A stretch of DNA of 62,352 nucleotides, taken from positions 1 to 62,352 of IMG/VR virus record IMGVR_UViG_3300020021_000009; one strand, given 5' to 3'. Each line of letters opens with the position of its first letter. Positions within the stretch are counted from its first letter, which is position 1. The translations under genes were made by a program, and so were the position numbers. This document shows positions 1 to 62,352 of this stretch, piece after piece. This DNA is from a virus. The notes beneath the pieces are model-generated. The model had not been told where the DNA came from and made no database searches. It saw only the letters and a program-made list of their open reading frames with translations.

Positions 1-120
1 GACGCCGCTGGGGCCGCCGCTGGGGACGCCGCTGGGGACGCCGCTGGGGACGCCGCTGGGGCCGCCGCTCGGGCCGCCGCTGGGGACGCCGCTCGGGCCG
101 CCGCTTGGGACGCCGCTTGG
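1..120 (+). repeat. 12-bp tandem repeat array, left copy (10 units)
   Basis: Ten perfect-phase 12-bp units G(A/C)C GCC GCT (T/C/G)GG. Variation is confined to the second base of codon 1 (Asp or Ala) and the first base of codon 4 (Trp, Arg or Gly). The array matches the one at the right end of the window. Confidence 0.95.
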
Positions 121-207
121 GCCGCCTTGGCCCCCACCGTCACCACACTCCAGGCCAGCGCCATCGACCTCCTCGACCGCATGATCCGAGCAGTCCCGCA
201 GGACTGA
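1..207 (+). CDS. C-terminal end of Ala-rich 12-bp-repeat protein (partial)
   Basis: The frame is open from the first base to a TGA at 205-207. It reads ten (D/A)AA(G/R/W) units and then a unique tail ending in a helical segment (ASAIDLLDRMIRAVPQD). The same repeat forms the C-terminal part of the gene starting at 61760, so if the genome is circular these are two ends of one gene. Joining the window ends directly does not keep the frame (593 nt at the right end leaves two extra bases), so bases are probably missing or wrong at the junction. Two separate paralogues remain possible. Function unknown. Confidence 0.7.
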   Translation, partial: DAAGAAAGDAAGDAAGDAAGAAARAAAGDAARAAAWDAAWAALAPTVTTLQASAIDLLDRMIRAVPQD

Positions 208-239
208 TCAACCTCTGACCCGGAAGGATCACAGTGACC
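204..239 (+). repeat. 36-bp direct repeat, copy A
   Basis: Matches 61730-61765 at 35 of 36 positions (C at 232, T at 61758). It contains the ribosome-binding site CCGGAAGGATCA and the GTG start of the following gene. Copy B sits at the start of the repeat-protein gene, so in a circular genome the two copies flank that gene. Confidence 0.95.
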
Positions 240-737
240 GACGAACTGAACCTGCACAAGCTGGTCCGCGACACCGCGAACGAGTTCCCGGAGACGGCCG
301 ACCCCGGCATCCTGGCCGACAAGGTGTTCGACCTGATCCCGGCCGACCAGTACGCCGCTGTGGTCCGGACCATGCTGCGCTCCTACGTGCGCCGGGTGAT
401 GACGGAGGGGCGCGGGGCGTTCGCACCCGTCCAGCCGCCGCTGGCCACGCTGCCGAAGCAGAGCGCGCCCCGGTCGCGGTACATGGACGACATGCGCGCC
501 GGTATCTGGCGGGCCCGGCTGGGAGAGCGTACGCACGGCGCCAACGGGTGGCTGCTGCTGGGCGACTGCACGCATGCGGACCTGGTGGCGGCAGCGGAGG
601 AGCGGCGCAACCTGGCCGTGGCCAACGCCCGCGCCGCCGGTACCTACGACCGGCTGGCCGCGCTGCTCACGGCACACGCCGTACAGATCGTGTCCAATCT
701 TCCGGAGTCGGCCCTGGCGGAAGCGCTGGCCGACTGA
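234..737 (+). CDS. Hypothetical protein, 167 aa
   Basis: GTG start with GGAAGGA about 5 nt upstream. The protein is mostly alpha-helical by composition, with a long N-terminal helix (LHKLVRDTANEF), a central basic segment (residues about 45-85) and a helical Ala-rich C-terminus. There is no signal peptide or membrane segment, and I see no catalytic motif. Its leader is the 36-bp repeat shared with the Ala-rich repeat-protein gene, so the two may be expressed alike. First complete gene of the rightward early-type block. Confidence 0.8.
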   Translation: MTDELNLHKLVRDTANEFPETADPGILADKVFDLIPADQYAAVVRTMLRSYVRRVMTEGRGAFAPVQPPLATLPKQSAPRSRYMDDMRAGIWRARLGERTHGANGWLLLGDCTHADLVAAAEERRNLAVANARAAGTYDRLAALLTAHAVQIVSNLPESALAEALAD

Positions 738-754
738 CACCCCACAGACTCCAC

Positions 755-904
755 GTGGTCCCGTGCGTGCGCTGCGGGCCGTCCGGCAAGCCTGCGCTGC
801 CCGGGTCCGACTGGTCCGCCGGGCACCGCCACGCGGACGCCCTGCGGGTCACCGCGAAGGAGATCCTCAAAGGCCTGTGGCTCGCCTCCCGCGACGCCCG
901 CTGA
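755..904 (+). CDS. Small CxxC protein, 49 aa (tentative)
   Basis: A short frame after the previous stop, starting at a GTG without a clear Shine-Dalgarno. It encodes an N-terminal PCVRCG motif and a helical C-terminus (VTAKEILKGLWLASRDAR), and ends just before a hairpin. The Cys pair and absence of a competing gene favour a real product; the weak start signal argues for caution. Function unknown. Confidence 0.4.
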   Translation: MVPCVRCGPSGKPALPGSDWSAGHRHADALRVTAKEILKGLWLASRDAR

Positions 905-913
905 CCGACCGAC

Positions 914-944
914 GGCCCCGTTCCCGATCACTGGGAGCGGGGCC
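914..944 (+). terminator. Hairpin terminator
   Basis: Stem of 12 bp (GGCCCCGTTCCC with GGGAGCGGGGCC, one G-U) around a 7-nt loop, right after the stop at 904. No U-tract follows, as is common in GC-rich actinobacterial DNA. It separates the preceding genes from the palindromic promoter/operator site at 1006. Confidence 0.7.
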
Positions 945-1005
945 GGCGCACGTTCGGGAACCGGTTCGACCAAATCCCCCGAACCCCTTCCGCCGGAGCC
1001 CGGTA

Positions 1006-1025
1006 ACTGATTTAATTAAATCAGT
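1006..1025 (+). promoter_or_regulatory. AT-rich palindromic promoter/operator, site 1
   Basis: Perfect 20-bp palindrome ACTGATTTAATTAAATCAGT, the best copy of the genome-wide motif. It lies between a terminator and the gene at 1052. TTTAAT could serve as a -10 box; at the -35 position 17 bp upstream there is only TTCCGC. The 12 bases before it (CGCCGGAGCCCG) are shared with the site at 46687. Confidence 0.7.
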
Positions 1026-1051
1026 AAGCAGGAACAGCGGAGGAGAGAACG

Positions 1052-1384
1052 ATGACGGAGAGTGTGAAGTGCCAGGGGTGCGGACGGAAGCTGACGGCAG
1101 CTCGGAGCATCGCCGACGGCAGGGGTCGCACCTGCGCACGGAAGCTGCGCACGGCAGCCGCTGCCGCCTCCCTGACGGTGAAGCCGGAAACGGTGGCCAA
1201 GGCCGTGGAGCTGCTCGCGGACGGCGGCCTGGTCCGCATCCGCCCGACCGTTTTCAAGTCCGCGTCCAGCGACGGTAGCCGGGTCTACCGGACGGCGCCG
1301 CAGGGGTGCACCTGCCCCGCCGGGATCCGTGGGAAGTACCTGTGCTACCACCGCGTAGCCGCAGCCATCGCGCTCGCGGCCTGA
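1052..1384 (+). CDS. DUF6011/SWIM-type zinc-binding protein, 110 aa
   Basis: ATG with a strong GGAGGAGA site upstream. The N-terminus carries CQGCGRKL followed by an RGRTCARK segment, the pattern of DUF6011. The C-terminus carries CTCPAG followed by CYHRVAA, the CxCx(n)CxH signature of a SWIM zinc finger. SWIM domains usually bind DNA or protein partners, so a nucleic-acid role is likely but not shown. First gene of the unit led by the palindromic site at 1006. Confidence 0.85.
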   Translation: MTESVKCQGCGRKLTAARSIADGRGRTCARKLRTAAAAASLTVKPETVAKAVELLADGGLVRIRPTVFKSASSDGSRVYRTAPQGCTCPAGIRGKYLCYHRVAAAIALAA

Positions 1385-1398
1385 GAGGAGAACGACCG

Positions 1399-1674
1399 AT
1401 GGACAGGGTCCGAGAAGTCCATGCGGAGGTCCGAGTGGACCTGGACCGCTCACTGAGGAGAACGGTCACCGGGCCGTCCGGCGGCCCCCGTGTCGTCTAC
1501 GGCCTGCGTATCAGCTACCAGCGCGGGGCCCTCCGGGCGACGGACCGGTCATTCGTGACGGTGGAGTGCCGTGACGGCGCGTTCCTGCTCACCGGTCCCC
1601 GGCCGCAGTGGGTCACGGAGCTCGTGGCGAGCCTCCGTCCGGACACAATGCTGGACCGCGTCCGCGCGGCCTGA
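1399..1674 (+). CDS. Hypothetical protein, 91 aa
   Basis: ATG start preceded by GAGAGGAGAACGACC. Soluble alpha/beta protein rich in Arg and Asp with no recognised domain. The junction before it (GCGGCCTGAGAGGAGAACG) is repeated almost exactly before the next gene, so the two starts share the same stop/Shine-Dalgarno/start cassette. Confidence 0.75.
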   Translation: MDRVREVHAEVRVDLDRSLRRTVTGPSGGPRVVYGLRISYQRGALRATDRSFVTVECRDGAFLLTGPRPQWVTELVASLRPDTMLDRVRAA

Positions 1675-1687
1675 GAGGAGAACGACC

Positions 1688-2860
1688 ATGGACAGCGAGA
1701 TCACCGTCGCCGAGCGGGCCGAAGCGCTCCGGATCCTGGAAATGGACAACGAGGGGGCCGGGATGGACAACCACACCCGTGCCTACTTCGGGTTCGTCGC
1801 CTACGACGTCCCCGGGGTCCACCCGGTCCGCAGCGTGACCGGGGGCATCATCGGGTACCGGCGCGACTCTGTCACGGCAGACATCGACAGGTTCACGGCG
1901 AAGGAGGCGGAGCACCTGGCCGCTGCGGAGCGGGCGGACGGCGCGGAGATGCGCGGTGCCCATGAGGCCGTGGCCCAGAACTACCGGCTGGCCCGGCTGA
2001 CCCGTGAGGTGGACGCGCGGTACGACGCACAGACCTACCTGGTGGCCGCGCAGGGCTGGGAGAACCTGATGACCGATCAGGGCCACCGGGCCGTCTACAC
2101 GGGCAAGTCCCAGGGGTTGTGGCCGCGCGAGCGGGCGCAGCGGGACGCGGCGGAGACGGAGGAGGCGGCAGCCCGGCTGCTGGCAGTGGCGCGGCAGAAC
2201 CGGGACAAGCGGTTGCTGCGCGAGGCCACGGCCAAGGACGCTGCCGCGATGACGGACACCGAACTGGACGCGGCGGTCAAGGCGACCGCTGCGGACGACA
2301 CGACCCGGTTCCTGGTCCTGGTCCATGAGCGGGACAAGAGGTCGGCGGTCGTCCGCAGGGCGAAGTCCAAGGCGCAGCGCACCCCCGCGTCCACAGACCC
2401 GTGGACGGCGGCGGAGGAGCGGATGATGGCCGCTACGGCGGCGCAGACGGCCGGGATGGACCTGGGACAGCTCCAGGGCTACCGGGACGCGTTCGCGCCC
2501 AGCAACCTGTCCGGTCGCACCCGCATGGACCAGCTCAAGTACGAGTCCATCATCCGGGAGCTGGACAGGCGCGAGGCCGCCCGGGTCGCGGCCCAGGAAC
2601 TGCTGACGTCCCTTCCTGTCCTGCGCAAGGACTCCGGGTCCTTCGGTCCGATGCGCGACCAGGGCTCCCAGTGGGCCATGGACCCGGCGGACCGCCGACG
2701 TCTGGGACGGCTGGACCTGGCCGCGCTGGTCGCGTTGAAGGACTCCGTGACGGCCGCACTGGACGCGGGGCAGCCGACCCGGGAGCAGCGCACGGCCGTC
2801 TCCCGCTACCTGCGCGCCGTCCGTGACCGCATCGCTGTCCGGAAGGCAGAGCAGCGGTGA
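1688..2860 (+). CDS. Hypothetical protein, 390 aa, helical
   Basis: ATG with the same GAGAGGAGAACGACC leader as the preceding gene. The N-terminal part (residues about 1-75) looks compact and mixed. From about 75 to the end it is almost continuous charged helix rich in Ala, Arg, Glu and Asp, suggesting coiled coil. No catalytic motif, membrane segment or signal peptide. Its stop overlaps the GTG of the next gene (GTGA). Confidence 0.8.
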   Translation: MDSEITVAERAEALRILEMDNEGAGMDNHTRAYFGFVAYDVPGVHPVRSVTGGIIGYRRDSVTADIDRFTAKEAEHLAAAERADGAEMRGAHEAVAQNYRLARLTREVDARYDAQTYLVAAQGWENLMTDQGHRAVYTGKSQGLWPRERAQRDAAETEEAAARLLAVARQNRDKRLLREATAKDAAAMTDTELDAAVKATAADDTTRFLVLVHERDKRSAVVRRAKSKAQRTPASTDPWTAAEERMMAATAAQTAGMDLGQLQGYRDAFAPSNLSGRTRMDQLKYESIIRELDRREAARVAAQELLTSLPVLRKDSGSFGPMRDQGSQWAMDPADRRRLGRLDLAALVALKDSVTAALDAGQPTREQRTAVSRYLRAVRDRIAVRKAEQR

Positions 2861-3456
2861 CCGTGGACGTCTGGCCCCTGACCAAGGAACAGCGCCGCGC
2901 GCTGGCGGTGTCGGACATCGCCTGCGGCACCCCGGAGGGCTACCGGCTGCACCGGCACCAGCACACCGACCCGTGCCCGCCGTGCGCCTGGGCCTGGGAC
3001 GCAAGCCCCGGCTGCACCCCGGTACCGCGCCGGATCTGCGGAACGAACGAGGGGTGGACCGCGCACCGCAAGCGGTTGGAGTGGCCGTGCGGGCGCTGTG
3101 CGGAGGCGCGCGAGCAGCACGCCCTGGATCTGTGCGGGAGCTACGCCGGATGGATGCTGCACCGCAACAGCGGCACCGTCGTCTGTGACCGGTGCCGGGA
3201 CGCGAACCGGCGCTACACGGCCGCGCGCGGGGAGCGGTCCGGGGGACGGCGGTACCGGACCCTGTCCGGCCGACTGCTCCGGGAACGGGGCGCCGGGGCG
3301 GTCCTGGTCTGCACCCGGCCCGGCTTCACCGGACGTGCCGTGTCCTACGCCCCGCGCAGCCTGCGCGACAAGTACCCGTGGATGGTCGACCCCGGCCTCC
3401 ACATATCGGCCCGCGAGGTGCTGGCCGTCCGCCCAGAGAACGGAACCGCGTCATGA
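2857..3456 (+). CDS. Cys-rich protein with three Zn-binding-type repeats, 199 aa
   Basis: GTG start in a GTGA overlap with the previous stop. Three repeats share C-G-T/S-x3-G-x3-H-R-x5-P/V-C-x2-C: CGTPEGYRLHRHQHTDPCPPC-like, CGTNEGWTAHRKRLEWPCGRC-like and CGSYAGWMLHRNSGTVVCDRC-like (residues about 23-43, 61-82 and 91-112). Each supplies three Cys and a His, so each probably binds zinc. The basic C-terminal half suggests nucleic-acid binding. Similar short repeats are common in actinobacterial phages; the function is not known to me. Confidence 0.85.
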   Translation: MTVDVWPLTKEQRRALAVSDIACGTPEGYRLHRHQHTDPCPPCAWAWDASPGCTPVPRRICGTNEGWTAHRKRLEWPCGRCAEAREQHALDLCGSYAGWMLHRNSGTVVCDRCRDANRRYTAARGERSGGRRYRTLSGRLLRERGAGAVLVCTRPGFTGRAVSYAPRSLRDKYPWMVDPGLHISAREVLAVRPENGTAS

Positions 3457-3677
3457 CGAACCTTCCCGCCGACGGCTTCACCGTCCATCTCACCCACTGC
3501 ACCCAGGGCTGCGACGTCCGGCTGGACGGCACCGGTCCGCTGTGCGCGGACGGCCAGCGGGAGCTGGATGCCGTGGACTGGGGCGCGCGCGCACGGGCCA
3601 TGAACATGGTCGCGGCCCTGGACGGAACACGCCGTGGGCGGGCCAACGCCGCGGCCCGCCGGAGCGCGGCGGCCTGA
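3453..3677 (+). CDS. Hypothetical protein, 74 aa
   Basis: ATG in an ATGA overlap with the preceding gene. It holds two clustered Cys (HCTQGCDV) and an Ala/Arg-rich helical tail. It is the last rightward gene before a convergent minus-strand gene whose stop begins one base after this stop. Confidence 0.7.
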   Translation: MTNLPADGFTVHLTHCTQGCDVRLDGTGPLCADGQRELDAVDWGARARAMNMVAALDGTRRGRANAAARRSAAA

Positions 3678-3678
3678 C

Positions 3679-4116
3679 CTAGCCCACCGACGGCGGGGAT
3701 GTGATGAACTCCGCACAGCCCAGCGCGTCGTAACCGCCCCGGATGACCATGACCGCGTGATCGTACGCGGCCCGGTCCGGGGCGGCTGCGCGTGCGGCGG
3801 AGGTCTCCGTGGAGATCAGCAGGGTGTACAGCGGGCAGAGGCTGTTCCGCCGGGTGGTGGTCTGCGAGGTGTCCAGCCGGTCCGTCAGCGTGTGCACCTG
3901 GACCAGGGCGAGGCCGAGCACCGCGGACAGCACGACGTCCATCGCGACGGCCACGGAGACCACGACGATCCGCCGCCCCTTGCTCCGGTCGCGCCGGTTC
4001 AGCGACACGATCTCCGCCCCGTTGGCGCGGGCGAGTTCCGCGTACTCCTCAGCGATCCCCGCAGCGCGCTCCGCCAGCGCCACCAGCTTGTCCGCCGCGT
4101 CACTCTCCGGACTCAT
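3679..4116 (-). CDS. Single-pass membrane protein, 145 aa
   Basis: ATG start. A helical N-terminal cytoplasmic-type segment (about 45 aa) is followed by basic residues (RRDRSKGRR) and one hydrophobic helix at about 49-72, then a largely extracytoplasmic C-terminus with two Cys. It heads no recognised family. Last gene of a three-gene leftward island with two other small genes, one of which also has a membrane helix, so a membrane or lysis-related role is possible but unproven. Confidence 0.75.
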   Translation of the reverse strand: MSPESDAADKLVALAERAAGIAEEYAELARANGAEIVSLNRRDRSKGRRIVVVSVAVAMDVVLSAVLGLALVQVHTLTDRLDTSQTTTRRNSLCPLYTLLISTETSAARAAAPDRAAYDHAVMVIRGGYDALGCAEFITSPPSVG

Positions 4117-4279
4117 GGCCGTCCCCCTCTTCGCGCTCCAGGACCGCTGCCCGCAGGGCCCGTGCTTCGCGCAGCAGGTCCGCAGTGAACCCGGTCAGCT
4201 CCGCCCCGGACTCCGCCAGGACGCGCCGTAGCTGCTCAGCCCTCAGGATCACCGGGTCCCCCGCGCTGGTGCCGGACAT
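4100..4279 (-). CDS. Hypothetical helical protein, 59 aa
   Basis: ATG start; the 3' end overlaps the start of the gene at 4116 by 17 nt. The whole product is one or two charged helices (LRRVLAESGAELTGFTADLL), likely coiled coil. Middle gene of the leftward island. Confidence 0.65.
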   Translation of the reverse strand: MSGTSAGDPVILRAEQLRRVLAESGAELTGFTADLLREARALRAAVLEREEGDGHESGE

Positions 4280-4283
4280 GCGG

Positions 4284-4586
4284 TCAGCTCCTGCGGAGCG
4301 CGGCCAGCGCGTCCGCCACGGCACGGGAGGACTCCCCGATAGCCGTGTTCGCCTTGACGATCGTATTGACATAGCCATCCTGCACCGCCCTGTTCAACTG
4401 CGAAAGCTCCGACTCGAAACGGTCGGCGCGTGCCTGGGCCGCATCACGGTCGGCGACCAGGCGGGCGGTCTCCTGGTCGTGGTCCTCCTCCATGCGTGTG
4501 AACAGCGACTTGATGGTGACTCCGGCGATGACGGCTATCAGGCCGGCCACCCCGGACTGGAGCAGGATCTGTACGACAGGGTCCAC
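4284..4586 (-). CDS. Small membrane protein with coiled coil, 100 aa
   Basis: GTG start with a strong GGAAGGAGG site. One N-terminal membrane helix (residues about 5-27, VVQILLQSGVAGLIAVIAGV) is followed by a long charged helix with coiled-coil character. The topology matches some phage holin or antiholin-like proteins, but a single TM plus coil is not diagnostic. First gene of the 3679-4586 leftward island, transcribed away from the promoter site at 4665. Confidence 0.75.
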   Translation of the reverse strand: MDPVVQILLQSGVAGLIAVIAGVTIKSLFTRMEEDHDQETARLVADRDAAQARADRFESELSQLNRAVQDGYVNTIVKANTAIGESSRAVADALAALRRS

Positions 4587-4664
4587 GGTCCTCCTTCCGC
4601 CTGCCGTGCATTGTGCCGGAAAAAGATGTTGGACCCGTCATCCGCCGACCGCCCGGAACCGTGG

Positions 4665-4680
4665 TTTAATTAAATCAGTA
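4665..4680 (+). promoter_or_regulatory. AT-rich promoter/operator, site 2
   Basis: TTTAATTAAATCAGTA, identical to the right half of site 1, 22 nt before the gene at 4703 and in the divergent gap next to the leftward island. No good -35 box is visible at 17 bp. Confidence 0.65.
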
Positions 4681-4702
4681 GGACGAAACGACGGAGGACA
4701 TG

Positions 4703-5053
4703 GTGACCGCAGCAGGGACCCGGACAGCCAACCGGCTCCAGTCCGTGAAAGATGCGCTGGCGCTCGCTCTCGCCAACGGCTGGGAGCGCACGCCCGGCAA
4801 GCCCAACTCGGTCATGCGGGCGGTGGAGCACCGGACCCCGGAGCGCATCACCAAGAACTGGTGGCCCGGTGAGACGTACACCTCGTGCGAGTGGGTCAGC
4901 TTCCTGGTGTTCGACGGCGGGGCGCGGATCACCGCGTTCCACGACACCTCGCGCTGCCCGTGGGTCATCCGGCAGGACCGGAAGGTGTCGCTCAAGCGGG
5001 CCCTGGAGATCCTGTCCGACCCGGGACTGTCCGACGCCCACACGAACCACTGA
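4703..5053 (+). CDS. Hypothetical protein, 116 aa
   Basis: GTG chosen because GGAGG ends 5 nt before it; an in-frame ATG three bases earlier leaves only 2 nt of spacing but cannot be excluded. The product is compact, with a Trp-rich core (KNWWPGETYTSCEWVSFLVF) and a helical C-terminus. No known motif. First gene downstream of promoter site 2. Confidence 0.75.
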   Translation: MTAAGTRTANRLQSVKDALALALANGWERTPGKPNSVMRAVEHRTPERITKNWWPGETYTSCEWVSFLVFDGGARITAFHDTSRCPWVIRQDRKVSLKRALEILSDPGLSDAHTNH

Positions 5054-5088
5054 CCTTCCCGCGCGCCACCCGAACGACGGAGGACACC

Positions 5089-5310
5089 GTGAGCACACAC
5101 AGGTGCTGCCCGAACGGCAGCGAGACCATCGCGAGCTACCCGGCCGGAGCCACGGTGTCGCAGCCGCGCGCGGACGAGTACGCGCGCGGCCACCGTGCGC
5201 ACGTCCACTACGACCCGGACACCGACACGTTCACCGTGGCGCGCGCACTGCCCGCGATGCCTGCCGGGACGTGGACCGCACCAGCGGCCTACGCCGCGTT
5301 CGGACGCTGA
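5089..5310 (+). CDS. Hypothetical protein, 73 aa
   Basis: GTG after GGAGGACACC, the same leader as the next gene. N-terminal HRCCPNG and a beta-type C-terminus (HVHYDPDTDTFTVARAL). Unknown function. Confidence 0.7.
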   Translation: MSTHRCCPNGSETIASYPAGATVSQPRADEYARGHRAHVHYDPDTDTFTVARALPAMPAGTWTAPAAYAAFGR

Positions 5311-5372
5311 CCCTCACGCTTCCGCCACATGCGGAGCACACTCACAGCAGGTATACCGCCAGGGAGGACACC

Positions 5373-5621
5373 GTGGACCCGTCGTCGCACCCGAGGACCG
5401 CACCGATCACCGGGGACGCGGACGACCCGGTCCGCGTCCCCGTCCAGCCCATGCTGCGCACGCTGCCGTACTACGGGGCGGAGCAGCGGTGGGTGTTCCA
5501 CCAGTCTCTGTGTCCCACCTGCGGCGGCCAGGGCTGCTTCCCCTGCCCGGTGGGCGGGGCGCTCGCCATCGACGTGGAGAACGCCATCCTGTCCATGCGC
5601 GCGTCCGCGCGGATGAACTGA
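5373..5621 (+). CDS. Small Zn-binding-type protein, 82 aa
   Basis: GTG preceded by GGGAGGACACC. Contains CPTCGGQGCFPCP (residues about 47-59), a four-Cys knuckle resembling the DnaJ-type CxxCxGxG element. The last base of its TGA is the first base of the WhiB-like gene's ATG, so the two are likely co-translated. Confidence 0.75.
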   Translation: MDPSSHPRTAPITGDADDPVRVPVQPMLRTLPYYGAEQRWVFHQSLCPTCGGQGCFPCPVGGALAIDVENAILSMRASARMN

Positions 5622-6088
5622 TGGGCCGCGCAGCCAACGGGGTAGCGGACCAGATCCCCGCCTGGCACGCCCGCGCCTACTGCCGGTGGGCCGGCGAGCA
5701 CTGGACGCTGTTCTTCCCCCGTACCGGGATGCCGGGGCGGGCGACGGCGGACGCCGCGTACGACGGCTACTGCGGACTGTGCCCGGTCCGGGTGCAGTGC
5801 CTGGAGGCCGCGATGGCTGGGGGCGAGTCAGGGGTGTGGGCGGGCACCACGGACGACGACCGGCGCAAGCTGTCCCGGATCCGGGGCCGCTCGAAGTGCC
5901 CGGTCTGCCTGTCCGGGGACCCGGTCCAGATCGTGGCGGGGCGCCGGAACGGGAGGGTGGTCGTGGACCAGATCTGCCGGGCCTGCGGCCACTCCTGGAA
6001 GGCGGAGACCAACGCGTCGCCCCCGCTGCCCGGGTCGCTGAACGACCGCCGCCGCGAGCAGCGGGCCCGGAAGGCGGTGGCGTCGTGA
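5621..6088 (+). CDS. WhiB-family transcriptional regulator with extra C-terminal zinc ribbon
   Basis: 155 aa. Residues 20-85 show the WhiB (Wbl) pattern: Cys21, then C51-x2-C54-x5-C60 for a [4Fe-4S] cluster, the GVWAG turn at 71-75, and the basic DDDRRKLSRIRGR that follows. Wbl proteins act with the principal sigma factor; phage versions are known to interfere with host Wbl-controlled genes. A second Cys pair set (CPVC 93-96, CRAC 119-122) adds a zinc-ribbon-like domain not found in the shortest Wbl proteins. ATG overlaps the previous stop (TGATG). Confidence 0.85.
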   Translation: MGRAANGVADQIPAWHARAYCRWAGEHWTLFFPRTGMPGRATADAAYDGYCGLCPVRVQCLEAAMAGGESGVWAGTTDDDRRKLSRIRGRSKCPVCLSGDPVQIVAGRRNGRVVVDQICRACGHSWKAETNASPPLPGSLNDRRREQRARKAVAS

Positions 6089-6285
6089 CCGTTCCCCTGG
6101 GAGCTGTCGACCTGGCCCGCCGCGCGTCCGAACTGCGCGAGCTCCTCACGTGCAAGCGTGAGGCCCTGTCGTGGGCCGACTACCAGATAGACGCGCTGGT
6201 CCGGCGTGTCGAGGAAATCGAGACCGCCGCCCTGGCGCTCTCCGACCGGAAGGCCGTACCGTGCGCATCCGACCCGCAGCCGTAG
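6085..6285 (+). CDS. Hypothetical helical protein, 66 aa
   Basis: GTG in a GTGA overlap with the WhiB-like gene. The body is a single charged helix (ARRASELRELLTCKREALSW). Its 3' end overlaps the lipoprotein gene start by 25 nt, so the three genes form one translationally coupled set. Confidence 0.65.
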   Translation: MTVPLGAVDLARRASELRELLTCKREALSWADYQIDALVRRVEEIETAALALSDRKAVPCASDPQP

Positions 6286-6605
6286 CGCTGCCCGTGCTCC
6301 TGCTGGCCGCCGTCCTGACGGCCTGCGGTCCCGGGGGTGCGCCGCTGTACCCGGCCCCCGTCCCCACCTCCGCAGCGCCGTCCGCGGCCCCGCCCGCCGA
6401 CACGTCCGCGAGTGGGCAGGTCCAGGGCTGCGAGACGGCCCTGGTCGCCCAGTTCTCCGGGACGGCGCCGGATCCTGACTACGTCCCCGACGTGTGCGAC
6501 GGCCTGGACCAGGACACGCTGCTGTCGCTGGGGACCGAAGCCCTGGAGACCGTGGAGGACAGCATCATCACCTCCGCCTTCCCCACGGACATGACGTACC
6601 CCTAG
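6261..6605 (+). CDS. Predicted lipoprotein, 114 aa
   Basis: GTG start giving a basic n-region, a hydrophobic core (PAAVALPVLLLAAVL) and the lipobox LTAC with Cys22, the mark of a type II signal peptide. A Pro/Ala/Ser-rich linker follows, then a small acidic domain with two Cys. Phage lipoproteins of this size are often superinfection-exclusion factors; that role is inferred. Its TAG stop overlaps the TAG stop of the convergent glycosyltransferase within one CTAG. Confidence 0.8.
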   Translation: MRIRPAAVALPVLLLAAVLTACGPGGAPLYPAPVPTSAAPSAAPPADTSASGQVQGCETALVAQFSGTAPDPDYVPDVCDGLDQDTLLSLGTEALETVEDSIITSAFPTDMTYP

Positions 6606-7675
6606 GCGGAGGCGGCCCTGACGGGGGCGCCCCGCTGGATCTCCAGCGCGTCGCTCCACGCCTCCAGCCAGCGCCACGCCTGGAGCTCGATCCTCAGATC
6701 CGCCACCGCGGCCCGTCCGGACTCCCCGAGTTCGAGGCGGGCCGCTTCACTGCGGTGCAGCCGGGACAGCTCCCGGTACCAGCGCCGCGGCGTGTCCGCG
6801 AGCACCCCGGCCCCGCGGGCGTGCAGCCGGGCGTACTCCGGCCGGGGGGAAGCGACCCAGGGCACGCCCACGCCGGACATCTCCAGCGGCTTGAGCCAGC
6901 TCTTCGCCCGGTTGAAGCGGGTGTCGGCCAGGGGCGAGACACCGATGCCGAGCAGGGAGACGGCCAGCGGCCAGTCCTCCAGCGGCACGTTACCGAGCCC
7001 GACCGGGTCCCGCCCGCCGGGCAGGCCGAAAGCGGCCCCGGTCCCGGTGGGGTCGCCCGCGATACGGAAGTCCGCGCCGTCGGAGACCATGCGGGCCACC
7101 GCCCCGCCCGTGACGCCGGGGTCGTCGGGGTGGGAGTGCAGCGACGCCGGCCAGCCGATCAGACCGCTGTCCGTGTGCGGGGTGCTGTAGAACTTCTCCG
7201 GCAGGGCGTTGTACAGCACACGTCCCCTGCCGTGCGGGGCGTAGGCACCCAGCAGCGCGGACGTGGACACGGTCACCATCGTGGCGTCCCCGCAGGCCTT
7301 GGCGAGGTGCGACCAGGAGTGCGCCCCGCCCCCGGCAGGGTGCATGTCCCGGAAGGCCGGATTGCGCGGGTGGATGGCGCCCAGGTCGTCGTCCATGTCA
7401 ACGACCACGGCAATGCCCTTGGACCGCAGGATGCCCACCGCCTGGGCCATCAGGGGGTGGGTGATGCGCTGGAGCACGATCACGTCGGCGTCGTCCTCCG
7501 GCCGTCCCATGACGTCGGCCACCACGTTGTCGTCGTCCACCTTGAGCTGGAAGTCCCGGTGCTCTGGAGTGACCACGGTGACGTCGTGGCCCTGCCGCCG
7601 GAGCGCCTGCGCGGGCCAGATGAGCCGGTACATGCCACAACCATGAAGATCAGCGGGATAGATCTTGACACGCAT
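6602..7675 (-). CDS. Glycosyltransferase family 4-like protein, 357 aa
   Basis: ATG start. The N-terminal Rossmann-type half begins MRVKIYPADLHGCGMYRLIW, with a glycine-containing loop and the aggregate pattern of GT-B enzymes (WPAQALRRQGHDVTVV); the C-terminal half has the donor-site-like MSGVGVPWVASPRPEY. Such enzymes transfer sugar from a nucleotide-activated donor. As the last gene of the leftward structural block it may modify virion proteins, which is known for actinobacteriophages; cell-wall or DNA targets are alternatives. Confidence 0.75.
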   Translation of the reverse strand: MRVKIYPADLHGCGMYRLIWPAQALRRQGHDVTVVTPEHRDFQLKVDDDNVVADVMGRPEDDADVIVLQRITHPLMAQAVGILRSKGIAVVVDMDDDLGAIHPRNPAFRDMHPAGGGAHSWSHLAKACGDATMVTVSTSALLGAYAPHGRGRVLYNALPEKFYSTPHTDSGLIGWPASLHSHPDDPGVTGGAVARMVSDGADFRIAGDPTGTGAAFGLPGGRDPVGLGNVPLEDWPLAVSLLGIGVSPLADTRFNRAKSWLKPLEMSGVGVPWVASPRPEYARLHARGAGVLADTPRRWYRELSRLHRSEAARLELGESGRAAVADLRIELQAWRWLEAWSDALEIQRGAPVRAASA

Positions 7676-7677
7676 TC

Positions 7678-8034
7678 TCAGGCCTCCGGGTCCACGGGGA
7701 CGGTGCTCACCCCGGCATCGTAGGCGGTCCCCGCACCCTTGGCCGTCCGCCCCACGGAGACCGCTCCGCCCCCGGGGTCGGGGTCGGGGGCGTCCGGCAC
7801 GTCCGGCCATACGGCGGGGGTGTTCAGGTACACGGTGAACGCCTGGGTGACGTCGGTGTCCGTGAGCAGCCCCTTGTCCACCAGCAGTTTGACCAGGACG
7901 CAGACCATGCCCAGGATCAGGTTGAGCTTGATCCGCTCCGTCCGCTCCTCCAGGCCGATGTCCTCGCCCATCCCCCGGCCCACCGCGCGGGCCACGGCGC
8001 GCAGGGACTGGGCGTACTGCCGCACCGTGGTCAC
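7678..8034 (-). CDS. Hypothetical protein, 118 aa, one hydrophobic helix
   Basis: GTG in a GTGA overlap with the upstream fibre-like gene. Helical N-terminus, one hydrophobic stretch (LNLILGMVCVLVKLLV, residues about 36-51) and an acidic Pro/Gly-rich tail. Position at the end of the tail module suggests a tail accessory or membrane-active role, but nothing in the sequence proves it. Confidence 0.7.
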   Translation of the reverse strand: MTTVRQYAQSLRAVARAVGRGMGEDIGLEERTERIKLNLILGMVCVLVKLLVDKGLLTDTDVTQAFTVYLNTPAVWPDVPDAPDPDPGGGAVSVGRTAKGAGTAYDAGVSTVPVDPEA

Positions 8035-8561
8035 AGCGGGAACACCCCGATCCGGCGGTCCAGGAACGATCCGGTGGAGGTGCTCACCCGGTACTTGAGC
8101 GTGAACGTGTTCGTCCCGGCGGTGAGCCCGGTCAACAGGAACGCCCCGGAAACCCGGGCCCCGACCGCTCCGGCGGGCAGGCCCACGGAGGCAGCGTCCG
8201 CGGCGGCCACCGCGGACGCCCCGCCGACCGCCACGGAGACCAGGGAGAAACCGGACCCGGAGTTGGCGATGGAGGACGCCACGACCACCAGGGCGGATGT
8301 CCCGGTGGCGGCGGAGATGGACGGCCCGGGAGTGGTCAGGTCCACGTACGACGTGGACGTGGTGGTCTCCATCGCCGCGATAGAGGATGCGGAGATCGTC
8401 CGAGCGGCCACCGAGCTGGCCCCGGTGGACACGATCCACTGGTTGGCCGCGGTCGCCTTGGCGGGGGCGGTCTCGTTCAGGTTGTCGCGGACGTACTGGT
8501 TGAACTGGGCCGCGGTGAAGGCGGACCCCGCCACCGCGGTCATGGGGACCGACCAGGCCAT
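8031..8561 (-). CDS. Fibre-like virion protein A, 176 aa
   Basis: ATG start. Paralogue of the next gene upstream: both begin M-(A/S)-W-(S/T)-x-PMTAVAGSxFTAAQFNQ and end in the same TNTFTxKYRVST(S/G)TGxF(L/V)(D/S)RRI ending. The Ala/Ser/Thr-rich beta-type body suggests a trimeric fibre tip or decoration domain. Lies downstream of the baseplate protein, as receptor-binding proteins often do. Confidence 0.75.
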   Translation of the reverse strand: MAWSVPMTAVAGSAFTAAQFNQYVRDNLNETAPAKATAANQWIVSTGASSVAARTISASSIAAMETTTSTSYVDLTTPGPSISAATGTSALVVVASSIANSGSGFSLVSVAVGGASAVAAADAASVGLPAGAVGARVSGAFLLTGLTAGTNTFTLKYRVSTSTGSFLDRRIGVFPL

Positions 8562-8573
8562 AGCTGTCTCCGA

Positions 8574-9101
8574 TCAGAGGGGCATGACGATGATGCGGCG
8601 GGAGACGAACGTCCCGGTCCCGGTGGACACCCGGTACTTGGCGGTGAAGGTGTTCACTCCCGGCACCAGACCGGTGATCAGGTCCACCCCGGACGCCAGC
8701 ATGATGTCCGTGTTGGCGTTGCCGATCCCCCGGTTGTCCGCCGCGGCCACGGTGGTAGCCCCGCTGATGTCGTAGGCCATGCGGGTGGACCCGGTCCCGG
8801 TGTTGGACGTGGAGCCGTGCACGACCACCAGTGCCATGGTGCCCGTGGTCGCGGTGACGGCCGGCCCCACGGTGGCCAGGTCCGTGAACGTGGTGCTCGT
8901 GGTGGTCTCCGACACGAGTACGGCCGCCGTCTGCCCCAGCCGCTGCACGATGGAGTTGGGGGCGTCCGCGACAAAGTAGCCGGAGACGGTGGCCGCGTTG
9001 GCGGGGGCGGTCTCCAGCAGGTTGTCCCGGATGCTCTGGTTGAACTGGGCAGCGGTGAAGATCGACCCCGCCACCGCGGTCATGGGTGCTGTCCAGCTCA
9101 A
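8574..9101 (-). CDS. Fibre-like virion protein B, 175 aa
   Basis: ATG start. Tandem paralogue of the 8031-8561 product, sharing the N-terminal AVAGS-FTAAQFNQ-RDNL-ETAPA pattern and the C-terminus while the middle third differs. The pattern fits duplication followed by diversification of a surface domain. Confidence 0.75.
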   Translation of the reverse strand: MSWTAPMTAVAGSIFTAAQFNQSIRDNLLETAPANAATVSGYFVADAPNSIVQRLGQTAAVLVSETTTSTTFTDLATVGPAVTATTGTMALVVVHGSTSNTGTGSTRMAYDISGATTVAAADNRGIGNANTDIMLASGVDLITGLVPGVNTFTAKYRVSTGTGTFVSRRIIVMPL

Positions 9102-9113
9102 GGCGTTCTCCGA

Positions 9114-9353
9114 TCAGGCGTCGTGGACGGAGGTCTTGCGGGGTGCGCGCTTGCGCGGGGCCGGTTCCGGCACCAGGTCGGCCACGTCGTCCGTCCCGTC
9201 CGGCTGGTCCGGCCACGGCTCCGGGGAGGGGACCGGCTTCGACAGCGAGGCCTCCAACGCCTCCAGCCGGGCGATCAACGGGGGCAGCACCTCTTCCAGG
9301 GCCCCTGTCAGGATCTTCTGCATTTCGTCTCTGATCATTCCTTGAATGGACAT
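9114..9353 (-). CDS. Small coiled-coil protein, 79 aa
   Basis: ATG start. N-terminal amphipathic helix (MIRDEMQKILTGALEEVLPP and LIARLEALEASLSK) then a Pro/Asp-rich linker and a very basic end (PRKRAPRKTSVHDA). Possibly a linker or chaperone for the fibre-like proteins beside it. Confidence 0.65.
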   Translation of the reverse strand: MSIQGMIRDEMQKILTGALEEVLPPLIARLEALEASLSKPVPSPEPWPDQPDGTDDVADLVPEPAPRKRAPRKTSVHDA

Positions 9354-9363
9354 GTCTCCCTCT

Positions 9364-9699
9364 CTATACCGGTACGTCGTGGTCGCGGTTCTCTTCCCGC
9401 AGTTCGTCCAGGGTCTGGCCGTTCGTGACCCGCATCCGGACCGCCCCCGTGTGGTCCTGCGGGTACCAGTTCCGGTTGTGCGGGAACGGCCGCTGGGCGA
9501 GGACCGCCAGCGCGTCCCGCATGAACTCCGCCGCAGGCCATTCGATGGCGTCCACCTGCCGGCAGTAGGAGCAGAGGAACGCAGGCTTCCTGGTCCCGTA
9601 CGCGTGGTCCCCGTCCATCAGGAACTCTGCGCTCGCACAGAGCGGACGGGAGCAGTCCCCGACCCAGTTCCCGTGATAGATGTACGCCCGCACTGTCAT
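9364..9699 (-). CDS. Hypothetical protein with Cys motif, 111 aa
   Basis: ATG in an ATGA overlap with the end of the large tail gene. Contains GDCSRPLC and CSYC, a possible four-Cys zinc site (residues about 14-45), and an Arg-rich C-terminus. No family recognised. Confidence 0.65.
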   Translation of the reverse strand: MTVRAYIYHGNWVGDCSRPLCASAEFLMDGDHAYGTRKPAFLCSYCRQVDAIEWPAAEFMRDALAVLAQRPFPHNRNWYPQDHTGAVRMRVTNGQTLDELREENRDHDVPV

Positions 9700-12554
9700 G
9701 TCCCCAGCCTTCCCACGTTGAACATCCCGCGTACCGGGTCGTCGAAGACGAACACCGTATCCGGGTCGTCGCTGCTCGGAGGATCCCACACCCCCTGATC
9801 GAACCCGGCCCCGCGCAGGTCGAACGTGAACGGGTTGGAGGAACCGGAGGCCCCCACCTGCTCACAGCCGAGCACCACGGCATGGACCGGGGGCCGGCCC
9901 GCCCAGCCCATCCGGTCCGCCTGGTGGGCCACGTGCTCCACGTAGAAGTCGGCGTCGATGCCGAGCTCCCCGTCAGTGATCCGGATCAGGTCGGAGACGG
10001 TGCGGGACAGCACCTGCACGTAGTGGACCGGGTCGGAGGACACCACCCGCAGCTGGACCAGGGGACGGCGCTGCGCGTACTTGCCCAGGATCGACTGGGC
10101 CACCGCGTCCGCGTCCGCCGCCCCCGCCCACGGCACGGTGTCCGGGTACGCCTTGGTGCCGTGCTGGCCCACCGACGTCGGGTCGCTGCGCTGCACGGTC
10201 ACGGTGTTGGCCACCGGGACGGAGTAGGCCATCAGCTGCATGCCGGTCACGATCACGTCCCCGGCCAGGGCCGTGAGCGTGATCGTGGTGGACAGCCCGG
10301 ACGTCTGCCCGACGGTGACGACCAGCGTTCCGGCCCCGGACGCCTGGTAGTCGGTGCCGAGGACGGGGACGACCGCGCCCAGGAACGGGTCGGAGGCCAC
10401 GGCCTGGATGGTGACGGGCTGCCCGGTGGTGACGCTGTACACCGACGTGGACGACCACACGGCGGACGGGAGGGCGGCGATCTCGCGCTGCCCGACCTGG
10501 AAGGTCACGGAGTTGATGATGTCGCGCCAGCCGTGGGAGTAGGTCACCGGGGAGGTGAACGACAGGCCGGACGCGGGAGGCACCGCACAGTCCACGGCGG
10601 ACGCGGCGTAGACGCCCTGCTCCGCCGTGGACCGGTCCCGGAGCAGCCGGTGGGTGCGGTCCCGGAACACGAACGTGCCGTCGGGACCGGCGTAGGCGAT
10701 GGCCGGCGGGCCCTCCGACTTCAGCAGGTCACTGACCGCGTCACTGGCGGCGGTGGCGTTCAGCCACCACCACGGCATGAGCGTGGCGCCGGGGTCGATG
10801 TCCCGGGGCCCGGTCCAGCCCACGGCGTCCAGCACGATGTTGATGGCGTCCCCGGTGCGCAGCCCGGAGTACAGCGCGGTCGTCACGGGGGTGGACTGGA
10901 CCGCGGCGGCGGAGTCCAGGAAGGTGAAGTCCACCGTGCGGTTGTTGCGGTCCGCATGCACCGTGTAGTCGTCGATGCGTCCGGCGAACAGCGGGTAGGT
11001 GTGGCCGCCGAACTGCACCTGTCCGGTCATGGGGCGCGCCGCGTCCAGGGTCCCGGACAGCGGGGACGTGGTGACGTCCGGGCTGTAGACCCTGCGCACG
11101 TTGTTGACAGAGAACCCGGCGGTCCCCAGCGCGGCGGGGCTGATCTGTCGCATTTGGTCTCGCCCGTACGCCCAGGACGCGCCGCTGGACAGCATGTCGT
11201 AGGTGACCAGGTCGGTGGGCGCGGGCGTGATCTGCTGCTCCGCCTGGAGCGGGTCCAGGAGCATGAGGCCGAAGACGTAGAACACGTCCGCGGACGGGGG
11301 CGTGCTGCCGAACCGGAAGCGGACACTGTGCCGGGACGCGGTGGCGGGGGCGGTCAGCGTCTGCGTCAGGTGCGTCCACACCCCGGCGGGGACGGAGGAC
11401 GCCACGCCCAGACCGGTGGACACGAACACGTCTGCGGACGTCCACCAGTCCACCGCGGTCCGGACGTCCGCCCAGGCGACCGGGGCGTACACCCAGCAGT
11501 CCGCGATGTACTGCTGCCCGGGGACAACAGCGCCGACGGCGGAGTGCGGCAGGGCGGTGACGCCCCCGGACGCGCTCACCCCGTCGGGGACCACCAGCGT
11601 CATGGGGACGGAGCGGCCGGCCAGAAGGTCGGTACTGCGCGAGATGGTTGCCCCGGACGACGACCACCCGGCCAGGTCCTGGCGCACGTACGGGTTCGAC
11701 GACAGGATCTTCCCCGCCGCGGCCAGCCCCGTCTGCGGCCAGTCCACGGCCCAGGTGTACTCCGGTAGGCCGCCGGGCCCGCAGTTGTCCCAGGGCCCGT
11801 TCACGGAGGCGGAGGTGACCCCGAACGCGGTGCCGGTCCCGTTGGCCGTCTGTGCCTGGGCGACACCTGCGGAGGCGGAGGGAAGGATCTTGATCGCGAG
11901 CGATACGGCCGTGTCCCCGTCCCAGGACCCGAAGGTGTTGGCCGTGGACGTCCGCTGGGTCTGGAGACCGGAGGGGAGCGCGGCAGCGTTGTCCCACACG
12001 AACATGTTCAGCGACCGGTACGAGCTCCCGGACCGGTTCGTGTCGGAGGGGGAGACGGAGTACGTGGACGTGGTGCCGCTGCTCCCGCGGAAGGAGAGCA
12101 GCCATCCGTTCGGTACCGCGGTGGTCAGCTGGGGGTGGGACATGATCGAGTTCAGTGTGCTGCCGCTGTCGGAGGCGGAGGCGGACACCTCCACGGGCGT
12201 GGCGGGGTCGGTCCCGGTGTAGGACAGCATTCGGCCGATCACGTCCGGGCGGCCCGCGGGCCAGGAGGACGTGGAGAACGTCCAGGTCTGCGACGCCCCC
12301 TCCGTGCCGTTGGACACCCGCCGCCACACCTCCGCCGTGGGCGGCTGGTAGGACCCGCCCGCGGTCGCGGACCGGACCCGCTGCACCAGGGTCCATCCGG
12401 CCGGGGCGGTCGGGTTCGTGTTGCAGTCGTAGACCAGGAAGGCGAGCAGCAGGTTGCCGGACACCACGCCCGCGGGGGTCGCCACGGCGACGGCTCCCGG
12501 AGTGGTGACGGACGCGGTGGCGATGGTCCCGGCCGCACCGAACGCGACGGCCAT
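9696..12554 (-). CDS. Minor tail / baseplate protein with lectin-like region, 952 aa
   Basis: ATG overlapping the tape-measure stop (TGATG), the normal place for distal-tail and baseplate proteins. Residues about 1-220 look like a beta-sandwich. About 300-470 resembles a carbohydrate-binding jelly roll (paired W/G-rich strands, GVWTHLTQTLTAPATASRHS). About 480-950 has the mixed fold of siphophage tail-hub proteins (SPDVTTSPLSGTLDAARPM, DADAVAQSILGKYAQR). It probably links the tail tube to receptor-binding proteins. The length suggests a fusion of distal-tail and adsorption domains. Confidence 0.75.
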   Translation of the reverse strand: MAVAFGAAGTIATASVTTPGAVAVATPAGVVSGNLLLAFLVYDCNTNPTAPAGWTLVQRVRSATAGGSYQPPTAEVWRRVSNGTEGASQTWTFSTSSWPAGRPDVIGRMLSYTGTDPATPVEVSASASDSGSTLNSIMSHPQLTTAVPNGWLLSFRGSSGTTSTYSVSPSDTNRSGSSYRSLNMFVWDNAAALPSGLQTQRTSTANTFGSWDGDTAVSLAIKILPSASAGVAQAQTANGTGTAFGVTSASVNGPWDNCGPGGLPEYTWAVDWPQTGLAAAGKILSSNPYVRQDLAGWSSSGATISRSTDLLAGRSVPMTLVVPDGVSASGGVTALPHSAVGAVVPGQQYIADCWVYAPVAWADVRTAVDWWTSADVFVSTGLGVASSVPAGVWTHLTQTLTAPATASRHSVRFRFGSTPPSADVFYVFGLMLLDPLQAEQQITPAPTDLVTYDMLSSGASWAYGRDQMRQISPAALGTAGFSVNNVRRVYSPDVTTSPLSGTLDAARPMTGQVQFGGHTYPLFAGRIDDYTVHADRNNRTVDFTFLDSAAAVQSTPVTTALYSGLRTGDAINIVLDAVGWTGPRDIDPGATLMPWWWLNATAASDAVSDLLKSEGPPAIAYAGPDGTFVFRDRTHRLLRDRSTAEQGVYAASAVDCAVPPASGLSFTSPVTYSHGWRDIINSVTFQVGQREIAALPSAVWSSTSVYSVTTGQPVTIQAVASDPFLGAVVPVLGTDYQASGAGTLVVTVGQTSGLSTTITLTALAGDVIVTGMQLMAYSVPVANTVTVQRSDPTSVGQHGTKAYPDTVPWAGAADADAVAQSILGKYAQRRPLVQLRVVSSDPVHYVQVLSRTVSDLIRITDGELGIDADFYVEHVAHQADRMGWAGRPPVHAVVLGCEQVGASGSSNPFTFDLRGAGFDQGVWDPPSSDDPDTVFVFDDPVRGMFNVGRLGT

Positions 12555-15500
12555 CAGCCACCCGCCGGAACGATGCCGCGCAGGCGTCCCTCGCGCTTGG
12601 CCTGCTGGAGGGAGGCGACCAGCCAGTTCATGACGTCGCGCTGGCTGCCCAGCACACCCTGGTTGACGATGGTCAGGTTGACCGTCACGCCCGCCGCCTC
12701 GCGCGGGCCGATGACCCGCTCCGGGCGGCCCGTGTTGTTGACCGCCAGCGTCCTGCCCGGCATGAGCCAGCCGCCGGAGTCGTAGCCCTGCGGCGGCAGG
12801 TTGGCGTTCGCCTGCTGCACGTGGGTGATGTTGCCGTACCGGGACACGATGTAACGAATGGCCGCCGCGACGTTGGCCACCGGGTTGAGGATGCCGAGGG
12901 ACCGGAGCGAGGACGGGACGTAGTGGTTGAAGGTTCCGGGGATCGTCTGCGCGAGGCCCTGCGAGGGGTGTCCGGCCTTGGCGTTGCTGTCGGTCCGGTT
13001 GATCGCGGACGCGTTCCATCCGGACTCACGCGTGATAAGGGTGTTCATCCCGGACAGCCACTGCGGGGCGGTCCCGGGCGGCGGTACCCCTGCGGCGGCC
13101 ATGGCGGTCCGGATCACGGCCAGGTGCTGGCCCGTCGGGATCTTCCCGCCCATGGAGGAAATCATCTTGTTGTACGCCGTGGCGTACGACGACGCGATCC
13201 GCTTCACCACCGACGCGATGTCCTGCTGCTCCGTGGATCTGGTGGACGCCTGGACACCCGCGTCGGTCGGCATCGTGTAGGACATGGCCATACCCCGGGG
13301 CCCTACAGGTCCGCCGGCCGCGTAGCCGGCCATCTTCAGCACCTGCTTGCGCAGCCGGGACACGGCGTAGTGGCCGCCCGCCGCGCGCACCTCCTTCGCC
13401 GTCCACACGTGCTCGTTGTCGGACAGCATGGACGGGATGTCATCGGAAGTGTCGGTGCCCGGCCCCCGGACGGCTCCGCCGGTCGCGTAGGAGAAGCCGG
13501 TGGTGGACGTGTACGAGTGACCGGTGATCTTGCCCTGGTCCACCCCGTTGAACTTGATATTGACCGGGACGGTCTTCGGCTTTATACCGCCCAGTGATTT
13601 GTTCACGGAGTCTGCGAAGTGGTCGAATGCTTTCTCTGCCGTCTTGAGCTTTCCGCCCAGGCCCGGGATCCACCCGAACATGAGCACGGCCCCGTGCAGG
13701 ATACTGCCCACCATATTCAGGAATCCATTGACGATGAATTTAATAGCAGGCTGAATACCGTTGGTCCACAGCCACATGAACGATGAGGCCAGGGGCTTGA
13801 TCACCCACTTTTCCAGGAAGTTCCAGGTGTCCACGGCGGACGTCTTGATAACGTTCCAGGTCTCTTTCCAGTGCAGCGCGAGGAAGGCGATGGGGGCGAG
13901 CGGTCCGAGAATGAGGATCGCGAACTGGCCGAACCCGTGGGTGAGGAAGTCGAATACCTCGGACGTCGTGGTCTTGATGAAGTTCCACGTCGCGTGCCAG
14001 GCCGTCTGGAACCAGGTGGTCTTGGTGGCGATCAGCACAATGACCGCGATCAGCGCCACGATCCCGATCACGACCCAGGTGACCGGGTTGGCCAGCAGGG
14101 CTACGGTCATCGCCCAGGTGGCCGCGATGGCGGGCCCCAGGGCCGCGGTCCACAGCCATGTGGCCGCGGTCACCAGACCGGTGGCCGTGGCGCTCGCGGC
14201 CATCGCCACGTTGCGCGCGATCAGTGACGCGGTGGACGCGATCAGGGCGATGGTGCCGCTGACCAGGGACGTGCCCCAGAGCCACTGGGCGGCGGTGACC
14301 AGCCCGGTCCACAGTGCCTGCAACCGCAACTGTACGAACACCAGCGCCATCTGGATCCGCAGGCCGAGCATCTGTACCCGGCTGGCTCCGTTGGCCGTGG
14401 AGAACAGCCAGGTCGCGGCAGCCGCGATGGCCGTCACGATGGCGTACGCCTTCATCGCAAGGTTGATCGCGACGATGGCGTTGACCACCTGGTTCAGCAC
14501 CGGGACGGGCAGCGCGGCCAGGATCCGGGCGAGCACCTCCGCCACCTTGAGACCGATCCCGGTCAGCGGGCCCAGGCCCCCGGCTACGTGGGTGGCAGCG
14601 GCGGCGATCTTCTCGAACGCCGCACCGACCTTGGGGCCGTCCTCCTTCGCGGTGGCGAAGAACGCCTGCACCCCGCCATTGCTCCCCGCGGTGGCACCCC
14701 AGTCGGCGAACTTCGCGGTGAGTGTGGTCAGGCCCCCGGTCACCCCGGCAGCCATCGGGGTGAAGGCGTCCAGGATCCCTGCGAAGCCGACGGCGAGGTT
14801 CCGGCCAATGTTCAGGAAGTCCGTGAGGCTGCCGCCGGACAGGTCCCCGATGTCCTTCCCGAACTTGCTGAAGACCTGGCCCCCGGTGCCGGCGCCGATG
14901 TTCTCCACGAACGACTTGACGTCCGCCGCCGCCGTGCGCACGATCGGGGACAGCTTCGGCAGCAGCCCCTGGACCTTCTCGATACCGAGAGTGAAGATCG
15001 GCATGGTGGATCCGGACAGGCCGTCCGACCACTTCTGGAACGCGTCCTGGAGGCCGGCGAACGCCACGGCCGTCTGACGGGTGGCCGGCGGCAGCCCGGA
15101 GAGCGTGTCGTTGTACTGCGCCTGGGCGGTCTTGGCCGCGTCGCTCGCGCTCTTTGCCTTGGCCAGGGCCGCCGCGTACTCCTTCCCCCCGGCACCCGCG
15201 AGCTGCTGCGCGCGCAGTGCCGCCTCCGCCGCCGCCTTCTGGGCCGCCGCCGCTCCCTTGGACCCGGACAGGGCGAGCTGCTGAGCCCGCTGCCGCAGCG
15301 CGGTGGCGTTGGCCACCGCGTTCTCGTACGCGACGCCGTTCTTCCCGGCGGCGGCGGTCGCCTGCTGCTGGGCGACGGTGGCCTTCTGCTGCGCAGCCTG
15401 GGCCGTGGCCTGCTGCTGGGTCGCAGCCGTGATCTGCTTGAACTGCGGGATCACCGCCGCACCGAGCGCCCCGGCGGCGGCCCCCGCACCGAGGAAGGCG

Positions 15501-15667
15501 GCAGCGATGGCGCCGACGCCAACGACCACGGGGGCGACGGCGGGCAGCAGGGTGGTGGACAGGACCGTCTTGCCGATCCCGCCCAGTGCCTCAATGGCCA
15601 CCTCCGCCGGTTTGGTGTCTGCGGAGATGCGAACGAACGCGGAACCGATCAGGCTACCGAGTGCCAT
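12554..15667 (-). CDS. Tape measure protein with C-terminal lytic transglycosylase-like domain, 1037 aa
   Basis: ATG start. Ala/Gln-rich coiled coil at residues about 75-200, hydrophobic membrane-like helices at about 385-580, and near the C-terminus (about 860-970) an SLT-like region with ITRESGWNASAIN and QGLAQTIPGTF. Tape measures set tail length and can open the cell wall during DNA entry. It follows the frameshifted chaperone genes in the standard order. The 3' half contains an AT-richer patch (about 13540-13790) with atypical codon use, a possible recombination seam. Confidence 0.9.
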   Translation of the reverse strand: MALGSLIGSAFVRISADTKPAEVAIEALGGIGKTVLSTTLLPAVAPVVVGVGAIAAAFLGAGAAAGALGAAVIPQFKQITAATQQQATAQAAQQKATVAQQQATAAAGKNGVAYENAVANATALRQRAQQLALSGSKGAAAAQKAAAEAALRAQQLAGAGGKEYAAALAKAKSASDAAKTAQAQYNDTLSGLPPATRQTAVAFAGLQDAFQKWSDGLSGSTMPIFTLGIEKVQGLLPKLSPIVRTAAADVKSFVENIGAGTGGQVFSKFGKDIGDLSGGSLTDFLNIGRNLAVGFAGILDAFTPMAAGVTGGLTTLTAKFADWGATAGSNGGVQAFFATAKEDGPKVGAAFEKIAAAATHVAGGLGPLTGIGLKVAEVLARILAALPVPVLNQVVNAIVAINLAMKAYAIVTAIAAAATWLFSTANGASRVQMLGLRIQMALVFVQLRLQALWTGLVTAAQWLWGTSLVSGTIALIASTASLIARNVAMAASATATGLVTAATWLWTAALGPAIAATWAMTVALLANPVTWVVIGIVALIAVIVLIATKTTWFQTAWHATWNFIKTTTSEVFDFLTHGFGQFAILILGPLAPIAFLALHWKETWNVIKTSAVDTWNFLEKWVIKPLASSFMWLWTNGIQPAIKFIVNGFLNMVGSILHGAVLMFGWIPGLGGKLKTAEKAFDHFADSVNKSLGGIKPKTVPVNIKFNGVDQGKITGHSYTSTTGFSYATGGAVRGPGTDTSDDIPSMLSDNEHVWTAKEVRAAGGHYAVSRLRKQVLKMAGYAAGGPVGPRGMAMSYTMPTDAGVQASTRSTEQQDIASVVKRIASSYATAYNKMISSMGGKIPTGQHLAVIRTAMAAAGVPPPGTAPQWLSGMNTLITRESGWNASAINRTDSNAKAGHPSQGLAQTIPGTFNHYVPSSLRSLGILNPVANVAAAIRYIVSRYGNITHVQQANANLPPQGYDSGGWLMPGRTLAVNNTGRPERVIGPREAAGVTVNLTIVNQGVLGSQRDVMNWLVASLQQAKREGRLRGIVPAGG

Positions 15668-15670
15668 GGG

Positions 15671-16344
15671 TCACGCCATCCCGGGGGCGTAGGCGGACAG
15701 GAAGGACTGGGACGCTTCCTCGTCCGACTCCCACCAGGCGGGAGCTCCCGCGGGGCGCGTGTCCACGCGAGGGGCCGCGTCGGCCGGTGTCCGCCACGTC
15801 CGTACCCCCATCTCGTTGTCGAACGCCGCCAGCACCTGGTCCGGCGTGGTGCCCTCCGCCTGGTAGTCCAGGCGCTCCAGCATCTCCGCATAGACGACGT
15901 TCAGGAACCGGTCGAAGGGGAGGCTGCCGAGATCGACACCTCGCCCGATGTACTGTCCGTCCAGGCGATGCCAGACCCCGGGCTGTCCGACCCAGGAGCA
16001 GAGGGCCCGGACGGCGTCGTAGGGCGTAGCCCGAACTCCTCCAGCAGGAAGCTGATGGACTGCTCCAGCTGGTCGAACTCGATCATGTTGACGGGGTCGT
16101 AGGAGCTCGTCATCTCGGACAGCAGGGCGAAGCTCTCCGGCTCCAGCAGACTGCCCAGGATCTCTTTGAACGCGCCGATCTGCTGGTCCACGGGCGTGCC
16201 CGCGGCCATGGCGCCGAACCGGACGGTGAACGCCAGCACGGTGTCCGCGGGCAGGCCCACGACACCCGTGTAGGTGTGGTCCCCGATGGTGAAGGAGGGG
16301 GCTTCGGCCCGTTTCTTGGAGAAGTCCTTGGTCGTCATGGGCAC
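15671..16344 (-). CDS. Tail assembly chaperone, long -1 frameshift form (about 224 aa)
   Basis: The upstream frame (from 16344) slips back one base at CCCGGGG (15976-15982). Translation then continues in the second frame, giving VWHRLDGQYIGRGVDLGSLP and ending at 15671. This makes the G/GT pair known for siphophages, in which the long form is a minor product needed to assemble the tail around the tape measure. The second frame has no plausible start of its own near the overlap, which supports frameshift expression. Confidence 0.85.
15901..16344 (-). CDS. Tail assembly chaperone, short form, 147 aa
   Basis: ATG (MPMTTKDF) start; the zero frame ends at 15901. Acidic helical protein with EEFGLRPTTP near the slip region and a Ser/Gly-rich end typical of the unshifted tail. 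Directly upstream of the tape measure, the conserved siphophage order. Confidence 0.85.
   Translation of the reverse strand: MPMTTKDFSKKRAEAPSFTIGDHTYTGVVGLPADTVLAFTVRFGAMAAGTPVDQQIGAFKEILGSLLEPESFALLSEMTSSYDPVNMIEFDQLEQSISFLLEEFGLRPTTPSGPSAPGSDSPGSGIAWTDSTSGEVSISAASPSTGS
15976..15982 (-). other. Programmed -1 ribosomal frameshift site (CCCGGGG)
   Basis: On the minus strand the zero-frame codons are C CCG GGG, a perfect X XXY YYZ heptamer: both tRNAs can re-pair after slipping to CCC GGG. The downstream -1 frame is the conserved second half of the chaperone. Confidence 0.85.
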
Positions 16345-16362
16345 AGCGTAGGACGGCCACGG

Positions 16363-16782
16363 TCAAGATCCTCCCGCGAGGTTCCCGCCCGCGCGCAGGC
16401 TCCGGGTCAGGAAGTCGTTCGCCTTGTTCCCGGGGTGGTGGACGACACGGGCGTAGACGTACTTCCCGCCCCGCACCTTGAAGCGCAGCCGCCCGTGCGG
16501 ACGCGGCTTCGGGAAGATCAGGTGGGGCCGCGTGCCCTGGGTCACGAACAGGGTCGCAGGGTGCGAGCACTGGATGTCCACCACGTCGGAGTCCGTCAGG
16601 TTCGTGATCGTGACCGACGTGATTTTCCGTTTCATGGAGCCGGGGGCGAGCTGGCGGGCCCTGGTCATGATGAGCCGCCCGCGCCGCTCCAGGTCGTTGG
16701 TCGTCGGCGATCCCTTCCCCCGGAACAGGCGGCGGATGGCGACCCCGTCCAACTTGACCGTCACCGTGATCTTCCCAGCCAT
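16363..16782 (-). CDS. Probable tail-completion / HK97 gp10-like protein, 139 aa
   Basis: ATG with AAGGATC upstream. Opens with MAGKITVTVKLDGVAIRRLF and has a basic beta-rich middle (RPHLIFPKPRPHGRLRFKVR), resembling small head-tail joining proteins. Position between connector genes and the tail chaperones fits. An AT-rich palindrome lies in its leader. Confidence 0.6.
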   Translation of the reverse strand: MAGKITVTVKLDGVAIRRLFRGKGSPTTNDLERRGRLIMTRARQLAPGSMKRKITSVTITNLTDSDVVDIQCSHPATLFVTQGTRPHLIFPKPRPHGRLRFKVRGGKYVYARVVHHPGNKANDFLTRSLRAGGNLAGGS

Positions 16783-16793
16783 ATCAAGATCCT

Positions 16794-16809
16794 TAATACT
16801 CGAGTATTA
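16794..16809 (-). promoter_or_regulatory. 16-bp perfect palindrome upstream of the gp10-like gene
   Basis: TAATACTCGAGTATTA is a perfect inverted repeat in an AT-rich 59-bp gap within an otherwise gapless operon. A second half-like copy (AACACTCGAG) follows at 16825-16834. It differs from the GATTTAAT motif family. It could be a protein-binding operator with an internal promoter. Confidence 0.55.
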
Positions 16810-16841
16810 GTAGATATACGCACTAACACTCGAGCCTCTCG

Positions 16842-17360
16842 TCAGCCACGGGGCAGCGCCACCAGGACGTGGAGCTCCGAGCCGACACACATGCCCTCAG
16901 GGCCGACGGCTGTTTGCGCCTGGACCACGTAGTCCAGGATCTCGGCGTCCCCGCCCCCGTCATCCTTCATCGCGCAGAGCTCGCGGTCCACGGCCGTAAG
17001 CACGTTGAAGGCGTCGGCCAGCCCCTGCCGGGCGTCCGCGTCCAGTTCGTCGGGACCGGGGGCGGGATCGGTCTGCGGGTTCTCCGGCTGGGACGCGCAG
17101 CGCAGCACCACGACCACGATCTCCGCCACCTCCGTGGACGGGGAGCAGCCCACCCCCACAGGAGCCTCCACGGGGGCGGGGAAGGTGTCGGACAGGTATG
17201 CCTGCGCGACGGTGACGTACAGCCCCCCGCACTCGCAGTCGTCCCACGCGACCGCACCAGCCACCACGCCGTACCGGCAGGGCGGCGGGTCCAGCGCGGT
17301 GTACGCGGCGTCGCGCAGCGCGGCGGCCACCGTGTACCACTTGAACTGACCGGACAGCAT
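16842..17360 (-). CDS. Head-tail connector / tail terminator-like protein, 172 aa
   Basis: ATG start 2 nt after the previous stop. N-terminal helix then a beta-rich domain with VAEIVVVVLRCASQPENP, the look of siphophage tail-terminator or minor-tail-like proteins that take a peptide range of clinical 'DUF' families. Function assigned mainly by position between the adaptor and chaperone genes. Confidence 0.55.
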   Translation of the reverse strand: MLSGQFKWYTVAAALRDAAYTALDPPPCRYGVVAGAVAWDDCECGGLYVTVAQAYLSDTFPAPVEAPVGVGCSPSTEVAEIVVVVLRCASQPENPQTDPAPGPDELDADARQGLADAFNVLTAVDRELCAMKDDGGGDAEILDYVVQAQTAVGPEGMCVGSELHVLVALPRG

Positions 17361-17362
17361 GG

Positions 17363-18160
17363 TCACGATCCCGCCCTCCGGGGTTCGGCACGGTCCACGG
17401 CGTAGACCCGGGACCGTGAGGAGAGCCGGTTGGGGTTGACGGCCGCGAGCCACAGATCCACCAGGTAGACGCCGGTCCGCCCCGCCTCCACGGCCGCGTT
17501 GATGTCCGGGAAGCTGATCGTGACCCCCTGCCGGACCAGGGACTGGAGCTGCATGGGCAGGCGGCAGTCCGCGCCGTTGCGCGCGCGCAGGATCTGGCAC
17601 GCGAGCTCGCCCATGGGCCCGGCCGCGTCGCTGGGGACGTCCAGGCCGTAGGCCGCGGTCACGGACCACGTGCCCGGCTCCGTGTCCGCCAGCCGCAGGT
17701 TGTTGCAGCGCGGCCACCGGAGACCGTCCGTGCGGACCAGCAGCCGGTTGTCGTCCAGCCGGTATGCGGACGGATCAAGCAGCACCCCGTCCACCTTCAC
17801 CGCGGACACGGCGTTGGTCAGCGCGGGTAGCAGAACGGTGGGCACCTCCCCGCAGGAGCAGGTGCCGGCGCACGTCCCGCAGCCGGAGCTGAACCAGTAG
17901 GACGCGTCCCAGTTGGACGGGGACCCGCCCCACGACGACATGGGCCACGTCAGCGGGTGCGCCTGCGGCCACGGCTGGTAGCAGCTCTCCCGGCACGGCC
18001 GGAGCGTCGTGGTGCACGTCCCGTACCGGCGGCCGGACAGCGACCACAGCACCCGCGTCGCCATGCCCACCGCCAGGCCGGTGGCCTCCGGGGAGTAGGT
18101 GGACACGTCGCAGGTCCAGTCCACTGGCCACGGGTCGCACGGTCCGTCACTGAACGTCAT
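17363..18160 (-). CDS. Head-to-tail adaptor-like protein, Cys-rich, 265 aa
   Basis: ATG (or an ATGA overlap with the gene at 18157). Cys-rich centre (SSGCGTCAGTCSCGEVP), a segment VDGVLLDPSAYRLDDNRLLV typical of phage neck proteins, and a helical C-terminus. Placement after capsid-region genes fits an adaptor. The number of Cys is unusual for a virion protein. Confidence 0.6.
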   Translation of the reverse strand: MTFSDGPCDPWPVDWTCDVSTYSPEATGLAVGMATRVLWSLSGRRYGTCTTTLRPCRESCYQPWPQAHPLTWPMSSWGGSPSNWDASYWFSSGCGTCAGTCSCGEVPTVLLPALTNAVSAVKVDGVLLDPSAYRLDDNRLLVRTDGLRWPRCNNLRLADTEPGTWSVTAAYGLDVPSDAAGPMGELACQILRARNGADCRLPMQLQSLVRQGVTISFPDINAAVEAGRTGVYLVDLWLAAVNPNRLSSRSRVYAVDRAEPRRAGS

Positions 18161-18501
18161 ATCTGTGGCACTCCTCCGACTGGTTCCCGCACAGTGAACA
18201 CCAGGCGGACGGACGCGAACCGGTTAGCCCCGTTGCCCACCCAGAACTCCGCCGTGTACTGGCCGGACTCCGACCACTCGGCACCGGTCCAGACGTACGA
18301 CACCAGCCCGCTGGTGCCGATCTGGACGACTGCCGTGTACGTGGTCGGCACGCCCCCGGGGGTGCGGACCACAAACTTCGCCGTGTACCCGGACAGGTCC
18401 GTGCCCGCCCCGGCGGAGTCCAGGAACTGGTACACCAGCGGGGGCTGCTTCTCCCCGCGTACGTACGGGCCGATGGCGACCCGGGGCTGGTTGATCCGCA
18501 C
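18157..18501 (-). CDS. Small virion protein, Ig-like beta fold, 114 aa
   Basis: GTG with GAGGAAGG upstream. All-beta composition with paired aromatic strands (YTAKFVVRTPGG, GQYTAEFWVGNG). Similar small proteins, often called BppU-like N-terminal domains, occur near tail genes, but the match is weak. ATGA overlap with the next gene. Confidence 0.6.
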   Translation of the reverse strand: MRINQPRVAIGPYVRGEKQPPLVYQFLDSAGAGTDLSGYTAKFVVRTPGGVPTTYTAVVQIGTSGLVSYVWTGAEWSESGQYTAEFWVGNGANRFASVRLVFTVREPVGGVPQI

Positions 18502-18511
18502 GGTACCTTCC

Positions 18512-19717
18512 TCACGCTGGGGCGAAGGGCTCGCGCCCGGATGCGGCGGTCCCCGGCAACCTGCCGGAGATGGAGGCGGACGGCCCCCGGCCGGAGGCGT
18601 CCGTGGACGGCTCCCGACCGGAGACCGTCTCCTGGTACGCGGACACCGGGGCCTGGACGGATACGGCATGTGCCGACCCGGAGGCGTGACCGGCCGCGGC
18701 AGTGACCACGATAGCCGTGCCCGGGGTGTAGGCGGTCCCGGCACCGGAGGCGTGACCGGCCACGGCAATGACCACGGCAGCCGTGGCCGGAGCGTAGGCG
18801 GTCCCGGTGCCGGAGGCGCGGCCGGCGGTCCCGGCCAGTGCCCCCACCGGAGCGAAGACCGTTCCGGTGCCGGCGGCCTGACCGACGGTCCCTGCCAGTG
18901 CCGCCCCCGGGGCGTAGGCGGTGCCGGTACCGGCGGCCGTTGCCGGGGACGGAGCGGCCCCGGCACGGGGTGCGTAGGCAGTGCCGGACCCGGCGGCCGT
19001 TGCCGGGGATGGAGCGGTCCCTGTACCGGGTGCGTAGGCGGTGCCGGATCCGGAGGCGGTGCCAGCGGTCCCGACCAGGGCTGCTCCAGGAGCGTAGGCG
19101 GTGCCGGTACCGGCGGCCTGGCCGGCCACCGCAGCGGCCCCGGCACGGGGCGCGTAGGCGGTACCGGACCCGGCGGCCTGACCGGCCACCGCGGTGGTTC
19201 CGCTGGTGACGTCGGCCCCGGTGAAGTCGTCGTAGCGGAGCGCGGACGCGCCGTCGGAACGGATGCCGACGCTGGTGCCGGTCGTCACGACCGTGTTCGT
19301 GACGGAGACCTGCTGTACGCCGTTGACGAATCCCTTGATCGTCGAACCAACGGCCTGGACCTTCGCGACGTCCCCGGAGACGGCCGCCGCAGCGAAGGTG
19401 CCGATGCTGGTGAAAGACCCACCGAGGACGGAGAACAGGGTCCACGTCGTGCCGTCGTTACGCCAGAGGTAGCCCTGGGTGATGCCGCTGTTCCCGCGGC
19501 ACCACACGCCCTGACTCGCTGCCGCCGTGACCGCGATGGTGGCCTGCGCACTGTTGTCGTTGGTCGCCATCGCGGTCACGGCGGTCAGGACAAGACCGGT
19601 GCCGGTCGTCCCCGGCGAGAGCCGATTGGAGGCGATGGTCCAGGTGCCGGACACCTGGGTCCAGCTGGCGCCGACAGACCCGTCCGCCCGGTTGAAGTCG
19701 TCTGTGAACGTGGTCAC
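18512..19717 (-). CDS. Virion protein: lectin-like domain plus about a dozen Ala/Gly/Thr repeats, 401 aa
   Basis: GTG with GGAGG 6 nt upstream. Residues 1-175 begin FTDDFNRADGSVGASWTQVS and resemble the concanavalin/laminin-G-like beta-sandwich found in phage adhesins. Residues about 175-350 are degenerate repeats of 16-20 aa centred on (S/T)GTAYAP(R/G) and AGQAAG. They are also visible in DNA as (G)GTACCGGCACCGCCTACGC-like units. The C-terminal 50 residues are Ser/Gly/Pro-rich. Likely a flexible surface or fibre protein; repeat number may vary between isolates. Confidence 0.7.
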   Translation of the reverse strand: MTTFTDDFNRADGSVGASWTQVSGTWTIASNRLSPGTTGTGLVLTAVTAMATNDNSAQATIAVTAAASQGVWCRGNSGITQGYLWRNDGTTWTLFSVLGGSFTSIGTFAAAAVSGDVAKVQAVGSTIKGFVNGVQQVSVTNTVVTTGTSVGIRSDGASALRYDDFTGADVTSGTTAVAGQAAGSGTAYAPRAGAAAVAGQAAGTGTAYAPGAALVGTAGTASGSGTAYAPGTGTAPSPATAAGSGTAYAPRAGAAPSPATAAGTGTAYAPGAALAGTVGQAAGTGTVFAPVGALAGTAGRASGTGTAYAPATAAVVIAVAGHASGAGTAYTPGTAIVVTAAAGHASGSAHAVSVQAPVSAYQETVSGREPSTDASGRGPSASISGRLPGTAASGREPFAPA

Positions 19718-19730
19718 GACGCGCCTCCGC

Positions 19731-20228
19731 TCACGTGGTGAAGGCGAAGACCCCGGAGGCGGACCAGTTGAGCGAGAATGTTCCGGCGGTGACGGACTGC
19801 GACCCGCCGAAGTAGTTGTAGCAGACGGCCTGCTTGGCCACCGTGCCGCCACTGATCGTGTCGTCGTAGACCAGGCAGCCGAAGATCCCCGCCATGGTCA
19901 CGGACGCGGACCCGGCCAGGTTGGCAGCCGCGTAGGTGACGATCCCGCCCGCGGTCTTGGTCATCGTGTCCGTCGCCAGTGCCCGGCCCCCGGCGACCCA
20001 CTCACTGGCTCCGGTCACCTCGTTGGCGGTAACCCACTGCCCGGTGTTGTAGCCGGTGGCGGTGACCGCCGCGTCACGGTCGGGCGTCCCGGTGTTGCCG
20101 AAGAGCGCGGCCTTGACCGTGTCGGTCAGCAGGTCCGTGTACGAGGTGGGAGCGGTCCCCTGCTTGAGCATGGGGTTGTAGACCCACTCCCGGAAGATCC
20201 GGCTGTCCCCGGTTGCCGACCAGCTCAT
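19731..20228 (-). CDS. Virion-associated protein, 165 aa
   Basis: ATG in an ATGA overlap with the preceding gene. Begins MSWSATGDSRIFREWVYNPM and ends with beta-rich GTFSLNWSASGVFAFTT; related proteins of this shape often sit beside tail-tube genes. Function unknown. Confidence 0.65.
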   Translation of the reverse strand: MSWSATGDSRIFREWVYNPMLKQGTAPTSYTDLLTDTVKAALFGNTGTPDRDAAVTATGYNTGQWVTANEVTGASEWVAGGRALATDTMTKTAGGIVTYAAANLAGSASVTMAGIFGCLVYDDTISGGTVAKQAVCYNYFGGSQSVTAGTFSLNWSASGVFAFTT

Positions 20229-20536
20229 GAGGTACCTGCTCCCCGTGCCGTGGGCACGTTCACCATCACGTCGTTGGACCCGTCGGGGCGCTCGGTCACC
20301 ACGGCCATGACCGGGCGGCCGTCGGCGTCCGACTGGACCGCCTCCCGGCCCACGTAGTCCTCGCGCAGCACGGCGGTGACGCGGGCACCGGACCCGACCG
20401 GGACCAGGGGCGCGGTCAGTCCGCCCATCCCTGCGCACGGGTGGAACCGGTTGGATTGCCCGGTCGTGCAGTCGGTCACCGTGCAGTTCGGGCACTCCCA
20501 GAACTGCTGCGGGGGCTGGAGCAGGACGCCGCGCAT
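20225..20536 (-). CDS. Zn-finger-like small protein, 103 aa
   Basis: ATG overlapping the stop of the tail-tube gene by one base. Residues 16-34 hold CPNCTVTDC and a downstream Cys (HPCAG), then beta strands. Function unknown. Confidence 0.65.
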   Translation of the reverse strand: MRGVLLQPPQQFWECPNCTVTDCTTGQSNRFHPCAGMGGLTAPLVPVGSGARVTAVLREDYVGREAVQSDADGRPVMAVVTERPDGSNDVMVNVPTARGAGTS

Positions 20537-21225
20537 CACAGCGTGCTGGGCGAGCAGGCGGCGGAGGGCGGAGGCGTGGTGGTCACGTTCCAGAACCAAT
20601 GCTGGAGGGACGTGGCGACGAATCCGGCGGGCATCCAGGACGTGGTCCCGGGGCCGTCGCCCCACCCGATCGTGGCGACGGCGGAGGCGCCCCGCGTCTG
20701 CCCGATCATCTGGAGCGTGGACCGCGCGTTGGCGATCGTGTAGCCGCCCAGTTTCGCCGACCCGACGTTGGGCCAGGCGTTGTAGATGTAACGCTGGAGG
20801 CCGCTGGTCGGGTCGCACGCCCCGGAGCCCGCCACCTGCTGCCAGCACTCCAGGGACCACCGGTTAGTGGCGGTGCCCTCCACGGCTGCGAAGCCGGTCC
20901 CGGTGGCCCCGGCCCCGGTGGTCAGCTCCTGCATGGACGCCATCCACGCCGCGCCGGTCTGGTTGACCTCGCAGAAGTCCATCGTGAGCTGGAACCGCTT
21001 GAGTGTCGGGTCGTCCATCTGGTTGACGCACACGGAGCCGTCCGCAGTGCGCTCGAAGAACTCCACACCATCCTCGTACTGCGGGTCCTGCTGGATCTGC
21101 ACGAACCCCTTGGACACGATGACCATGGAACCCGCACCGGTCACCGGGGACCCGCAGGTGTCCAGCTTGATCAGTCGGTACATGCTGCCCTTGATCGGGG
21201 TCACGCATGTGGCGGTGGCGGACAT
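20536..21225 (-). CDS. Major tail (tube) protein, 229 aa
   Basis: ATG with GAGAGGGG upstream. Features MYRLIKLDTCGSPVTG near the start, a mixed beta fold with an EFFERTADGSVCVNQ segment, and WSLECWQQVAG. These match actinophage major tail proteins in length and style. It lies between capsid and connector genes, a permuted but known order. Confidence 0.7.
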   Translation of the reverse strand: MSATATCVTPIKGSMYRLIKLDTCGSPVTGAGSMVIVSKGFVQIQQDPQYEDGVEFFERTADGSVCVNQMDDPTLKRFQLTMDFCEVNQTGAAWMASMQELTTGAGATGTGFAAVEGTATNRWSLECWQQVAGSGACDPTSGLQRYIYNAWPNVGSAKLGGYTIANARSTLQMIGQTRGASAVATIGWGDGPGTTSWMPAGFVATSLQHWFWNVTTTPPPSAACSPSTL

Positions 21226-21267
21226 TCAGTCACCCCTCTCTGGGGTCAGACGGTGGGAGGGGCGACA

Positions 21268-22176
21268 TCAGATGCTCCCGCCCCCGGTGGCAGGGACGCC
21301 CGTGGCGATCTGGGCCGCGAGCAGGCAGCACTCGTAACCCAGTACATAGGTGCGCTGGGCGATGGAGTGAATCGTGTTCTTGGCCTTGTCCAGGGTTTCC
21401 GGGACGGGCCAGGACGTGACATCGGACCGGTAGCCGAAGACGGCCCCGGTGGCGTAGATCCAGGACTGGCCGGCGGCCGGCGCGGTGCCGTCCGGCCCGG
21501 TGCCCGGGTAGCCGCCGCCGGGGACGACCAGGTTCCCGGCGGCGGTGTACAGCTTCCCGTCCACGTCGTGGACCAGGGACCAGGCCACGAACGTGGGCAG
21601 TGCGCGGCGCGGGATATGGATGACACCCTTGCCGCCGTAGCAGGCGGCCAGCTGACCCTCCAGCTGACCGAGCGAGTCCGTGACGTCCACACCGGTCCCG
21701 GACACGACGACGGACGCCGCGCTCTGGAGCAGGATCGCATCCTTGTCCAGGGTCTGCGCGTTGGCCGCGAGGTGCGGCCACACCACCTGCTGGGATCCGG
21801 CGATCCCGGTCCAGAAGGCGTTCTCCACGGCGTAGGACTCCAGCCGGGCGATCGCGGACCGGGCCAGGTCGGTGTCCTGGAGCCCGACCGGGGAGCAGTC
21901 GAATTCGGCGTAGACCGTGAACGGGGTGCCGCCCCGGTTGTGCTGCACGACGTTGCCCCCGGCGGGCAGCGTCGGGAACGGCGGCGGGGAGCCGGTGCCC
22001 GTGACGGCAATGCACTCGTCATAGAGCGTGTCCGGGACCTGCGGGCACCACTCCTGCCAGGTGATCCCGTTCTGCCAGTGCGGCCCGTCGGTCGTGGGCT
22101 GCTGCACCGCGTCCCACAGCGCGTAGGGGAGCGGCTCGAAACTCGGTCCGGTGACGATCAGGCGGGGTCCGGCCAC
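21268..22176 (-). CDS. Capsid-associated virion protein, 302 aa
   Basis: GTG with GAGAGGAGG upstream. Contains GVIHIPRRALPTFVAWSL and ATGAVFGYRSDVTSWP, features seen in actinophage proteins encoded next to the major capsid gene. Could be a second HK97-like capsid protein or a head decoration protein. The sequence alone does not separate these. Confidence 0.6.
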   Translation of the reverse strand: MAGPRLIVTGPSFEPLPYALWDAVQQPTTDGPHWQNGITWQEWCPQVPDTLYDECIAVTGTGSPPPFPTLPAGGNVVQHNRGGTPFTVYAEFDCSPVGLQDTDLARSAIARLESYAVENAFWTGIAGSQQVVWPHLAANAQTLDKDAILLQSAASVVVSGTGVDVTDSLGQLEGQLAACYGGKGVIHIPRRALPTFVAWSLVHDVDGKLYTAAGNLVVPGGGYPGTGPDGTAPAAGQSWIYATGAVFGYRSDVTSWPVPETLDKAKNTIHSIAQRTYVLGYECCLLAAQIATGVPATGGGSI

Positions 22177-22216
22177 GGCCGCCTCCTCTCAAGCGTGGGG
22201 GTGAGGAGCGGACGGA

Positions 22217-24004
22217 TCAGAGCTGGCCGGCTGCGTCCAGGGTGCGGCCCAGGACTCCCTGCCCGCTCACCTGGAAGTTGGCGGTGTAGCGACGGCTCTC
22301 GTGGCCCACCTTGGCGATCAGGTGCGCCTCTTCCATCCACGCGGCGGTGAAGTCGTTCTCTGCGTTCAGGACGGAGTCACGGACGACGCCCAGGTCCAGG
22401 GAGAGCCCGGTCCCGTGCACGAACGTGCCCGCCGCGAACAGCATGAAGTCCACGGATACCGGCCACAGGCCCATGTTGGCGGCGGACCGGCCGAACTGGT
22501 TCGCCCCGCGGACCTGCCAGTCGGACACGAACTGGGGGGCGATCCCGCGCGTGGTGAAGTAGCCGCGGATCTCGGCGTCGCTGACGTCCTGGAGTTCGAC
22601 GGCCGTCCTCCAGGCCAGGTCCGCACGGATGACCGCGAGGATCCAGCGGGGGATGACCAGCTCCAGGATCGCGTCGTCCGCCATGGCGAACTTGTTGCGG
22701 TAGTCCGTGGCCGCGAGCTCCACCCCGTCCAGGATGGTGTTGAACGCGCTCTGGGTGGTGATGGTCGTGGGGATCGCGATCGCGCCTGTGGAGGCCGCGA
22801 GCATGAGCGCGATCAGGCGGGCGTTCACGCTGTGCGCGTAGGCGTTGCGGATCAGCCGCAGGAAGTTCTGGGTGGCCTCCGGGTACGCGCTGTCCGTCAG
22901 GTTCCCGGCGGTCAGCGTGATGCCGTACAACTCCAGCCGCTGAGTGTTGAAGGTGGCGCACGGCACCCGGAGCGTGGGCTTGTTCACGGAGCCGGTGACG
23001 GTGGCGATGTCGTCGGCCTCCGACCACAGCCACGGCACGGTGGCGTTGGTCATCGGGAAGGCGAACCCACCCATGCCGGACGCCGCGTTGGAGGCCCCGG
23101 AGGTGTAGAAGATATCCGCGATGGACGGGCTGACCGGGTACTGGAGGCCGCCGCGCGAGATCCCCAGCGTCGGCAGGTCGATAATCCCGGACGGCACGTC
23201 CGAGATGTTGAACAGGTCGTAGCGGATCTCGGACGGGGCGCACCATCCGCCGCCCGCGAGAAGCGACTCCTGACGGTCCTTCTTGGTGAGCTCGCGGATG
23301 ATGGACTCCACCTGACTGGGCGGGGTCCGGTCGTCCACGGTGTGCGCGAACTCGTTGCGGATGGAGGCCACCGGGTAGCGCGGGGTGCCCTCACCGAGAC
23401 GCATCTCCGGCAGGCTGGACGCGCGGGTCTGGACGGCGTCCACCAGGGCGTCCATGTCCGGGATCTCGGCACCCGCGGTGAGTGAACGCTTGGGGATGTC
23501 CACGCTGGTGGTCATCGTGAGCGTGGTCCGCTTGGCCGCGATGGCGGGGTCAGGGGCGTGGCCGGCAGCGGCGGACAGGGACGCGAGCTGCTTCCCGCCC
23601 TGCCCCATCCGGCTTCCGAAGATCTTGACGAACGAGTCCGTGACGCCCTGCGCTGCGGCAGCCGCGACGGCTGCCATGTCCGTGGTGCCGTCGCCGGTCG
23701 CGGTGGTCTCCGCCTCACCGGGGCCGTTCACCCGCGCCGCGAGGCGCTCCATGGTGGCGTTGGCGCCGTCGCGCTCCGACTCGGAGGCCATGGTGGCGCG
23801 CAGCGCGCGGGCCGCCTGCTCCGCCCGGATCGCGTCCAGGTCGCCGGCCAGCGTCTCCGCATAGGCCAGTACCTCCGCCGTCCAGTTGTCGGAGTCCGCG
23901 TGGACCCGGGTGAACTCCGCCGACGCCTGGTCGTGGGCCGCGCTGAGATCGGCCTCACTCAGGAGCGGGAGGTTCTCCGGACGTGTGAACAGTTCTCCAG
24001 CCAC
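22217..24004 (-). CDS. Major capsid protein with N-terminal scaffold-like helix, 595 aa
   Basis: GTG with GGGAGG 8 nt upstream. Residues about 1-120 are coiled coil (FTRVHADSDNWTAEVLAYAE, LDAIRAEQAARALR), as in fused scaffold domains. Residues about 150-595 carry HK97-type patterns including PSIADIFYTSG and a conserved C-terminal VGHESRRYTANFQVSGQGVL. At 595 aa it is longer than a bare HK97 capsid protein, fitting the scaffold fusion. Preceded by a terminator and a promoter-like motif, so capsid synthesis may be driven separately. Confidence 0.8.
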   Translation of the reverse strand: MAGELFTRPENLPLLSEADLSAAHDQASAEFTRVHADSDNWTAEVLAYAETLAGDLDAIRAEQAARALRATMASESERDGANATMERLAARVNGPGEAETTATGDGTTDMAAVAAAAAQGVTDSFVKIFGSRMGQGGKQLASLSAAAGHAPDPAIAAKRTTLTMTTSVDIPKRSLTAGAEIPDMDALVDAVQTRASSLPEMRLGEGTPRYPVASIRNEFAHTVDDRTPPSQVESIIRELTKKDRQESLLAGGGWCAPSEIRYDLFNISDVPSGIIDLPTLGISRGGLQYPVSPSIADIFYTSGASNAASGMGGFAFPMTNATVPWLWSEADDIATVTGSVNKPTLRVPCATFNTQRLELYGITLTAGNLTDSAYPEATQNFLRLIRNAYAHSVNARLIALMLAASTGAIAIPTTITTQSAFNTILDGVELAATDYRNKFAMADDAILELVIPRWILAVIRADLAWRTAVELQDVSDAEIRGYFTTRGIAPQFVSDWQVRGANQFGRSAANMGLWPVSVDFMLFAAGTFVHGTGLSLDLGVVRDSVLNAENDFTAAWMEEAHLIAKVGHESRRYTANFQVSGQGVLGRTLDAAGQL

Positions 24005-24097
24005 GGAATGGCCTCCCTAACCGTCAGCCGCGCAAGGCGGGGTGTGGCCGAACCGTAGCACCGATCATGGAAAACGTCACACACCGCGCATTTCACC

Positions 24098-24116
24098 TTA
24101 TTGATTCGATTAAATG
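24098..24116 (-). promoter_or_regulatory. AT-rich promoter/operator for the capsid gene (minus strand), site 3
   Basis: Minus-strand ATTTAATCGAATCAATAAG is a close variant of the motif at 1006, lying between a terminator and the capsid gene start (24004). It would let capsid and tail genes be transcribed separately from the portal/terminase genes. Confidence 0.65.
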
Positions 24117-24120
24117 AAAG

Positions 24121-24147
24121 GACCGGCCTGCGATTCGCAGGCCGGTC
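24121..24147 (-). terminator. Strong intrinsic terminator before the capsid gene
   Basis: 13-bp perfect stem GACCGGCCTGCGA/TCGCAGGCCGGTC with a one-base centre. On the minus strand it is followed by CCTTTCATTT, a T-rich tract, so it fits a rho-independent terminator for the upstream genes. Confidence 0.85.
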
Positions 24148-24163
24148 CCGGGTCGTGCTCGGA

Positions 24164-24238
24164 TCACTTCGCAGGGGGCTCGACCGGGGCCGGAACCTGC
24201 GGAGGGGGCGGGGGCTGCTGTCCACCGCAACCGCACAT
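24164..24238 (-). CDS. Microprotein MCGCGG + Pro-rich, 24 aa
   Basis: ATG with AAGGAGAG 9 nt upstream. The product is MCGCGGQQ followed by PPPPPQVPAPVEPPAK. The good ribosome-binding site and the terminator 17 nt downstream support expression. Function unknown; two Cys could bind metal or form disulfide. Confidence 0.6.
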   Translation of the reverse strand: MCGCGGQQPPPPPQVPAPVEPPAK

Positions 24239-24243
24239 GTGGA

Positions 24244-27200
24244 TCACTCTCCTTCGACGCGTCGTGCCAGGACAGCCATGCGCTCGCGCATCTCCGCCCG
24301 GTCCCTGTCTGCCTGACTCATACCCGGTGCCATGGTAGGCGCACCCGCCGCCACCAGGGCCACGGGCTGCCCGGACGCGGTGAGCAGCGCGGGCCTGGGA
24401 ACCGGGAAGCCGGGCACGTTGACGGCCAGCAACCCGACCAACCGGAGCTTGCCGCCGATCCGCCGCCAGTCCCCGGACACCTGCCCGGATGCCCGGAGCT
24501 CGGAGACCAGGCCGGGGTCCGCTCCCGCGCGGACCGAGCCGGCCACCCATATCCCGTGCGCGTCGTTGCCCACGGCCACGTCCGCGATCGCGGTCCCGGT
24601 GTTGTCGTAGTGCGCGGCGGCGGCCTGGTGCCCCGCCGACAGTGCCGCGTGCCCGGTCCCCAGCGTGATCTGCCCGACGCTGACCGAGCGGCCGTCCTCG
24701 GTGGAGAGCTCCCCGGTCAGGTAGTAGGCGTGCTCGTTCTCGCGCGGGGGCTTGACACACTCCCCGCCCAGGCCGATGTGACAGGTGGACCAGGTGGCCG
24801 CGTGCCCGTACACCCGTCCGCCCGCGTCCACCGTGATCGGGGTGGGCAGCGACAGCCCGGGGTCCGCGAACCAGGCGGCGGGCGGGGCAGCGGGGGCGCC
24901 GTGGGCGGTGACGGCCCGCTGCCCGGTGACCGGCTGCGCGTCGGCCCAGGCCTGCGCGTCCATCGCCCCGCCCGCCGTGACCGCGCCCGTGTCGTCGGTC
25001 AGCGCGATGTACGCCTCTGCAAACGCCGGGATGTCGCACAGCGTGGCGGCCCGGATCCGGCCCCCGTGAAAGATCATCTTCTCCGGGGACGCGAACAGCA
25101 TGGCGAACAGGTCGTCGTCGTCCCCGCCGTCGCCGTCGCCCTCCGGCCAGACGTACTCCACCTGCGCGTCCCCGATGGAGTCCGCGTCGATCGAAACCCC
25201 GCGCAGGAAGTTGCCCGCGATCTTGTCCCGGGCCGCCACACCGTTCGGGTCAGACAGGTCCAGGACACCGGTCGCACGCAACTCGCTGCCCACCCGCTCA
25301 ATGGTGTCGATCCGGCCCACGTTGACGGCCACCGTCCGGGGTTCGCCCCCGTGGGAGTCCTCGATGTTCCAGCGCAGCGGCACCGGGAGCTCGGACCAGG
25401 TGAGCGCGTCCGGGGCGAACTCGCGCCCGTCCCCGGTCGTCACACCCTCCACGGCGAGCACCCCGGACCACGGGGCCGTGGGTGCGTCCGGTGCGATCAG
25501 TGTGTCGGGCCCTGCCGTCTGCGCGGCCAGCTGCTCCACGGTCGCGGCGGCTGCCGTCACGCATCCGTCCCCGTCGGGGTCGCGGACCATGCCCGGCGGG
25601 CAGGCGGGCTGCTTGTCGCCCGGGGACCAGCCTGCGGGCACGCACCCGTCGCCGGCAGGGTCCGGCCCCCAGCCGTCGGGGCAGGTGACGGCGGCAGCGG
25701 TGGCGGATGCGGTGAGCGAAGGAGGCACGTCTTCCCCTAGCGAGTGGTAGTGGCCGCGCAGGTGGGCCTTGGCCCGGCTCACGGCTTCGGGACTGTGCCC
25801 CTTGAGCGAGCCCGCGCGCGAGGCGGCGGCATGCAGACCGGCCACGTTCAGCGCGCCCGTGGGCTCGTGGTGCGGCAGGAAACAGCGCTCCTTCACCGTG
25901 CCGTCCCCGGGGTCGCAGGCGGCGGACGCCGTCTGGTACTGCTTGTCGTCGAACCGGGACGCGGCCCCGTCCCAGGGACCGGTGTCCTTGGACGTGGACG
26001 CGCCGAAGTGCTCGTCGTCCGGGCAGGTGGGGCAGGGCTCGTTGGTCGCCGTGGCAGGGTTCTCCTCCAGCCGCCTGTCCCGCTTGGTGCCCTTGGACGG
26101 CTTACCGCCCAGCTCCGTGGCCGTGGCCATGTCGTCCGTCCTCTCCTCGGCAGCGGCCGTGATGCCACTGCCCCACACCGCGATGACCAGGCCCCGGCAG
26201 CGGTCCCCGCCCAGGCAGTCCCGGTACCCCTCCGTCGGGTACGCCTCCCCCGCCAGGAGCAGCGTCGGGAACTGCTTACCGTCCACCTCCCGGCACGGCC
26301 GGCACGTGTTGCCGTCCAGGATCTCCGAACTGTAGTAGTCCGCTTTCGGGGCGACGTCCAGGACGGCCATCCGCCCGGCGTTCTGCGCGGCCGTGACCGA
26401 CGCGCCCAGCTGCTCCCGGGTGAAGGCGTCGGACAGGTCAGCCAGGTACTGGTCCACCTCGCTGGCCAGCCGGATCCCGTCGTACACCCCGAACAGGGAG
26501 CGGGCCCGCTGCCGCGCGGCGTTGACCATGCGCGATCCCAGCACGTCGGAGGTGACGGAGGCGACGTTGCGTAGCAGCCGCCGACCGGACAGCCCGGCCG
26601 CGGTGACCGCGTCGGCCCCCAGGTCCCAGTGCGGGACGGTGGCCCCCTGCCGCTCAGCCTCCGCCTGCTGTGCCTTACCGGCGGCCATCGCGGCAGCCTC
26701 CATGCGGGCGTACAGCAGTGACGCTCCGTGAGCGGTGGACACGGAGAGCGACGACAGTTCGGGGGCGGTGTCCGCGGTCAGCATCTGCTGCCGGATCTCG
26801 TTGCGCCATCCTGCGGAGACCTGGGCCCAGTCGTGCACGGAGGCGTCCACGGCGGACGTCCACCCGGCCTGGTGAGCGGAGAAGTCACAGGTACTGGCCA
26901 GCTCGACCGGTGTGAGCTTCCTGCGCAGCACGGTCCCGGAAGCGGTCATCGGACTGTCGTCCGGGTCCGTGCTGCCGTCCAGGGGGATGTCCGTGTTCTG
27001 GTCGCCGAAGCTGACCCGTACCCGGTCGAACGTCACCGGCCCCAGGCGCTGCTCCATGGCCGGGACCATCGTCTGGTCATCGGTGTACTGCGCGCAGACG
27101 TGCGCCACCCAGGGGGTGTGCTGTGCGGACAGTTCCGGCTGGTCGTGCATGTCCTCCAGCGCCATGACCGCGCCCAGGTGCGCCGCGTCCAGGCTCTGGC

Positions 27201-27519
27201 CGCTGTCCGGGCCGTCGCCCACAGACCAGACCCAGGAGGCCGCGTCACCGTCACCGTTCCAGTGCGCCACCCCGAAGACGTCGGCCTGGACCGGGGCCGT
27301 GCCGTCGAACGAATCGTGCAGCCCCTGGACAAGGTCCGCACGCATGTCCGGGGTCCAGGCAGTGGCGTCCGGACCCAGGTAGAACAGGGTGCAGTGGAGT
27401 TCGCCCGGTGCCTCACCCCCGTCCACGGCCAGCGCCTTGGCGTCGGCGACCGTGGGCATGAGAGCGATCATGCAGCCGGACGTGTGGCTGCCGTCGGCCG
27501 CCGCCAGGAGGTCAGGCAC
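24244..27519 (-). CDS. 2H phosphoesterase-like + MuF + capsid maturation protease fusion, 1091 aa
   Basis: GTG in an 8-nt overlap with the portal. Residues 1-160 contain the LigT/2H-like motif HCTLFYLG (His42, Thr44) and a second His at 140 in WVAHVCAQY, where the canonical HxT/S is HxC. Residues about 330-460 match the MuF head-morphogenesis pattern (CRPCREVDGKQFP, CLGGDRCRGL). A KAHLRGHYHSLG segment follows. Residues about 690-900 resemble a prohead protease (LAVEGVTTGDGREF, LRWNIEDSHGG). Fusion of MuF and protease is known in actinophages. The 2H-like head is unusual and could act on RNA or cyclic nucleotides, by inference only. Confidence 0.75.
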   Translation of the reverse strand: MPDLLAAADGSHTSGCMIALMPTVADAKALAVDGGEAPGELHCTLFYLGPDATAWTPDMRADLVQGLHDSFDGTAPVQADVFGVAHWNGDGDAASWVWSVGDGPDSGQSLDAAHLGAVMALEDMHDQPELSAQHTPWVAHVCAQYTDDQTMVPAMEQRLGPVTFDRVRVSFGDQNTDIPLDGSTDPDDSPMTASGTVLRRKLTPVELASTCDFSAHQAGWTSAVDASVHDWAQVSAGWRNEIRQQMLTADTAPELSSLSVSTAHGASLLYARMEAAAMAAGKAQQAEAERQGATVPHWDLGADAVTAAGLSGRRLLRNVASVTSDVLGSRMVNAARQRARSLFGVYDGIRLASEVDQYLADLSDAFTREQLGASVTAAQNAGRMAVLDVAPKADYYSSEILDGNTCRPCREVDGKQFPTLLLAGEAYPTEGYRDCLGGDRCRGLVIAVWGSGITAAAEERTDDMATATELGGKPSKGTKRDRRLEENPATATNEPCPTCPDDEHFGASTSKDTGPWDGAASRFDDKQYQTASAACDPGDGTVKERCFLPHHEPTGALNVAGLHAAASRAGSLKGHSPEAVSRAKAHLRGHYHSLGEDVPPSLTASATAAAVTCPDGWGPDPAGDGCVPAGWSPGDKQPACPPGMVRDPDGDGCVTAAAATVEQLAAQTAGPDTLIAPDAPTAPWSGVLAVEGVTTGDGREFAPDALTWSELPVPLRWNIEDSHGGEPRTVAVNVGRIDTIERVGSELRATGVLDLSDPNGVAARDKIAGNFLRGVSIDADSIGDAQVEYVWPEGDGDGGDDDDLFAMLFASPEKMIFHGGRIRAATLCDIPAFAEAYIALTDDTGAVTAGGAMDAQAWADAQPVTGQRAVTAHGAPAAPPAAWFADPGLSLPTPITVDAGGRVYGHAATWSTCHIGLGGECVKPPRENEHAYYLTGELSTEDGRSVSVGQITLGTGHAALSAGHQAAAAHYDNTGTAIADVAVGNDAHGIWVAGSVRAGADPGLVSELRASGQVSGDWRRIGGKLRLVGLLAVNVPGFPVPRPALLTASGQPVALVAAGAPTMAPGMSQADRDRAEMRERMAVLARRVEGE

Positions 27520-29308
27520 TGGGCACCGGCTTCCGGGACGGGGACAGCACGGTGGGCACCAGGACGGACGTGTCCAGGTACAGGTCCCGGTCCCCGACCA
27601 CTACACGGCCGAAGACGTCCAGCGTGATCCGGTACGCACCCGGCGCACCGGGCGTGCCCGCCGGGGCGTTGCGCATCACGGCGTGGGTGTGCGGGCAGGA
27701 GTACGCCCCGGACTCGCACACGTCGGGGTGGAACAGGGCCCAACGCCCGTCCGCGAGGAACCGGGCGTGGTGCGCGGTCCGCGCCTGGACCGACCTGCGC
27801 ATCCGGGCGTTGGCCGCCGCCTGCGCGGGCGGGCCCTTGGCCGGAACTGGCGGAGCAGCGGCCGGAGCCGGTGGCGGTGTCTTCTCGGAGGGCAGCGGCT
27901 CCTGTCCCGGGGGTGCCACCGGTCCCTGGGGAGCGGCAGCCGCACCGGGTCCCTGGGTCGCGGGGATGACCACCTGGCGTCCGACCAGAGCGTCCAGCGC
28001 ACCGGGGGCCGCACCGTGGCTGTCCCGGATCAGCGCCTTGAGCCCCATCTGCTCCAGGTCGCCCGTGGTCGGGCGGTCGTCGTCGTTGTAGCCCATCTCC
28101 CGGCGGAAGGCGTCCCCGCTGATCTCCATCCGGTCGTACGCGCTGACCGCGTTGGCGGAGCCGTCGGGACGCAGCGTCAGTTCCGACATGTCGTACCAGG
28201 TGACGAACGCGGCGGGGTCGGTCCCGGACGCTGCCAGCCGGGGCTGGAGGTAGCCGGTCGTGATCGCGGAACAGATCTGCTCCACGACCGGGGCGATGTG
28301 TGCCTTGAGTCCGCTCTCCTCCACCGCCCACGCGGTCCAGTGGTTCGTGTCGCCCAGTCCCAGCATCACGTCCGAGGGGATATCCATGATCGTGGCCAGG
28401 CGGCGGATCGCCTGGTCCCGCTTCTCCAGGATCTTGTCGTCGATCCGCAACGAGAAGTCCACGAACTTGATCTTGTCCACCAGTTCGGCAGGGACCTTGA
28501 TCGGGATCGGGATCGCCGCCCGCGCCGTGCCCGGGGACGAGATCCCGGTGGCCGCGATCTCGATCCACTCCATGGTGAACGGATCCTCTGCGTCCGCGAA
28601 CTCCTCACGGACCGGGAACTCCATCTCGTCCGGGAAGACCACCATGCCAGACGACGCGAGCCTGGACAGGTACTGGGCCGTGATGTGGCGGTTGACCAGC
28701 TCCAGCTCCCGCATCACGGTCAGGGCCGCGCGGGCGGGGCTGTCGGCCAGGTGGTACCAGCGGTCATGCGGACGCCACACGCGGACCGGGATCGAGTCCA
28801 GGGCGAGGTCGCGCCACTTGGCCCCGGTGTTCACCGTGTCCTCATCCATGACCTGGTACCTGCCGCCCTGGGCCCGTACCTCGTCCACGGACCGGACCTG
28901 CCAGGTGGACACACCCCTGACCGTCTCGCCGATCAGGTAGCCCTCACCGGGCACCGACAGCTGGACCACGAGGCGCCGCAGGATCTCCGCCTTGCCCCCG
29001 ATGCCGTTGCCGAGCTGGGCCATCGCCTCCGCCGGCAGGCCGGTGTCCACGATGGACGGTTCGTCGGAGGCCGGGTCCAGCTCGCCGGCCCGCAGCCGGA
29101 CACGGGAGATCATGTTGGCGAGCCAGTTCACGCCGTAGCGGAACTCACCCAGGGTGTCGTAGTAGGTCCACGCCTCGTTCTGCCAGCGGTCCGGGACCCG
29201 GATGTACTGCGCGAGCGGGGCGGCGGCGGGGACGGCTGCGGCGGTCAGTGCCGCGGGCTCCGCCGGGGGCGTCTGCCTGCGGCCGGTGAACACGTCGTAC
29301 CACGCCAT
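27512..29308 (-). CDS. Portal protein, 598 aa
   Basis: ATG start. Lies between terminase-side genes and MuF/protease, the classic head gene order. Portal-type features: TYYDTLGEFRYGVNWLANMI, GVSTWQVRSVDEVRAQG, a long region of alpha/beta clip and stem. The C-terminal 100 aa are Pro/Ala-rich and end in a small CxH domain (HPDVCESGAYSCPHTHAVM). It forms the 12-mer through which DNA is packaged. Confidence 0.85.
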   Translation of the reverse strand: MAWYDVFTGRRQTPPAEPAALTAAAVPAAAPLAQYIRVPDRWQNEAWTYYDTLGEFRYGVNWLANMISRVRLRAGELDPASDEPSIVDTGLPAEAMAQLGNGIGGKAEILRRLVVQLSVPGEGYLIGETVRGVSTWQVRSVDEVRAQGGRYQVMDEDTVNTGAKWRDLALDSIPVRVWRPHDRWYHLADSPARAALTVMRELELVNRHITAQYLSRLASSGMVVFPDEMEFPVREEFADAEDPFTMEWIEIAATGISSPGTARAAIPIPIKVPAELVDKIKFVDFSLRIDDKILEKRDQAIRRLATIMDIPSDVMLGLGDTNHWTAWAVEESGLKAHIAPVVEQICSAITTGYLQPRLAASGTDPAAFVTWYDMSELTLRPDGSANAVSAYDRMEISGDAFRREMGYNDDDRPTTGDLEQMGLKALIRDSHGAAPGALDALVGRQVVIPATQGPGAAAAPQGPVAPPGQEPLPSEKTPPPAPAAAPPVPAKGPPAQAAANARMRRSVQARTAHHARFLADGRWALFHPDVCESGAYSCPHTHAVMRNAPAGTPGAPGAYRITLDVFGRVVVGDRDLYLDTSVLVPTVLSPSRKPVPSA

Positions 29309-29375
29309 GGCGGCCTCCGTCCGGGTCGGATGGGGATCACGGTACCGCCATCGTCCCCGGACGGCCGCCGACCGG

Positions 29376-29555
29376 CTACGGCGCCGCGTCCGCCGCAGTG
29401 TCCGCCGTGCCTCCGGGGCACGTCTCCGTACCGCCCCCTGTCGCCCGCGAGTGCTTCAAGATCAGCACCGTGGGGCGGACCAGCGGCACCGTGGACCCGC
29501 GCACATCCCCGCAGGACGGGCAGTACAGCCGCATCACGACCCGCTTCCTGCTCAC
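29376..29555 (-). CDS. Small zinc-ribbon-like protein, 59 aa
   Basis: GTG in a GTGA overlap with the upstream peptidase gene's stop. Contains CPSCGD at residues 12-17 and a third Cys (TETCPGG) near the end. The C-terminus is Ala/Asp-rich. Unknown role; position between portal and lysis-type genes. Confidence 0.6.
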   Translation of the reverse strand: MSRKRVVMRLYCPSCGDVRGSTVPLVRPTVLILKHSRATGGGTETCPGGTADTAADAAP

Positions 29556-30076
29556 GCCTGCTCCCGCGCGGTGGTCTGCGCGAGCGCTGCGCCCCAGAGG
29601 TCGCCCGGGGTGACGTTTCCGGGGTCCCGCCCGTCGGCGAAGACGTGCCAGCCGCCGTCGGCCGCCGCCTTGTCCGCGAGTTGCGAGCAGATCTGGTGGC
29701 CGCTGGACGCCACGTACTTCCGCAGGCCGGGCACGATCAGGTGGAACCGGTCAGCGGCTACGGAGACGTAGTCCAGCCAGCTGTACGGCACGCCCACGTA
29801 CCCCTTGGCGGCCACGGACACCGCCTGCCGGAACTGCTGCGGGCAGCGGAGCCACATGACCGCAGCCGGGTCGTAGCGCTTGACGTCGGACAGCAACGCC
29901 CCGCCAGGCTCCGCTTCAACGATCTTCTGGTTGCCCACGTAGACGAACGCGTGCTCGTACCGGGAGAAGCCGTCACCCACCAGCCACTGGCCGACGCGGA
30001 TACCGCGTCCGGCCCAGCCGCGGATGGAGGTCAGGCCGATGTCCCCGGGCAGCGGGACGTACACGGGGCCGCTCAT
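29552..30076 (-). CDS. Permuted papain-like (YiiX/NlpC-type) cysteine peptidase, 174 aa
   Basis: ATG in an ATGA overlap. The pattern begins PGDIGLTS...RGIRVGQWL, has YEHAFVYVGNQKIVEAEPGG (His in a permuted NlpC fold) and VPYSWLDY, and ends with SGHQICSQLADKA where the Cys is in a permuted catalytic site. Substrate could be a peptide or amide in the cell wall; it lies in a cluster with a holin-like protein and DUF1360, so lysis or virion entry are both plausible. Confidence 0.7.
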   Translation of the reverse strand: MSGPVYVPLPGDIGLTSIRGWAGRGIRVGQWLVGDGFSRYEHAFVYVGNQKIVEAEPGGALLSDVKRYDPAAVMWLRCPQQFRQAVSVAAKGYVGVPYSWLDYVSVAADRFHLIVPGLRKYVASSGHQICSQLADKAAADGGWHVFADGRDPGNVTPGDLWGAALAQTTAREQA

Positions 30077-30489
30077 GCCCACTCCTTCGATGCCAGCAGT
30101 GCTCCGGCCGCCCACACGGCGGGACCCGCGAGGAACGGGGCGGGCACCCCTACGGTCAGGTCCGTGGCCAGCGTGACCAGGCCTGCGATCCAGCCGGACG
30201 CGCACCATGCGCAGGACACCAGCTTGCCCAACCAGTACGGCGACCAGGGTGCGCTAACCAGGTAGCGGTTCCGTACGTCACTGATCGTCGCCATGGTCCA
30301 TCCCAGGGACGTGCGACCGTCGGCGACCGCCGCCGCGTACCGGTCGATCTCCTGCTGCGTCATCGGACGCCATCCGCCGCACACCAGGTCACGGAGGGCG
30401 AGCAGCGGCGGGAAGTCGTCCGTCGTGATCAACCGCGTGGCCCGGTACACGGTGAGTGCCATCACCGTGAGCAGCAGCCAGGGGCTCAC
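30073..30489 (-). CDS. DUF1360-like membrane protein, 138 aa
   Basis: GTG in a GTGA overlap with the holin-like gene. N-terminal hydrophobic helix, then WSPYWLGKLVSCAWCASGWIAG, the CxxC-W signature of DUF1360, and a second hydrophobic region. Function unknown in the family, but it is often next to lysis or tail genes in actinophages. Confidence 0.75.
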   Translation of the reverse strand: MSPWLLLTVMALTVYRATRLITTDDFPPLLALRDLVCGGWRPMTQQEIDRYAAAVADGRTSLGWTMATISDVRNRYLVSAPWSPYWLGKLVSCAWCASGWIAGLVTLATDLTVGVPAPFLAGPAVWAAGALLASKEWA

Positions 30490-30845
30490 GCGAGCGGGGT
30501 CCGGGCTCGCGCCACGGGGGTGACCTGGTGGCGGGTCAGCAGCATGAGGACGGACAGGACCACTCCGTTGACCTGGGCCAGGACAGCGGGGTCCACATGG
30601 AAGTGGTAGCCCATGAGCAGTGCTCCGACGGCGGTCACGAGGGTGGTGAACGCGGCGGGGGCGACAGGGCGGGTGAGCAGCGCGGCAGCGAGGCCGAACA
30701 CGGCTGTGACCACGGCGACCCACAGGCCGCCCTGCTCCGGGGTCAGTCCCACGTTCAGGGTGACGATCAGCGAGACGGCCGCGCTGATCACCGTCAGGAT
30801 CAGCGCGGGCTCTCCGGTCAGCGGAGCGCGTACGGGGGTGGACAT
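30486..30845 (-). CDS. Holin-like membrane protein, 119 aa
   Basis: ATG start with GAAGGGAAC upstream. Three to four membrane helices (residues about 13-35, 40-62, 65-85, 90-110) and the VTPVAR ending seen in actinobacteriophage holins (TRxxVTP). Likely forms the membrane lesion for lysis. The AT-rich motif at 30886 lies in its leader. Confidence 0.7.
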   Translation of the reverse strand: MSTPVRAPLTGEPALILTVISAAVSLIVTLNVGLTPEQGGLWVAVVTAVFGLAAALLTRPVAPAAFTTLVTAVGALLMGYHFHVDPAVLAQVNGVVLSVLMLLTRHQVTPVARARTPLA

Positions 30846-30885
30846 GGTCGGTTCCCTTCGGTCGGCTACCGGAAGTGTGGCACGG

Positions 30886-30899
30886 CTTAATCAAATCAG
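30886..30899 (-). promoter_or_regulatory. AT-rich promoter/operator within the end of terL, site 4
   Basis: Minus strand CTGATTTGATTAAG, a variant of the palindromic motif flanked by GGCT/AGCC. It includes the TGA stop of terL and lies 41 nt before the holin-like start. It may drive the lysis/portal genes separately. Confidence 0.55.
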
Positions 30900-33100
30900 C
30901 CCACGACGCGGTCCATGGCCTTGAAGCCCTGGCCCACCCGGATGCCCCCCTTGCCGCCGCGCAGGTGCGCCACACCGAGCCCGATGGCGTCCCAGACCAT
31001 GGCGTCCAGCCGGTCCGGGGACCAGTCCAGTTCCGGGGTCCAGGTGGTCAGCTGGTCCTCCAGCTGCTCGAAGCGACCGGCGAAGTGCCACCGCCCCTGC
31101 TGGGTGAGCGCGGACACCGGTTCCGCCCGCACCCGCTTGCCCCGGGTCGCGGTCACCACCTTGATCCTGATCGGTACGCCCATGTCCTCCGCCGCGGACC
31201 GGATCGTGGACACGGCCATGTCACGGCCGTAGTTCAGTTCCACGGTGATGTCCGCCGCGTCGTGGTCGATCGCGGCCTGGACCGCGCGCCGGCCCCACCC
31301 GTCCGGCTTGAGATGACAGGTGTAGTCCGCGAGCACGAACCCGTGCACCGTCTTGCGTCCGCCCTCCTCAGGCGTCCACAGCGCGCTCTTCCCGGCGACG
31401 ACGATGCCCTGCTCCCCGGCACCGCCCGACGGGTCCACGCCCACCGTGACGCGGGTCAGCGGGGGCAGGTCCGCGGGGTCGATGCGCACGGCACTGATCA
31501 TGTCGCGGGTCCACAGCGCGTTCTCGTCCTCCTCCATGATCAGGCCCAGCAGCTCCTGGTCGCCCTTGCGCGTCCCCTTGTACGCGTCCTCCAGGGCGTC
31601 GCGGATCTCCTGCGGGAGGTGGGGGTTGTCGTACGTCGTGGCCCGGGTCACGACCGTGTTCCGGAACTCGCCGCGTTCCAGGCGCTTGATCAGTCCGCGC
31701 GGCTTCGGCGTGGTGGACCCGATCCAGCGCGGATGCGGACCGGACCGGAGTCCGAACCGCATCTGGTCCCACGCCTCGTCCATGAACCGCCAGGCCGCGA
31801 TCTCCTCCAACCAGGCCAGGCAGTTGGAGACCAGGAGATCGTCAGCGAAGAACTCATGATCATGCTCAACGGTCAGGTCGTAGACCCTTGCCACGCTGTG
31901 CGTAGGCGTGGACCGAAGTACACCGCCGCGAACAGGTGCTGGTGGGGTTGCGGGCAGGGCACTCGAACATGTTGCCGCACACGCGGCACACCCGTTGCTC
32001 CCGTGTTCGTGACGCATGGTCACGACAGGCAGCGGAGCAGAACCGGACCACGGCAGCGGCTGCGCGGCTACGGAACGGCCGGGAGCAGCGTTCACAGGTG
32101 AAGTCCCGCCAGACACGTGCCGCGACGGACGCCCGACCGCCCTTGGCGTGCCAGTCCTCCCCGCGCTCCGCTCCGTGCTCTGCCCAGTGCTCACCGGGTG
32201 GGAGCAGCACAAAGTTGGAGACCTGGTTGTCCCGCTTGTCGTGGTTCTTGTGGTGCACCTGCATGCCGTCCGGGATGTCCCCGACTTCCTTGGTCCACAT
32301 CCATCGGTGCAGCAGCCCCCGGTTGCTGTTCCGGTAGTACGGATCCCGCCCGTTCGCGTTCCACCGGACCCCGTCGTACGTGATCGGCTCACCGTATCGT
32401 CCCATGACAACACTGTATCAGTCGTCTGGACGAACGAGGCTTGTTGCCACCCGCGCTGCTCCGTCCAGACCTCATGGTCCGGAGTCAGCCAGGTGGACCC
32501 CGCATCGTGGTCGAACCGCCACACCGGGCGCACCCCGTTGTCCCAGACCTGGAGAACAAACCTCAGTCCGTTTCTGGTCCACACCCGGTCACCGGGTCGC
32601 ACCTGCTCAATCGGTACCGGACCGCGCTCCGTACGGATCATGGACCCTTCACGCACGCAACGGTTACCGCCCGAGCGCAGCCGCTCCGTGTCGTCCATGC
32701 TGTTGGCTCCGAACAGCTTCGCCTCCGAGCCGTTGGGCCAGCGGACCACGGTGCCTCCCTGGACCGTGACCATGCGCGCGGTCGGGTCGTGGGCCATGAT
32801 CCCGGACGGCCCGGTGACGCAGGAGGTGGCAGCGTCGCCCAGGGTGGGGGCGATGATCCCGACCCAGTGCGGAGCCCGGCCGGGCAGGCACGGCGGTCCG
32901 TTGACGTGGTCCACGATGTACTTCGCGCAGGCGTCCGTCTTGCCCGCCCCGCGCCCCGCGAGCAGCAGCCACCCGTACCAGTCGCCCGGCGGCGGGACCT
33001 GGTGGGGGCGCGGTGTCCAGCGCGGGGACAGCAGGTCGGCCAGGCGTGAGGAGAACACGTCCTTCGCCTTGGCCGCCACCTCGCGCTGATCACGGTTCAT
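30896..33100 (-). CDS. terL: Terminase large subunit, interrupted by an intein (734-aa precursor)
   Basis: ATG (MNRDQREVA); a GTG ten codons upstream is possible. Walker A is GRGAGKT at residues about 49-55. The intein runs from Cys148 to Asn426, with Cys427 as +1 extein residue, splitting the Walker B region GGNR|CLAWLEEIAAW. After splicing the enzyme would be about 455 aa, a normal TerL length, with nuclease motifs VGVDPSGGAGEQG, ADITVELNYGRD and LDWSPDRLDAMVWDA. It cuts and pumps phage DNA into proheads. It must be spliced to work, because the intein is in the ATPase centre. Confidence 0.9.
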   Translation of the reverse strand: MNRDQREVAAKAKDVFSSRLADLLSPRWTPRPHQVPPPGDWYGWLLLAGRGAGKTDACAKYIVDHVNGPPCLPGRAPHWVGIIAPTLGDAATSCVTGPSGIMAHDPTARMVTVQGGTVVRWPNGSEAKLFGANSMDDTERLRSGGNRCVREGSMIRTERGPVPIEQVRPGDRVWTRNGLRFVLQVWDNGVRPVWRFDHDAGSTWLTPDHEVWTEQRGWQQASFVQTTDTVLSWDDTVSRSRTTGSGGTRTGGIRTTGTATGGCCTDGCGPRKSGTSRTACRCTTRTTTSGTTRSPTLCCSHPVSTGQSTERSAGRTGTPRAVGRPSRHVSGGTSPVNAAPGRSVAAQPLPWSGSAPLPVVTMRHEHGSNGCAACAATCSSALPATPPAPVRGGVLRSTPTHSVARVYDLTVEHDHEFFADDLLVSNCLAWLEEIAAWRFMDEAWDQMRFGLRSGPHPRWIGSTTPKPRGLIKRLERGEFRNTVVTRATTYDNPHLPQEIRDALEDAYKGTRKGDQELLGLIMEEDENALWTRDMISAVRIDPADLPPLTRVTVGVDPSGGAGEQGIVVAGKSALWTPEEGGRKTVHGFVLADYTCHLKPDGWGRRAVQAAIDHDAADITVELNYGRDMAVSTIRSAAEDMGVPIRIKVVTATRGKRVRAEPVSALTQQGRWHFAGRFEQLEDQLTTWTPELDWSPDRLDAMVWDAIGLGVAHLRGGKGGIRVGQGFKAMDRVVG
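31823..32659 (-). other. TerL intein (279 aa) with a foreign-frame HNH gene in its middle
   Basis: N-terminal splicing block starts CVREGSMIRTERGPVPIEQV; block B is STWLTPDHEVWT (TxxH). Block F/G is VYDLTVEHDHEFFADDLLVSN followed by Cys. Penultimate residue is Ser rather than the usual His. Between blocks B and F the intein frame stays open for about 170 codons but reads as Arg/Thr/Gly/Ser-rich low-complexity sequence, the shadow of the HNH gene in another frame. Confidence 0.9.
31866..32405 (-). CDS. HNH homing-type endonuclease nested out of frame in the TerL intein, 179 aa
   Basis: ATG start; a TGA lies five codons upstream in the same frame, so it is a bounded gene, not an extension. HNH core is VHHKNHDKRDNQVSNFVLL (residues 50-68). 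Two zinc-finger-like pairs follow: CERC(104-107)/CSAAC(123-127) and CRVC(140-143)/CSRRC(158-162). It lies in the -1 frame relative to terL. No strong Shine-Dalgarno is seen. Its last about 11 codons overlap the conserved intein C-terminal block, so that stretch is genuinely dual-coding. Probable role: intein homing into uninterrupted terL genes. Confidence 0.9.
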   Translation of the reverse strand: MGRYGEPITYDGVRWNANGRDPYYRNSNRGLLHRWMWTKEVGDIPDGMQVHHKNHDKRDNQVSNFVLLPPGEHWAEHGAERGEDWHAKGGRASVAARVWRDFTCERCSRPFRSRAAAAVVRFCSAACRDHASRTREQRVCRVCGNMFECPARNPTSTCSRRCTSVHAYAQRGKGLRPDR

Positions 33101-33133
33101 GGGGACAGGATGCCCGACCCCGGACAGCACGAC

Positions 33134-33161
33134 GCCCCGGCAGCGTGGGGACTGCCGGGGC
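33134..33161 (-). terminator. Perfect hairpin between terS and terL
   Basis: 10-bp stem GCCCCGGCAG/CTGCCGGGGC with an 8-nt loop, 34 nt before the terL ATG. No T-tract, so it may attenuate or protect mRNA ends rather than terminate; terL still needs transcription from upstream or an unseen promoter. Confidence 0.55.
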
Positions 33162-33199
33162 GGGGCCGCGTCATGGCCCCCGCAGCGTAGCGCAGGCGG

Positions 33200-33790
33200 T
33201 CAGCCCACGGCGCCGCTGTCGTCGGCCACCCTCGCCAGCTGCTCCCCCATGGTCTCCAGCATCATCCGCCGCATGTCGGGCGGCAGGCCCATGGCGTCGG
33301 CCACCGCGAACAGGGTGTCGGCCACCACGGACGCCTCCACGCTGCTGCGCGCGTCCAGGGCGATGGACAGTTCCTTGGCCGCGTTCAGGCCGTGGAGCAG
33401 CGCGTGACGGTCCGCGATCCGGCCCAACTGCGCGATGGCCGCCATGACCGGGGCGTGGTCACGGAGCGGTACCCCGTCGTCGTCCTTGACGATGCGGCCC
33501 TGCGAGACGACCACGTGGTCCGCGCGGATGATCGCGTACAGCCGCTGCCGCAGGTCGTTGTTCCGGTCGTCCTCCACCTGGCGGAGCTCCACAAGATCGT
33601 GGCCCAGCGCCTCGCGCTCGTTCTTGAGCGCGGCCGTCACGGCGTGGTAGGCGGACCCGCGGTCCGCGTACCCGCCGGCCACCGCCGCGACGTCCCAGGT
33701 CGCCCCCTCCAGGCGTGCCTGGATCACCCGGCGCCGCTTGGCCGCGGCGTCCGCCTGGTCCTCGGGTCCCGGGAACGGGTTGGACGCCAC
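33200..33790 (-). CDS. Terminase small subunit-like protein, 196 aa
   Basis: GTG start. Helical protein with an N-terminal helix-turn-helix-like part (ARLEGATWDVAAVAGGYADRGSAYHAVTAAL) and a coiled-coil middle. It sits directly upstream of terL, the usual place for TerS, which recognises the packaging site. No motif is decisive. Confidence 0.65.
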   Translation of the reverse strand: MASNPFPGPEDQADAAAKRRRVIQARLEGATWDVAAVAGGYADRGSAYHAVTAALKNEREALGHDLVELRQVEDDRNNDLRQRLYAIIRADHVVVSQGRIVKDDDGVPLRDHAPVMAAIAQLGRIADRHALLHGLNAAKELSIALDARSSVEASVVADTLFAVADAMGLPPDMRRMMLETMGEQLARVADDSGAVG

Positions 33791-33793
33791 GGG

Positions 33794-34792
33794 TCAGCCC
33801 GCCAGCCGTGCGGCCAGCAGGTCGGCCAGCGCGGGGCCCACCTGGGCGGCGATGGCGGACACCTGGGCCGGGGTCAGGGTGAGTGCCTCGATCCCTGCCA
33901 CAGCGGCGGCCAGGTGGTCCACCTTGAGAGTGAGTGCGGACAGCGCCTCCCCGTTGGCCGACGCCTGGACGGACAGGGCGTCCGCCTTGGTGTCCGCCTG
34001 GCGGGCACCGGAGATGCACTCGCCGACGGTCGGGATGTAGTCGGGCTTGCCGGGCACCTTGACAGCGGCGTACGCGGGCATCCTGTCGGACAGGTTCACG
34101 TCGGTCTCCAGGGGTGGGTACTGGCCCCAGTCGGGGGCCAGGATCGTGTTGACGTCGGCCGACCCCGACAGGGCGGTGTGGCCGTTCTGGTACAGCACGG
34201 CGTGCGGGTCCACCTGACCGGCGGACCACGCGAGGGTCTGCCAGCAGCGCCGGTACCCGGCCGCGTAGGCGGCGGTCGTGATCCGGTACCCGCCGTACGG
34301 CGCCGTCTGCGTCTTGCCGATGACGGAGGCGAACCCCTCGAAGTATGCCGCCACCGCCGCCCAGGTGGTGTCCGTGTCAACGGCCGCGCGGATCAGCTGG
34401 CGGGCGGGGAGCCCGCACGCGTCACGCTGGGTGACCGCGTCCCGGGCGTCCGCCTGCCCCGCCGCGTAGCCGGAGCTGGCGCGGCCCGCCGTCGTCTCCC
34501 AGATCGGGCACACCCCGATCCCGGCCAGCACGTAGTCGGACACCTGGGACGGGGTCAGGTTCTTGGTCGTGTCGTGGGAGAAGTACCCGATCACGCCGGA
34601 CACCCCGGCAGCCTTCACCTGGGCCGCCGTCGGATTGGCCCAGGCGACGTCCCACACGGTGCCGAGGTCCGGGATCAGGTTCGGGGACAGCGGCGGTGTC
34701 TTGGCCAGCGCGTCGTGGACGGCCGCGCGGCGGGCACTTGTCGCGGCCAGGTGCGCCGCGTAGATCAGGGATCCGGTCGGCTGCTGTGTCAT
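33794..34792 (-). CDS. DUF1906 glycoside-hydrolase-like protein, lysin candidate, 332 aa
   Basis: ATG overlapping the 34-aa gene's stop (ATGA). Residues about 38-240 show the DUF1906 (Rv2525c-like) TIM-barrel pattern: FSHDTTKNLTPSQVSDYVLA, GVCPIWETTAGRAS, IRAAVDTDTTWAAVAAYF, GGYRITTAAYAAGYRRCWQT. The C-terminal 90 aa form a helical segment with coiled-coil character. It probably cleaves cell-wall glycan and is the best endolysin candidate, though a virion role cannot be excluded. Confidence 0.7.
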   Translation of the reverse strand: MTQQPTGSLIYAAHLAATSARRAAVHDALAKTPPLSPNLIPDLGTVWDVAWANPTAAQVKAAGVSGVIGYFSHDTTKNLTPSQVSDYVLAGIGVCPIWETTAGRASSGYAAGQADARDAVTQRDACGLPARQLIRAAVDTDTTWAAVAAYFEGFASVIGKTQTAPYGGYRITTAAYAAGYRRCWQTLAWSAGQVDPHAVLYQNGHTALSGSADVNTILAPDWGQYPPLETDVNLSDRMPAYAAVKVPGKPDYIPTVGECISGARQADTKADALSVQASANGEALSALTLKVDHLAAAVAGIEALTLTPAQVSAIAAQVGPALADLLAARLAG

Positions 34793-34893
34793 CCCAGCTC
34801 CCGGTGGATCTTGTGCCGCAGCCGCCTGCGCTGCGCGGGGGTCAGTGTGCCGCGGTCCCGGAGGTAGAGCTGCTCCCTGCGCGCGTTGCTCAT
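34789..34893 (-). CDS. Small basic protein, 34 aa
   Basis: ATG in an ATGA overlap with the protease gene; its TGA overlaps the lysin ATG. Product MSNARREQLYLRDRGTLTPA then QRRRLRHKIHRELG, one strongly basic helix. Proteins of this pattern are familiar in Streptomyces phages. Possibly nucleic-acid binding. Confidence 0.6.
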   Translation of the reverse strand: MSNARREQLYLRDRGTLTPAQRRRLRHKIHRELG

Positions 34894-35759
34894 GACAGCC
34901 CGTCGGAGGCGGCCAGCGCCTTCATCTGGTTCCACATGCCCTGCGCGGTGAGGCCGGGCACGGGAGGCGCGGGCGGGACCGGGGGCGTCGGGGGAACGGG
35001 CAGCGCGGCGAAGGAGGGCACGGTGACGTCACCCTGCTGCGAGAGCAGCCAGGTCATGTCCGGCGTGGTCATGAACCCGGTCCCGTCGATGCCGAAGCCT
35101 GACGCGCCCCAACTGTTGGGGATCTCGTACAGCCCGGTCGCGGTGTCGTAGCCGATCACCTCCAGCTCGTGGCCCCCGGCGACGCCGCTGTTCCGATCGA
35201 CGACGAACGTCCCGCCGGGGGCGGTGTCGTACATCGACTCCAGCCACTCGATCCCGATGATCACGCTGGACGCCTGGAGCGCGCTGTTCAGGGCCGCGAC
35301 GGAGAACGCGTGGGTGTAGGCCGTGATCAGGCCCAGCGCCTGGAGCGCCTTGGACACGGAAACTCCGTCGGACCCGGTGTCGGTCGGGGGATAGGTGCCG
35401 GAGTAGTTGTCGAGAACGGTGGCGAGCCCGTACAGCGCCACGGCGAAGTTCTCATCCAGCGGGTAGGTGCCCGCGCTGAACCGACCGTGAGACGCGGCGG
35501 CCCCGGCCGCGGTGATCGTCACGGTCGGGGTCGCGGTCCTGTTGACCGAGTCGGTGCCGAGCATGCCGGTCGCGGCGTTGCCGGTGCAGCTCCCCAGCTG
35601 GCCCTGGTCCAGGATCGGGATCCGCCGGGTCCAGCGCACGGTCTTGATCGCGGACGCGGGGAGCACGCCGTGGGCGTAGCGCAGTGACTCCGGGTAGTGC
35701 GCGATGTGCCGGCCCAGGCGGGCGTCCGTCGGGGTGTAGCGGTGCAGGTGTGGCGTCAT
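34890..35759 (-). CDS. Papain-like (C1A-type) cysteine protease, 289 aa
   Basis: ATG start, no signal peptide. DQGQLGSCTGNA places the nucleophile Cys58 with the oxyanion Gln53; GGHELEVIGYD gives His197 and NSWG gives Asn215, the full C1A catalytic set in order. The C-terminal Pro-rich linker and LTAQGMWNQMKALAAS end resemble a short anchor. Papain-like proteases are uncommon in phages. Roles could be virion maturation, cell-wall peptide cleavage or inactivating host proteins. Confidence 0.8.
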   Translation of the reverse strand: MTPHLHRYTPTDARLGRHIAHYPESLRYAHGVLPASAIKTVRWTRRIPILDQGQLGSCTGNAATGMLGTDSVNRTATPTVTITAAGAAASHGRFSAGTYPLDENFAVALYGLATVLDNYSGTYPPTDTGSDGVSVSKALQALGLITAYTHAFSVAALNSALQASSVIIGIEWLESMYDTAPGGTFVVDRNSGVAGGHELEVIGYDTATGLYEIPNSWGASGFGIDGTGFMTTPDMTWLLSQQGDVTVPSFAALPVPPTPPVPPAPPVPGLTAQGMWNQMKALAASDGLS

Positions 35760-35789
35760 GCGGCCAGGGTAGCGCCCAACCGGTTCAAC

Positions 35790-36137
35790 TCATTCCGTCC
35801 GCTGCTCCGCCTCCGGGTCCAGCGGCAGGGCCCCGGTGACGGGGGCGGCGAACGGGTGGGACCCGTCCATCAGCTGGAGGCTCCGCACCTCCTGCGGGCC
35901 CGTGTCCGCGAGCAGCCCGTGGGCCACGGCCTGCCGGTCCGTCAGGGCGGCCCCGTACCCGGAGGACGGCTCACGGACGGCGTAGGCGGGCCCGGTGGAG
36001 CTGGCGTCGCCGATGCCGCAGTCCTCATTGCGTCGGTGCCACGCCGCGTGCTCGCCGCGGTCCAGGGCCGGGGAACAGCAGATGGAGCACGCCCACAGCA
36101 CCTCCCCGGGCAGCACCGTCCGGAATTCTATGTACAC
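35790..36137 (-). CDS. Hypothetical protein with Cys/His cluster, 115 aa
   Basis: GTG chosen because GGAG lies 5 nt upstream, just after the stop of the gene before it. N-terminal ACSICCSPALDRGEHAAWHRR is a plausible zinc site. The rest is low complexity with an acidic end. Unknown function. Confidence 0.65.
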   Translation of the reverse strand: MYIEFRTVLPGEVLWACSICCSPALDRGEHAAWHRRNEDCGIGDASSTGPAYAVREPSSGYGAALTDRQAVAHGLLADTGPQEVRSLQLMDGSHPFAAPVTGALPLDPEAEQRTE

Positions 36138-36138
36138 G

Positions 36139-36297
36139 TCATCTCCAGAGTTGTAGGAACCCGACAAGGGACCGTCCCGCGTCGGTGGTACCGATCATGA
36201 TCCCGACCACCAGGGCCAGCAGCATGCCGAGCCGCGTATGCCCGCTGACCAGGGCTACTACCGCCCCGGTCAGCAGACAGAGGAAGATCACGGGCAT
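36139..36297 (-). CDS. Small two-helix membrane protein, 52 aa
   Basis: ATG start. Two hydrophobic segments (MPVIFLCLLTGAVVALVSG and LGMLLALVVGIMIG) separated by a short basic turn, a typical holin-like or small membrane protein topology. Overlaps the preceding gene by 10 nt. Confidence 0.65.
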   Translation of the reverse strand: MPVIFLCLLTGAVVALVSGHTRLGMLLALVVGIMIGTTDAGRSLVGFLQLWR

Positions 36298-36779
36298 GGT
36301 CCCGCCCCGTTGTCCACTCGTGGCGTTGCTCCTGTTGTCGGAAGCAGACAAGGCGGCAGCCGCAGGTCCGTGACCAGGCCCGGGATCTCGACCTGACCGG
36401 CCCACGTGCGGCAGTCCGGGCAGCGGAGCACGCGGAACGAGACCGGGCGGCAGCGCCGGACCCGCAGCCGGCCACCCGTCCAGGTCTTGCGGTACGTCGC
36501 GCGGGACGGGTCCCAACTGACGGACTCCGCCGCGTTGGGGTGCCAGCAGATCGGGACCTGTTCGTATGACACCTGGGACGGCAGCAGACGCAGCACGCCA
36601 CCGGGAACCGGCATGTCCTCCCCGCCCCCGTCCGGGTGCAGCCGCCGGAACACGGCGACGGACATCTGCCCCGCCTCCACGGCACGCCGGTCCAGCCGCA
36701 GCATCGCTGCGTCCTGCTGCCGTGCGTCGCCCTCCAGGTACGCCTGGAGATCGTTGTAGTCCTCCGGGTCCGTGCTCAC
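36288..36779 (-). CDS. Hypothetical protein, 163 aa
   Basis: GTG in a GTGA overlap with the RuvC-like gene. Acidic helix at the N-terminus (DPEDYNDLQAYLEGDARQQ) and a CPDC element near residue 130 with Trp-rich strands. Unknown; zinc binding possible. Confidence 0.65.
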   Translation of the reverse strand: MSTDPEDYNDLQAYLEGDARQQDAAMLRLDRRAVEAGQMSVAVFRRLHPDGGGEDMPVPGGVLRLLPSQVSYEQVPICWHPNAAESVSWDPSRATYRKTWTGGRLRVRRCRPVSFRVLRCPDCRTWAGQVEIPGLVTDLRLPPCLLPTTGATPRVDNGAGPCP

Positions 36780-37330
36780 GATCCGTCCTCCAACTCCGGC
36801 CACTCGACCTTGTCCAGCCACGCCCGCTGCTGCGCGCTCACCCGCCGCGTGCCCAGCGGCAGCAGCCCGTACCGATCCAGCGCCATCTGCCGCAGCCACC
36901 AGGCGTCGCACTCGTCATCCGTGGCGAACACGCTGCCGTCCGTCTTGTACGCGGACCGGGCCATGGCTTCCTTGTCGTTGCGGGCCCACCCCGCGTACGC
37001 CTTCACATGTGCCGGGTTCACCAGGGCGTACGGCACCCCGGCGTCCATCAGCGCCATGCGAACGGCCGCCTGGACCATGTGCAGGGCCGCGATGGCCGGG
37101 CCCTTGAGACCGGGGGGCGCCATCTCCACCACGGCCAGGTCCATCGTCTCCGGACTCCGCAGGGTGGGACGGTCCGGGGACCGCACCACCGCGACCGCCG
37201 CCACCGCCCGGTTGATCACCCGCAGCCGGTTGTCCCGCTGCTTGGCGTTGGTCTTGACCGTGGACGTCGTCCCGTCCCAGGCGCACAGCCCGGTGCCCGT
37301 CATACTCGGATCGATTCCTATTACACGCAC
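36776..37330 (-). CDS. RuvC-like Holliday junction resolvase, 184 aa
   Basis: GTG (MRVIGIDPSMTGTGLC) start. Catalytic acids of the RNase H-like fold are visible: Asp7 in GIDPS, Glu69 in VVEMAPPG, and Asp138/Asp139/Asp142 in ATDDECDAWW. RuvC-type enzymes resolve branched DNA before packaging; it lies next to HNH nuclease and DNA polymerase. Confidence 0.8.
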   Translation of the reverse strand: MRVIGIDPSMTGTGLCAWDGTTSTVKTNAKQRDNRLRVINRAVAAVAVVRSPDRPTLRSPETMDLAVVEMAPPGLKGPAIAALHMVQAAVRMALMDAGVPYALVNPAHVKAYAGWARNDKEAMARSAYKTDGSVFATDDECDAWWLRQMALDRYGLLPLGTRRVSAQQRAWLDKVEWPELEDGS

Positions 37331-37605
37331 AGTGTCGCCACCTTTCCGTTCACTCGGATAGCCCTGGCTACTTTGACGGGGTCCCATTCCGCCAATGAGC
37401 GATCTTTCTTTCCGGAATTGCATGGCCGACAGGCTGGGACCAGGTTGCTTTCATGCTCCCAACCACCACGGGCCAGGGGGATGACATGGTCCACCGTCTC
37501 CGACGGGCCACCGCAGTACACACACTCCCCCGTCGCCCGGATGCCGGTCCACAGACACCGGGCACAGACCGCCCGGACACAGAACCGGCACCCGACAGAG
37601 ATCAT
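37321..37605 (-). CDS. HNH endonuclease, 94 aa
   Basis: ATG overlapping the polymerase stop (ATGA), with GAGGTGAG 7 nt upstream. Zinc/HNH pattern CVYCGG (28-33), VDHVIPLARGG (His40), EHESNLVPACRPC (His51, Asn54) and CNSGKK: complete McrA-like domain. Possible roles are cos/branch processing, like HNH proteins near terminases, or homing. Confidence 0.85.
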   Translation of the reverse strand: MISVGCRFCVRAVCARCLWTGIRATGECVYCGGPSETVDHVIPLARGGWEHESNLVPACRPCNSGKKDRSLAEWDPVKVARAIRVNGKVATLCV

Positions 37606-39332
37606 TTGGCGCTCACCTCGCCCCACGACCGTCCCGGCTTCGAGACGTCGCAGGTGATCGGAACGCCGCGCCACTCCGTGGTGAACGCGGCCCGGACGAC
37701 TTCCGCGACCTCCGCCGCGTCCTCCTTCGGGACGGACAGCAGGATCTCGTCATGGATGACGGCCCGCAGGTACGGCCGGAAACTGTCCGGCAGCCGCAGC
37801 AGCGCGTCGCACAGCAGGTCCCGCGCCGTGCCCTGGCCCATCAGCGCGGGGGCTTGGGTGTAGGTCCGCTCCGGGTCGCAGCGCATGAGCCGGCCGAAAC
37901 CGTTGTCCAGCAGCTCCCCGGCGTCGGCCAGGGTCCTCACCTCGTCGGTCCACTGGGCCTTGCGCGGGAACATCCGCGCCATGCCGTCGAAGAACGCGTT
38001 CACCAGTTCCGGGTCGTGCCCGTCCGCGATCATCCGCTTGGGGCCCATGCCGTAGTTGGCTCCGTGGCCCAGTGGCTTGGCCGCCTCCCGGAAGGACGCG
38101 TCGCCGAAGATCTGCACCGCCAGTTCCGTGTGCGCGTCCCGTCCGGGCAAAAACAGGTCCATGTAGTTCCGGTCCTGGCAGTGCCCTGCCACGCCCCGCA
38201 TGTCGATCTGGGACAGGTCGCAGGACAGCAGCACGTGGCCCGCCTCCGGCAGGAAGACGTCCCGCTCCACGTGCCTGCCGCCGCGCTTGCCGTAGACCGT
38301 CAGCCCCGGCGCGGTGAACGACCACCGCCCCGACGCCTGCCCCATGTTGATCTTCGGGTGGACCCGGTCCCCCTCCAGGTGGTTGGCCGCCGTCTGGTAG
38401 ACCGTGCGGATCGTGGTCACCACACCCATCAGGCCCAGGACCTCCCGCAGCTCCGGCGGGCACTTCGGGTGGGCGGACAGGCCCTTGAGCACCTCCGCCG
38501 CCGTGGACAGCCCCGTCCGGGTGCGCGGGGGTGACAGGACGCCGTAGCGGGCGTACACGGCCTCCAGCCAGTCCGCCCCCTCCCGGGTGGCCAACGGGGA
38601 CGAGAACGGCTCCCAGACGGGCCTCCTGGCCGCGCCACGGCCCCGCAGGACGTCCCGGCCCAGCGGGAGCCCGTGCACGGCGTGCAGGCGCTCCAGGGCC
38701 TCCGTCTTGCGCGCCTCGCCCTGCGCGATCCGCTCGCGCAGCAGCGGCACGTCCACCCGGAACCCGTTCAGCGTCATCCGCCCGGCAAGGGACGCCAGGC
38801 GGTGCTCCCGGGCCCCGTACTCCGTCATCGGGTAGCGGGCCGCCACGGCGCGCGTCGCCTCCACGTCGGCCCGCAGGTAGGCCGCGTACCGGGAGTCGCC
38901 CACCGGGATGGCGTCGTACCCCCCGAACTCGCGCTTGAGCGATGCCAGGCCGCCGTCCCCGGTGACCTTCCCGGCGACGCCCAGCTTCTGCGCGACGTGG
39001 TCCAGGTCGTACCGGTCCGTGCTGCCGCCCGTGTCCCGGGCACGCGGCGGGTCCGCCAGCCGGGCCAGGATCAGGGTGTCCACCGCCTTGGCGGACAGCG
39101 CCTCCCAGTCGGCCCCGTGGTGGTACGCCAGCGCCAGCAGGTCGAAGCCCAGGACGTTGTGGCCCACCACGGCACCCGCCCGGTCCAGGAAGGCGGTGAG
39201 CACCCCCATGTCGGCGGTCACCCCGACCGGGCCGTCCGGCCCCGCCGCGCCGGCCAGCCGCAGGAAGTCCGGACGGTGAAACAGGTCGTCGGCGGAGCAG
39301 GTCTCCAGGTCGAAGTACGCGGTCGTCACCAT
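37602..39332 (-). CDS. Family A DNA polymerase, 576 aa
   Basis: ATG (alternative GTG one codon on). N-terminal 3'-5' exonuclease: DLETCS (Asp8, Glu10), GHNVLGFD (62), YLRADVEAT. Polymerase motifs: A DLSQIDMRG (Asp372), B R415-EAAK-PLGHGANYG, C VIHDEILLS (Asp528, Glu529). The residue matching E. coli Phe762 appears to be His423 (GHG), a feature common to many phage polymerases. At 576 aa it lacks the 5' nuclease domain. It replicates phage DNA. Confidence 0.9.
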   Translation of the reverse strand: MVTTAYFDLETCSADDLFHRPDFLRLAGAAGPDGPVGVTADMGVLTAFLDRAGAVVGHNVLGFDLLALAYHHGADWEALSAKAVDTLILARLADPPRARDTGGSTDRYDLDHVAQKLGVAGKVTGDGGLASLKREFGGYDAIPVGDSRYAAYLRADVEATRAVAARYPMTEYGAREHRLASLAGRMTLNGFRVDVPLLRERIAQGEARKTEALERLHAVHGLPLGRDVLRGRGAARRPVWEPFSSPLATREGADWLEAVYARYGVLSPPRTRTGLSTAAEVLKGLSAHPKCPPELREVLGLMGVVTTIRTVYQTAANHLEGDRVHPKINMGQASGRWSFTAPGLTVYGKRGGRHVERDVFLPEAGHVLLSCDLSQIDMRGVAGHCQDRNYMDLFLPGRDAHTELAVQIFGDASFREAAKPLGHGANYGMGPKRMIADGHDPELVNAFFDGMARMFPRKAQWTDEVRTLADAGELLDNGFGRLMRCDPERTYTQAPALMGQGTARDLLCDALLRLPDSFRPYLRAVIHDEILLSVPKEDAAEVAEVVRAAFTTEWRGVPITCDVSKPGRSWGEVSAK

Positions 39333-39333
39333 G

Positions 39334-41985
39334 TCACGCGCTCCAGTCGAAGTCGTCGGTCCCGGCCGCCGGATCGGCGGGGGCGAACGGGTTGGGCGCT
39401 CCCGTCACGTCGTCGGTCTGCACCGACGGCAGGGCACCAGGCCCCGCGCCTGCGCTTCCGCCAACTGGACCGCCAGCACCTGCCGACCACTGCGGAACCG
39501 GCCCATCGACGTGCACTCCCGCATCCGGTGGTACACGGTCACGGTCGGGACCTGCGGTACGAACACGTTCACCGTCACTCTCCGTATAAGTAGTCAACGG
39601 GTCGGTCCGCGGCTCGGGGACCGGCGCGGGGCCGTCGAACGGGTCCCAGACGGCAGGTGTGGGCGGTGTGGGGAGTGTGGGTTGTTCGCAATCCTGTCTA
39701 TGAGTCGGGACTGTATCCATGATCTTTTTCTCTTCAGTCCCAACCCTCACATAGGGTTGTATGGCACTCACACTAGTCACACTTCGCAGGTCAGAACCCA
39801 CACCAAGATCTCCGGCACCCACACCACTACCCACACTCCGCAGGTCAGAGCCCACACCGTGATCGTTTGACCCCCCCGTCGTGGTGACCGCCACATCCCG
39901 GTTACGGGTGGTTTGTCCGATTTCCTTGTCCTCCCCCGTGCGGGTTGTCACGTTCATGCCGACGTTTTTGTTCCGGTGGGTCAGCCGTACCTCACCCACA
40001 CCCGGCAGCGTCCGCAGCCGCTCTGCGAACTTCGGCCGGGACATGGCTTTGGCCGTACCGTCGTCCTCTGCCCAGGACCGGAACGCCACGTAGAGTGACG
40101 TGATCGTGTCCCCCTGGTCGGCCCCCACCGTCCGTCCCACGGCGTCCGGGTGCACGTCGCACCGGGTGGCCGCCCATCGGGCCACGCGGTCCGAGCGCGT
40201 CTCGAACTCCTGGCGCACGTCCGCGTCCTGCGGCAGGTAGCCGCCACGCCCGTGGAACCCCTGCCAGGCCCCCACCCAGCGGACCAGGATCCCGGGGAGC
40301 TCGCGCATCATGGAGTCCTCGATCGTCGGGTCCTCGCGTCCGGCGAAGCTGAACGGGAACCTGAACGGGGAGATCCGGTTGGTGTACGCGTCGGACGTCT
40401 CGCTGACCGTCGGCGGCTCGTTGGCGGAGAACGCGAACAGTGCCTGGTTGGTGAACCGGAAGGGCAGCCCGTACTTGCGGTCCGCCTCCACGACGTCCTC
40501 GCCGGACATCATCTTGAACAGGGACATGTCCGTCAGGTGCGCGCTGGACAGGTCCGCCGCGATGTTGGCCATCTTCTGATAGAGCGCGGCGGCCATGAAC
40601 CTGTTGTCGGCCAACTGGTGCAGCGACACCCCCGAGATGTTCTCAGGGCCCGCGACAGCACCCAGGATGCGCAGGGCGGTGCTCTTGCCGGAGTGGGAGG
40701 GGCCGAACGCGAACAACGCCTTGGCAGGGGTGCGGGAGGGGTCCAGCATCGTGGACGCCACCTCCTCCAGCTCACGCCCCTGGTCCGGGATCACCTGCTG
40801 GAGCCATGCCTCGTAATGGGGCGCCGTGGCACCAGGGTCCCAGGGCACGGGGATCTGCTGTGCGGACAGGTACTGCGGGCCGTGCGGCAGCAGCTCCCCC
40901 GTGCGCAGGTCCAGCATCCCGTTCGCGCAGTTCAGCACCGGTTCCGTTGCCCGGTCGCCCAGTCGCAGCCCGCGCCGGGTCAGTTCGCCCACGAGGTACT
41001 CCTCCACCGTGGACCGGTGGGCGGGCCGGAAGTCCTCGCCCAGCATGTCGCTGATCCGGTCGATCAGCGGCTCCCGGCCGCGGTCCACGCGGAACGCCCC
41101 GTCGCGGTACAGCGCGATCATTGATCCCTTGCCGAGCGCCGCAGGCTGGCCCTCCAGCACGGCGAGTGCCGTGGTCCGGGCGAGCAGGCCCTTCTCCGTC
41201 ATGTAGGGGGACGCGGCCTTGCGGCCCGGGGGCCGGCCCAGCTTCGCCACGGCCAGCTTCGCCAGCTGCTCCAGGAAGGACGTCCGCCCGCCCGCTGCGC
41301 GCCGTCCCAGGACGTCGTCCAGGCCGTCGGTCGACCTGGCCCCCGCGATCTTGGCGAAGCGCACGCCCTCCGCCCCTTCGAGCTCCAACGCCTCCTGGAG
41401 CCTGACCGCCGCGTCGTGGACGTTGCGGTTGGTGGCCACGTCGCCGTCGAAGACCACCACCACCTCCCGGCCGGCCGCCCAGGACAGGTCCGTGCCCACC
41501 CAGGAGTCACAGCCGGGTACCGCCACCACGCCCCAGGCCACCGGGGCCCACACGGCCGCCGCGATCCCCTGCTTGGTGCCCTCCACGAACAGGTACGGGT
41601 CCTCGCCCCCGGCGGGTGCGCGCAGGTGGTTCAGGAAGGTTCCGCAGCCCTTCGGCAGGACGTACTTGTGCGCCTCCCCCCGGTCGTCCACCACGGGTGT
41701 GTCGGGGCGGAACTGGACCACGGTCCGGTCCTGGTCGCGCCACTCGAACAGCAGCCCGGGCCCGCGGCCGGGCCCCTGCACCCACCAGCGGGCGATCTCG
41801 TCCGGCACGTGGTCCGGATGGGCCACCGCCCGCACGCCGTACTCCAGCGCCTTGTCCACCGGGATGCCCCCGGCCTCCAGCGCCTCCAGTCCGGCCGGGC
41901 TGAACGCGTTCCCCAGCGCGTCCACGGCGCGTGTCTGCGCGTCCTCGGCATGTCCGTTCAGCGACGGGTCCACGTCTGTGGTCAT
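39334..41985 (-). CDS. Primase-helicase (TOPRIM-like + SF3/D5-type), 883 aa
   Basis: ATG with GAGAGGGGG upstream. TOPRIM-like primase part at residues about 130-190 (FVEGTKQG, VVVVFDGDVATN). D5-type region at about 300-400. SF3 helicase Walker A GPSHSGKST (428-436), Walker B NIAADLS (474-480) and FAFSANEPP (sensor). The C-terminal 200 aa are low complexity. Initiates and unwinds for replication, beside the DNA polymerase. Its 3' end carries direct repeats that may be an origin. Confidence 0.85.
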   Translation of the reverse strand: MTTDVDPSLNGHAEDAQTRAVDALGNAFSPAGLEALEAGGIPVDKALEYGVRAVAHPDHVPDEIARWWVQGPGRGPGLLFEWRDQDRTVVQFRPDTPVVDDRGEAHKYVLPKGCGTFLNHLRAPAGGEDPYLFVEGTKQGIAAAVWAPVAWGVVAVPGCDSWVGTDLSWAAGREVVVVFDGDVATNRNVHDAAVRLQEALELEGAEGVRFAKIAGARSTDGLDDVLGRRAAGGRTSFLEQLAKLAVAKLGRPPGRKAASPYMTEKGLLARTTALAVLEGQPAALGKGSMIALYRDGAFRVDRGREPLIDRISDMLGEDFRPAHRSTVEEYLVGELTRRGLRLGDRATEPVLNCANGMLDLRTGELLPHGPQYLSAQQIPVPWDPGATAPHYEAWLQQVIPDQGRELEEVASTMLDPSRTPAKALFAFGPSHSGKSTALRILGAVAGPENISGVSLHQLADNRFMAAALYQKMANIAADLSSAHLTDMSLFKMMSGEDVVEADRKYGLPFRFTNQALFAFSANEPPTVSETSDAYTNRISPFRFPFSFAGREDPTIEDSMMRELPGILVRWVGAWQGFHGRGGYLPQDADVRQEFETRSDRVARWAATRCDVHPDAVGRTVGADQGDTITSLYVAFRSWAEDDGTAKAMSRPKFAERLRTLPGVGEVRLTHRNKNVGMNVTTRTGEDKEIGQTTRNRDVAVTTTGGSNDHGVGSDLRSVGSGVGAGDLGVGSDLRSVTSVSAIQPYVRVGTEEKKIMDTVPTHRQDCEQPTLPTPPTPAVWDPFDGPAPVPEPRTDPLTTYTESDGERVRTAGPDRDRVPPDAGVHVDGPVPQWSAGAGGPVGGSAGAGPGALPSVQTDDVTGAPNPFAPADPAAGTDDFDWSA
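39778..39864 (-). repeat. Two 33-bp direct repeats in the 3' end of the primase gene
   Basis: Copies at 39778-39810 and 39832-39864 agree at 29 of 33 positions, centred on CGCAGGTCAGAxCCCACACC, 54 nt apart (in frame). The region is richer in CAC/GTG than its surroundings and less GC-rich. Replication-protein genes often carry iteron origins, so an origin is possible. Confidence 0.6.
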
Positions 41986-42018
41986 GCTGCCCCCTCTCAG
42001 GTGCTGTGGTGGGGGACG

Positions 42019-42219
42019 CTACGCGCTGCGCGGGGCGTCAGGCGTCGGGGTGCGCAGCGCGTCCAGCTGCTCCTGGTCGATGCGCACGGCGCGGCGTCCG
42101 ACGCGGTAGCGGGTCAGGGTGCCGTCCGCCAGCCATGCGTCCACGGTGCGGATGTCCACTCCGGCCCGGCCGGCCGCCTCCTGGCGGGTCAGCCAGGTCC
42201 TTGTCTCGGTAGGTGTCAT
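42019..42219 (-). CDS. Excisionase-type helix-turn-helix protein, 66 aa
   Basis: ATG without a visible Shine-Dalgarno. LTRQEAAGRAGVDIRTVDAW is a MerR/excisionase-like HTH, followed by the wing-like RYRVGRRAVRI. No integrase or attachment site is visible, so a transcriptional or regulatory role is more likely than excision. Divergent from the gene at 42293. Confidence 0.8.
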   Translation of the reverse strand: MTPTETRTWLTRQEAAGRAGVDIRTVDAWLADGTLTRYRVGRRAVRIDQEQLDALRTPTPDAPRSA

Positions 42220-42256
42220 GGGGAGGAGACTAGCAGCACGGATCAGTCCGCACCAG

Positions 42257-42292
42257 TTGACGTCAGGAGGGATCTCCGATTTAATCAAACCC
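42257..42292 (+). promoter_or_regulatory. Promoter: TTGACG-17 bp-TTTAAT with AT-rich motif, site 5
   Basis: TTGACG (42257-42262), 17-bp spacer, TTTAAT (42280-42285). The -10 is the left part of the recurrent motif (GATTTAATCAAAC). The ATG follows 7 nt after the -10, so the transcript is predicted to be leaderless. Confidence 0.75.
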
Positions 42293-42892
42293 ATGACAGA
42301 GACACCGAGCACCACCGGACGACTGCGCGTCGGAGTCCTGGCCGGCTGCGACCGCACCGGCCCGCACGCCCCGCACCGGGGCACGTCGTCCGCGACCGTG
42401 GACGGTACCTGGTATTGGGTTGGCTGGCTGTGCAACGGCAAGACAGAGCCGGTCCAGGACCTGAACGGCAACCAGGTGGAGGCCGCCCGCGCTGCGGCGG
42501 GTCCGGAGGTGTCGCAGACGTTCATCACACAGGCGTCCGCCCCGCTGGACCCGCGGACGCACGCATTCCTAGGAGGTCCGGAGGAAGTGGTCGTGGAGAT
42601 GCTGGCCTACACGGACCCGAAGCCGGTCCTGGACTCGAACAGTAACCAGGGGGAGGCACTGCGGGGTATCGCGTCCCTGCTGATCCGCCAGGACATGCGC
42701 AACGCGGACCCGGTGGAGAGCCGGGGCACGAACGACCAGAAGATCATGCAGTGGGCCGTGGACACGGCCGGACACCTGTTCGACCAGCACGAGTTGTGGG
42801 ACTACGACATGGTGTCCGACGCGGACCACGTCCACCGCTGCTACGACCACCGTCACGACGGACCCGGGACGCGGGGACTGGACCGTGGCTGA
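42293..42892 (+). CDS. Hypothetical protein, 199 aa, probably leaderless mRNA
   Basis: ATG immediately after a promoter. N-terminal part contains GTWYWVGWLCNG and a beta-rich domain; the C-terminal half is helical and acidic with several His. No family recognised. First gene of the rightward block at 42293. Confidence 0.7.
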   Translation: MTETPSTTGRLRVGVLAGCDRTGPHAPHRGTSSATVDGTWYWVGWLCNGKTEPVQDLNGNQVEAARAAAGPEVSQTFITQASAPLDPRTHAFLGGPEEVVVEMLAYTDPKPVLDSNSNQGEALRGIASLLIRQDMRNADPVESRGTNDQKIMQWAVDTAGHLFDQHELWDYDMVSDADHVHRCYDHRHDGPGTRGLDRG

Positions 42893-43088
42893 CTGGCTTC
42901 GGGCCGGTCTGTCGTACCCGGCGTACTGCAACGTGTTCTTTGGCACCCACGGATGCGACCTGTCCGCGGGCCACCCGCCGGAGTTGGGTCACGTCTGCCT
43001 GGAGGCGGATTACGACCTGCTGCCTGACCAGGGAGGGTTCCACGACCCGGTGGAGCTCTCCCTGATCTGCCGGCGGGCGGACGGGTGA
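42885..43088 (+). CDS. Hypothetical Cys-rich protein, 67 aa
   Basis: GTG overlapping the previous stop. Four Cys (CNVFFG, HGCDLS, HVCLEA, SLICRR) and several His suggest one zinc site. Unknown function. Confidence 0.65.
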   Translation: MADWLRAGLSYPAYCNVFFGTHGCDLSAGHPPELGHVCLEADYDLLPDQGGFHDPVELSLICRRADG

Positions 43089-43166
43089 CCCCGCCACGTA
43101 CTCACGCATCGCTCCGGGGCCCCGGTCGTGCCCGGGCCACCCCGACTACCGAGAGAGGGAACGATC

Positions 43167-43511
43167 ATGATCGGACACACCACGACGACCGAACTGCGGT
43201 TGCGTCATGCGGAGCTGGAGGCGTCCGCGCAGCGGCTGCGGGAGCGGGCTGCGGGCATGGACCCGACCCGGGCCACCACATCCGGGACCATGCGACTGAT
43301 CCGTGCCACCCAGAAGCGGGCGGACGACTATGCACGGATCCTCTCGCAGTCGGAGACACCCCCGCTGGACCTGGACCGTATGGAGGTGCACCTGGTCGGG
43401 GCGCTGGGGGCGGTCCGGGAGACGTCGGGGGTGGAGATCACCGATGCGGCAGTGGCGGAGGTTCTGTACGTGGTGGGGAACCTGTTCAGCGGATGGCGGT
43501 CACAGCCGTGA
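43167..43511 (+). CDS. Hypothetical helical protein, 114 aa
   Basis: ATG after GAGAGAGGGAACGATC. Two long charged helices (LRLRHAELEASAQRLRERAAG) and a beta-type end. Its stop overlaps the methyltransferase GTG (GTGA), so they may be co-translated. Confidence 0.7.
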   Translation: MIGHTTTTELRLRHAELEASAQRLRERAAGMDPTRATTSGTMRLIRATQKRADDYARILSQSETPPLDLDRMEVHLVGALGAVRETSGVEITDAAVAEVLYVVGNLFSGWRSQP

Positions 43512-44650
43512 GCACACCGACGATGGCAGGGCTGTGCGCCGGGGCCGGTGGCCTGGAGATGGCCGTCAGCCAGGTCACCGGGGCGGTCCCGCTGTGGCTG
43601 GCGGAGAACGACCCGTGGGCCGTCGCCGTCCTCGCGGAGCGCTTCCCGGGCGTGCCCAACGTGGGTGACATCACGACGGCCGACTGGTCGTCGCTGCCCG
43701 CAGTGGACGTCCTGGCGGCCGGTTTCCCGTGCACGGACATTAGCGACGCGGGACCCAGGACTGGGATCACCGGACCCAGGTCGTCGGTGTGGAAGAACGT
43801 GGCGGAGGCCGTCTCCGTGCTCCGGCCCCGCCTGGTCATGCTGGAGAACGTGGCCGCCATCCGGGGCCGCGGCCTGGACACGGTCGTCACCGACCTGGCG
43901 GCCCTCGGCTACGGGGTGCGGTGGGTGTGCGTGTACGCCTCCGACGTCAAGGCACCGCATCCGCGCAGGCGCTGGTTCGCCGTGGCCGTGCCCCTGTCGG
44001 AGTCCCCGCTTCCGGGTTGGGACTCGGTCCGCGAGCCGATGCCGATGCACGGAATGTTCACCGGGGGCGTCGTCCGTGTCGCGCCGGGGCTGCCTACCGC
44101 GCTCCGTCGGACTGGTCTGCTGCCCAGTCCGACGGCCGCGGACGGGACGGGCGGTCCGGGCACGTCCCCGAAGCGAACGGGGGGTATCAACCTACGGACT
44201 GCTGTCTCCCTACTCCCCACACCGAAGGCGAGCGATGGCCCCCACGGGGGCCCGTCGCAGCGGGACGCGGCCGGTCACTTCTACCTGCCGGGCGTTGCCG
44301 GTCACCTGCTCCCGGCGGACGGCAGTGAATGGTCGTGGGTGTGTGCGGACGGCCGGGACTTCGGTCCGGCCGTCAAGCGTTGGCAGGGGGTGCTCCAGCA
44401 GGGTGCGCCGTGCCCCGTCACGAGGGGGCACGGCGGAGGCCTGTCCCTGGCACCCGCGTTCGCCGAATGGATGATGGGCTGGCCACCCGGCCACGTCACG
44501 GCCACGCGCACGCCGGCCCCCCGAAGCCAGCAGCTCCGGATCATCGGCAACGGTGTGGTACCCCGGCAGGCGGCCTACGCCTACCGGTTCCTGCTCAGCC
44601 AGTGGAGGAACGGATCAGGACCGAGAGCAGGAACGCGGACTGCGAGATGA
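43508..44650 (+). CDS. C5-cytosine DNA methyltransferase, 380 aa
   Basis: GTG in a GTGA overlap. Motif I GLCAGAGGLE (residues 8-17), motif IV GFPCTDIS with catalytic Cys75, ENV at 113-115, and HPRRRWF (151-157), the QxRxR-like motif VIII. No cognate restriction enzyme is next to it, so it is an orphan enzyme that probably protects phage DNA from host restriction. The target-recognition region is residues about 200-330. Confidence 0.9.
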   Translation: MSTPTMAGLCAGAGGLEMAVSQVTGAVPLWLAENDPWAVAVLAERFPGVPNVGDITTADWSSLPAVDVLAAGFPCTDISDAGPRTGITGPRSSVWKNVAEAVSVLRPRLVMLENVAAIRGRGLDTVVTDLAALGYGVRWVCVYASDVKAPHPRRRWFAVAVPLSESPLPGWDSVREPMPMHGMFTGGVVRVAPGLPTALRRTGLLPSPTAADGTGGPGTSPKRTGGINLRTAVSLLPTPKASDGPHGGPSQRDAAGHFYLPGVAGHLLPADGSEWSWVCADGRDFGPAVKRWQGVLQQGAPCPVTRGHGGGLSLAPAFAEWMMGWPPGHVTATRTPAPRSQQLRIIGNGVVPRQAAYAYRFLLSQWRNGSGPRAGTRTAR

Positions 44651-44790
44651 CACGGCCCCGGTACGGCGAGTGCCCGCAGGTCCGCCGCCACGTCGCGCAC
44701 CAGTGGACCGGCGGTGTGGCTAACGAGGTGCGCTACCGGTGCGACGGAGTGGGCTCCGACCCTTCCACAGAGCTCCTGCAACTGCTTTAA
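44647..44790 (+). CDS. Hypothetical basic protein, 47 aa
   Basis: ATG in an ATGA overlap with the methyltransferase stop. Two Cys and several basic residues (GECPQVRRHVAHQW). Its TAA stop is embedded in the TTTAATTAAATC promoter motif. Unknown function. Confidence 0.6.
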   Translation: MTRPRYGECPQVRRHVAHQWTGGVANEVRYRCDGVGSDPSTELLQLL

Positions 44791-44801
44791 TTAAATCAGT
44801 A
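44786..44801 (+). promoter_or_regulatory. AT-rich promoter/operator, site 6
   Basis: TTTAATTAAATCAGTA, overlapping the TAA of the previous gene and 26 nt before the next ATG. At the -35 position there is TTCCAC (17-bp spacing). Confidence 0.65.
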
Positions 44802-44827
44802 TCCGACCACGACCGAAGGACACGGCT

Positions 44828-44941
44828 ATGGGAAACGCCCCTCGCGGCATCGGCTGGGGCCTGCTGTTCTCCGCACTCCTCTGGATCATCGTCGGAGGCC
44901 TGACCGGGTTCGTCCTCTTCTACGTGGCGGGTGCCCGGTGA
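44828..44941 (+). CDS. Small single-pass membrane protein, 37 aa
   Basis: ATG after GAAGGACACGGCT. Product has one hydrophobic helix (GLLFSALLWIIVGGLTGFVL). The stop overlaps the next GTG (GTGA). Unknown; perhaps a small regulator of a membrane partner. Confidence 0.6.
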   Translation: MGNAPRGIGWGLLFSALLWIIVGGLTGFVLFYVAGAR

Positions 44942-45006
44942 GGTGCCCGGAGTGCGGGACGCGGTTCCCGGGCCACACCGGGGACGGCCCGGAGGTGTCG
45001 CTGTGA
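44938..45006 (+). CDS. Zinc-knuckle microprotein, 22 aa
   Basis: GTG in a GTGA overlap upstream, and its TGA overlaps the helicase GTG downstream, so three genes are chained by 4-nt overlaps. Product MRCPECGTRFPGHTGDGPEV..., with CPECG and a nearby His. Could be a leader peptide coupling helicase translation rather than a functional protein. Confidence 0.5.
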   Translation: MRCPECGTRFPGHTGDGPEVSL

Positions 45007-46670
45007 GCACGGACATGCTGCCGCTGCGCGGCTATCAGCGGGAGGCTATCGACGCCGTGTTCCGCGCGCACGCGGACGGGATGCGGCGGCCGGCCGTCGT
45101 GCTCAGTACCGGGGCCGGCAAGACCGTCGTCTTCTCGCACCTGGCCTCCGAGTTCCACGAGCGCACCGGGAAGCGGGTTCTGGTCCTGGTGCACCGAGAC
45201 GAGCTCGCGGACCAGGCGCTGTCCAAGCTGCGCACGGTGGCGCCGCACCTGTCGGCGGGGAAGGTCAAGGCGGGCGTGGACGAGGTGGACGCCCAGGTGG
45301 TCGTCGCCTCCGTGCAGACGATCGTCCGCCCGTCCCGGATGGCCCGGCTGCTGGACTCCCAGCAGCGGTATCGGCCGTTCGGCCTGATCATCTCTGATGA
45401 GGCGCACCATGCGGTGAGTCCGTCATGGCAAAAGATCTTCAACGCCTTCCCGGACGCGGTGCACGCGGGCTTCACCGCGACCATGGCACGCGGGGACGGC
45501 ATCGGCCTGGGCACCGCGTGGGAGGACGTGGTGTACACCAAGTCCCTGGCGTACATGATCTCCAAGGGCCACCTGGTCCCGCCCACCGGACGCTCGGTCG
45601 CGGTGGACGACCTGGACCTGTCCGGCGTCAGGCAGTCCCGGGGCGACTACCAGGCGGGGGGCCTGGGCCACGCGCTGGAGGAGTCCGACGCGCTGGCCCG
45701 GATCGCGGTCGCCTACCGGGAGCACGCCTCCGACCGGCCCGGCGTCGTCTTCACCCCGACGGTCGCCACCGCCCACGGCGCGGCGAAGGAGCTGGAGGCG
45801 CTGGGCCTGCGGTCCGCTGTCGTCACCGGGGAGACGCCGCGCGAGGACCGGGTACGGATCTTCGCCGACTACGCGGCCGGCAGGGTGCAGGTACTCGCGA
45901 ACTGCATGGTGCTGACCGAGGGCTGGGACGCGCCCCACGCCTCGTGTGCCGTCATCGCCCGACCCACCGCCTCCCAGCCGCTGTACATGCAGATGGTGGG
46001 CCGGGTGCTCCGCCCGTTCCCGGGGAAGGCGGACGCCCTGGTCCTGGACGTGGTGGGGGCGAGCGAGACCAACAAACTCGCCACTTTGATCGATCTCGAA
46101 GAGGGGCTGTTCGCAGAGCGGAAGCCCTGCCGCACCTGCGGTACGACCCCGTGCACCTGCCCGTGCGCGGGATGCGGGGGGCGCCGGCCGTGCAGGACCT
46201 GCGTCCTGGAGGCAGACGCCCCGCTGGTGCTCAGGGGGACCGGGGAGAAGCTGGACCTGTTCGCGTCCTCCCGGTCCGCGTGGCTGCGCACGGTGATGGG
46301 GGTGTGGTTCATCCCGGCGGGGGACACCGTGGTCCTGCTGTGGCCGCAGACGGACGGGTCGTGGACGGTGGCCGCCGCCCCCAAGCGCGGCCAGTGGGAG
46401 CGGCTGCACGGGGACCTGACACTGGAGACGGCCATGTCCTGGGGCGAGGTGGAGGCGGAGGACCGCGGCGGCAGCATCGCCATGCGGGGCGCGTCCTGGC
46501 GCAAGCGGAAGGCGGAGCCGACGGAGCCCCAGCTGAACATGGCCCGGTCGCTGCGGATCGTGCACAGCCCCGACACCACCAAGGCGGAGCTCTCCGACCT
46601 GATCTCCGTGGCGTTCGCGTCCCGGGTCATCGACCGGTTCGTCCCCCGCGACAGCGTCCCGCAGGCCTGA
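45003..46670 (+). CDS. Superfamily 2 DEAH helicase with Cys cluster, 555 aa
   Basis: GTG in a GTGA overlap. Motif Q LRGYQREAI, Walker A STGAGKT, II SDEAHH, III TATMARG, VI MVGRVLRPF. The order and distances match XPB/RadD-type SF2 helicases. At about residues 370-400 there is an eight-Cys stretch (CRTCGTTPCTCPCAGCGG), an extra zinc/Fe-S-like insertion. Acts in replication or recombination; next to the RecB-like nuclease. Confidence 0.85.
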   Translation: MSTDMLPLRGYQREAIDAVFRAHADGMRRPAVVLSTGAGKTVVFSHLASEFHERTGKRVLVLVHRDELADQALSKLRTVAPHLSAGKVKAGVDEVDAQVVVASVQTIVRPSRMARLLDSQQRYRPFGLIISDEAHHAVSPSWQKIFNAFPDAVHAGFTATMARGDGIGLGTAWEDVVYTKSLAYMISKGHLVPPTGRSVAVDDLDLSGVRQSRGDYQAGGLGHALEESDALARIAVAYREHASDRPGVVFTPTVATAHGAAKELEALGLRSAVVTGETPREDRVRIFADYAAGRVQVLANCMVLTEGWDAPHASCAVIARPTASQPLYMQMVGRVLRPFPGKADALVLDVVGASETNKLATLIDLEEGLFAERKPCRTCGTTPCTCPCAGCGGRRPCRTCVLEADAPLVLRGTGEKLDLFASSRSAWLRTVMGVWFIPAGDTVVLLWPQTDGSWTVAAAPKRGQWERLHGDLTLETAMSWGEVEAEDRGGSIAMRGASWRKRKAEPTEPQLNMARSLRIVHSPDTTKAELSDLISVAFASRVIDRFVPRDSVPQA

Positions 46671-46686
46671 CGCCGGAGCCCGTTTA

Positions 46687-46703
46687 CTGATTTAATGAAA
46701 TCG
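46687..46703 (+). promoter_or_regulatory. AT-rich promoter/operator, site 7
   Basis: CTGATTTAATGAAATCG, 21 nt before the next ATG. The upstream 12 bp (CGCCGGAGCCCG) and TTTACT element match site 1's flank, so the two promoters share more than the palindrome. Confidence 0.65.
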
Positions 46704-46723
46704 ACACAGCGAAAGGGGCGGGC

Positions 46724-46939
46724 ATGCTCGCATCGGAGCGGGACGCCGTGCGCAGGATCGTCCGGGAAGAGCTGGACATCCTGCTGAACGAGATCGGGAA
46801 CGCCGCGCAGTTCCTGGACATGGGACCGGCCGCGGACGTCCCGGTGACGGTCCTGACCAGGGTGGTCCGACAGGTACAGACCGTGCGGCCGGGGGCCGCG
46901 GGAGACACGAGGGAAGAGGGGACCGACAGTGCCGACTGA
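46724..46939 (+). CDS. Small helical protein, 71 aa
   Basis: ATG preceded by GAAAGGGGCGGGC. Helices such as RDAVRRIVREELDILLNEIG. Overlaps the next gene by 11 nt, so co-translated with the nuclease. Unknown. Confidence 0.7.
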   Translation: MLASERDAVRRIVREELDILLNEIGNAAQFLDMGPAADVPVTVLTRVVRQVQTVRPGAAGDTREEGTDSAD

Positions 46940-49055
46940 TCCGTTCATGGGGCCGGAGCCCGACTCCGCCCGGTCCAGGCCCACGATCAACGCAGGGTAC
47001 GAGGGCGAGTGCGGGGTGTGCGGGATCGAGTTCGACGAGGGCGACGAGATCCGCGCCACCGCGGACGGGGCCGGGTGGGAGGCGGTGGACCACGACCACG
47101 ACCCAGAGGAGTCCGCCGCGGTGCTGCCCGTGGAGGTGGGCCGCCTGCCGCTGCCGAGCTTCCCGGAGGGGCTGTACGGGGACTCCCCGCCGGACGACCG
47201 AGTGGCGGAACCGGCCCAGTTCTCCTGCCCGGAGTGCCCGAAGCAGTTCGCCGTCACCAAGGACCGGCTGGTCCGCACGCACAAGCTGAACGGCGTCCGC
47301 TGCCCCGGCAGCCGGTCCGTCCCACTGGAGCTGGTGGACGCGGCCGTGGCGGATCCCGGGGAGCCGGGGCCGCTGGGCCGGGAGGCCGTGCGGACGCTGA
47401 CCGACGCGGTCCCGCCGGGCACCCCCCACGTGTTCAGCACCGACCCGGAGGCGGTGGCGGTCCTGGACCGGGCGGCGGCCATGTCCCCGACGGTGGCGGC
47501 CATGCGCGAGCGACTGGCGGGCGGACAGGCCGACCGGATCCCGGTCGCGGCTCCGCCGGAGGACGCACCGGACGCGGCCCACGACGATTACGAGAAGCAG
47601 CCGGGCACCGCGTTCCCGCTGCCGGAACTGGCACCAGAGGGCGTCACGCCGGTACCGGAGCCGCTGCGGGCGAACCCGGACGTGGACCGGGTCGCGCTCT
47701 ACGCCCACCGCCCGGCGGAGCCGGAGCCGACGGCGGAGAACGGGGGGCGCGAGCCGCTCTACGGCCGGTACGTGCTGCCGAACCCGAAGACCGGCAAGGG
47801 GAAGACCTGGCGCCGGGCCACCACGTTCGCGAGCCAGTTGGACGACACGTACAACCTGGACGCGTGGCAGAAGCGGCACCTGGTCAGGGGTGCGGCCCTG
47901 GCGGTGGCCCGGGATTCGGGGATGCTGCTCCCGTACGCGCAGATGGACGTCAGGGCCGACAAGTCGGTTCTCAACGACCTGGCCGAAGCCCTCATGACGG
48001 AGTCCGGCGTCCACGCGGCGGCGGAGCAGGGCACCTACGTCCACACGCTGACGGAGACCGTGGACCGGGCCCCGACAGCGGAGCAGGAGGCGGACGCCTG
48101 GGAGCAGGTCCCGCACCACTACCGGGCCGACGTCGCGGCCTACCGCAACGCCCTGGAGACGTACGGCCTGCGGGTCGTTCCCGCCCTGCTGGAGCGGCGT
48201 ACAGCGGTCGTGGAGTACGGCGTGGCGGGGACGTTCGACCAGGTGACCGAAGTCGTGGAACTCCAGGACTGGTCCCGGCGCCTGGACCTGTCGGTCGGCG
48301 ACTTCCTGGTCACGGACAAGAAGACCGGCTCCGACATGTCGTACGGCACCGGGACCCACGGGATCCAGTTGTGGCTGTACGCCCACGGGATCAACACCTC
48401 CGGCGTCTGGGACGCGTTCACCGGTCAGTGGACCCGTCCGGTCACCGTTCGTGAGGACGTGGGAGTCATCGTCCACATTCCGCTGGAGCAGGGCAAGTGC
48501 ACGCTGCACTCCCTGAACCTGACCAGGGGCCGTGAGGGTGCCGTCCTGGTGCAGCAGGGGTACGACCGGGCGAAGATGGTCCGGTCTCAGGCCCTGCGTT
48601 TCTCCCAGCCCATCGGTACCGTCACCGTGCCGAAGACCCCGCCGCCGCCGTCCGTCCCCGTACCCGTGGAGGCCCCCGTGTCCCAGCCCGTCCCCGCCGC
48701 ACCCGCCGTGAACCCGATGCAGGTGTGGATAGACCGGGTGGCGGCCGTGGCCGATCAGCAGCAGGCGTACGCCGTGTACCAGGCGGCGGCGGACGCGGGC
48801 ATGCCGGACGGACTGCGGAAGCAGCTCCAGGACGCGCTGACCGCGCGCCTGGCCGCTGTCGCGGCACCCGCTCTGGTCGCCGTGGCGCACGGGACTTCCC
48901 CGGAGTGGGACGGGTGGGCCCGCCGGGTGGCGACCAGGGAGCAGGCCGGCGAGCTGTTCATCCGGGCACAGAACGCCCCCGGGATGACGGCGGAAAGGCT
49001 CCGGGACCTGACGGCGGTCATGCAGTCCGCGATCGCGGGACAGCCGCCGTTCTAG
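46929..49055 (+). CDS. RecB/Cas4-type PD-(D/E)XK exonuclease with zinc domains, 708 aa
   Basis: GTG start. The nuclease core is at residues about 365-470: QGTYVHTL (His372), GTFDQVTE (Asp437), VTDKKTG (Asp463, Lys465), matching RecB/YqaJ/Cas4-type nucleases. Upstream are zinc-like sequences (CGVCG, DHDHDPEE; CPECPKQF...VRCPG). The C-terminal 100 aa are helical after a Pro-rich linker (about 575-605). Likely a recombination exonuclease acting with the SF2 helicase. Confidence 0.8.
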   Translation: MPTDPFMGPEPDSARSRPTINAGYEGECGVCGIEFDEGDEIRATADGAGWEAVDHDHDPEESAAVLPVEVGRLPLPSFPEGLYGDSPPDDRVAEPAQFSCPECPKQFAVTKDRLVRTHKLNGVRCPGSRSVPLELVDAAVADPGEPGPLGREAVRTLTDAVPPGTPHVFSTDPEAVAVLDRAAAMSPTVAAMRERLAGGQADRIPVAAPPEDAPDAAHDDYEKQPGTAFPLPELAPEGVTPVPEPLRANPDVDRVALYAHRPAEPEPTAENGGREPLYGRYVLPNPKTGKGKTWRRATTFASQLDDTYNLDAWQKRHLVRGAALAVARDSGMLLPYAQMDVRADKSVLNDLAEALMTESGVHAAAEQGTYVHTLTETVDRAPTAEQEADAWEQVPHHYRADVAAYRNALETYGLRVVPALLERRTAVVEYGVAGTFDQVTEVVELQDWSRRLDLSVGDFLVTDKKTGSDMSYGTGTHGIQLWLYAHGINTSGVWDAFTGQWTRPVTVREDVGVIVHIPLEQGKCTLHSLNLTRGREGAVLVQQGYDRAKMVRSQALRFSQPIGTVTVPKTPPPPSVPVPVEAPVSQPVPAAPAVNPMQVWIDRVAAVADQQQAYAVYQAAADAGMPDGLRKQLQDALTARLAAVAAPALVAVAHGTSPEWDGWARRVATREQAGELFIRAQNAPGMTAERLRDLTAVMQSAIAGQPPF

Positions 49056-49060
49056 TCCCG

Positions 49061-49086
49061 TGGACCGGTTTACTTAAATCGGTCCA
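49061..49086 (+). promoter_or_regulatory. Palindromic AT-rich site before the tRNA region, site 8
   Basis: GGACCGGTTTACTTAAATCGGTCC, a 26-bp near palindrome (with TGG/CCA flanks). Variant of the motif family: TTTACTTAAATC. It probably drives tRNA-Lys and the downstream gene. Confidence 0.6.
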
Positions 49087-49249
49087 GGCACTACTGTGGG
49101 ACCTGCCGGACCCGCTCCTGAGGGGGATGCGGGACCGGCTCACAGGCTGAACCGCGACACCCGGACGGATAGGCCCGGCCCATGCCATGGGACCGGATAC
49201 CGCTCCCGAACGGCCCATCCGGTCAGAGGTCGGCGGACCGAAAACGTGG

Positions 49250-49316
49250 CGTACGGTACCTCAACGGAAGAGGCCCTGGGAACAGGGGGATGCGGGTTCG
49301 AATCCCGTCCGTACAC
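49250..49316 (+). ncRNA. tRNA-like element with an anticodon arm lacking three loop bases
   Basis: Acceptor strands CGTACGG and CCGTACA pair (6 bp, first pair mismatched). D arm CCTC-AACGGAA-GAGG and T arm GCGGG-TTCGAAT-CCCGT are canonical. The anticodon arm folds as CCCTG-GGAA-CAGGG, five pairs closed by a four-base GNRA-type loop, instead of a seven-base loop. There is no anticodon. Either a degenerate tRNA or a tRNA mimic. Length 67 nt versus about 73 for a normal tRNA. Confidence 0.6.
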
Positions 49317-49417
49317 GGGACCCCTCCGGCTCATACCCGGTGGCGGGTCCAAGGGCCCCGCCGGGCCCGGTGCGGGTACGACGACGCTTCGGCGGGCCCG
49401 TCGTCGGCCCGCATTCC

Positions 49418-49489
49418 GCGCCCCCAGCTCAGCAACAGATCAACCGCCTCTTAAGCGGTCGGTCGTCGGTCCGAATCCGACGGGGCGCA
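49418..49489 (+). tRNA. tRNA-Lys (CTT)
   Basis: Acceptor GCGCCCC/GGGGCGC, D stem GCTC/GATC (one mismatch), anticodon arm ACCGC-CTCTTAA-GCGGT with anticodon CTT, T arm GTCGG-TCCGAAT-CCGAC, discriminator A. No CCA encoded. Complete. Confidence 0.9.
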
Positions 49490-49581
49490 CTGCGGTACCG
49501 GGTCCTGCGGGGCCTCACTCCCCCGGGGCACGGGCCCGGTACCGTCCCGATGGCAATGACCAAAGACAAGAGGAGACACCC

Positions 49582-50208
49582 GTGGACCCCTTCGCAGGAA
49601 CCGGCGGAAGCCCCAGTGGCGACCCGTTCAGCGCACCCGCCACCATCCCCAGCGAGTACCCGAAGCTGGAGGGCCTCCGGACCCGGCTGCTTCTGATCGC
49701 ACCCACCAAGTACGAGCAGGGCATCCCGTCCGCCTTCAAGGACAGCAACGGCGTGGTCCAGCTCCAGAACCGGATGACCGCGGACGTCTACGTGGTGGAC
49801 GGCGGGCAGGTCACCGGTTTCGACGTCACCGCGTTCACGTCGATGTACATCTCCAACGCCCGGCTGGTGGACCAGTTGATGAAGGGTTTCAAAGAGCACT
49901 TCATGATCCTGGGCCGTCTCGACACCTTCAAGCCCGGCACCAATGCGGGGGCGGGGAACCCGTGGGGCCTCGCGGACCCGACCGAGCAGGACAAGCAGGC
50001 GGCCCGCGCGTACATCGCGGCCGGTCGTCGGCAGCCGGGCGAGGGCCCGGACGGCTTCCCGCAGCAGGCCCCGCAGAGCGCCCCGCAGTTCCAGCAGGCT
50101 CCGCCGCAGGCCGCTCCCGCTCAGAACCCGTGGGACCAGGCCGCCGCACCGGTCACCGCCTCCGGATGGGGCGCGCCGGTCACGTCGAACGGGAACCCGT
50201 TCGGCTGA
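49582..50208 (+). CDS. Hypothetical protein, 208 aa; ssDNA-binding-like in style
   Basis: GTG after AGAGGAGACACC. A beta-rich core (residues about 25-105: RTRLLLIAPTKYEQG, NRMTADVYVVDGGQVTGFDV) is followed by a Pro/Gln-rich flexible tail ending ASGWGAPVTSNGNPFG, a layout like SSB proteins (folded domain plus acidic/Gln-rich tail). Position after a helicase-nuclease pair also suggests a replication or recombination role, but no motif proves it. Confidence 0.7.
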   Translation: MDPFAGTGGSPSGDPFSAPATIPSEYPKLEGLRTRLLLIAPTKYEQGIPSAFKDSNGVVQLQNRMTADVYVVDGGQVTGFDVTAFTSMYISNARLVDQLMKGFKEHFMILGRLDTFKPGTNAGAGNPWGLADPTEQDKQAARAYIAAGRRQPGEGPDGFPQQAPQSAPQFQQAPPQAAPAQNPWDQAAAPVTASGWGAPVTSNGNPFG

Positions 50209-50254
50209 CACCCCGCACTCCCCGGCTGCCGGTTCCCCCGGCGGACGGGTGAGC

Positions 50255-50298
50255 GAGGCCCCGTCTTCCTCCCTTCGCCCGGAGGCAGGCGGGGCCTC
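50255..50298 (+). terminator. Strong hairpin terminator
   Basis: Outer stem GAGGCCCCG/CGGGGCCTC and inner stem CCTCC/GGAGG; a second small hairpin GCCGG-TTCCC-CCGGC precedes it. Lies 47 nt after the stop at 50208 and before promoter site 9. Confidence 0.8.
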
Positions 50299-50330
50299 TG
50301 CCATTCCCGGGTACTGTCCGGGGCCGTGAC

Positions 50331-50345
50331 GATTTAATCAAATCC
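50331..50345 (+). promoter_or_regulatory. AT-rich promoter/operator, site 9
   Basis: GATTTAATCAAATCC, with inverted GATTT/AAATC arms, located between a terminator and the winged-helix gene, whose product may bind it. Confidence 0.65.
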
Positions 50346-50376
50346 TGATACCGTCAGGTGACGAGAGGAGTGGACC

Positions 50377-50673
50377 ATGGAGACCGAACAGGGTCCGGCC
50401 CCCCGCGGCCGGCCGCCGGGCCACAGCGGGGCACGTGAGCGCGAGGCCCGGATACTGGAACTGCTGGGGGAGCACCCGGAGGGGATGACCCGCAACGCCA
50501 TCGCGGACGCCACCGGGGAGGCCCCTCAGAAGGTGTGGCTCGCCCTGGACCGGCTGCGGGACCAGGGCCTGGTCCGCACCTGCGCACCGGTCCAGGTGAC
50601 GGAGGACGTGGACGGGCAGCCGCGCAGCCGCGGACGCCAGCTCACCTGGTCGCTGGGTGAGGAGTGCCAGTGA
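50377..50673 (+). CDS. Winged helix-turn-helix DNA-binding protein, 98 aa
   Basis: ATG after GAGAGGAGTGGACC. Residues about 22-75 form a winged HTH (REARILELLGEHPEGMTRNA, VWLALDRLRDQGLVRTCAPV). It has the shape of MarR/DtxR-like or phage regulator wHTH. It lies directly downstream of motif site 9, so autoregulation is plausible. Candidate regulator of the motif family. Confidence 0.8.
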   Translation: METEQGPAPRGRPPGHSGAREREARILELLGEHPEGMTRNAIADATGEAPQKVWLALDRLRDQGLVRTCAPVQVTEDVDGQPRSRGRQLTWSLGEECQ

Positions 50674-50915
50674 GCCGGAAGCCGAACGCCGACCGGGCCC
50701 TGCGTCATCTGCGGCAGCAGATGTACGACGCCCAGGACCGTGCCCGCAGGAACGATCCACCGCTGCCGGGACCTGTCGTCAACCCCCTGGTGGCGATGGA
50801 CGCCTTCATTGCCGCGTACACGGCGCCGCTGCCCCGGCGGGTCCGGCTCCTGCCCACCTGGGCCGGGGTCCGGGTGGACCACGCGGACGACCGCGTACGG
50901 GAGGCGGGACGGTGA
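50670..50915 (+). CDS. Hypothetical basic protein, 81 aa
   Basis: GTG at 50670 chosen since GAGGAG lies 5-6 nt upstream; another GTG six bases earlier is possible. The start overlaps the wHTH stop (GTGA). N-terminal basic helix SRKPNADRALRHLRQQMYDA. Unknown. Confidence 0.65.
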   Translation: MSRKPNADRALRHLRQQMYDAQDRARRNDPPLPGPVVNPLVAMDAFIAAYTAPLPRRVRLLPTWAGVRVDHADDRVREAGR

Positions 50916-51205
50916 AGCGTCTTCCGACCCGGGCGGAGGTGTCCGCCTTCCTGGCCGCCAACGCGTCTCACTACGACGACGGTCGCTGGGGTGTTCCGTC
51001 GGTCTCCGGTGGGTTCACGCCCGTGTTCGAGCCGGCCGCTCTCAAGCTGGCGGAGGTGCACCTGATCGTGGGCACCCCGCTGCTGGACACGGTCACGTCC
51101 GACTTCGCGCTGATCCTGGCCCGCCGCCTGGTCGCCCTGGAACAGGCCGTGGCCGAGTGCCGTGCTCCGGTGTCGGCTCCGGAGCCGGGGGTGGTGCCGG
51201 TATGA
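50912..51205 (+). CDS. Hypothetical protein, 97 aa
   Basis: GTG in an overlap with the previous stop. Small alpha/beta protein with YDDGRWGVPSVSGGFTPVFE and a helical middle. Unknown; coupled to the following glycosyltransferase by an ATGA overlap. Confidence 0.65.
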   Translation: MKRLPTRAEVSAFLAANASHYDDGRWGVPSVSGGFTPVFEPAALKLAEVHLIVGTPLLDTVTSDFALILARRLVALEQAVAECRAPVSAPEPGVVPV

Positions 51206-51873
51206 GGACACGGCCCACGATCTCCGTCTGCATCCCCACCCTCCCCGGCCGCGAGACCGAGCTCCGCCGCGCGGTGGCCTCCGTGCTCCGCCAGAAGGAC
51301 TCCGGCTGGGGCCCGCTGGAGATCCTGGTGGAGCGGGACCCGGACCGCAACGGGGCGGCGGCCACCCGCAACAAGCTGCTCGCCCGGTCCCGGGGGGACG
51401 TCATCGCCTGGCTGGACGACGACGACTGGATGGGTGACCGCCACCTGTCCGTCTGCGGCCGGATCCTGCACGACCGCCCGGACGTGGACCTGGTGTACCC
51501 GTCTCCGATCATGGAGCCGCGCCAGGACGACGGCACGTTCCGCCGGGCACCGGTCTGCCCGGCCGCCGTCACCCATCAGGGTGTGTTCCCCACCGAGCCG
51601 TGGGGCCTGCGCTGGTGTGACGAGTTCGCGGCCCACATCCGCCGGCTCGGCTCGTTCATCCCGATGACGCACCTGGTCCGCCGGGACGTGCTGGTGGACG
51701 CGGGCGGGTTCCCGGAGGGGCGCACACTCCCCGACGGCCGGTACCAGGGGGAGGATGAGCGGATGCTGCTCGCCCTGCTGGACCGGGGCGCCGTGTTCGA
51801 ACACGTGGACCGGGCGACGTGGCACTGGTACGTCAACCCGAAGAGCACAGCGGGGAAGGGGCGGGCACAATGA
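51202..51873 (+). CDS. Glycosyltransferase family 2-like (GT-A), 223 aa
   Basis: ATG in an ATGA overlap. N-terminal ISVCIPTLPGRETELRRAVA is the nucleotide-sugar fold; GRNGAAATRNKLLARSRGDV and the metal site WLDDDDWMG (DxD) follow. It lacks a C-terminal membrane anchor, so it is cytoplasmic. Probably transfers a nucleotide-activated sugar to a phage target (protein or DNA base). Related enzymes lie at 57241 and 60043. Confidence 0.8.
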   Translation: MRTRPTISVCIPTLPGRETELRRAVASVLRQKDSGWGPLEILVERDPDRNGAAATRNKLLARSRGDVIAWLDDDDWMGDRHLSVCGRILHDRPDVDLVYPSPIMEPRQDDGTFRRAPVCPAAVTHQGVFPTEPWGLRWCDEFAAHIRRLGSFIPMTHLVRRDVLVDAGGFPEGRTLPDGRYQGEDERMLLALLDRGAVFEHVDRATWHWYVNPKSTAGKGRAQ

Positions 51874-52439
51874 CGGACATGATGCACTGGGGGCCGGACA
51901 CGGACATCGTTCCGTTCCGTGCGGATGACTCGCTGTCCTGGAGGCTGGAGGCGCTGCGGCGGGACGTCGCCCAGACGGCGGACCTGCTGGAGCGGTGGGA
52001 GGCGGGCGAGCTGACCGAGGACACCCCGCCGGTCAGCCGGTCCGGGTACGGGGTGGCTGGACAGAGGACTGAGGAGCCGGACCCCGTGGCGAATCTGTCC
52101 GCCCTCGCGCGGGAGGTCTACCGGTCGGCTGCGTCCGATCCGGACAGCGTTCCCGTCACCCCGGACACGGCCGGCGGACACGGAGTCTTCATCGGTCCAG
52201 GACCGGACACCGGAGCATTGACCTCCTGGCGCAATGAGTGGACGGACGACTGGTACGACGCCCTCCTGTACGGCTACACGGAGGCGGAGGCGCGGACGGC
52301 CGGACTCCGTCCGTCCTGGGAGTGGCGGACGGACACGGTCAACGTCCGGACAGGGGATCCCGGACAGCCGTGGCGGACAACGGCGGACAGTCGGACGGAC
52401 ACGGACAGCGGACACGATGTCCGGGGCGGACACATGTAG
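51870..52439 (+). CDS. Hypothetical protein, 189 aa
   Basis: ATG with GGGGAAGGGGCGGG upstream. Acidic helical first half; Trp-rich segment SWRNEWTDDWYDALLYG near residue 120. The 3' part (from about 52030) sits in the GGACA-saturated region, which biases its C-terminus toward Thr/Asp/Arg (TDTDSGHDVRGG). Unknown. Confidence 0.65.
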   Translation: MTDMMHWGPDTDIVPFRADDSLSWRLEALRRDVAQTADLLERWEAGELTEDTPPVSRSGYGVAGQRTEEPDPVANLSALAREVYRSAASDPDSVPVTPDTAGGHGVFIGPGPDTGALTSWRNEWTDDWYDALLYGYTEAEARTAGLRPSWEWRTDTVNVRTGDPGQPWRTTADSRTDTDSGHDVRGGHM

Positions 52440-52450
52440 GGTCGCGGACA

Positions 52451-52486
52451 GAAGGGCGGACACCGGGTCCACGGTGTCCGCCCTTC
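52451..52486 (+). terminator. 14-bp hairpin after the hypothetical gene, built from GGACA/TGTCC
   Basis: GAAGGGCGGACACC/GGTGTCCGCCCTTC, perfect 14-bp stem with an 8-nt loop, 12 nt after the stop at 52439. Likely a terminator; its arms are themselves copies of the surrounding GGACA/TGTCC words. Confidence 0.75.
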
Positions 52487-52617
52487 GCCATGTCCGGATG
52501 TCCGTGTCCGTCCACCTGTCCGTCCACCTGTCCGTCCGCCTGTCCGTCCGCCTGTCCGGATGTCCGTGTCCGTCCGACTGTCCGCTTGACGCTGTCCGCC
52601 GGACATGGGACAGTGGC

Positions 52618-52645
52618 GATCTAATCAAATCGGTTTAATCAAATC
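52618..52645 (+). promoter_or_regulatory. Double AT-rich promoter/operator, site 10
   Basis: Two tandem copies, GATCTAATCAAATC (52618) and GGTTTAATCAAATC (52632), 14 bp apart, just before the DUF2637-like gene; the only doubled site in the genome. Suggests tighter control of the TraB-like module. Confidence 0.65.
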
Positions 52646-52666
52646 CCCGGACAAGAGGCGGACACG

Positions 52667-53512
52667 ATGGACGCGGACAGCGGACAGAGCGGACAGGACA
52701 CCCGGACACCGGACATGCCCGTCTGGGTGTCCTGGTTCACGGACGGCGGACGCCCGGTCGTGGCCGTACTGGTCATGATCATGTGCGCACCCGGGGAGCA
52801 CCACCTGGCTGCCATGGCCGGCTGGGAGGACTGGCTGGCCTGGGGCATGCCCGGCTGCCTGGTCATCTACACGGGCATCGCCGCGGTCGTGGCCACCAAG
52901 CGGGCCAAGGGCACGCCCGGCAAGCGCACGGCCGTGGTGGGGGCGATCCTGTCCCTGCTGCTGGCCATGAGCGCGCAACCGATCAGCCACCTGTTCGTGA
53001 CCGGGATCTGGCACGGCGACCCCTGGCCCCTGGTCGTGGTCGTCTCCTGTATCCCGCCCATGGTCCTCGGACACCTGCTCCACCTGGCCGCCGGGGGATC
53101 TGTCCGGTCCGTCCGGCGGACAGTGGCGGACACCGGACAGGCTGACGTCCCGGACAGTGCGGACGCACCGCTGCGGACAGTGGCGGACACGGACGGACAC
53201 CGGGCCGTGCGGACGGACATCGGACGGACGGACACCTGGATCATCGTGCCGGACACGGACACGGACACGGACACGGACACGGATACGGTGTCCGGACACT
53301 TTGCCGAACCGGTCGTCGTGTCCGTCCCGGTCCGCCGTTCCGTTGTCCGGCAGATGGCGTCCGGCTCCATCCCGTCCGTCGTCAAGGACATCCTCACGGA
53401 CAGCCCGGACGCCACGAACGCCGATGTCCGGGACATGGTCCTGAACCGGCTCGGACCGGACACCAAGACAGACAGCATTAGCAAGGCGATCCGCCGCGTG
53501 CGCGCGGCCTAA
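52667..53512 (+). CDS. DUF2637-like membrane protein, SpdB-type, 281 aa
   Basis: ATG. Four hydrophobic helices at about residues 28-46, 56-74, 88-106 and 119-140. A long acidic Asp-Thr-rich linker follows, with a (TD)6-type run near residue 200 arising from the GGACAC DNA repeat, and a small helical C-terminal domain (SVVKDILTDSPDATNADVRD). The topology is that of DUF2637 membrane proteins of Streptomyces plasmids, commonly near traB and spd genes. Possible role: intermycelial spread or TraB assembly. Confidence 0.7.
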   Translation: MDADSGQSGQDTRTPDMPVWVSWFTDGGRPVVAVLVMIMCAPGEHHLAAMAGWEDWLAWGMPGCLVIYTGIAAVVATKRAKGTPGKRTAVVGAILSLLLAMSAQPISHLFVTGIWHGDPWPLVVVVSCIPPMVLGHLLHLAAGGSVRSVRRTVADTGQADVPDSADAPLRTVADTDGHRAVRTDIGRTDTWIIVPDTDTDTDTDTDTVSGHFAEPVVVSVPVRRSVVRQMASGSIPSVVKDILTDSPDATNADVRDMVLNRLGPDTKTDSISKAIRRVRAA

Positions 53513-53526
53513 GGAGGGACACGGAC

Positions 53527-54003
53527 ATGAGCACTACCCAGGTTGGAACGTCCGCGAGCAACGCCCAACGGGAGCCCGCACGACCGTCCCACAAGCCGAC
53601 CGTCGGACGGACGGGGACGGGATCGGACAGGATCGACGCCCTGGTCCGGGCGCTGGACGATATTCAGATCGAGGACCAGCACGACCTCCACGCGATCCTG
53701 GAGGCGTTCCGCAAGCTCGGTCACCGCCTCGCGATGGAGTCCATGCTGACCGGGTCCGAACTGGAGGCCGGTCTCAAGCAGGCGGCCCGCGGCGGCAGCG
53801 TCTTCGGGACCGTCGGGTTCGGCACCCACCGGAAGATCAGGCGCACGCTCAAGGCGCTGCGGACCATGGCCGACGGATTCGCGGGGGCGAGCGCCAGCGC
53901 GGTCGTCGCGTGGCGCGCGTTCGAGAAGGATTTCGCCGAAGACCTGGCACCCACCCGCACCAGGCCCGCTCCCCGCAAGGGGTTCCGGATCAACCCGAAC
54001 TGA
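53527..54003 (+). CDS. Hypothetical plasmid-module protein, 158 aa
   Basis: ATG after AAGGAGGGACACGGAC. Mostly helical, soluble; middle helices ALDDIQIEDQHDLHAILEAF and a basic C-terminus (TRTRPAPRKGFRINPN). Lies between the membrane protein and the TraB-like motor, so it is probably a part of that module. Confidence 0.65.
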   Translation: MSTTQVGTSASNAQREPARPSHKPTVGRTGTGSDRIDALVRALDDIQIEDQHDLHAILEAFRKLGHRLAMESMLTGSELEAGLKQAARGGSVFGTVGFGTHRKIRRTLKALRTMADGFAGASASAVVAWRAFEKDFAEDLAPTRTRPAPRKGFRINPN

Positions 54004-54043
54004 CCCCTGACCAGCGAAGACGACCCGAAAGGAGGCGGACACC

Positions 54044-56074
54044 GTGAACGCCAAGACACCGAAGACACCGAAGGTCCCGACCGTGGACCTGGGCGACCGG
54101 GCCAAGCAGGTGCTCGCCCCCTGGGGGCTGGCCGTGGCCGCGATGCCCGTCTCCGTGGTGCTGCATGCGGCCTGGGGCGGGGACGCGGTCATGCAGGAGC
54201 TGATGGCGGGCGGCTCCGTCCTGCTCACCGGGGCCGTGCACACCACGTGGTCCCGGCGCCACGAGCACACCAGGCTGCTGGCCACGGTGTACACAGGCCT
54301 GGTCACGGGCTGGATCTCGGTCGGGACGGCGGTCAACCCGCTGTCCTCCGGGATGGTCAAGGCGTGGGAGTTCGGCGGGGCGCTGGCGTCCATCGTCTGG
54401 AACATCGCCTCTGCTGCGCACCGTGCGCCCCACGAGACCGACACGGCCTCCGGGAAGGCCGGCGACCTGGACCTGTCCACGGTGGGCGGGGCCCTGACCG
54501 GTGCCGTGGCCGACAAGGTACGGCGCAAGACCGGCCGACTGGAGGCAGACGTCCAGCTCAAGCCGGGTGAGACGGCGGAGGGGGTGGAGGGCGAGCGTGG
54601 CCGGATCGCGTCCCTGGCCAAGGTGGGTGCCGACCAGGTGACCGTCACCCCCAACCGCAAGCGGGCCGACCGGGTCATGCTCTCGTTCTCCGCCAGCCCC
54701 GATCAGCGCAAGGCCGTGCGCGGGTTCGTCCAGGGCGAGCTGGGCCGCTCCGTCGCGGACGCCCCGCTGGTCATCGGGCAGCGGGCGGACGGCTCCGACC
54801 TGGCCATATGGATGGTCGGCAACGACGACATGGACGACCCCCGGGCACTGGGCCACACACTCTGCACGGGCATGACCGGGTCCGGCAAGACCGAGACGAT
54901 CAACACACTCATCCTGCGGATCCGGGAGACCTGCGACATGGTCCCCGTGGTGGCCGACCCGGCGAAGTTCGAGCAGTCGTTCGGCACCATCGCGGACGCC
55001 TTGGAGATCGCGGCCAAGGGGCGGCAGCAGACGAACGCGCTGGTCCGGAACCTGCCCGCCGCCATCACCTACCGCTCGGAACTGCTCGGCACGCTGGAGC
55101 GGTCCGACGGGCTGTCCGGCGGCTACTCGCAATGGGTCCCCGAGTGCTGGACGCTGCACCGCATCCCGGCCGTGTTCGTCGATATCGAAGAGGCGACCGA
55201 CGTCCTGTCCACGGTCGATGACGAGTTCGACGACGCCATTCGCAAGGCACGGTCGGTGGGAATCCACCTGTGTGCCTCGCTCCAGACGGCGATCCACTCG
55301 AACATGGAGCGCAAGACCCGCGGACAGTTCTCCAACACGCTGTGCCACGGCTGCACCGAGGACCACGACGCGAAGTTCTCCCTGAACGCCAACACCCTGG
55401 CGGCCGGCGCGGACCCGACCAAGTGGCAGAACTCCTACCCCGGCAGCCTGTACGGGGAGTTGTTGGGGGTGCCGCCGGAGGAGTGGTCCATGGACGCCCG
55501 CGCCTACGGCGTGGAGCGCTCCGAGAAGCGGGCCGCGGTGGACACCTCGCGTCCGTTCTGGGCCCGCCTGGACCCGGGGACGGCCATGCGCCTGGGGGCG
55601 GGGATCGCGATGCCGGACGCCAAGGTGGTAGCCGGGCTGACTGCGGTCACCCGGGACCCGGCCCCGTCCCAGGAGGAGGTGTCCGTGTACGTGGACGACG
55701 ACCGGGAACCGGCGTTCGACCCGACCAGGGTTTCGGCAGAAGGAGGGGACATCGACGTGACCACACCCATCCCGGCCCCGGACCGCGACGGCCCGCGGGT
55801 CGTCCTGGCACCCGCGCGCACGGAACCGGTCGACTTCGAGGGGGCGTACCGGAAGATCAAACTGCGGCTGGCGAAGCTGGAGCAGGGCGGCCAGGACCAC
55901 ATCACGTACCAGGACATCGGGGACATTCAGGCGGAGTCCGGTGTCAGCCGGGGGTGGATGTACAAGGCGATGCGGCGACTGGAGGAGAACGGCCGCCTGG
56001 TCGCGGTGTCGGGGGCGGGAAAACCCCCGTACCGGATCGTCGCGAGGGAGCGGAACGGCACCGCTGTCGGTTAG
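54044..56074 (+). CDS. TraB/FtsK-type DNA translocase, 676 aa
   Basis: GTG after AAAGGAGGCGGACACC. N-terminal membrane part (hydrophobic helices in residues about 24-125). Motor domain: Walker A GMTGSGKT (276-283), Walker B PAVFVDIEEATD (375-386), then VGIHLCASLQTA (sensor-like). Residues about 605-668 form a winged helix (ITYQDIGDIQAESGVSRGWM). The architecture of membrane-anchored FtsK/SpoIIIE motor plus C-terminal wHTH is that of TraB of Streptomyces conjugative plasmids, which bind 8-bp repeats at clt. Predicted to move dsDNA across membranes or septa. Confidence 0.85.
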   Translation: MNAKTPKTPKVPTVDLGDRAKQVLAPWGLAVAAMPVSVVLHAAWGGDAVMQELMAGGSVLLTGAVHTTWSRRHEHTRLLATVYTGLVTGWISVGTAVNPLSSGMVKAWEFGGALASIVWNIASAAHRAPHETDTASGKAGDLDLSTVGGALTGAVADKVRRKTGRLEADVQLKPGETAEGVEGERGRIASLAKVGADQVTVTPNRKRADRVMLSFSASPDQRKAVRGFVQGELGRSVADAPLVIGQRADGSDLAIWMVGNDDMDDPRALGHTLCTGMTGSGKTETINTLILRIRETCDMVPVVADPAKFEQSFGTIADALEIAAKGRQQTNALVRNLPAAITYRSELLGTLERSDGLSGGYSQWVPECWTLHRIPAVFVDIEEATDVLSTVDDEFDDAIRKARSVGIHLCASLQTAIHSNMERKTRGQFSNTLCHGCTEDHDAKFSLNANTLAAGADPTKWQNSYPGSLYGELLGVPPEEWSMDARAYGVERSEKRAAVDTSRPFWARLDPGTAMRLGAGIAMPDAKVVAGLTAVTRDPAPSQEEVSVYVDDDREPAFDPTRVSAEGGDIDVTTPIPAPDRDGPRVVLAPARTEPVDFEGAYRKIKLRLAKLEQGGQDHITYQDIGDIQAESGVSRGWMYKAMRRLEENGRLVAVSGAGKPPYRIVARERNGTAVG

Positions 56075-56083
56075 CAGCGCCTG

Positions 56084-56246
56084 TGTCACGGGGCGTCACA
56101 GCCCCGTGTCACGGACGGTACCAACCGGTACAGATCAGCTGTAACAGGGACGCTGTCACGGGGCAGTGTCACGGCATGTCACGGGGCTCCGACCTTAGGG
56201 AGTCCTCGCGTGACGTCCCGCCCTGGACACGGGAACGATGTCACGG
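56084..56246 (+). repeat. Six direct TGTCACGG repeats, clt-like locus
   Basis: Copies of TGTCACGG at 56084, 56107, 56154, 56167, 56177 and 56239, all same orientation, spacings 23, 47, 13, 10 and 62 bp. They occupy the gap directly after the TraB-like gene. In Streptomyces plasmids the cis-acting clt locus beside traB contains 8-bp TraB recognition sequences in direct repeats. The match in repeat length, orientation and position is close; the sequence itself is not a known one to me. Confidence 0.85.
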
Positions 56247-56256
56247 AGGACTGATC

Positions 56257-56451
56257 ATGAGGAACACGATCGCGGCGGTGCACGCGGTGGCCATCCTTGT
56301 CTGGGTGCTGGTCGTCGGTACGGGACGGCTCACGGTGCCCGGCTTCCTGCTCTGGCTCGCGCTCTGCGCGGCCGGGGACCAGGCCCTGGTCTGGGCGCTC
56401 TGGCTCGGCTCCGGCCGCAAGGGTCCGTCCCCGAACCGGCGCTGGCGCTGA
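56257..56451 (+). CDS. Small membrane protein, two TM, 64 aa
   Basis: ATG after GGAGGACTGATC, in the last TGTCACGG copy's downstream. Two hydrophobic helices (residues about 5-22 and 28-48) and a basic tail (GRKGPSPNRRWR). Stop overlaps the next ATG (TGATG). Part of the plasmid-like module; possibly a spread (Spd-type) protein. Confidence 0.65.
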   Translation: MRNTIAAVHAVAILVWVLVVGTGRLTVPGFLLWLALCAAGDQALVWALWLGSGRKGPSPNRRWR

Positions 56452-56558
56452 TGGCTGGCCGCCGCCCCTCGTTCCTGGGGCTGTGGTCCGGCCGGCTGAT
56501 CGGCTGGATCGGTTTCGGGGACGCGGCACGCATCCTGTTCGAGCACCTGACGCACTGA
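56451..56558 (+). CDS. Small protein, 35 aa
   Basis: ATG sharing one base with the previous stop. Hydrophobic segment FLGLWSGRLIGWIGFGDAAR and no charged tail. Probable membrane-associated microprotein in the same module. Confidence 0.55.
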   Translation: MAGRRPSFLGLWSGRLIGWIGFGDAARILFEHLTH

Positions 56559-56571
56559 GAGAGGACGCACC

Positions 56572-57009
56572 ATGGAGCGTGACCCGACCTACGGGGAGGA
56601 GATCGCACGGCGCTGGCCGGACGTCGCCCCGTACCTGCCGCAGCGCAGCGGGGCGGGCGGGGACCAGGTGCACATCCACCTGCACCAGGCACCCGCCGTC
56701 CCGGATCAGAAGGTGTCGGCGGAGCAGCGGGGTTGGGACCTGCTGCACGCGATGGCGCCGTACCTGCTGATCGCGGGCCTGCTCGCGGTCATCGTCTGCG
56801 GGTCGCTGGCGATCCTGGCCTACGCGTTCACCATGGTCATGGCCATGCTGCTGGCGCTGGTCGCGAGTGCGGAGGCCCTGGCAGGGGCGGCGGTGGCGCT
56901 GGTCGTCGCCGTGGCCCTGGCCGCCGCGGGCATCGGCCACCTGGTCCACGGCGGGGGCACCACCGTGACCGGCAACCGGAACACGGTCAACGAGAGAAAG
57001 AGGAACTGA
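56572..57009 (+). CDS. SpdD-like membrane protein, 145 aa
   Basis: ATG after GAGAGGACGCACC. N-terminal soluble part with the His-rich stretch QVHIHLHQAP, then long hydrophobic helices (residues about 60-84 and 95-122). SpdD-type spread proteins of Streptomyces plasmids have a His/Pro-rich N-terminus followed by TM segments. A Gly/Thr-rich end (GGGTTVTGNRNTVNERKRN) follows. Likely part of the TraB-associated membrane set. Confidence 0.65.
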   Translation: MERDPTYGEEIARRWPDVAPYLPQRSGAGGDQVHIHLHQAPAVPDQKVSAEQRGWDLLHAMAPYLLIAGLLAVIVCGSLAILAYAFTMVMAMLLALVASAEALAGAAVALVVAVALAAAGIGHLVHGGGTTVTGNRNTVNERKRN

Positions 57010-57010
57010 C

Positions 57011-57244
57011 ATGACATGGGTGACGAGCGGGGACAGTGCGGCGGTCAACCTGGACCGGGTGGCCGTCCTCGGAGTGCGGAACACGGGCGAGGACGAGTAC
57101 CAGATCGGTGTCTTCGCCAGTGAGGACGACGTGGCCGGCGACGCACTGCTGTACCTGACCGGGACGTGGGCCACGCTGGCGGACGCGCAGACGGTACTGA
57201 CCCGTCTCGTCAACGCGGTGGACCCGTCCGCGTACGCCTCATGA
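57011..57244 (+). CDS. Hypothetical protein, 77 aa
   Basis: ATG after GAGAAAGAGGAACTGAC. Small beta/alpha protein with an acidic middle (NTGEDEYQIGVFASEDD). Coupled to the next glycosyltransferase by an overlap (ATGA). Unknown. Confidence 0.65.
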   Translation: MTWVTSGDSAAVNLDRVAVLGVRNTGEDEYQIGVFASEDDVAGDALLYLTGTWATLADAQTVLTRLVNAVDPSAYAS

Positions 57245-57921
57245 TCGACGTGCTGGTCCCGTCCAGGGGCCGTCCGGAGATGCTGGTCCGGTCCCTGCAC
57301 TCCCTGTTCACCACGGCAGCGGACCCGCGCAGCGTCCGTTGCCACGTGGCCGTGGACAACGACGACCGGGCCACGGAGGACGTGGTCCGGTACCTGGCAG
57401 GGAGCCTGGAACCGGGGGCGGTCACCCTGACCGTCTCCGAGCGGCACGGCTACGCAGGACTGCACCACTACTACAACACCCTGGCCATGCGCGGCAGCGG
57501 TGACTGGCTGCTGCTGTGGAACGACGACGCGTTCATGCAGACCACCACCTGGGACATGGCCCTGGACGTCCACATGCCTGCGGGCGTCCTGGTGGCCGAC
57601 CTCCAGTCGGCCCACTCCCCCGGTCTGTGCTGCTTCCCGGCCGTGCGCCGGGAGGCGGTGGAGGCGCTGGGGTTCTTCGCCACGGACAACCCGCACTGCG
57701 ACACGCTGTGGCAGGACATCGGCCGGGCCACGGGCACGATCGCGGCAGTCCCGGTCCACGTGCTCCACGACCGTCCCGACCTGACCGGCCGGGCACCCGA
57801 CGCCACCTGGACCGAGGGCCGCGCCGGTACCCACGGCGCGGACTACGGGGGCTCCCCCCACCAGGCCCAGGTACTGCACGCCATAGCGACCATCAGGAAG
57901 GCATTCCCGTGCGCGCTCTGA
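57241..57921 (+). CDS. Glyc​osyltransferase-like (GT-A), 226 aa
   Basis: ATG in an ATGA overlap. IDVLVPSRGRPEMLVRSLHS is a GT-A nucleotide fold; LLLWNDDAFM has the DxD-like acidic pair (Asp-Asp). C-terminal half contains CCFPAVRREAVEAL. Related to the 51202 and 60043 products. It heads the sugar cassette. Confidence 0.75.
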   Translation: MIDVLVPSRGRPEMLVRSLHSLFTTAADPRSVRCHVAVDNDDRATEDVVRYLAGSLEPGAVTLTVSERHGYAGLHHYYNTLAMRGSGDWLLLWNDDAFMQTTTWDMALDVHMPAGVLVADLQSAHSPGLCCFPAVRREAVEALGFFATDNPHCDTLWQDIGRATGTIAAVPVHVLHDRPDLTGRAPDATWTEGRAGTHGADYGGSPHQAQVLHAIATIRKAFPCAL

Positions 57922-58826
57922 TCTTCGGCGGTTCCGGATTCGTCGGCCGCCATCTGGCCGCGACCCTGACCGGGGGCGAGCACCGGGTCAGGGTGTTCGA
58001 CAGGGCCGACCACCCGGGGGACGACGTCCGGGACCCGGACGCGGTCACCGACGTGGTGCGCCGGTTCGAGCCGGACCAGGTCTACCACCTGGCCGCGATC
58101 TCCTGGCCCGGCGAGTCCCTGTCCGACCCCCGGCACACGATGGACGTCAACGTGACCGGGACGCTCAACGTCCTGGAGGCGGTCCGGGTCACCGGCTCCC
58201 GCGCGCGCGTGCTGATCGCGGGCACCTCCGAGGAGTACGGCTACGGGGAGCGGCCCGGATCGAACGAGATCACGGAGGGGACGGCCTGCGCACCGACCAC
58301 GGTCTACGGGGTGTCCAAGCTGGCGGCCACCACCCTGGGCCAGGTCTACGCCCAGCGGTACGGCATGCACGTCGTGAGTACCCGGGCCTGGAACCACACC
58401 GGTCCCGGCCGGCAGGCGGTCAACGCAGAGTCCGCGTTCGCCTGCCGCATCGTCGCGGTGGAGCGGGGCGAGGCGGACAGTGTTCCGCACGGGGACCTGT
58501 CCGCCGTCCGGAACTGGACCGACGCCCGGGACGTGGTCCGCGCGTACCGGCGGCTGCTGGACCCGAAGGGGGAGGCGACCCCGGGGATCTACAACGTGTG
58601 CTCGGAGGAGAACCTGCCCCTGTCCGAAATCATGGACCTGCTGTTGGAGCAGTCCTCCGTCGGTCCTGCCGACCTCCGGCTGGACCCCGCCCTGGTTTTC
58701 CCGTCCCCGTGGGGTATGTGGCCGCAGCCGTCTGCGGAGAAACTGCGGGAGATCACCGGATGGACCCCGAAGATCCCGCTGGACCAGACCCTGTCCGAAC
58801 TGCTCACCTACTGGAGGAACCGATGA
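57909..58826 (+). CDS. NAD-dependent epimerase/dehydratase (sugar), 305 aa
   Basis: GTG overlapping the previous end by 13 nt. Rossmann GGSGFVG (7-13), catalytic YGVSK (Tyr133, Lys137) preceded by GTSEEYGYG (Ser/Thr of the triad), and RAWNHTGPG (159-167), the signature of GDP-mannose 4,6-dehydratase/reductase-like SDR enzymes. Converts a nucleotide sugar (probably GDP- or CDP-linked) to a deoxy or epimerised form. Supplies substrate to the neighbouring transferases. Confidence 0.85.
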   Translation: MRALIFGGSGFVGRHLAATLTGGEHRVRVFDRADHPGDDVRDPDAVTDVVRRFEPDQVYHLAAISWPGESLSDPRHTMDVNVTGTLNVLEAVRVTGSRARVLIAGTSEEYGYGERPGSNEITEGTACAPTTVYGVSKLAATTLGQVYAQRYGMHVVSTRAWNHTGPGRQAVNAESAFACRIVAVERGEADSVPHGDLSAVRNWTDARDVVRAYRRLLDPKGEATPGIYNVCSEENLPLSEIMDLLLEQSSVGPADLRLDPALVFPSPWGMWPQPSAEKLREITGWTPKIPLDQTLSELLTYWRNR

Positions 58827-60046
58827 TCTGCCGGAGCTGCGGGAGTGGGTCCCTGACCCGGGTCCTGGACCTGGGACTGCACCGCCTTCCCGACTTCCCG
58901 ACACCGCAGGACTACGCGGCCGACACCGGGCAGACCGACGTCCACCCGTTGTCCCTGGTGATCTGCGCCGGCTGCACCCTGGTCCAGTTGGAGCAGACGA
59001 CACCGCGGGGGCTGCTCTACCACGACCGCTACGGGTTCCGGTCGGGGACCAACGAGGCAGTCCGCGCGGACCTGACCGACGTCGTGAACTACGCCCGGAC
59101 CGTGGTCCCGGACGCGAGAACCTGGCTGGACATCGCGTGCAACGACGGCACGCTGCTGTCCAACGTGCCGCCCACAGTGTGGCGGGTCGGGGTGGACCCC
59201 CTGTCCCAGCTCGCCCCGCAGGCGCGCCGGTTCGCGGACCGGGTCGTGTCCGACTACTTCTCCCCGCGGCTGCGGCACGTCGGCAACACGGCGTTCGACG
59301 TGGTCACGTCGGTGTCCATGTTCTACGACCTGGACGACCCGAACGCGTTCGCGGCCGGGGTGGCGGAGGTGCTCGCCCCCGGCGGGGCATGGGTGGTCCA
59401 GCAGAACTACGCGCTGGACATGGTCCGGTCACTGGCGGTGGACAACATCTGCCACGAGCACGTGACGTACTGGTCCGTGACCAGCATGGTGCCGCTGCTG
59501 GCCGCCCACGGGCTGGAGGTCAACGACGTCACATACAGCACGGTCAACGGGGGCTGCTTCCGGACCCTGGTCTCCCACCGGGGGGAGCGGCCGGTCAGCG
59601 CGTCCGTGGCCGACGCGCTGGAGCGGGAGGCGGCGGCAGGGCTGTGGAACCCGGTGACGTGGGACACCTTCGGGGAGCGGGTCCGGGCGGAGCTCGGCAA
59701 GCTCCAGCGGTTCCTGTCCGCGGTCACCGACCGCGGCAAGACCGTGGACCTGTACGGGGCGAGCACCCGGGGCGGGACCTTCCTCCAGATGATCGGAGCA
59801 GGCCCGTCGGTCCTGCGACAGGCGGTGGAGCGGAGCCCGGACAAGGTGGGGAAGGTGATGGCGGCGACCGGCCTGCCGATCGTCGGCGAGGACGTGATGC
59901 GGGCGGACCCGCCGGACTACCTGTTGGTGTCGCCGTGGTTCTTCCGGGACGTGTTCCTGGTCCGCGAGCGCGCGTACCTGGAGGCGGGCGGGACCATGGT
60001 GTTCCCACTGCCGCAGTTCGACATGGTCACAGGGTCCCCGTCATGA
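58823..60046 (+). CDS. Sugar C-methyltransferase (TylCIII/Methyltransf_13-14 type), 407 aa
   Basis: ATG (or second ATG) in an overlap. N-terminal zinc site Cys3, Cys6, Cys48, Cys51 (MICRSCGSGS, CAGCTLVQ). SAM motif LDIACNDGTLL (residues 102-112). C-terminal third has VDLYGASTRGGTFLQMIG and LLVSPWFF, as in C-methyltransferases of deoxysugar pathways. Adds methyl to a keto-sugar made by the epimerase. Confidence 0.8.
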   Translation: MICRSCGSGSLTRVLDLGLHRLPDFPTPQDYAADTGQTDVHPLSLVICAGCTLVQLEQTTPRGLLYHDRYGFRSGTNEAVRADLTDVVNYARTVVPDARTWLDIACNDGTLLSNVPPTVWRVGVDPLSQLAPQARRFADRVVSDYFSPRLRHVGNTAFDVVTSVSMFYDLDDPNAFAAGVAEVLAPGGAWVVQQNYALDMVRSLAVDNICHEHVTYWSVTSMVPLLAAHGLEVNDVTYSTVNGGCFRTLVSHRGERPVSASVADALEREAAAGLWNPVTWDTFGERVRAELGKLQRFLSAVTDRGKTVDLYGASTRGGTFLQMIGAGPSVLRQAVERSPDKVGKVMAATGLPIVGEDVMRADPPDYLLVSPWFFRDVFLVRERAYLEAGGTMVFPLPQFDMVTGSPS

Positions 60047-60630
60047 GCCTGCGTCCCGGCGTCACGGTCGTCGTCCCGGTTCACCCGCCCCGGTTCCACA
60101 CCACGCTGGACCGGGCACTGCGCAGCGTGTGGGAGCAGCAGGCACCGCCGGCCGCGGTCGTCGTGGAGGTCGACCACTCGCATGCCGGGGCGGCCGTGAC
60201 CCGGAACCGGGGCCTGGCAGCAGTGCAGACGGAGTGGGTGGCGTTCCTGGACAGCGACGACCAGCTGAGACCGGCACACCTGCGGCGGTTGACCGAGCAC
60301 CAGCGGGACACGGGGGCTGACCTGGTCTACCCATGGTTCGACGTCGTGAACGGGTGGGACCCGTTCCCGGACCGGTTCGGGGTGCCGTTCGACCCGGCGG
60401 TGCTGCGGGAGCGGAACACGGTCCCGGTCACGGTGCTGGCGCGCACGTCCCTGATCAGGGACGTGGCCGGGGGCTTCCGCCCGAAGGGCCCGCCGGACAA
60501 CCCCTGCGACGACTGGGGCTGCTGGGATGAAATGGTCACAGCGGGGGCACAGTTCAGCCACCTGCCGGAGCGGACCTGGCTCTGGTGGTGGGCCACGGGC
60601 AACACGTCCGGACGCGGTGACGTCTGGTAG
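60043..60630 (+). CDS. Glycosyltransferase family 2-like, 195 aa
   Basis: ATG in an ATGA overlap. VTVVVPVHPPRFHTTLDRAL opens the GT-A fold, TRNRGLAA follows, and LDSDDQLRP is the DxD metal site (Asp-Ser-Asp-Asp). Ends WLWWWATGNTSGRGDVW, a hydrophobic tail. Likely the transferase acting on the product of the two upstream enzymes. Confidence 0.8.
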   Translation: MSLRPGVTVVVPVHPPRFHTTLDRALRSVWEQQAPPAAVVVEVDHSHAGAAVTRNRGLAAVQTEWVAFLDSDDQLRPAHLRRLTEHQRDTGADLVYPWFDVVNGWDPFPDRFGVPFDPAVLRERNTVPVTVLARTSLIRDVAGGFRPKGPPDNPCDDWGCWDEMVTAGAQFSHLPERTWLWWWATGNTSGRGDVW

Positions 60631-60671
60631 CGGGACACTACAACCGGCAGTACAGACAGAGGGAGAACACC

Positions 60672-60779
60672 ATGCTCAGTGTCATCTTCGACGGCGTCCG
60701 GATCGTCATCCTGTCCCCGTGGTTCGGCCGGTTCGCCCAGGCCGCGCACCATGCGGCGGTGATCGGACTGCACCGGTAG
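60672..60779 (+). CDS. Small hydrophobic protein, 35 aa
   Basis: ATG after GAGGGAGAACACC. Product MLSVIFDGVRIVILSPWFGR... mostly hydrophobic with two His at the end. A terminator follows at once. Unknown. Confidence 0.6.
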   Translation: MLSVIFDGVRIVILSPWFGRFAQAAHHAAVIGLHR

Positions 60780-60791
60780 GACAGCGGGACA

Positions 60792-60825
60792 GGGGGCCGG
60801 GCCGAAGAATCATGGTCCGGCCCCC
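60792..60825 (+). terminator. Strong hairpin terminator ending the sugar cassette
   Basis: 12-bp stem GGGGGCCGGGCC/GGTCCGGCCCCC (one G-U) with a 10-nt loop. It is followed 9 nt later by the TTGACA promoter. Confidence 0.8.
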
Positions 60826-60834
60826 TGGCACGTG

Positions 60835-60872
60835 TTGACACCGGGGCCGGATAGCGATTTAATTAAATCAGT
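60835..60872 (+). promoter_or_regulatory. Promoter TTGACA-17 bp-TTTAAT with AT-rich operator, site 11
   Basis: TTGACA (60835-60840), 17-bp spacer, TTTAAT (60858-60863) as part of GATTTAATTAAATCAGT (60856-60872). The best sigma-70/HrdB-type promoter in the window; the palindrome overlaps the -10 and likely start site. Drives the gene at 60905. Confidence 0.85.
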
Positions 60873-60904
60873 CGGGAAGCGCAGGACGAACCAGGGAGCA
60901 CATC

Positions 60905-61153
60905 ATGGACTACCCCACCGGAACACCGAAGACGCTCACAGAGCTGTTCGATCAGGTGGCCGCCCGGGGTGGCGAAGTTCTATCCGAGGGTGACCGGATG
61001 TGGACCGTCTCCCTGCCGCGTCGATTCCGGGACGTGGAGGGGAACGTCAGCGTCCGCCAGGTGAACATCTGCCAGGTCGGCTACTACGTCCGTGACGGAC
61101 GCGCTCGGGTCAGCAAGGGAGTCCACAAGATCCGCGAGGCCATGGCCGTCTGA
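60905..61153 (+). CDS. Hypothetical protein, 82 aa
   Basis: ATG after AGGGAGCACATC. Small protein with FDQVAARGGEVLSEGDRM and a beta-rich second half (VRQVNICQVGYYVR). First gene of the right-end unit. Unknown. Confidence 0.65.
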   Translation: MDYPTGTPKTLTELFDQVAARGGEVLSEGDRMWTVSLPRRFRDVEGNVSVRQVNICQVGYYVRDGRARVSKGVHKIREAMAV

Positions 61154-61454
61154 CCCACCGCACAGCTAGCCCGAACGCGTAAGCCGGGGACCGCATCCGG
61201 CCGGGCACGCTACCGCCGACGGGCGGGGAGCTGGAGTCCACCGGGCACGGTGGATACGCCGTTATCGCGGGAGCCCGACCAACCTGCCTCTGTGGAGGTG
61301 AGCGGAAGGGGGTGCGGGGTTCGATTCCCCGCAGCGGTTCGCCTGACCGGAGCGGAGTACCTGGCCCCGGCCCGACGCCTGCCGGCGATCGGGAGACCGG
61401 GAAGGGTCGGAGGCGGAAACCTCCGCACCACAGACCGAGAGAGGACCCGCCGAC
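61154..61454 (+). ncRNA. About 300 nt structured non-coding region with a tRNA T-arm
   Basis: No convincing ORF. Contains the T-arm sequence GGTTCGATTCC inside a CGGGG-TTCGATT-CCCCG stem (61315-61331), followed by CAGCGGT that pairs with ACCGCCG (61212) or GCCGTTA (61258). Also hairpins TCCACCG-GGCA-CGGTGGA (61237-61254) and GCCTC-TGTG-GAGGT (61286-61299). It does not fold as a standard tRNA. Possibly a degenerate tRNA, an interrupted tRNA, or another structured RNA. Confidence 0.45.
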
Positions 61455-61652
61455 ATGATGAAGCCCCCGACCCAGACCGTGCCGCAGGACGCGGCCACGT
61501 TCGCGTTCTACCTGCTGGACCAGGTGGTGGACTACCTGGACCACAACGACCCGAAGTACTCCCGCGTGTCGCTGGCCATGCAGATGCTGAACGGCAGCCT
61601 GACCGTCGCCCAGGCACTGGACTACGCGAGCGACATCACGGACGCCGGCTGA
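61455..61652 (+). CDS. Hypothetical protein, 65 aa
   Basis: ATG after GAGAGGACCCGCCGAC; a second ATG follows. Helical acidic protein (FYLLDQVVDYLDHNDPKYSR). Overlaps the next ATG by one base (TGATG). Unknown. Confidence 0.65.
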   Translation: MMKPPTQTVPQDAATFAFYLLDQVVDYLDHNDPKYSRVSLAMQMLNGSLTVAQALDYASDITDAG

Positions 61653-61744
61653 TGAGCCGGCACCGCCGCACCGTCTTCGGACAGCCCGTGTTCTGGGCCC
61701 TGTTCGCGGCCGTGATGGCCGTCCTCATCCTGATCAACCTCTGA
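61652..61744 (+). CDS. Small single-pass membrane protein, 30 aa
   Basis: ATG overlapping the previous stop. Basic N-terminus (MSRHRRTVFG) followed by one membrane helix (VFWALFAAVMAVLILINL). Its last codons and stop lie in the 36-bp repeat copy B. Unknown. Confidence 0.6.
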   Translation: MSRHRRTVFGQPVFWALFAAVMAVLILINL

Positions 61745-61765
61745 CCCGGAAGGATCATAGTGACC
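61730..61765 (+). repeat. 36-bp direct repeat, copy B
   Basis: Matches 204-239 at 35 of 36 positions. Contains the ribosome-binding site and GTG of the Ala-rich repeat gene. With copy A it flanks that gene in a circular genome, so recombination could delete it. Confidence 0.95.
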
Positions 61766-62352
61766 ACCATCGACCTGACCGCCCTCACCCTGAAGCCCGG
61801 CAACCACCACGACCGCGCCGAAGGCGTCTGCATGCTGGAGGCCGTCGCCTGGTTCGCCGGCGAGGACCACTCCGACCACCCGGCCTGCACGTCCCCCACG
61901 CTGGCCGGCTACGGGCGCCGCCTGAACGACGTGCTGCCGGACGACTCGCGGCAGTTGCTGGTGCCGATGGTGCCGCGCATGGTCGGCACGGCCGGTGACG
62001 GCCTGGACGAGGCGCGCGGGTATCTGGCGCTGGACTGGCTGGTGCGCACGTACACCCCGGCGTGGCTGGATCTGGCTGGGCTGACGGAGCGTGCGGCCGA
62101 GCTGCGGGCGCTCCGCAGGATCGTGGACCTGTCGGCCGCGCAGGCTGCCGGCCCGGTGGCGCTGGCGTCGCGGAAGGACGCGGCCGCCGCTCGGGACGCC
62201 GCTTGGGACGCCGCTGGGGACGCCGCTCGGGCCGCCGCTGGGGACGCCGCTCGGGCCGCCGCTGGGGACGCCGCTTGGGCCGCCGCTGGGGCCGCCGCTG
62301 GGGACGCCGCTGGGGACGCCGCTTGGGACGCCGCTCGGGCCGAGCGGCGTCC
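61760..62352 (+). CDS. Ala-rich 12-bp-repeat protein, N-terminal part (partial)
   Basis: GTG after CCGGAAGGATCATA. Residues 1-140 form a compact domain (EGVCMLEAVAWFAGEDHSDH, GYGRRLNDVLPDDSRQ) found in many actinophage genomes in my recollection. From about 142 thirteen (D/A)AA(G/R/W) repeats follow. The frame runs off the window end, where an inverted repeat of 13+1+13 bp is seen. If circular, it continues at position 1. Function unknown; could be a surface-displayed or ice/colloid-like helical rod by repeat style. Confidence 0.75.
   Translation, partial: MTTIDLTALTLKPGNHHDRAEGVCMLEAVAWFAGEDHSDHPACTSPTLAGYGRRLNDVLPDDSRQLLVPMVPRMVGTAGDGLDEARGYLALDWLVRTYTPAWLDLAGLTERAAELRALRRIVDLSAAQAAGPVALASRKDAAAARDAAWDAAGDAARAAAGDAARAAAGDAAWAAAGAAAGDAAGDAAWDAARAERR
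62183..62338 (+). repeat. 12-bp tandem repeat array, right copy (13 units)
   Basis: Thirteen units with the same strict two-site variation as the left copy (GAC/GCC and TGG/CGG/GGG). Total units in the gene are uncertain because the contig stops here. Confidence 0.95.
62326..62352. repeat. Terminal fold-back inverted repeat
   Basis: Last 13 nt (CCGAGCGGCGTCC) are the exact reverse complement of the 13 nt ending at 62338, with one base between. It breaks the repeat pattern and frame, so it is probably an assembly or amplification artefact rather than biology. Confidence 0.8.

Follow-up and report, generated by a model that had tools for sequence, protein, structure and literature searches.

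Background

A textbook mobile intein is a single polypeptide that carries out both splicing and DNA cutting. Fractured genes, in which split inteins have an endonuclease gene in between, are reportedly described by Dassa 2009. The dCTP deaminase of cyanophage CL131 contains an in-frame HNH intein for which self-excision has been shown (PMC6293099), and the split intein of MIJ3 PolB has an HNH gene located between its halves (PMC6892783). TerL is the commonest host of mycobacteriophage inteins and insertion is at ATPase active-site motifs (PMC5050341). The ShiLan element is an out-of-frame HNH gene in a methylase and was judged by its authors not to be an intein (PMC11855218). Free-standing endonucleases found beside their target gene are discussed as collaborative homing in PMC10448857. 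No intein with an out-of-frame or antisense endonuclease was found in the openly accessible literature that was searched.

The DNA analyzed here, termed the window, is the 62,352-nucleotide IMG/VR virus record IMGVR_UViG_3300020021_000009. Its terL locus very probably contains a mobile intein whose splicing and homing functions are divided between two overlapping genes. Similar to canonical in-frame inteins (CL131, and the DNA polymerase I inteins L149 and L150), the window has a HINT domain with an endonuclease in the gap that precedes block F, however the canonical endonuclease is within the intein polypeptide and that of the window is a separate overlapping open reading frame. Split inteins (Dassa 2009, MIJ3 PolB) also have an endonuclease with its own open reading frame in the intein gap, but the host gene is in two open reading frames, whereas the host frame of the window is continuous; the loci L049 and L066, which carry the same HNH family, resemble fractured versions. 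The mycobacteriophage inteins share the TerL host with the window and often the absence of the penultimate His, and unlike the window no out-of-frame endonuclease is mentioned for them in the accessible part of PMC5050341. In collaborative homing the endonuclease is beside the target gene and in the window the gene is inside the intein, although the window family does have free-standing members beside terminase genes in six named phages.

The terL gene and its intein

The terL reading frame is unbroken over minus-strand positions 33130–30896 and is 744 aa in length counted from the GTG, thus it is not a fractured or split gene. The sequence-only reading had described a frame open from start to stop with clear splicing blocks, and this is borne out by exact coordinates, by profiles above their cut-offs and by a predicted HINT fold. 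Cys1 of the intein is Cys158 from the terL GTG (Cys148 from the ATG at position 33100) and is followed by T-x-x-H (T216/H219), block F VYDLTVEHDHEFF and the C-terminal junction VSN|C. These are the features of a class 1 intein, i.e. Cys or Ser at position 1, a block B T-x-x-H, and a C-terminal Asn followed by Cys, Ser or Thr. The NCBIfam intein_Cterm profile scores 22.2 bits (cut-off 15.6) and the Pfam Hint_2 match is also above its cut-off. The penultimate residue is Ser where His is usual, though not obligatory. Since phage inteins frequently lack this His (PMC5050341), the Ser does not deny membership. A Pfam TerL_ATPase search of the record gave no match, because the window TerL matches Terminase_6.

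The AlphaFold2 model of the intein frame has a pLDDT of about 90 in both halves of the splicing domain, the first of which comprises model residues 1–93, and a pLDDT of less than 50 for residues 94–240. Foldseek aligns the model with DnaB and RecA mini-inteins, 1mi8 among them, with a TM of 0.81 on the target. The model therefore predicts that the intein frame forms a mini-intein whose middle is disordered, and the earlier description of the middle of this frame as shadow sequence agrees with the low pLDDT values.

The nested HNH gene

The HNH ATG follows the terL start at a distance of 725 nt, which places the gene in the −1 frame with respect to terL and its splicing domain. It occupies the linker that separates the two splicing-domain halves, starting where the N-terminal half ends and having its stop codon inside intein block F. 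The open reading frame matches Pfam HNH_3 (E 2.6e-14) and phrog_15471 (7.7e-24), and displays both an HNH motif and DNA-binding zinc fingers, as is characteristic of HNH homing endonucleases. When the overlapping DNA is read in the HNH frame, the AlphaFold2 mean pLDDT is 88.3; the best Foldseek match of this model is I-HmuI, which is weak (E 0.058), with no stronger one. Pfam, the alignment and the fold thus uphold the sequence-only reading of a complete 179-aa HNH gene with its own ATG, an HNH core and two zinc fingers, and the TGA that it placed five codons before the ATG is at positions 32420–32418, 15 nt upstream. When the window HNH was used as a single-protein query against viral contigs there was no match; profile scans did yield loci. 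Coordinates are listed in Table 1.

Table 1. Features of the terL locus of the window
Feature	Positions	Strand	Evidence or remarks
terL precursor (large terminase with intein)	30896..33130	-	Terminase_6N 5.8e-11, Terminase_6C 8.1e-06, phrog_2; alternative ATG 33100
Intein, residues 158–436, 279 aa	31823..32659	-	Cys1 to Asn, C-extein starts with Cys (GGNR|C...VSN|C)
N-terminal half of splicing (HINT) domain, blocks A and B	32393..32659	-	AlphaFold2 pLDDT about 90; Foldseek mini-inteins
C-terminal half of splicing domain, blocks F and G	31823..31951	-	NCBIfam TIGR01443; model residues from about 241
HNH endonuclease gene, 179 aa, −1 frame relative to terL	31866..32405	-	Pfam, phrog, AlphaFold2 mean pLDDT 88.3, weak I-HmuI match
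TGA in HNH frame, 15 nt upstream of HNH ATG	32418..32420	-	Sequence
HNH_3 nuclease core, HNH residues 32–72	32190..32312	-	Pfam
Zinc finger 1 (C104/C107–C123/C127)	32025..32096	-	Cys invariant in relatives
Zinc finger 2 (C140/C143–C158/C162)	31920..31988	-	Cys invariant in relatives
Region with constraint in both frames	31866..32045	-	Third-position diversity, pN/pS; structurally supported dual-coded part 31866–31951

Relatives with the nested layout

The same layout is present at the same terL site in six divergent relatives. A viral-contig scan with the TerL sequence gave L001 (= L003) and L032 at this site, and also revealed a second insertion site near the TerL C-terminus (L014–L017 and L019). 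HNH profile scans added L035, L036, L038 and L136 to the same-site relatives, the last of these in the genome of Streptomyces caniscabiei, together with many more loci. L148 displays the nested layout in a second bacterial genome; searches of genomes at the family and phylum levels yielded few extra cases, i.e. L148 and in-frame PolA inteins.

Among 86 distinct HNH loci, 60 are within a long host open reading frame and 59 of these have intein ends, the remaining one being cut by a contig edge. The HNH gene is in the −1 frame in 58 of the 59 intein loci and L093 has it in the other frame. Because the HNH served as bait for retrieving the loci, layouts with other nucleases are under-sampled. Near-invariant columns in the 60-row alignment include C158, T216, H219, V416, Y417, N436 and C437. 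Pfam matches in the 60 hosts are to Intein_splicing (44), Hint_2 (36), Terminase_6N (36) and Terminase_3 (11). Insertion sites differ among members, thus the elements form a family and are not copies of a single allele. From their flanking residues, the sites may correspond to motifs such as Walker B and the RNase H-like active site.

Two cultured phages, Tetrasphaera TJE1 and Acinetobacter Highwayman, have a nested out-of-frame HNH gene in a locus annotated solely as TerL. TJE1 is locus L139 (HQ225832.1, positions 13379–15565) and Highwayman is L137. The annotation, e.g. in TJE1, shows an oddly long TerL alone because the HNH is written over the same DNA.

An HNH fused in frame at the same terL position, which would have spoken against the sequence-only reading, was not found among the homologues. 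In-frame HNH inteins were met only in DNA polymerase I (L149 and L150), where the HNH is distantly related and the layout is canonical. The out-of-frame layout is general, and the earlier reader could see neither this generality nor the antisense form described below.

Expression of the HNH gene

The HNH start is an ATG in 54 of the 59 loci, and a stop in the HNH frame is found within approximately 63 nt upstream of it in 52 of 59 (15 nt in the window). A Shine-Dalgarno sequence of at least 4 nt is present at 21 of 59 HNH starts, mostly in lower-GC members, as compared with about 10% of control ATGs. The window and its clade have none at the start of the HNH gene, and a promoter/terminator scan with mRNA folding at the window HNH start displayed no promoter and no unusual mRNA structure. 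Initiation without a Shine-Dalgarno sequence is usual in Actinobacteria, and the window HNH start is likely used in this manner. The upstream stops and the Shine-Dalgarno enrichment across loci support the earlier proposal that the splicing and homing parts are translated separately, with the window clade having no Shine-Dalgarno sequence.

These data also bear on a programmed −1 frameshift, which would fuse the N-terminal intein half to the HNH in addition to production of the full precursor. The nearly constant −1 frame fits such a product, as does the HNH frame of L001 and L038, which is open far upstream. However, the upstream stops, the ATG starts and the Shine-Dalgarno enrichment argue against it, and the −1 bias is partly due to the matching host frame having fewer stops than the other frame. 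Frameshifting is thus a very unlikely explanation, and separate initiation on the HNH gene is the preferred one.

Open frame and constraint

Openness of the intein (host) frame was scored after the synonymous codons of the HNH gene were redrawn. In the window the intein frame stays open in 73–88% of such shuffles (P 0.73–0.88). Because most shuffles of this GC-rich sequence stay open, the openness of the window frame is not evidence by itself; the case rests on the intein blocks, the fold and the homologues. The host frame has no stops in 61 of 61 nested loci, down to a GC content of 28% (L101). The log10 P summed over these loci is about −92 with permuted codons and about −107 with codon usage, values that overstate the strength since the loci are in part related to one another and openness was a criterion in their selection. 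A control free of this selection is given by the free-standing HNH relatives beside terL, which have 1–12 stops in the host-side frame in the six named phages; other non-nested loci of the HNH family have several. L093 (positions 2–1948) alone among the sense-nested inteins has its HNH in the +1 frame, and 0 of 5000 shuffles are open.

In the seven-member same-site clade, third-position diversity of the HNH gene is 0.42–0.54 up to codon column 120 and 0.25 thereafter (permutation p < 5e-5), and first-position diversity is unchanged across this column. For columns 0–119, pN/pS is 0.12–0.48 in the HNH frame versus 0.7–2.6 in the intein frame. Beyond column 120, five of six pairs have a higher HNH-frame value and five of six have a lower intein-frame value. 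The first two thirds therefore mainly code for the nuclease, and both frames are under constraint in the last third. The sequence-only reading had suggested dual coding over the last 11 or so HNH codons. Dual coding of the 3′ end holds but the length does not: the HNH gene overlaps the C-terminal intein half by about 28 codons in the fold model, and the two-frame constraint signal covers roughly the final 60.

A frame that is open by chance, with either the intein or the HNH gene as a relic, would be compatible with the codon make-up of the window, from which its openness is expected. This is very unlikely, as the splicing residues are nearly invariant, AT-rich members (L101, 28% GC) are open as well, and each frame is constrained in its own region.

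Artefact and other known elements

The window is an IMG/VR record and probably metagenome-assembled, so that assembly or sequencing indels might have pushed an in-frame endonuclease out of frame. The −1 relation however holds for tens of divergent loci, for two bacterial genomes and for cultured phages, and the selection signatures fit two real frames. Comparison with relatives excludes paired indels as a general explanation, such an artefact is highly improbable for the window, and the layout is confirmed as real.

An insertion of the ShiLan type, i.e. an out-of-frame HNH gene in a host gene that has no splicing element, embodies a like idea, an HNH hidden in a phage gene (PMC11855218). The ShiLan/Applejack gp54/gp55 locus resembles the window in that the HNH is in another frame, the host frame is open and the distribution is sporadic (PMC12613952). 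Unlike the window, the Applejack gene displays no intein modules by profile, its HNH is barely similar and the relative frame is +1. Since the window has a full intein with a confident predicted fold, this reading has hardly any probability. L126, which has a methylase host and an out-of-frame HNH, is a case of the ShiLan type. Group I introns typically carry HNH genes, but a self-splicing RNA intron carrying the HNH gene has a negligible probability, as positions 31000–33200 give no Rfam match to an intron at E up to 1 (i.e. no group I or II catalytic core), the element contains no stop in the host frame and is predicted to have an intein fold.

Antisense architecture

L028 is a TerL relative with a P-loop intein, within which a different HNH gene is encoded on the opposite strand. 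The gene is at L028:3497–4210 (minus strand) within the host open reading frame 3148–5568 and displays HNH_3 (2.6e-13) and a helix-turn-helix. Seventeen of the 19 loci retrieved with the L028-type HNH are nested antisense in open reading frames with intein modules. The 16 antisense loci analyzed singly share one common antisense phase, each with a shuffle P of 0.02 or less; the summed log10 P is −48 for these partly related loci. Nine antisense hosts were scanned and comprise seven TerL, an SNF2-type helicase (L152) and one that is untyped (L163). As a group, L151–L167 are HNH–helix-turn-helix genes antisense within P-loop inteins, mostly of TerL.

Mobility and proposed mechanism

The nearest TerL, L002, is 85% identical in the exteins and is intein-free, its junction reading GGNR|CLFWLEE; thus close relatives differ in whether they have the element at this site, as is characteristic of a mobile HNH element. 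In the TerL tree the same-site intein requires at least five gains or losses, between which the tree does not discriminate. This sporadic same-site distribution would be as expected of homing. Free-standing HNHs of the family are beside terminase genes in Exiguobacterium phage vB_EauM-23, Lactobacillus CL2, Pseudomonas PAE1, Sphaerotilus SN1, Salmonella PhiSTP1 and Acinetobacter BP10.

Splicing, cleavage, homing, translation of the HNH gene and recognition of its start are proposed here from sequence. Ribosomes would translate the terL frame straight through the intein. The splicing domain, with a linker of about 147 disordered residues that is the shadow of the HNH gene, would then excise itself as a class 1 intein (Cys1, Asn, Cys+1) and join the TerL halves. 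Ribosomes would also initiate at the internal −1-frame ATG to give a free HNH zinc-finger nuclease. This nuclease would cut an intein-free terL at the insertion site, and repair would copy in the intein together with its nested gene.

Such an arrangement would mean that splicing and cutting are two proteins encoded over the same DNA, with their expression and evolution uncoupled. Judging from the models, mini-inteins seem to tolerate disordered linkers of about 150 residues. The loci also furnish many natural long overlapping gene pairs, sense and antisense.

In L049 (1470–3778) and L066 (1416–3754) the N-intein, the HNH and the C-intein are in three different frames, i.e. a fractured gene, and L044 (440–3055) has stops in the intein linker. 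By sequence these three are candidate split inteins, and they suggest a path from neighbor gene to nested gene to split intein. On balance, it appears that phage inteins repeatedly carry the endonuclease as a separate overlapping gene, either sense in the −1 frame (many terL sites) or antisense (P-loop inteins), and that the designs are possible steps from free-standing to nested to fractured, which would show entry of the endonuclease without fusion. Such a series would provide a testable account of how free-standing endonucleases gain entry to inteins and how split inteins originate.

L119 (1828–5019) is a TerL open reading frame of 1064 aa that contains two inteins, each apparently with an out-of-frame HNH gene.

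Follow-up and report, generated by a model that had tools for sequence, protein, structure and literature searches.

Six direct repeats of the 8-mer TGTCACGG lie immediately downstream of a traB-like gene in the genome of a tailed phage, and, judging from sequence, we consider it probable that this array is a TraB loading site (clt) carried by a phage. The window analyzed here is the IMG/VR virus record in full (62,352 bases), and its main features are collected in Table 1. We describe the array, its place and its conservation, together with the motor and winged-helix (wHTH) homology of the TraB-like protein encoded beside it; by analogy, the phage TraB/array pair probably works like the TraB/clt pairs of Streptomyces plasmids.

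Table 1. Positions of the virion, replication and transfer-like features in the window, with the basis for each assignment.
Feature	Position	Strand	Basis
Capsid	22217-24004	-	PHROG match
Portal/protease-family ORF	24244-27519	-	PHROG match
Portal	27512-29308	-	PHROG match
DNA polymerase A	37602-39332	- (strand block)	Gene calls and family matches
Primase, D5-type	39334-41985	- (strand block)	Gene calls and family matches
281-aa protein, several hydrophobic stretches	52667-53512	+	Gene call; family searches without convincing match
TraA-like protein, 158 aa, directly upstream of the traB-like gene	53527-54003	+	NCBIfam NF041213
TraB-like FtsK/SpoIIIE-type DNA translocase, 676 aa	54044-56074	+	NCBIfam NF041214, fold search, models
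Candidate clt/TRS array, six TGTCACGG direct repeats	56084-56246	+	Clustering; same-gap arrays in relatives
Second conserved element TCCGACCTTAGGGAGTCC, between fifth and sixth repeat	56188-56205	+	Leave-one-out profile
64-aa hydrophobic protein, first gene past the array	56257-56451	+	Gene call; without family match
145-aa protein with hydrophobic core	56572-57009	+	Gene call; family searches without convincing match

Judged by its gene content, the record is a tailed-phage genome and not a plasmid, since it encodes a capsid, a portal/protease-family ORF and a portal. Genes called with a simple codon-usage script fall into a minus-strand block (capsid, portal, tape measure, terminase, DNA polymerase A and D5-type primase) and a plus-strand block (helicase, glycosyltransferases and transfer-like genes), so that the virion genes by which a phage-plasmid is recognized are represented by capsid, portal, tape measure and terminase. 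No tyrosine integrase was found in the record, nor, in what is possibly an incomplete sequence, a ParA-type ATPase (PF13614). The same 12-bp tandem repeat (in the GACGCCGCTGGG register) occurs in the same orientation at both contig ends (1-126 and 62185-62339), which suggests that the genome is circular or permuted and was broken inside the repeat; when the ends are joined, no single frame runs through the junction, and the last bases resemble an inverted artefact. The terminase ORF (30896-33130, minus strand), in which a Hint domain precedes the N-terminal ATPase match, likely encodes a large terminase with an intein. Rfam places two consecutive tRNA genes at 49250-49316 and 49418-49490, of which ARAGORN calls the second only, as tRNA-Lys(ctt). 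The transfer module is bordered (51202-51873 and 57241-60630) by glycosyltransferase-like and epimerase-like genes and by C-methyltransferase genes, which are possible surface or virion modification cargo; the plasmid pS1D4-14.2 has similar genes near its traB.

The initial annotation had described six same-orientation 8-mers right after the TraB-like gene, and all six are where it placed them, starting at 56084, 56107, 56154, 56167, 56177 and 56239 on the plus strand, with spacings of 23, 47, 13, 10 and 62 bp. The first copy begins 9 bp past the stop of the traB-like ORF (end at 56074), and the sixth overlaps the apparent Shine-Dalgarno of the next ORF (56257-56451); the several direct repeats beside traB that mark a clt are therefore present here in six copies. 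Elsewhere in the record, TGTCACGG occurs only at 1870 and 31219, both on the plus strand. The comparison of the genome-wide count with expectation, proposed in the same annotation, shows that the total is ordinary (8 copies against a shuffle mean of 5.13, with at least 8 in 19 of 100 shuffles) and that it is the clustering that goes far beyond chance: for six copies in 163 bp, an order-2 model gives a lambda of 0.006 and a Poisson P(≥6) of about 7e-17, a value uncorrected for how word and place were selected. When all 8-mers were scanned for copies within 200 bp, TGTCACGG scored 6, and the only others to score at least 6 came from the 12-bp tandem repeat of low complexity that is found at either end of the contig. 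A record-wide scan likewise found no 200-bp stretch clear of the array with more than two copies of TGTCA/TGACA. A degenerate 12-bp tandem, TGTCCGTCCGCC, is also present at 52505-52598, before the 281-aa gene, and its word differs from that of the array. Outside the array, TGTCA is scarce (36 observed vs 87 expected, which places it in the bottom four of 754 pentamers); we dropped avoidance of this core as a meaningful signal because the controls are low too, with ratios of 0.56 in the pS1D4-14.2 stretch, 0.63 in phage ZL12 and 0.70 in six relatives.

The protein encoded upstream of the array aligns with positions 2-635 of the 639-position NCBIfam plasmid_TraB profile (NF041214) at 330 bits (E 2.9e-98). 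This falls short of the curated cut-off of 800 bits for equivalog membership, and we therefore call the protein, a diverged homologue, TraB-like and not TraB. It has an FtsK/SpoIIIE-type RecA motor, the first 16 matches of a fold search being FtsK motor chains (best E 5.5e-15); the Pfam FtsK_SpoIIIE match lies below its cut-off, as does that of pWTY27 TraB. The structure model has four long predicted N-terminal helices (residues 16-125), candidates for the membrane helices of a TraB-type translocase, the motor at residues ~240-520, a low-confidence linker and a predicted C-terminal wHTH at 598-665, whose third helix (636-648) is the recognition helix. A separate model of the C-terminal 87 residues (mean pLDDT 84.9) contains three helices and two short strands, and its matches include winged-helix proteins at Z 6.5-7.8; FtsK gamma was absent among the matches listed, which has no bearing either way. 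Searching 50,697 phage records by tblastn with the TraB-like protein returned none at 1e-5, and at E ≤ 10 the best 20 of 47 phage records were weak, covering 24-30% of the query. Directly upstream, the TraA-like protein matches NF041213 weakly (E 5.6e-5, 23.3 bits, cut-off 80), and pairwise BLASTP against TraA of pWTY27 and pCQ4 gave nothing useful. The 281-aa protein possibly belongs to the transfer module; past the array, the 64-aa protein is comparable to spd genes by position only, and the 145-aa protein is spd-like by the same token of position.

In the accessible parts of two reports, pSVH1 TraB is described as a hexameric, FtsK-like protein in which helix alpha3 of the C-terminal wHTH binds 8-bp repeats (PMC3583192, PMC4170104). 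By analogy with characterized TraB proteins of this kind, the C-terminal winged helix of the phage protein would read the TGTCA(CGG) repeats, and the repeated copies would be where TraB-like subunits come together as a hexameric FtsK-like ring located at the membrane. Such a ring could then pump unprocessed double-stranded phage DNA from the donor hypha into its neighbor, the substrate presumably being a circular or plasmid form of the phage.

For comparison, scans of viral contigs returned 2, 27 and 30 loci, mostly on the same contigs, and a scan of genome contigs returned 6. After removal of duplicates, the family set comprised 29 loci, namely this record and 28 others, including the plasmid pS1D4-14.2. 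The loci left out as duplicates (L014, L015, L027, L029, L030 and L035-L064 except L055, L058 and L061) were the same contigs or near-identical ones; also left out were L031 (frame broken at 289 aa), L034 (runs off its contig), L032 (not added) and the plasmid L072, which has array-like TGACA words only past the next small ORF. A TraB match was found in 51 plasmids, and the traB flank was fetched for 11 of them, pS1D4-14.2 included. Homologues of the capsid, 51-64% identical, are present in 20 of the 28 related records, as are homologues of the portal (21 of 29 with this phage), and the records that have no capsid/portal homologue are mostly the shorter ones, with G009 (88 kb) as an exception. 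Tyrosine integrases were found in 8 of the 29 records. Streptomyces isolates harbor three of the related records (pS1D4-14.2, S. africanus NRRL B-24243 and Streptomyces sp. NRRL S-455), which points to a streptomycete, or a close neighbor of one, as the probable host.

Arrays recur in the same gap across these loci, and we scored this gap over a stretch that begins 20 bp ahead of the traB stop and ends 190 bp past it. Among the 29 family gaps, TGTCA/TGACA occurs at least four times in 12 (this phage included), three times in 3, once in 6 and not at all in 8, against an expectation of 0.14-0.39 per gap; 14 family loci have at most one. At plasmid and chromosomal TraB loci, 8 of 10 gaps hold at least four copies (expected 0.07-0.22), and pSN22 and pJV1 have none, with GCACA-type words instead. 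A word-blind count against shuffles gave p ≤ 0.02 for some 5-mer or 6-mer in 19 of the 29 family loci, with no repeated word at this level in the fixed 200-bp stretch of the other 10. Several relatives that lack TGTCA have a different repeat in the gap, for example CTGATCAG in L023 and L025, CGTGATCA in five copies in L058 and CGTCCGGG in three copies in L010; TGATCA is the array word in L023, L025 and L058, TGTGA words occur in L024 (not significant) and L055, and TGTCAGAN, like CTGATCAG, is a word from the loci of relatives. In loci with at least four same-orientation copies, 53 of 89 spacings measure 10-13 bp, about one helical turn. The 8-bp repeat unit of the initial annotation thus stands for this phage, whose copies are identical over 8 bp, but not for its relatives, across which what is conserved is a core of 5-6 bp, while the ends vary and the spacings peak at 10-13 bp. 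In the orientation of its repeats relative to traB, this phage differs from most of the plasmids. In one relative (L009, 7897-8210), ~310 bp of extra sequence intervene between the traB stop and the TGTCA array and, judged by eye, resemble a portion of an HNH-type homing gene; the scored gap was shifted by 310 bp there. A Thermobispora bispora plasmid (L075) has a run of TGACACC at 10-13 bp spacing past its traB-like gene, after position 4369, and this run is a clean candidate clt.

Among the experimentally characterized systems consulted, the nearest to this array is the clt of pWTY27 (NC_013667), which has the same core. According to the accessible part of its description, this clt is a 175-bp segment, 16 bp of it inside the tra gene, that contains four TGACACC and is required for transfer, and pWTY27 TraA protects positions 9797-9849 and 9867-9897 from DNase (PMC3583192). 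Like the phage array, it consists of direct repeats at the 3' end of a traB-type gene; the reverse complement of TGACACC, GGTGTCA, contains the TGTCA core of the phage array, and pWTY27 TraB is 27% identical to the phage TraB-like protein over nearly the full length. The two differ in that the pWTY27 repeats have the opposite orientation and that those of the phage are identical over 8 bp, and pWTY27 is a 14-kb plasmid, with a single major capsid protein as the sole phage-like annotation in the 7.9 kb that was read. When mapped on the sequence, the first protected stretch corresponds to the TGACACC copies and the second to GTGTCACC plus CTGACAG, with CCCCTAGG in the unprotected gap between the footprints; by our own reading of the coordinates, phage and pWTY27 have the same order of array, CCTTAGG element and further repeat. 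The initial annotation had regarded the 8-mer as different from known TRS sequences. It is indeed unlike GACCCGGA, which we take to be the TRS of pSVH1, but it is not foreign to known clt loci, as pWTY27 shares its core.

Further plasmids combine a transfer module with such an array. The closest named relative, the linear plasmid pS1D4-14.2 (NZ_CP041606), encodes a TraB 40-41% identical to the phage protein and has in common with the phage a homologous capsid and portal and glycosyltransferase-type genes around traB; it differs in its size (98.8 kb), in the presence of ParA, ParB and an integrase, and in its array words, which are TGTCGG/CGTCAG and not TGTCACGG. In the Streptomyces phage-plasmids pCQ3 and pCQ4, a TGACA array and the element CTCCGGCCTTAGG come after annotated traA and traB genes, an arrangement like that of the phage, and pCQ4 has portal, capsid, tail and ParB genes too. 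The TraB proteins of these two elements are ~27% identical to the phage TraB-like protein over part of the length only, and pCQ4 TraB, unlike the phage protein, exceeds the curated TraB cut-off. The idea of a motor/substrate pair put forward in the initial annotation accordingly gains support from TraB homology, the FtsK-like motor, the predicted wHTH, the same-core arrays in relatives and the pWTY27 clt.

The second conserved element lies within the array. Its profile was seeded from the TCCGACCTTAGGGAGTCC of this phage and applied by leave-one-out, taking the best 300-bp stretch per locus. That stretch is the traB gap in 23 of the 29 family loci, the exceptions being L002, L007, L013, L018, L025 and L061, and in 1 of 7 other loci scored (pCQ4); the profile fails to score the pWTY27 element, as 45 of 47 other stretches were equally high. 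TCYGRCCTWAGR is conserved beside the repeats. Since the element is retained in loci with altered repeat words (L004, L010, L019, L023, L024 and L058), element and repeats seem to be read by different things. The element may be a promoter of the downstream genes, being promoter-like by position only, and no match to the sigma-70 consensus was found.

This arrangement raises the question of whether the repeats are operators of the small downstream genes, with copies on both sides of a promoter at TCYGRCCTWAGR bound by a repressor, which might be another phage regulator or the TraB wHTH itself. Such operators would be in keeping with the conserved, AT-richer element, which separates the last two repeats and precedes the next start codon by ~60 bp, and with the single repeat that several relatives have 59-73 bp beyond the array, near the ribosome-binding site of the next gene. 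Nevertheless, a sigma-70-type promoter is not recognized, and arrays of up to nine same-strand copies among the loci scored hold many for a simple operator. Moreover, the same-core repeats of pWTY27 lie, in the accessible part of the report, in a segment that is needed for transfer and is footprinted by the motor (PMC3583192). We therefore consider it unlikely that the repeats are operators in place of a clt, and an operator role could be additional to a clt.

Direct repeats around a promoter-like element also recall iteron-type parC sites, which have a promoter between their repeats, and some relatives are phage-plasmids with ParA or ParB, so that a centromere-like partition site has to be weighed as well. 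A ParA-type ATPase (PF13614) is found in only 5 of the 29 records, this phage not among them, and the ORFs beside the repeats have none of the partition ATPase or adaptor families of a ParR/parC system. The par genes of pS1D4-14.2 are far from its traB, and the arrays found follow traB-type genes in phages and plasmids alike, all of which makes a partition site very improbable. Least probable of all is a replication origin with iterons. Repeats of 7-8 bp do occur in Streptomyces plasmid origins, such as DR1/DR2 beside repAB in pWTY27, but, as far as the accessible part of that report describes them, these origin repeats are separate from the clt repeats (PMC3583192), and in this phage the primase and DNA polymerase lie ~14 kb or more from the array. 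A TraB loading site thus remains our preferred reading.

Covariation between the array words and the recognition helix is only suggestive. In partial Mantel tests (four predictors by four subsets), the recognition helix given the motor yielded a rho of 0.30 (p 0.001) in the family, 0.21 (p 0.03) at motor identity ≤ 60%, 0.17 (p 0.02) for all rows and 0.10 (p 0.13) for all rows at ≤ 60%; the TM part given the motor also had p 0.03-0.10, and the whole wHTH only p 0.09-0.32. For sliding 15-residue windows, family ranks (of 211) were 11-26 for starts at 631 or 634 and 4-8 for the window 628-642, and with all rows the starts at 631 or 634 ranked 5-61 of 210; windows in the linker (562-576) and TM part (82-96) mostly outrank those starting at 631 or 634. 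With a helix label of our own definition (R at 636, and not H, R, D or P at 635), an independent-pairs test on a motor-only tree of 39 rows gave 8 pairs (starred branches), 5 of them the same way and 2-3 opposite. This test was not significant (median p 0.73 for all rows, and 0.69 for the family, with only 7 pairs), and the SR/PR clade (L003, L012, L013, L016-L018, L020, L021 and L028) goes against the helix rule. We rejected covariation as proof of a code because the pairs test is null and other protein segments track the repeats as well; given these mixed tests, the code is kept as a hypothesis only.

Phage-plasmids with transfer genes are already known, pZL12 and pCQ4 among them, and the novelty of this system is limited accordingly. 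pZL12, or Streptomyces phage ZL12, is a tailed-phage plasmid with conjugal transfer on record, according to the accessible part of one report (PMC3583192). Its annotated Tra3-like gene appears to be of another type than the traB-like gene of our phage, and tblastn into the phage collection that includes pZL12 returned no match for the phage TraB (E ≤ 1e-5) or for pS1D4-14.2 TraB (E ≤ 1). The literature searched yielded no description of a phage-borne TraB clt, a weak negative given that most subscription papers lie outside it. What is new, as far as our searches show, is a phage lineage with this module and the diversity of its arrays.

If the pair works as proposed, this phage lineage could pass from hypha to hypha in Streptomyces without lysis, perhaps taking host DNA along. 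A simple rule for finding further clt loci would then follow, namely to scan the gap from traB to its neighboring gene for a word that recurs at 10-13 bp intervals beside TCYGRCCTWAGR, and because the words differ among arrays, TraB specificity, known from few plasmids, would become testable across many natural pairs. More tentatively, a whole lineage of actinobacterial tailed phages may spread both in virions and by TraB-driven double-stranded DNA conjugation, with docking repeats and recognition helix co-diversifying and each pump moving its own DNA only, a broader picture that we think possible but would not bet on. Were it true, these phages would embody a natural code in which helix residues 635 and 636, just before Trp638, correspond to TGTCA, TGTGA, TGATCA, CGTCCGG and other words.
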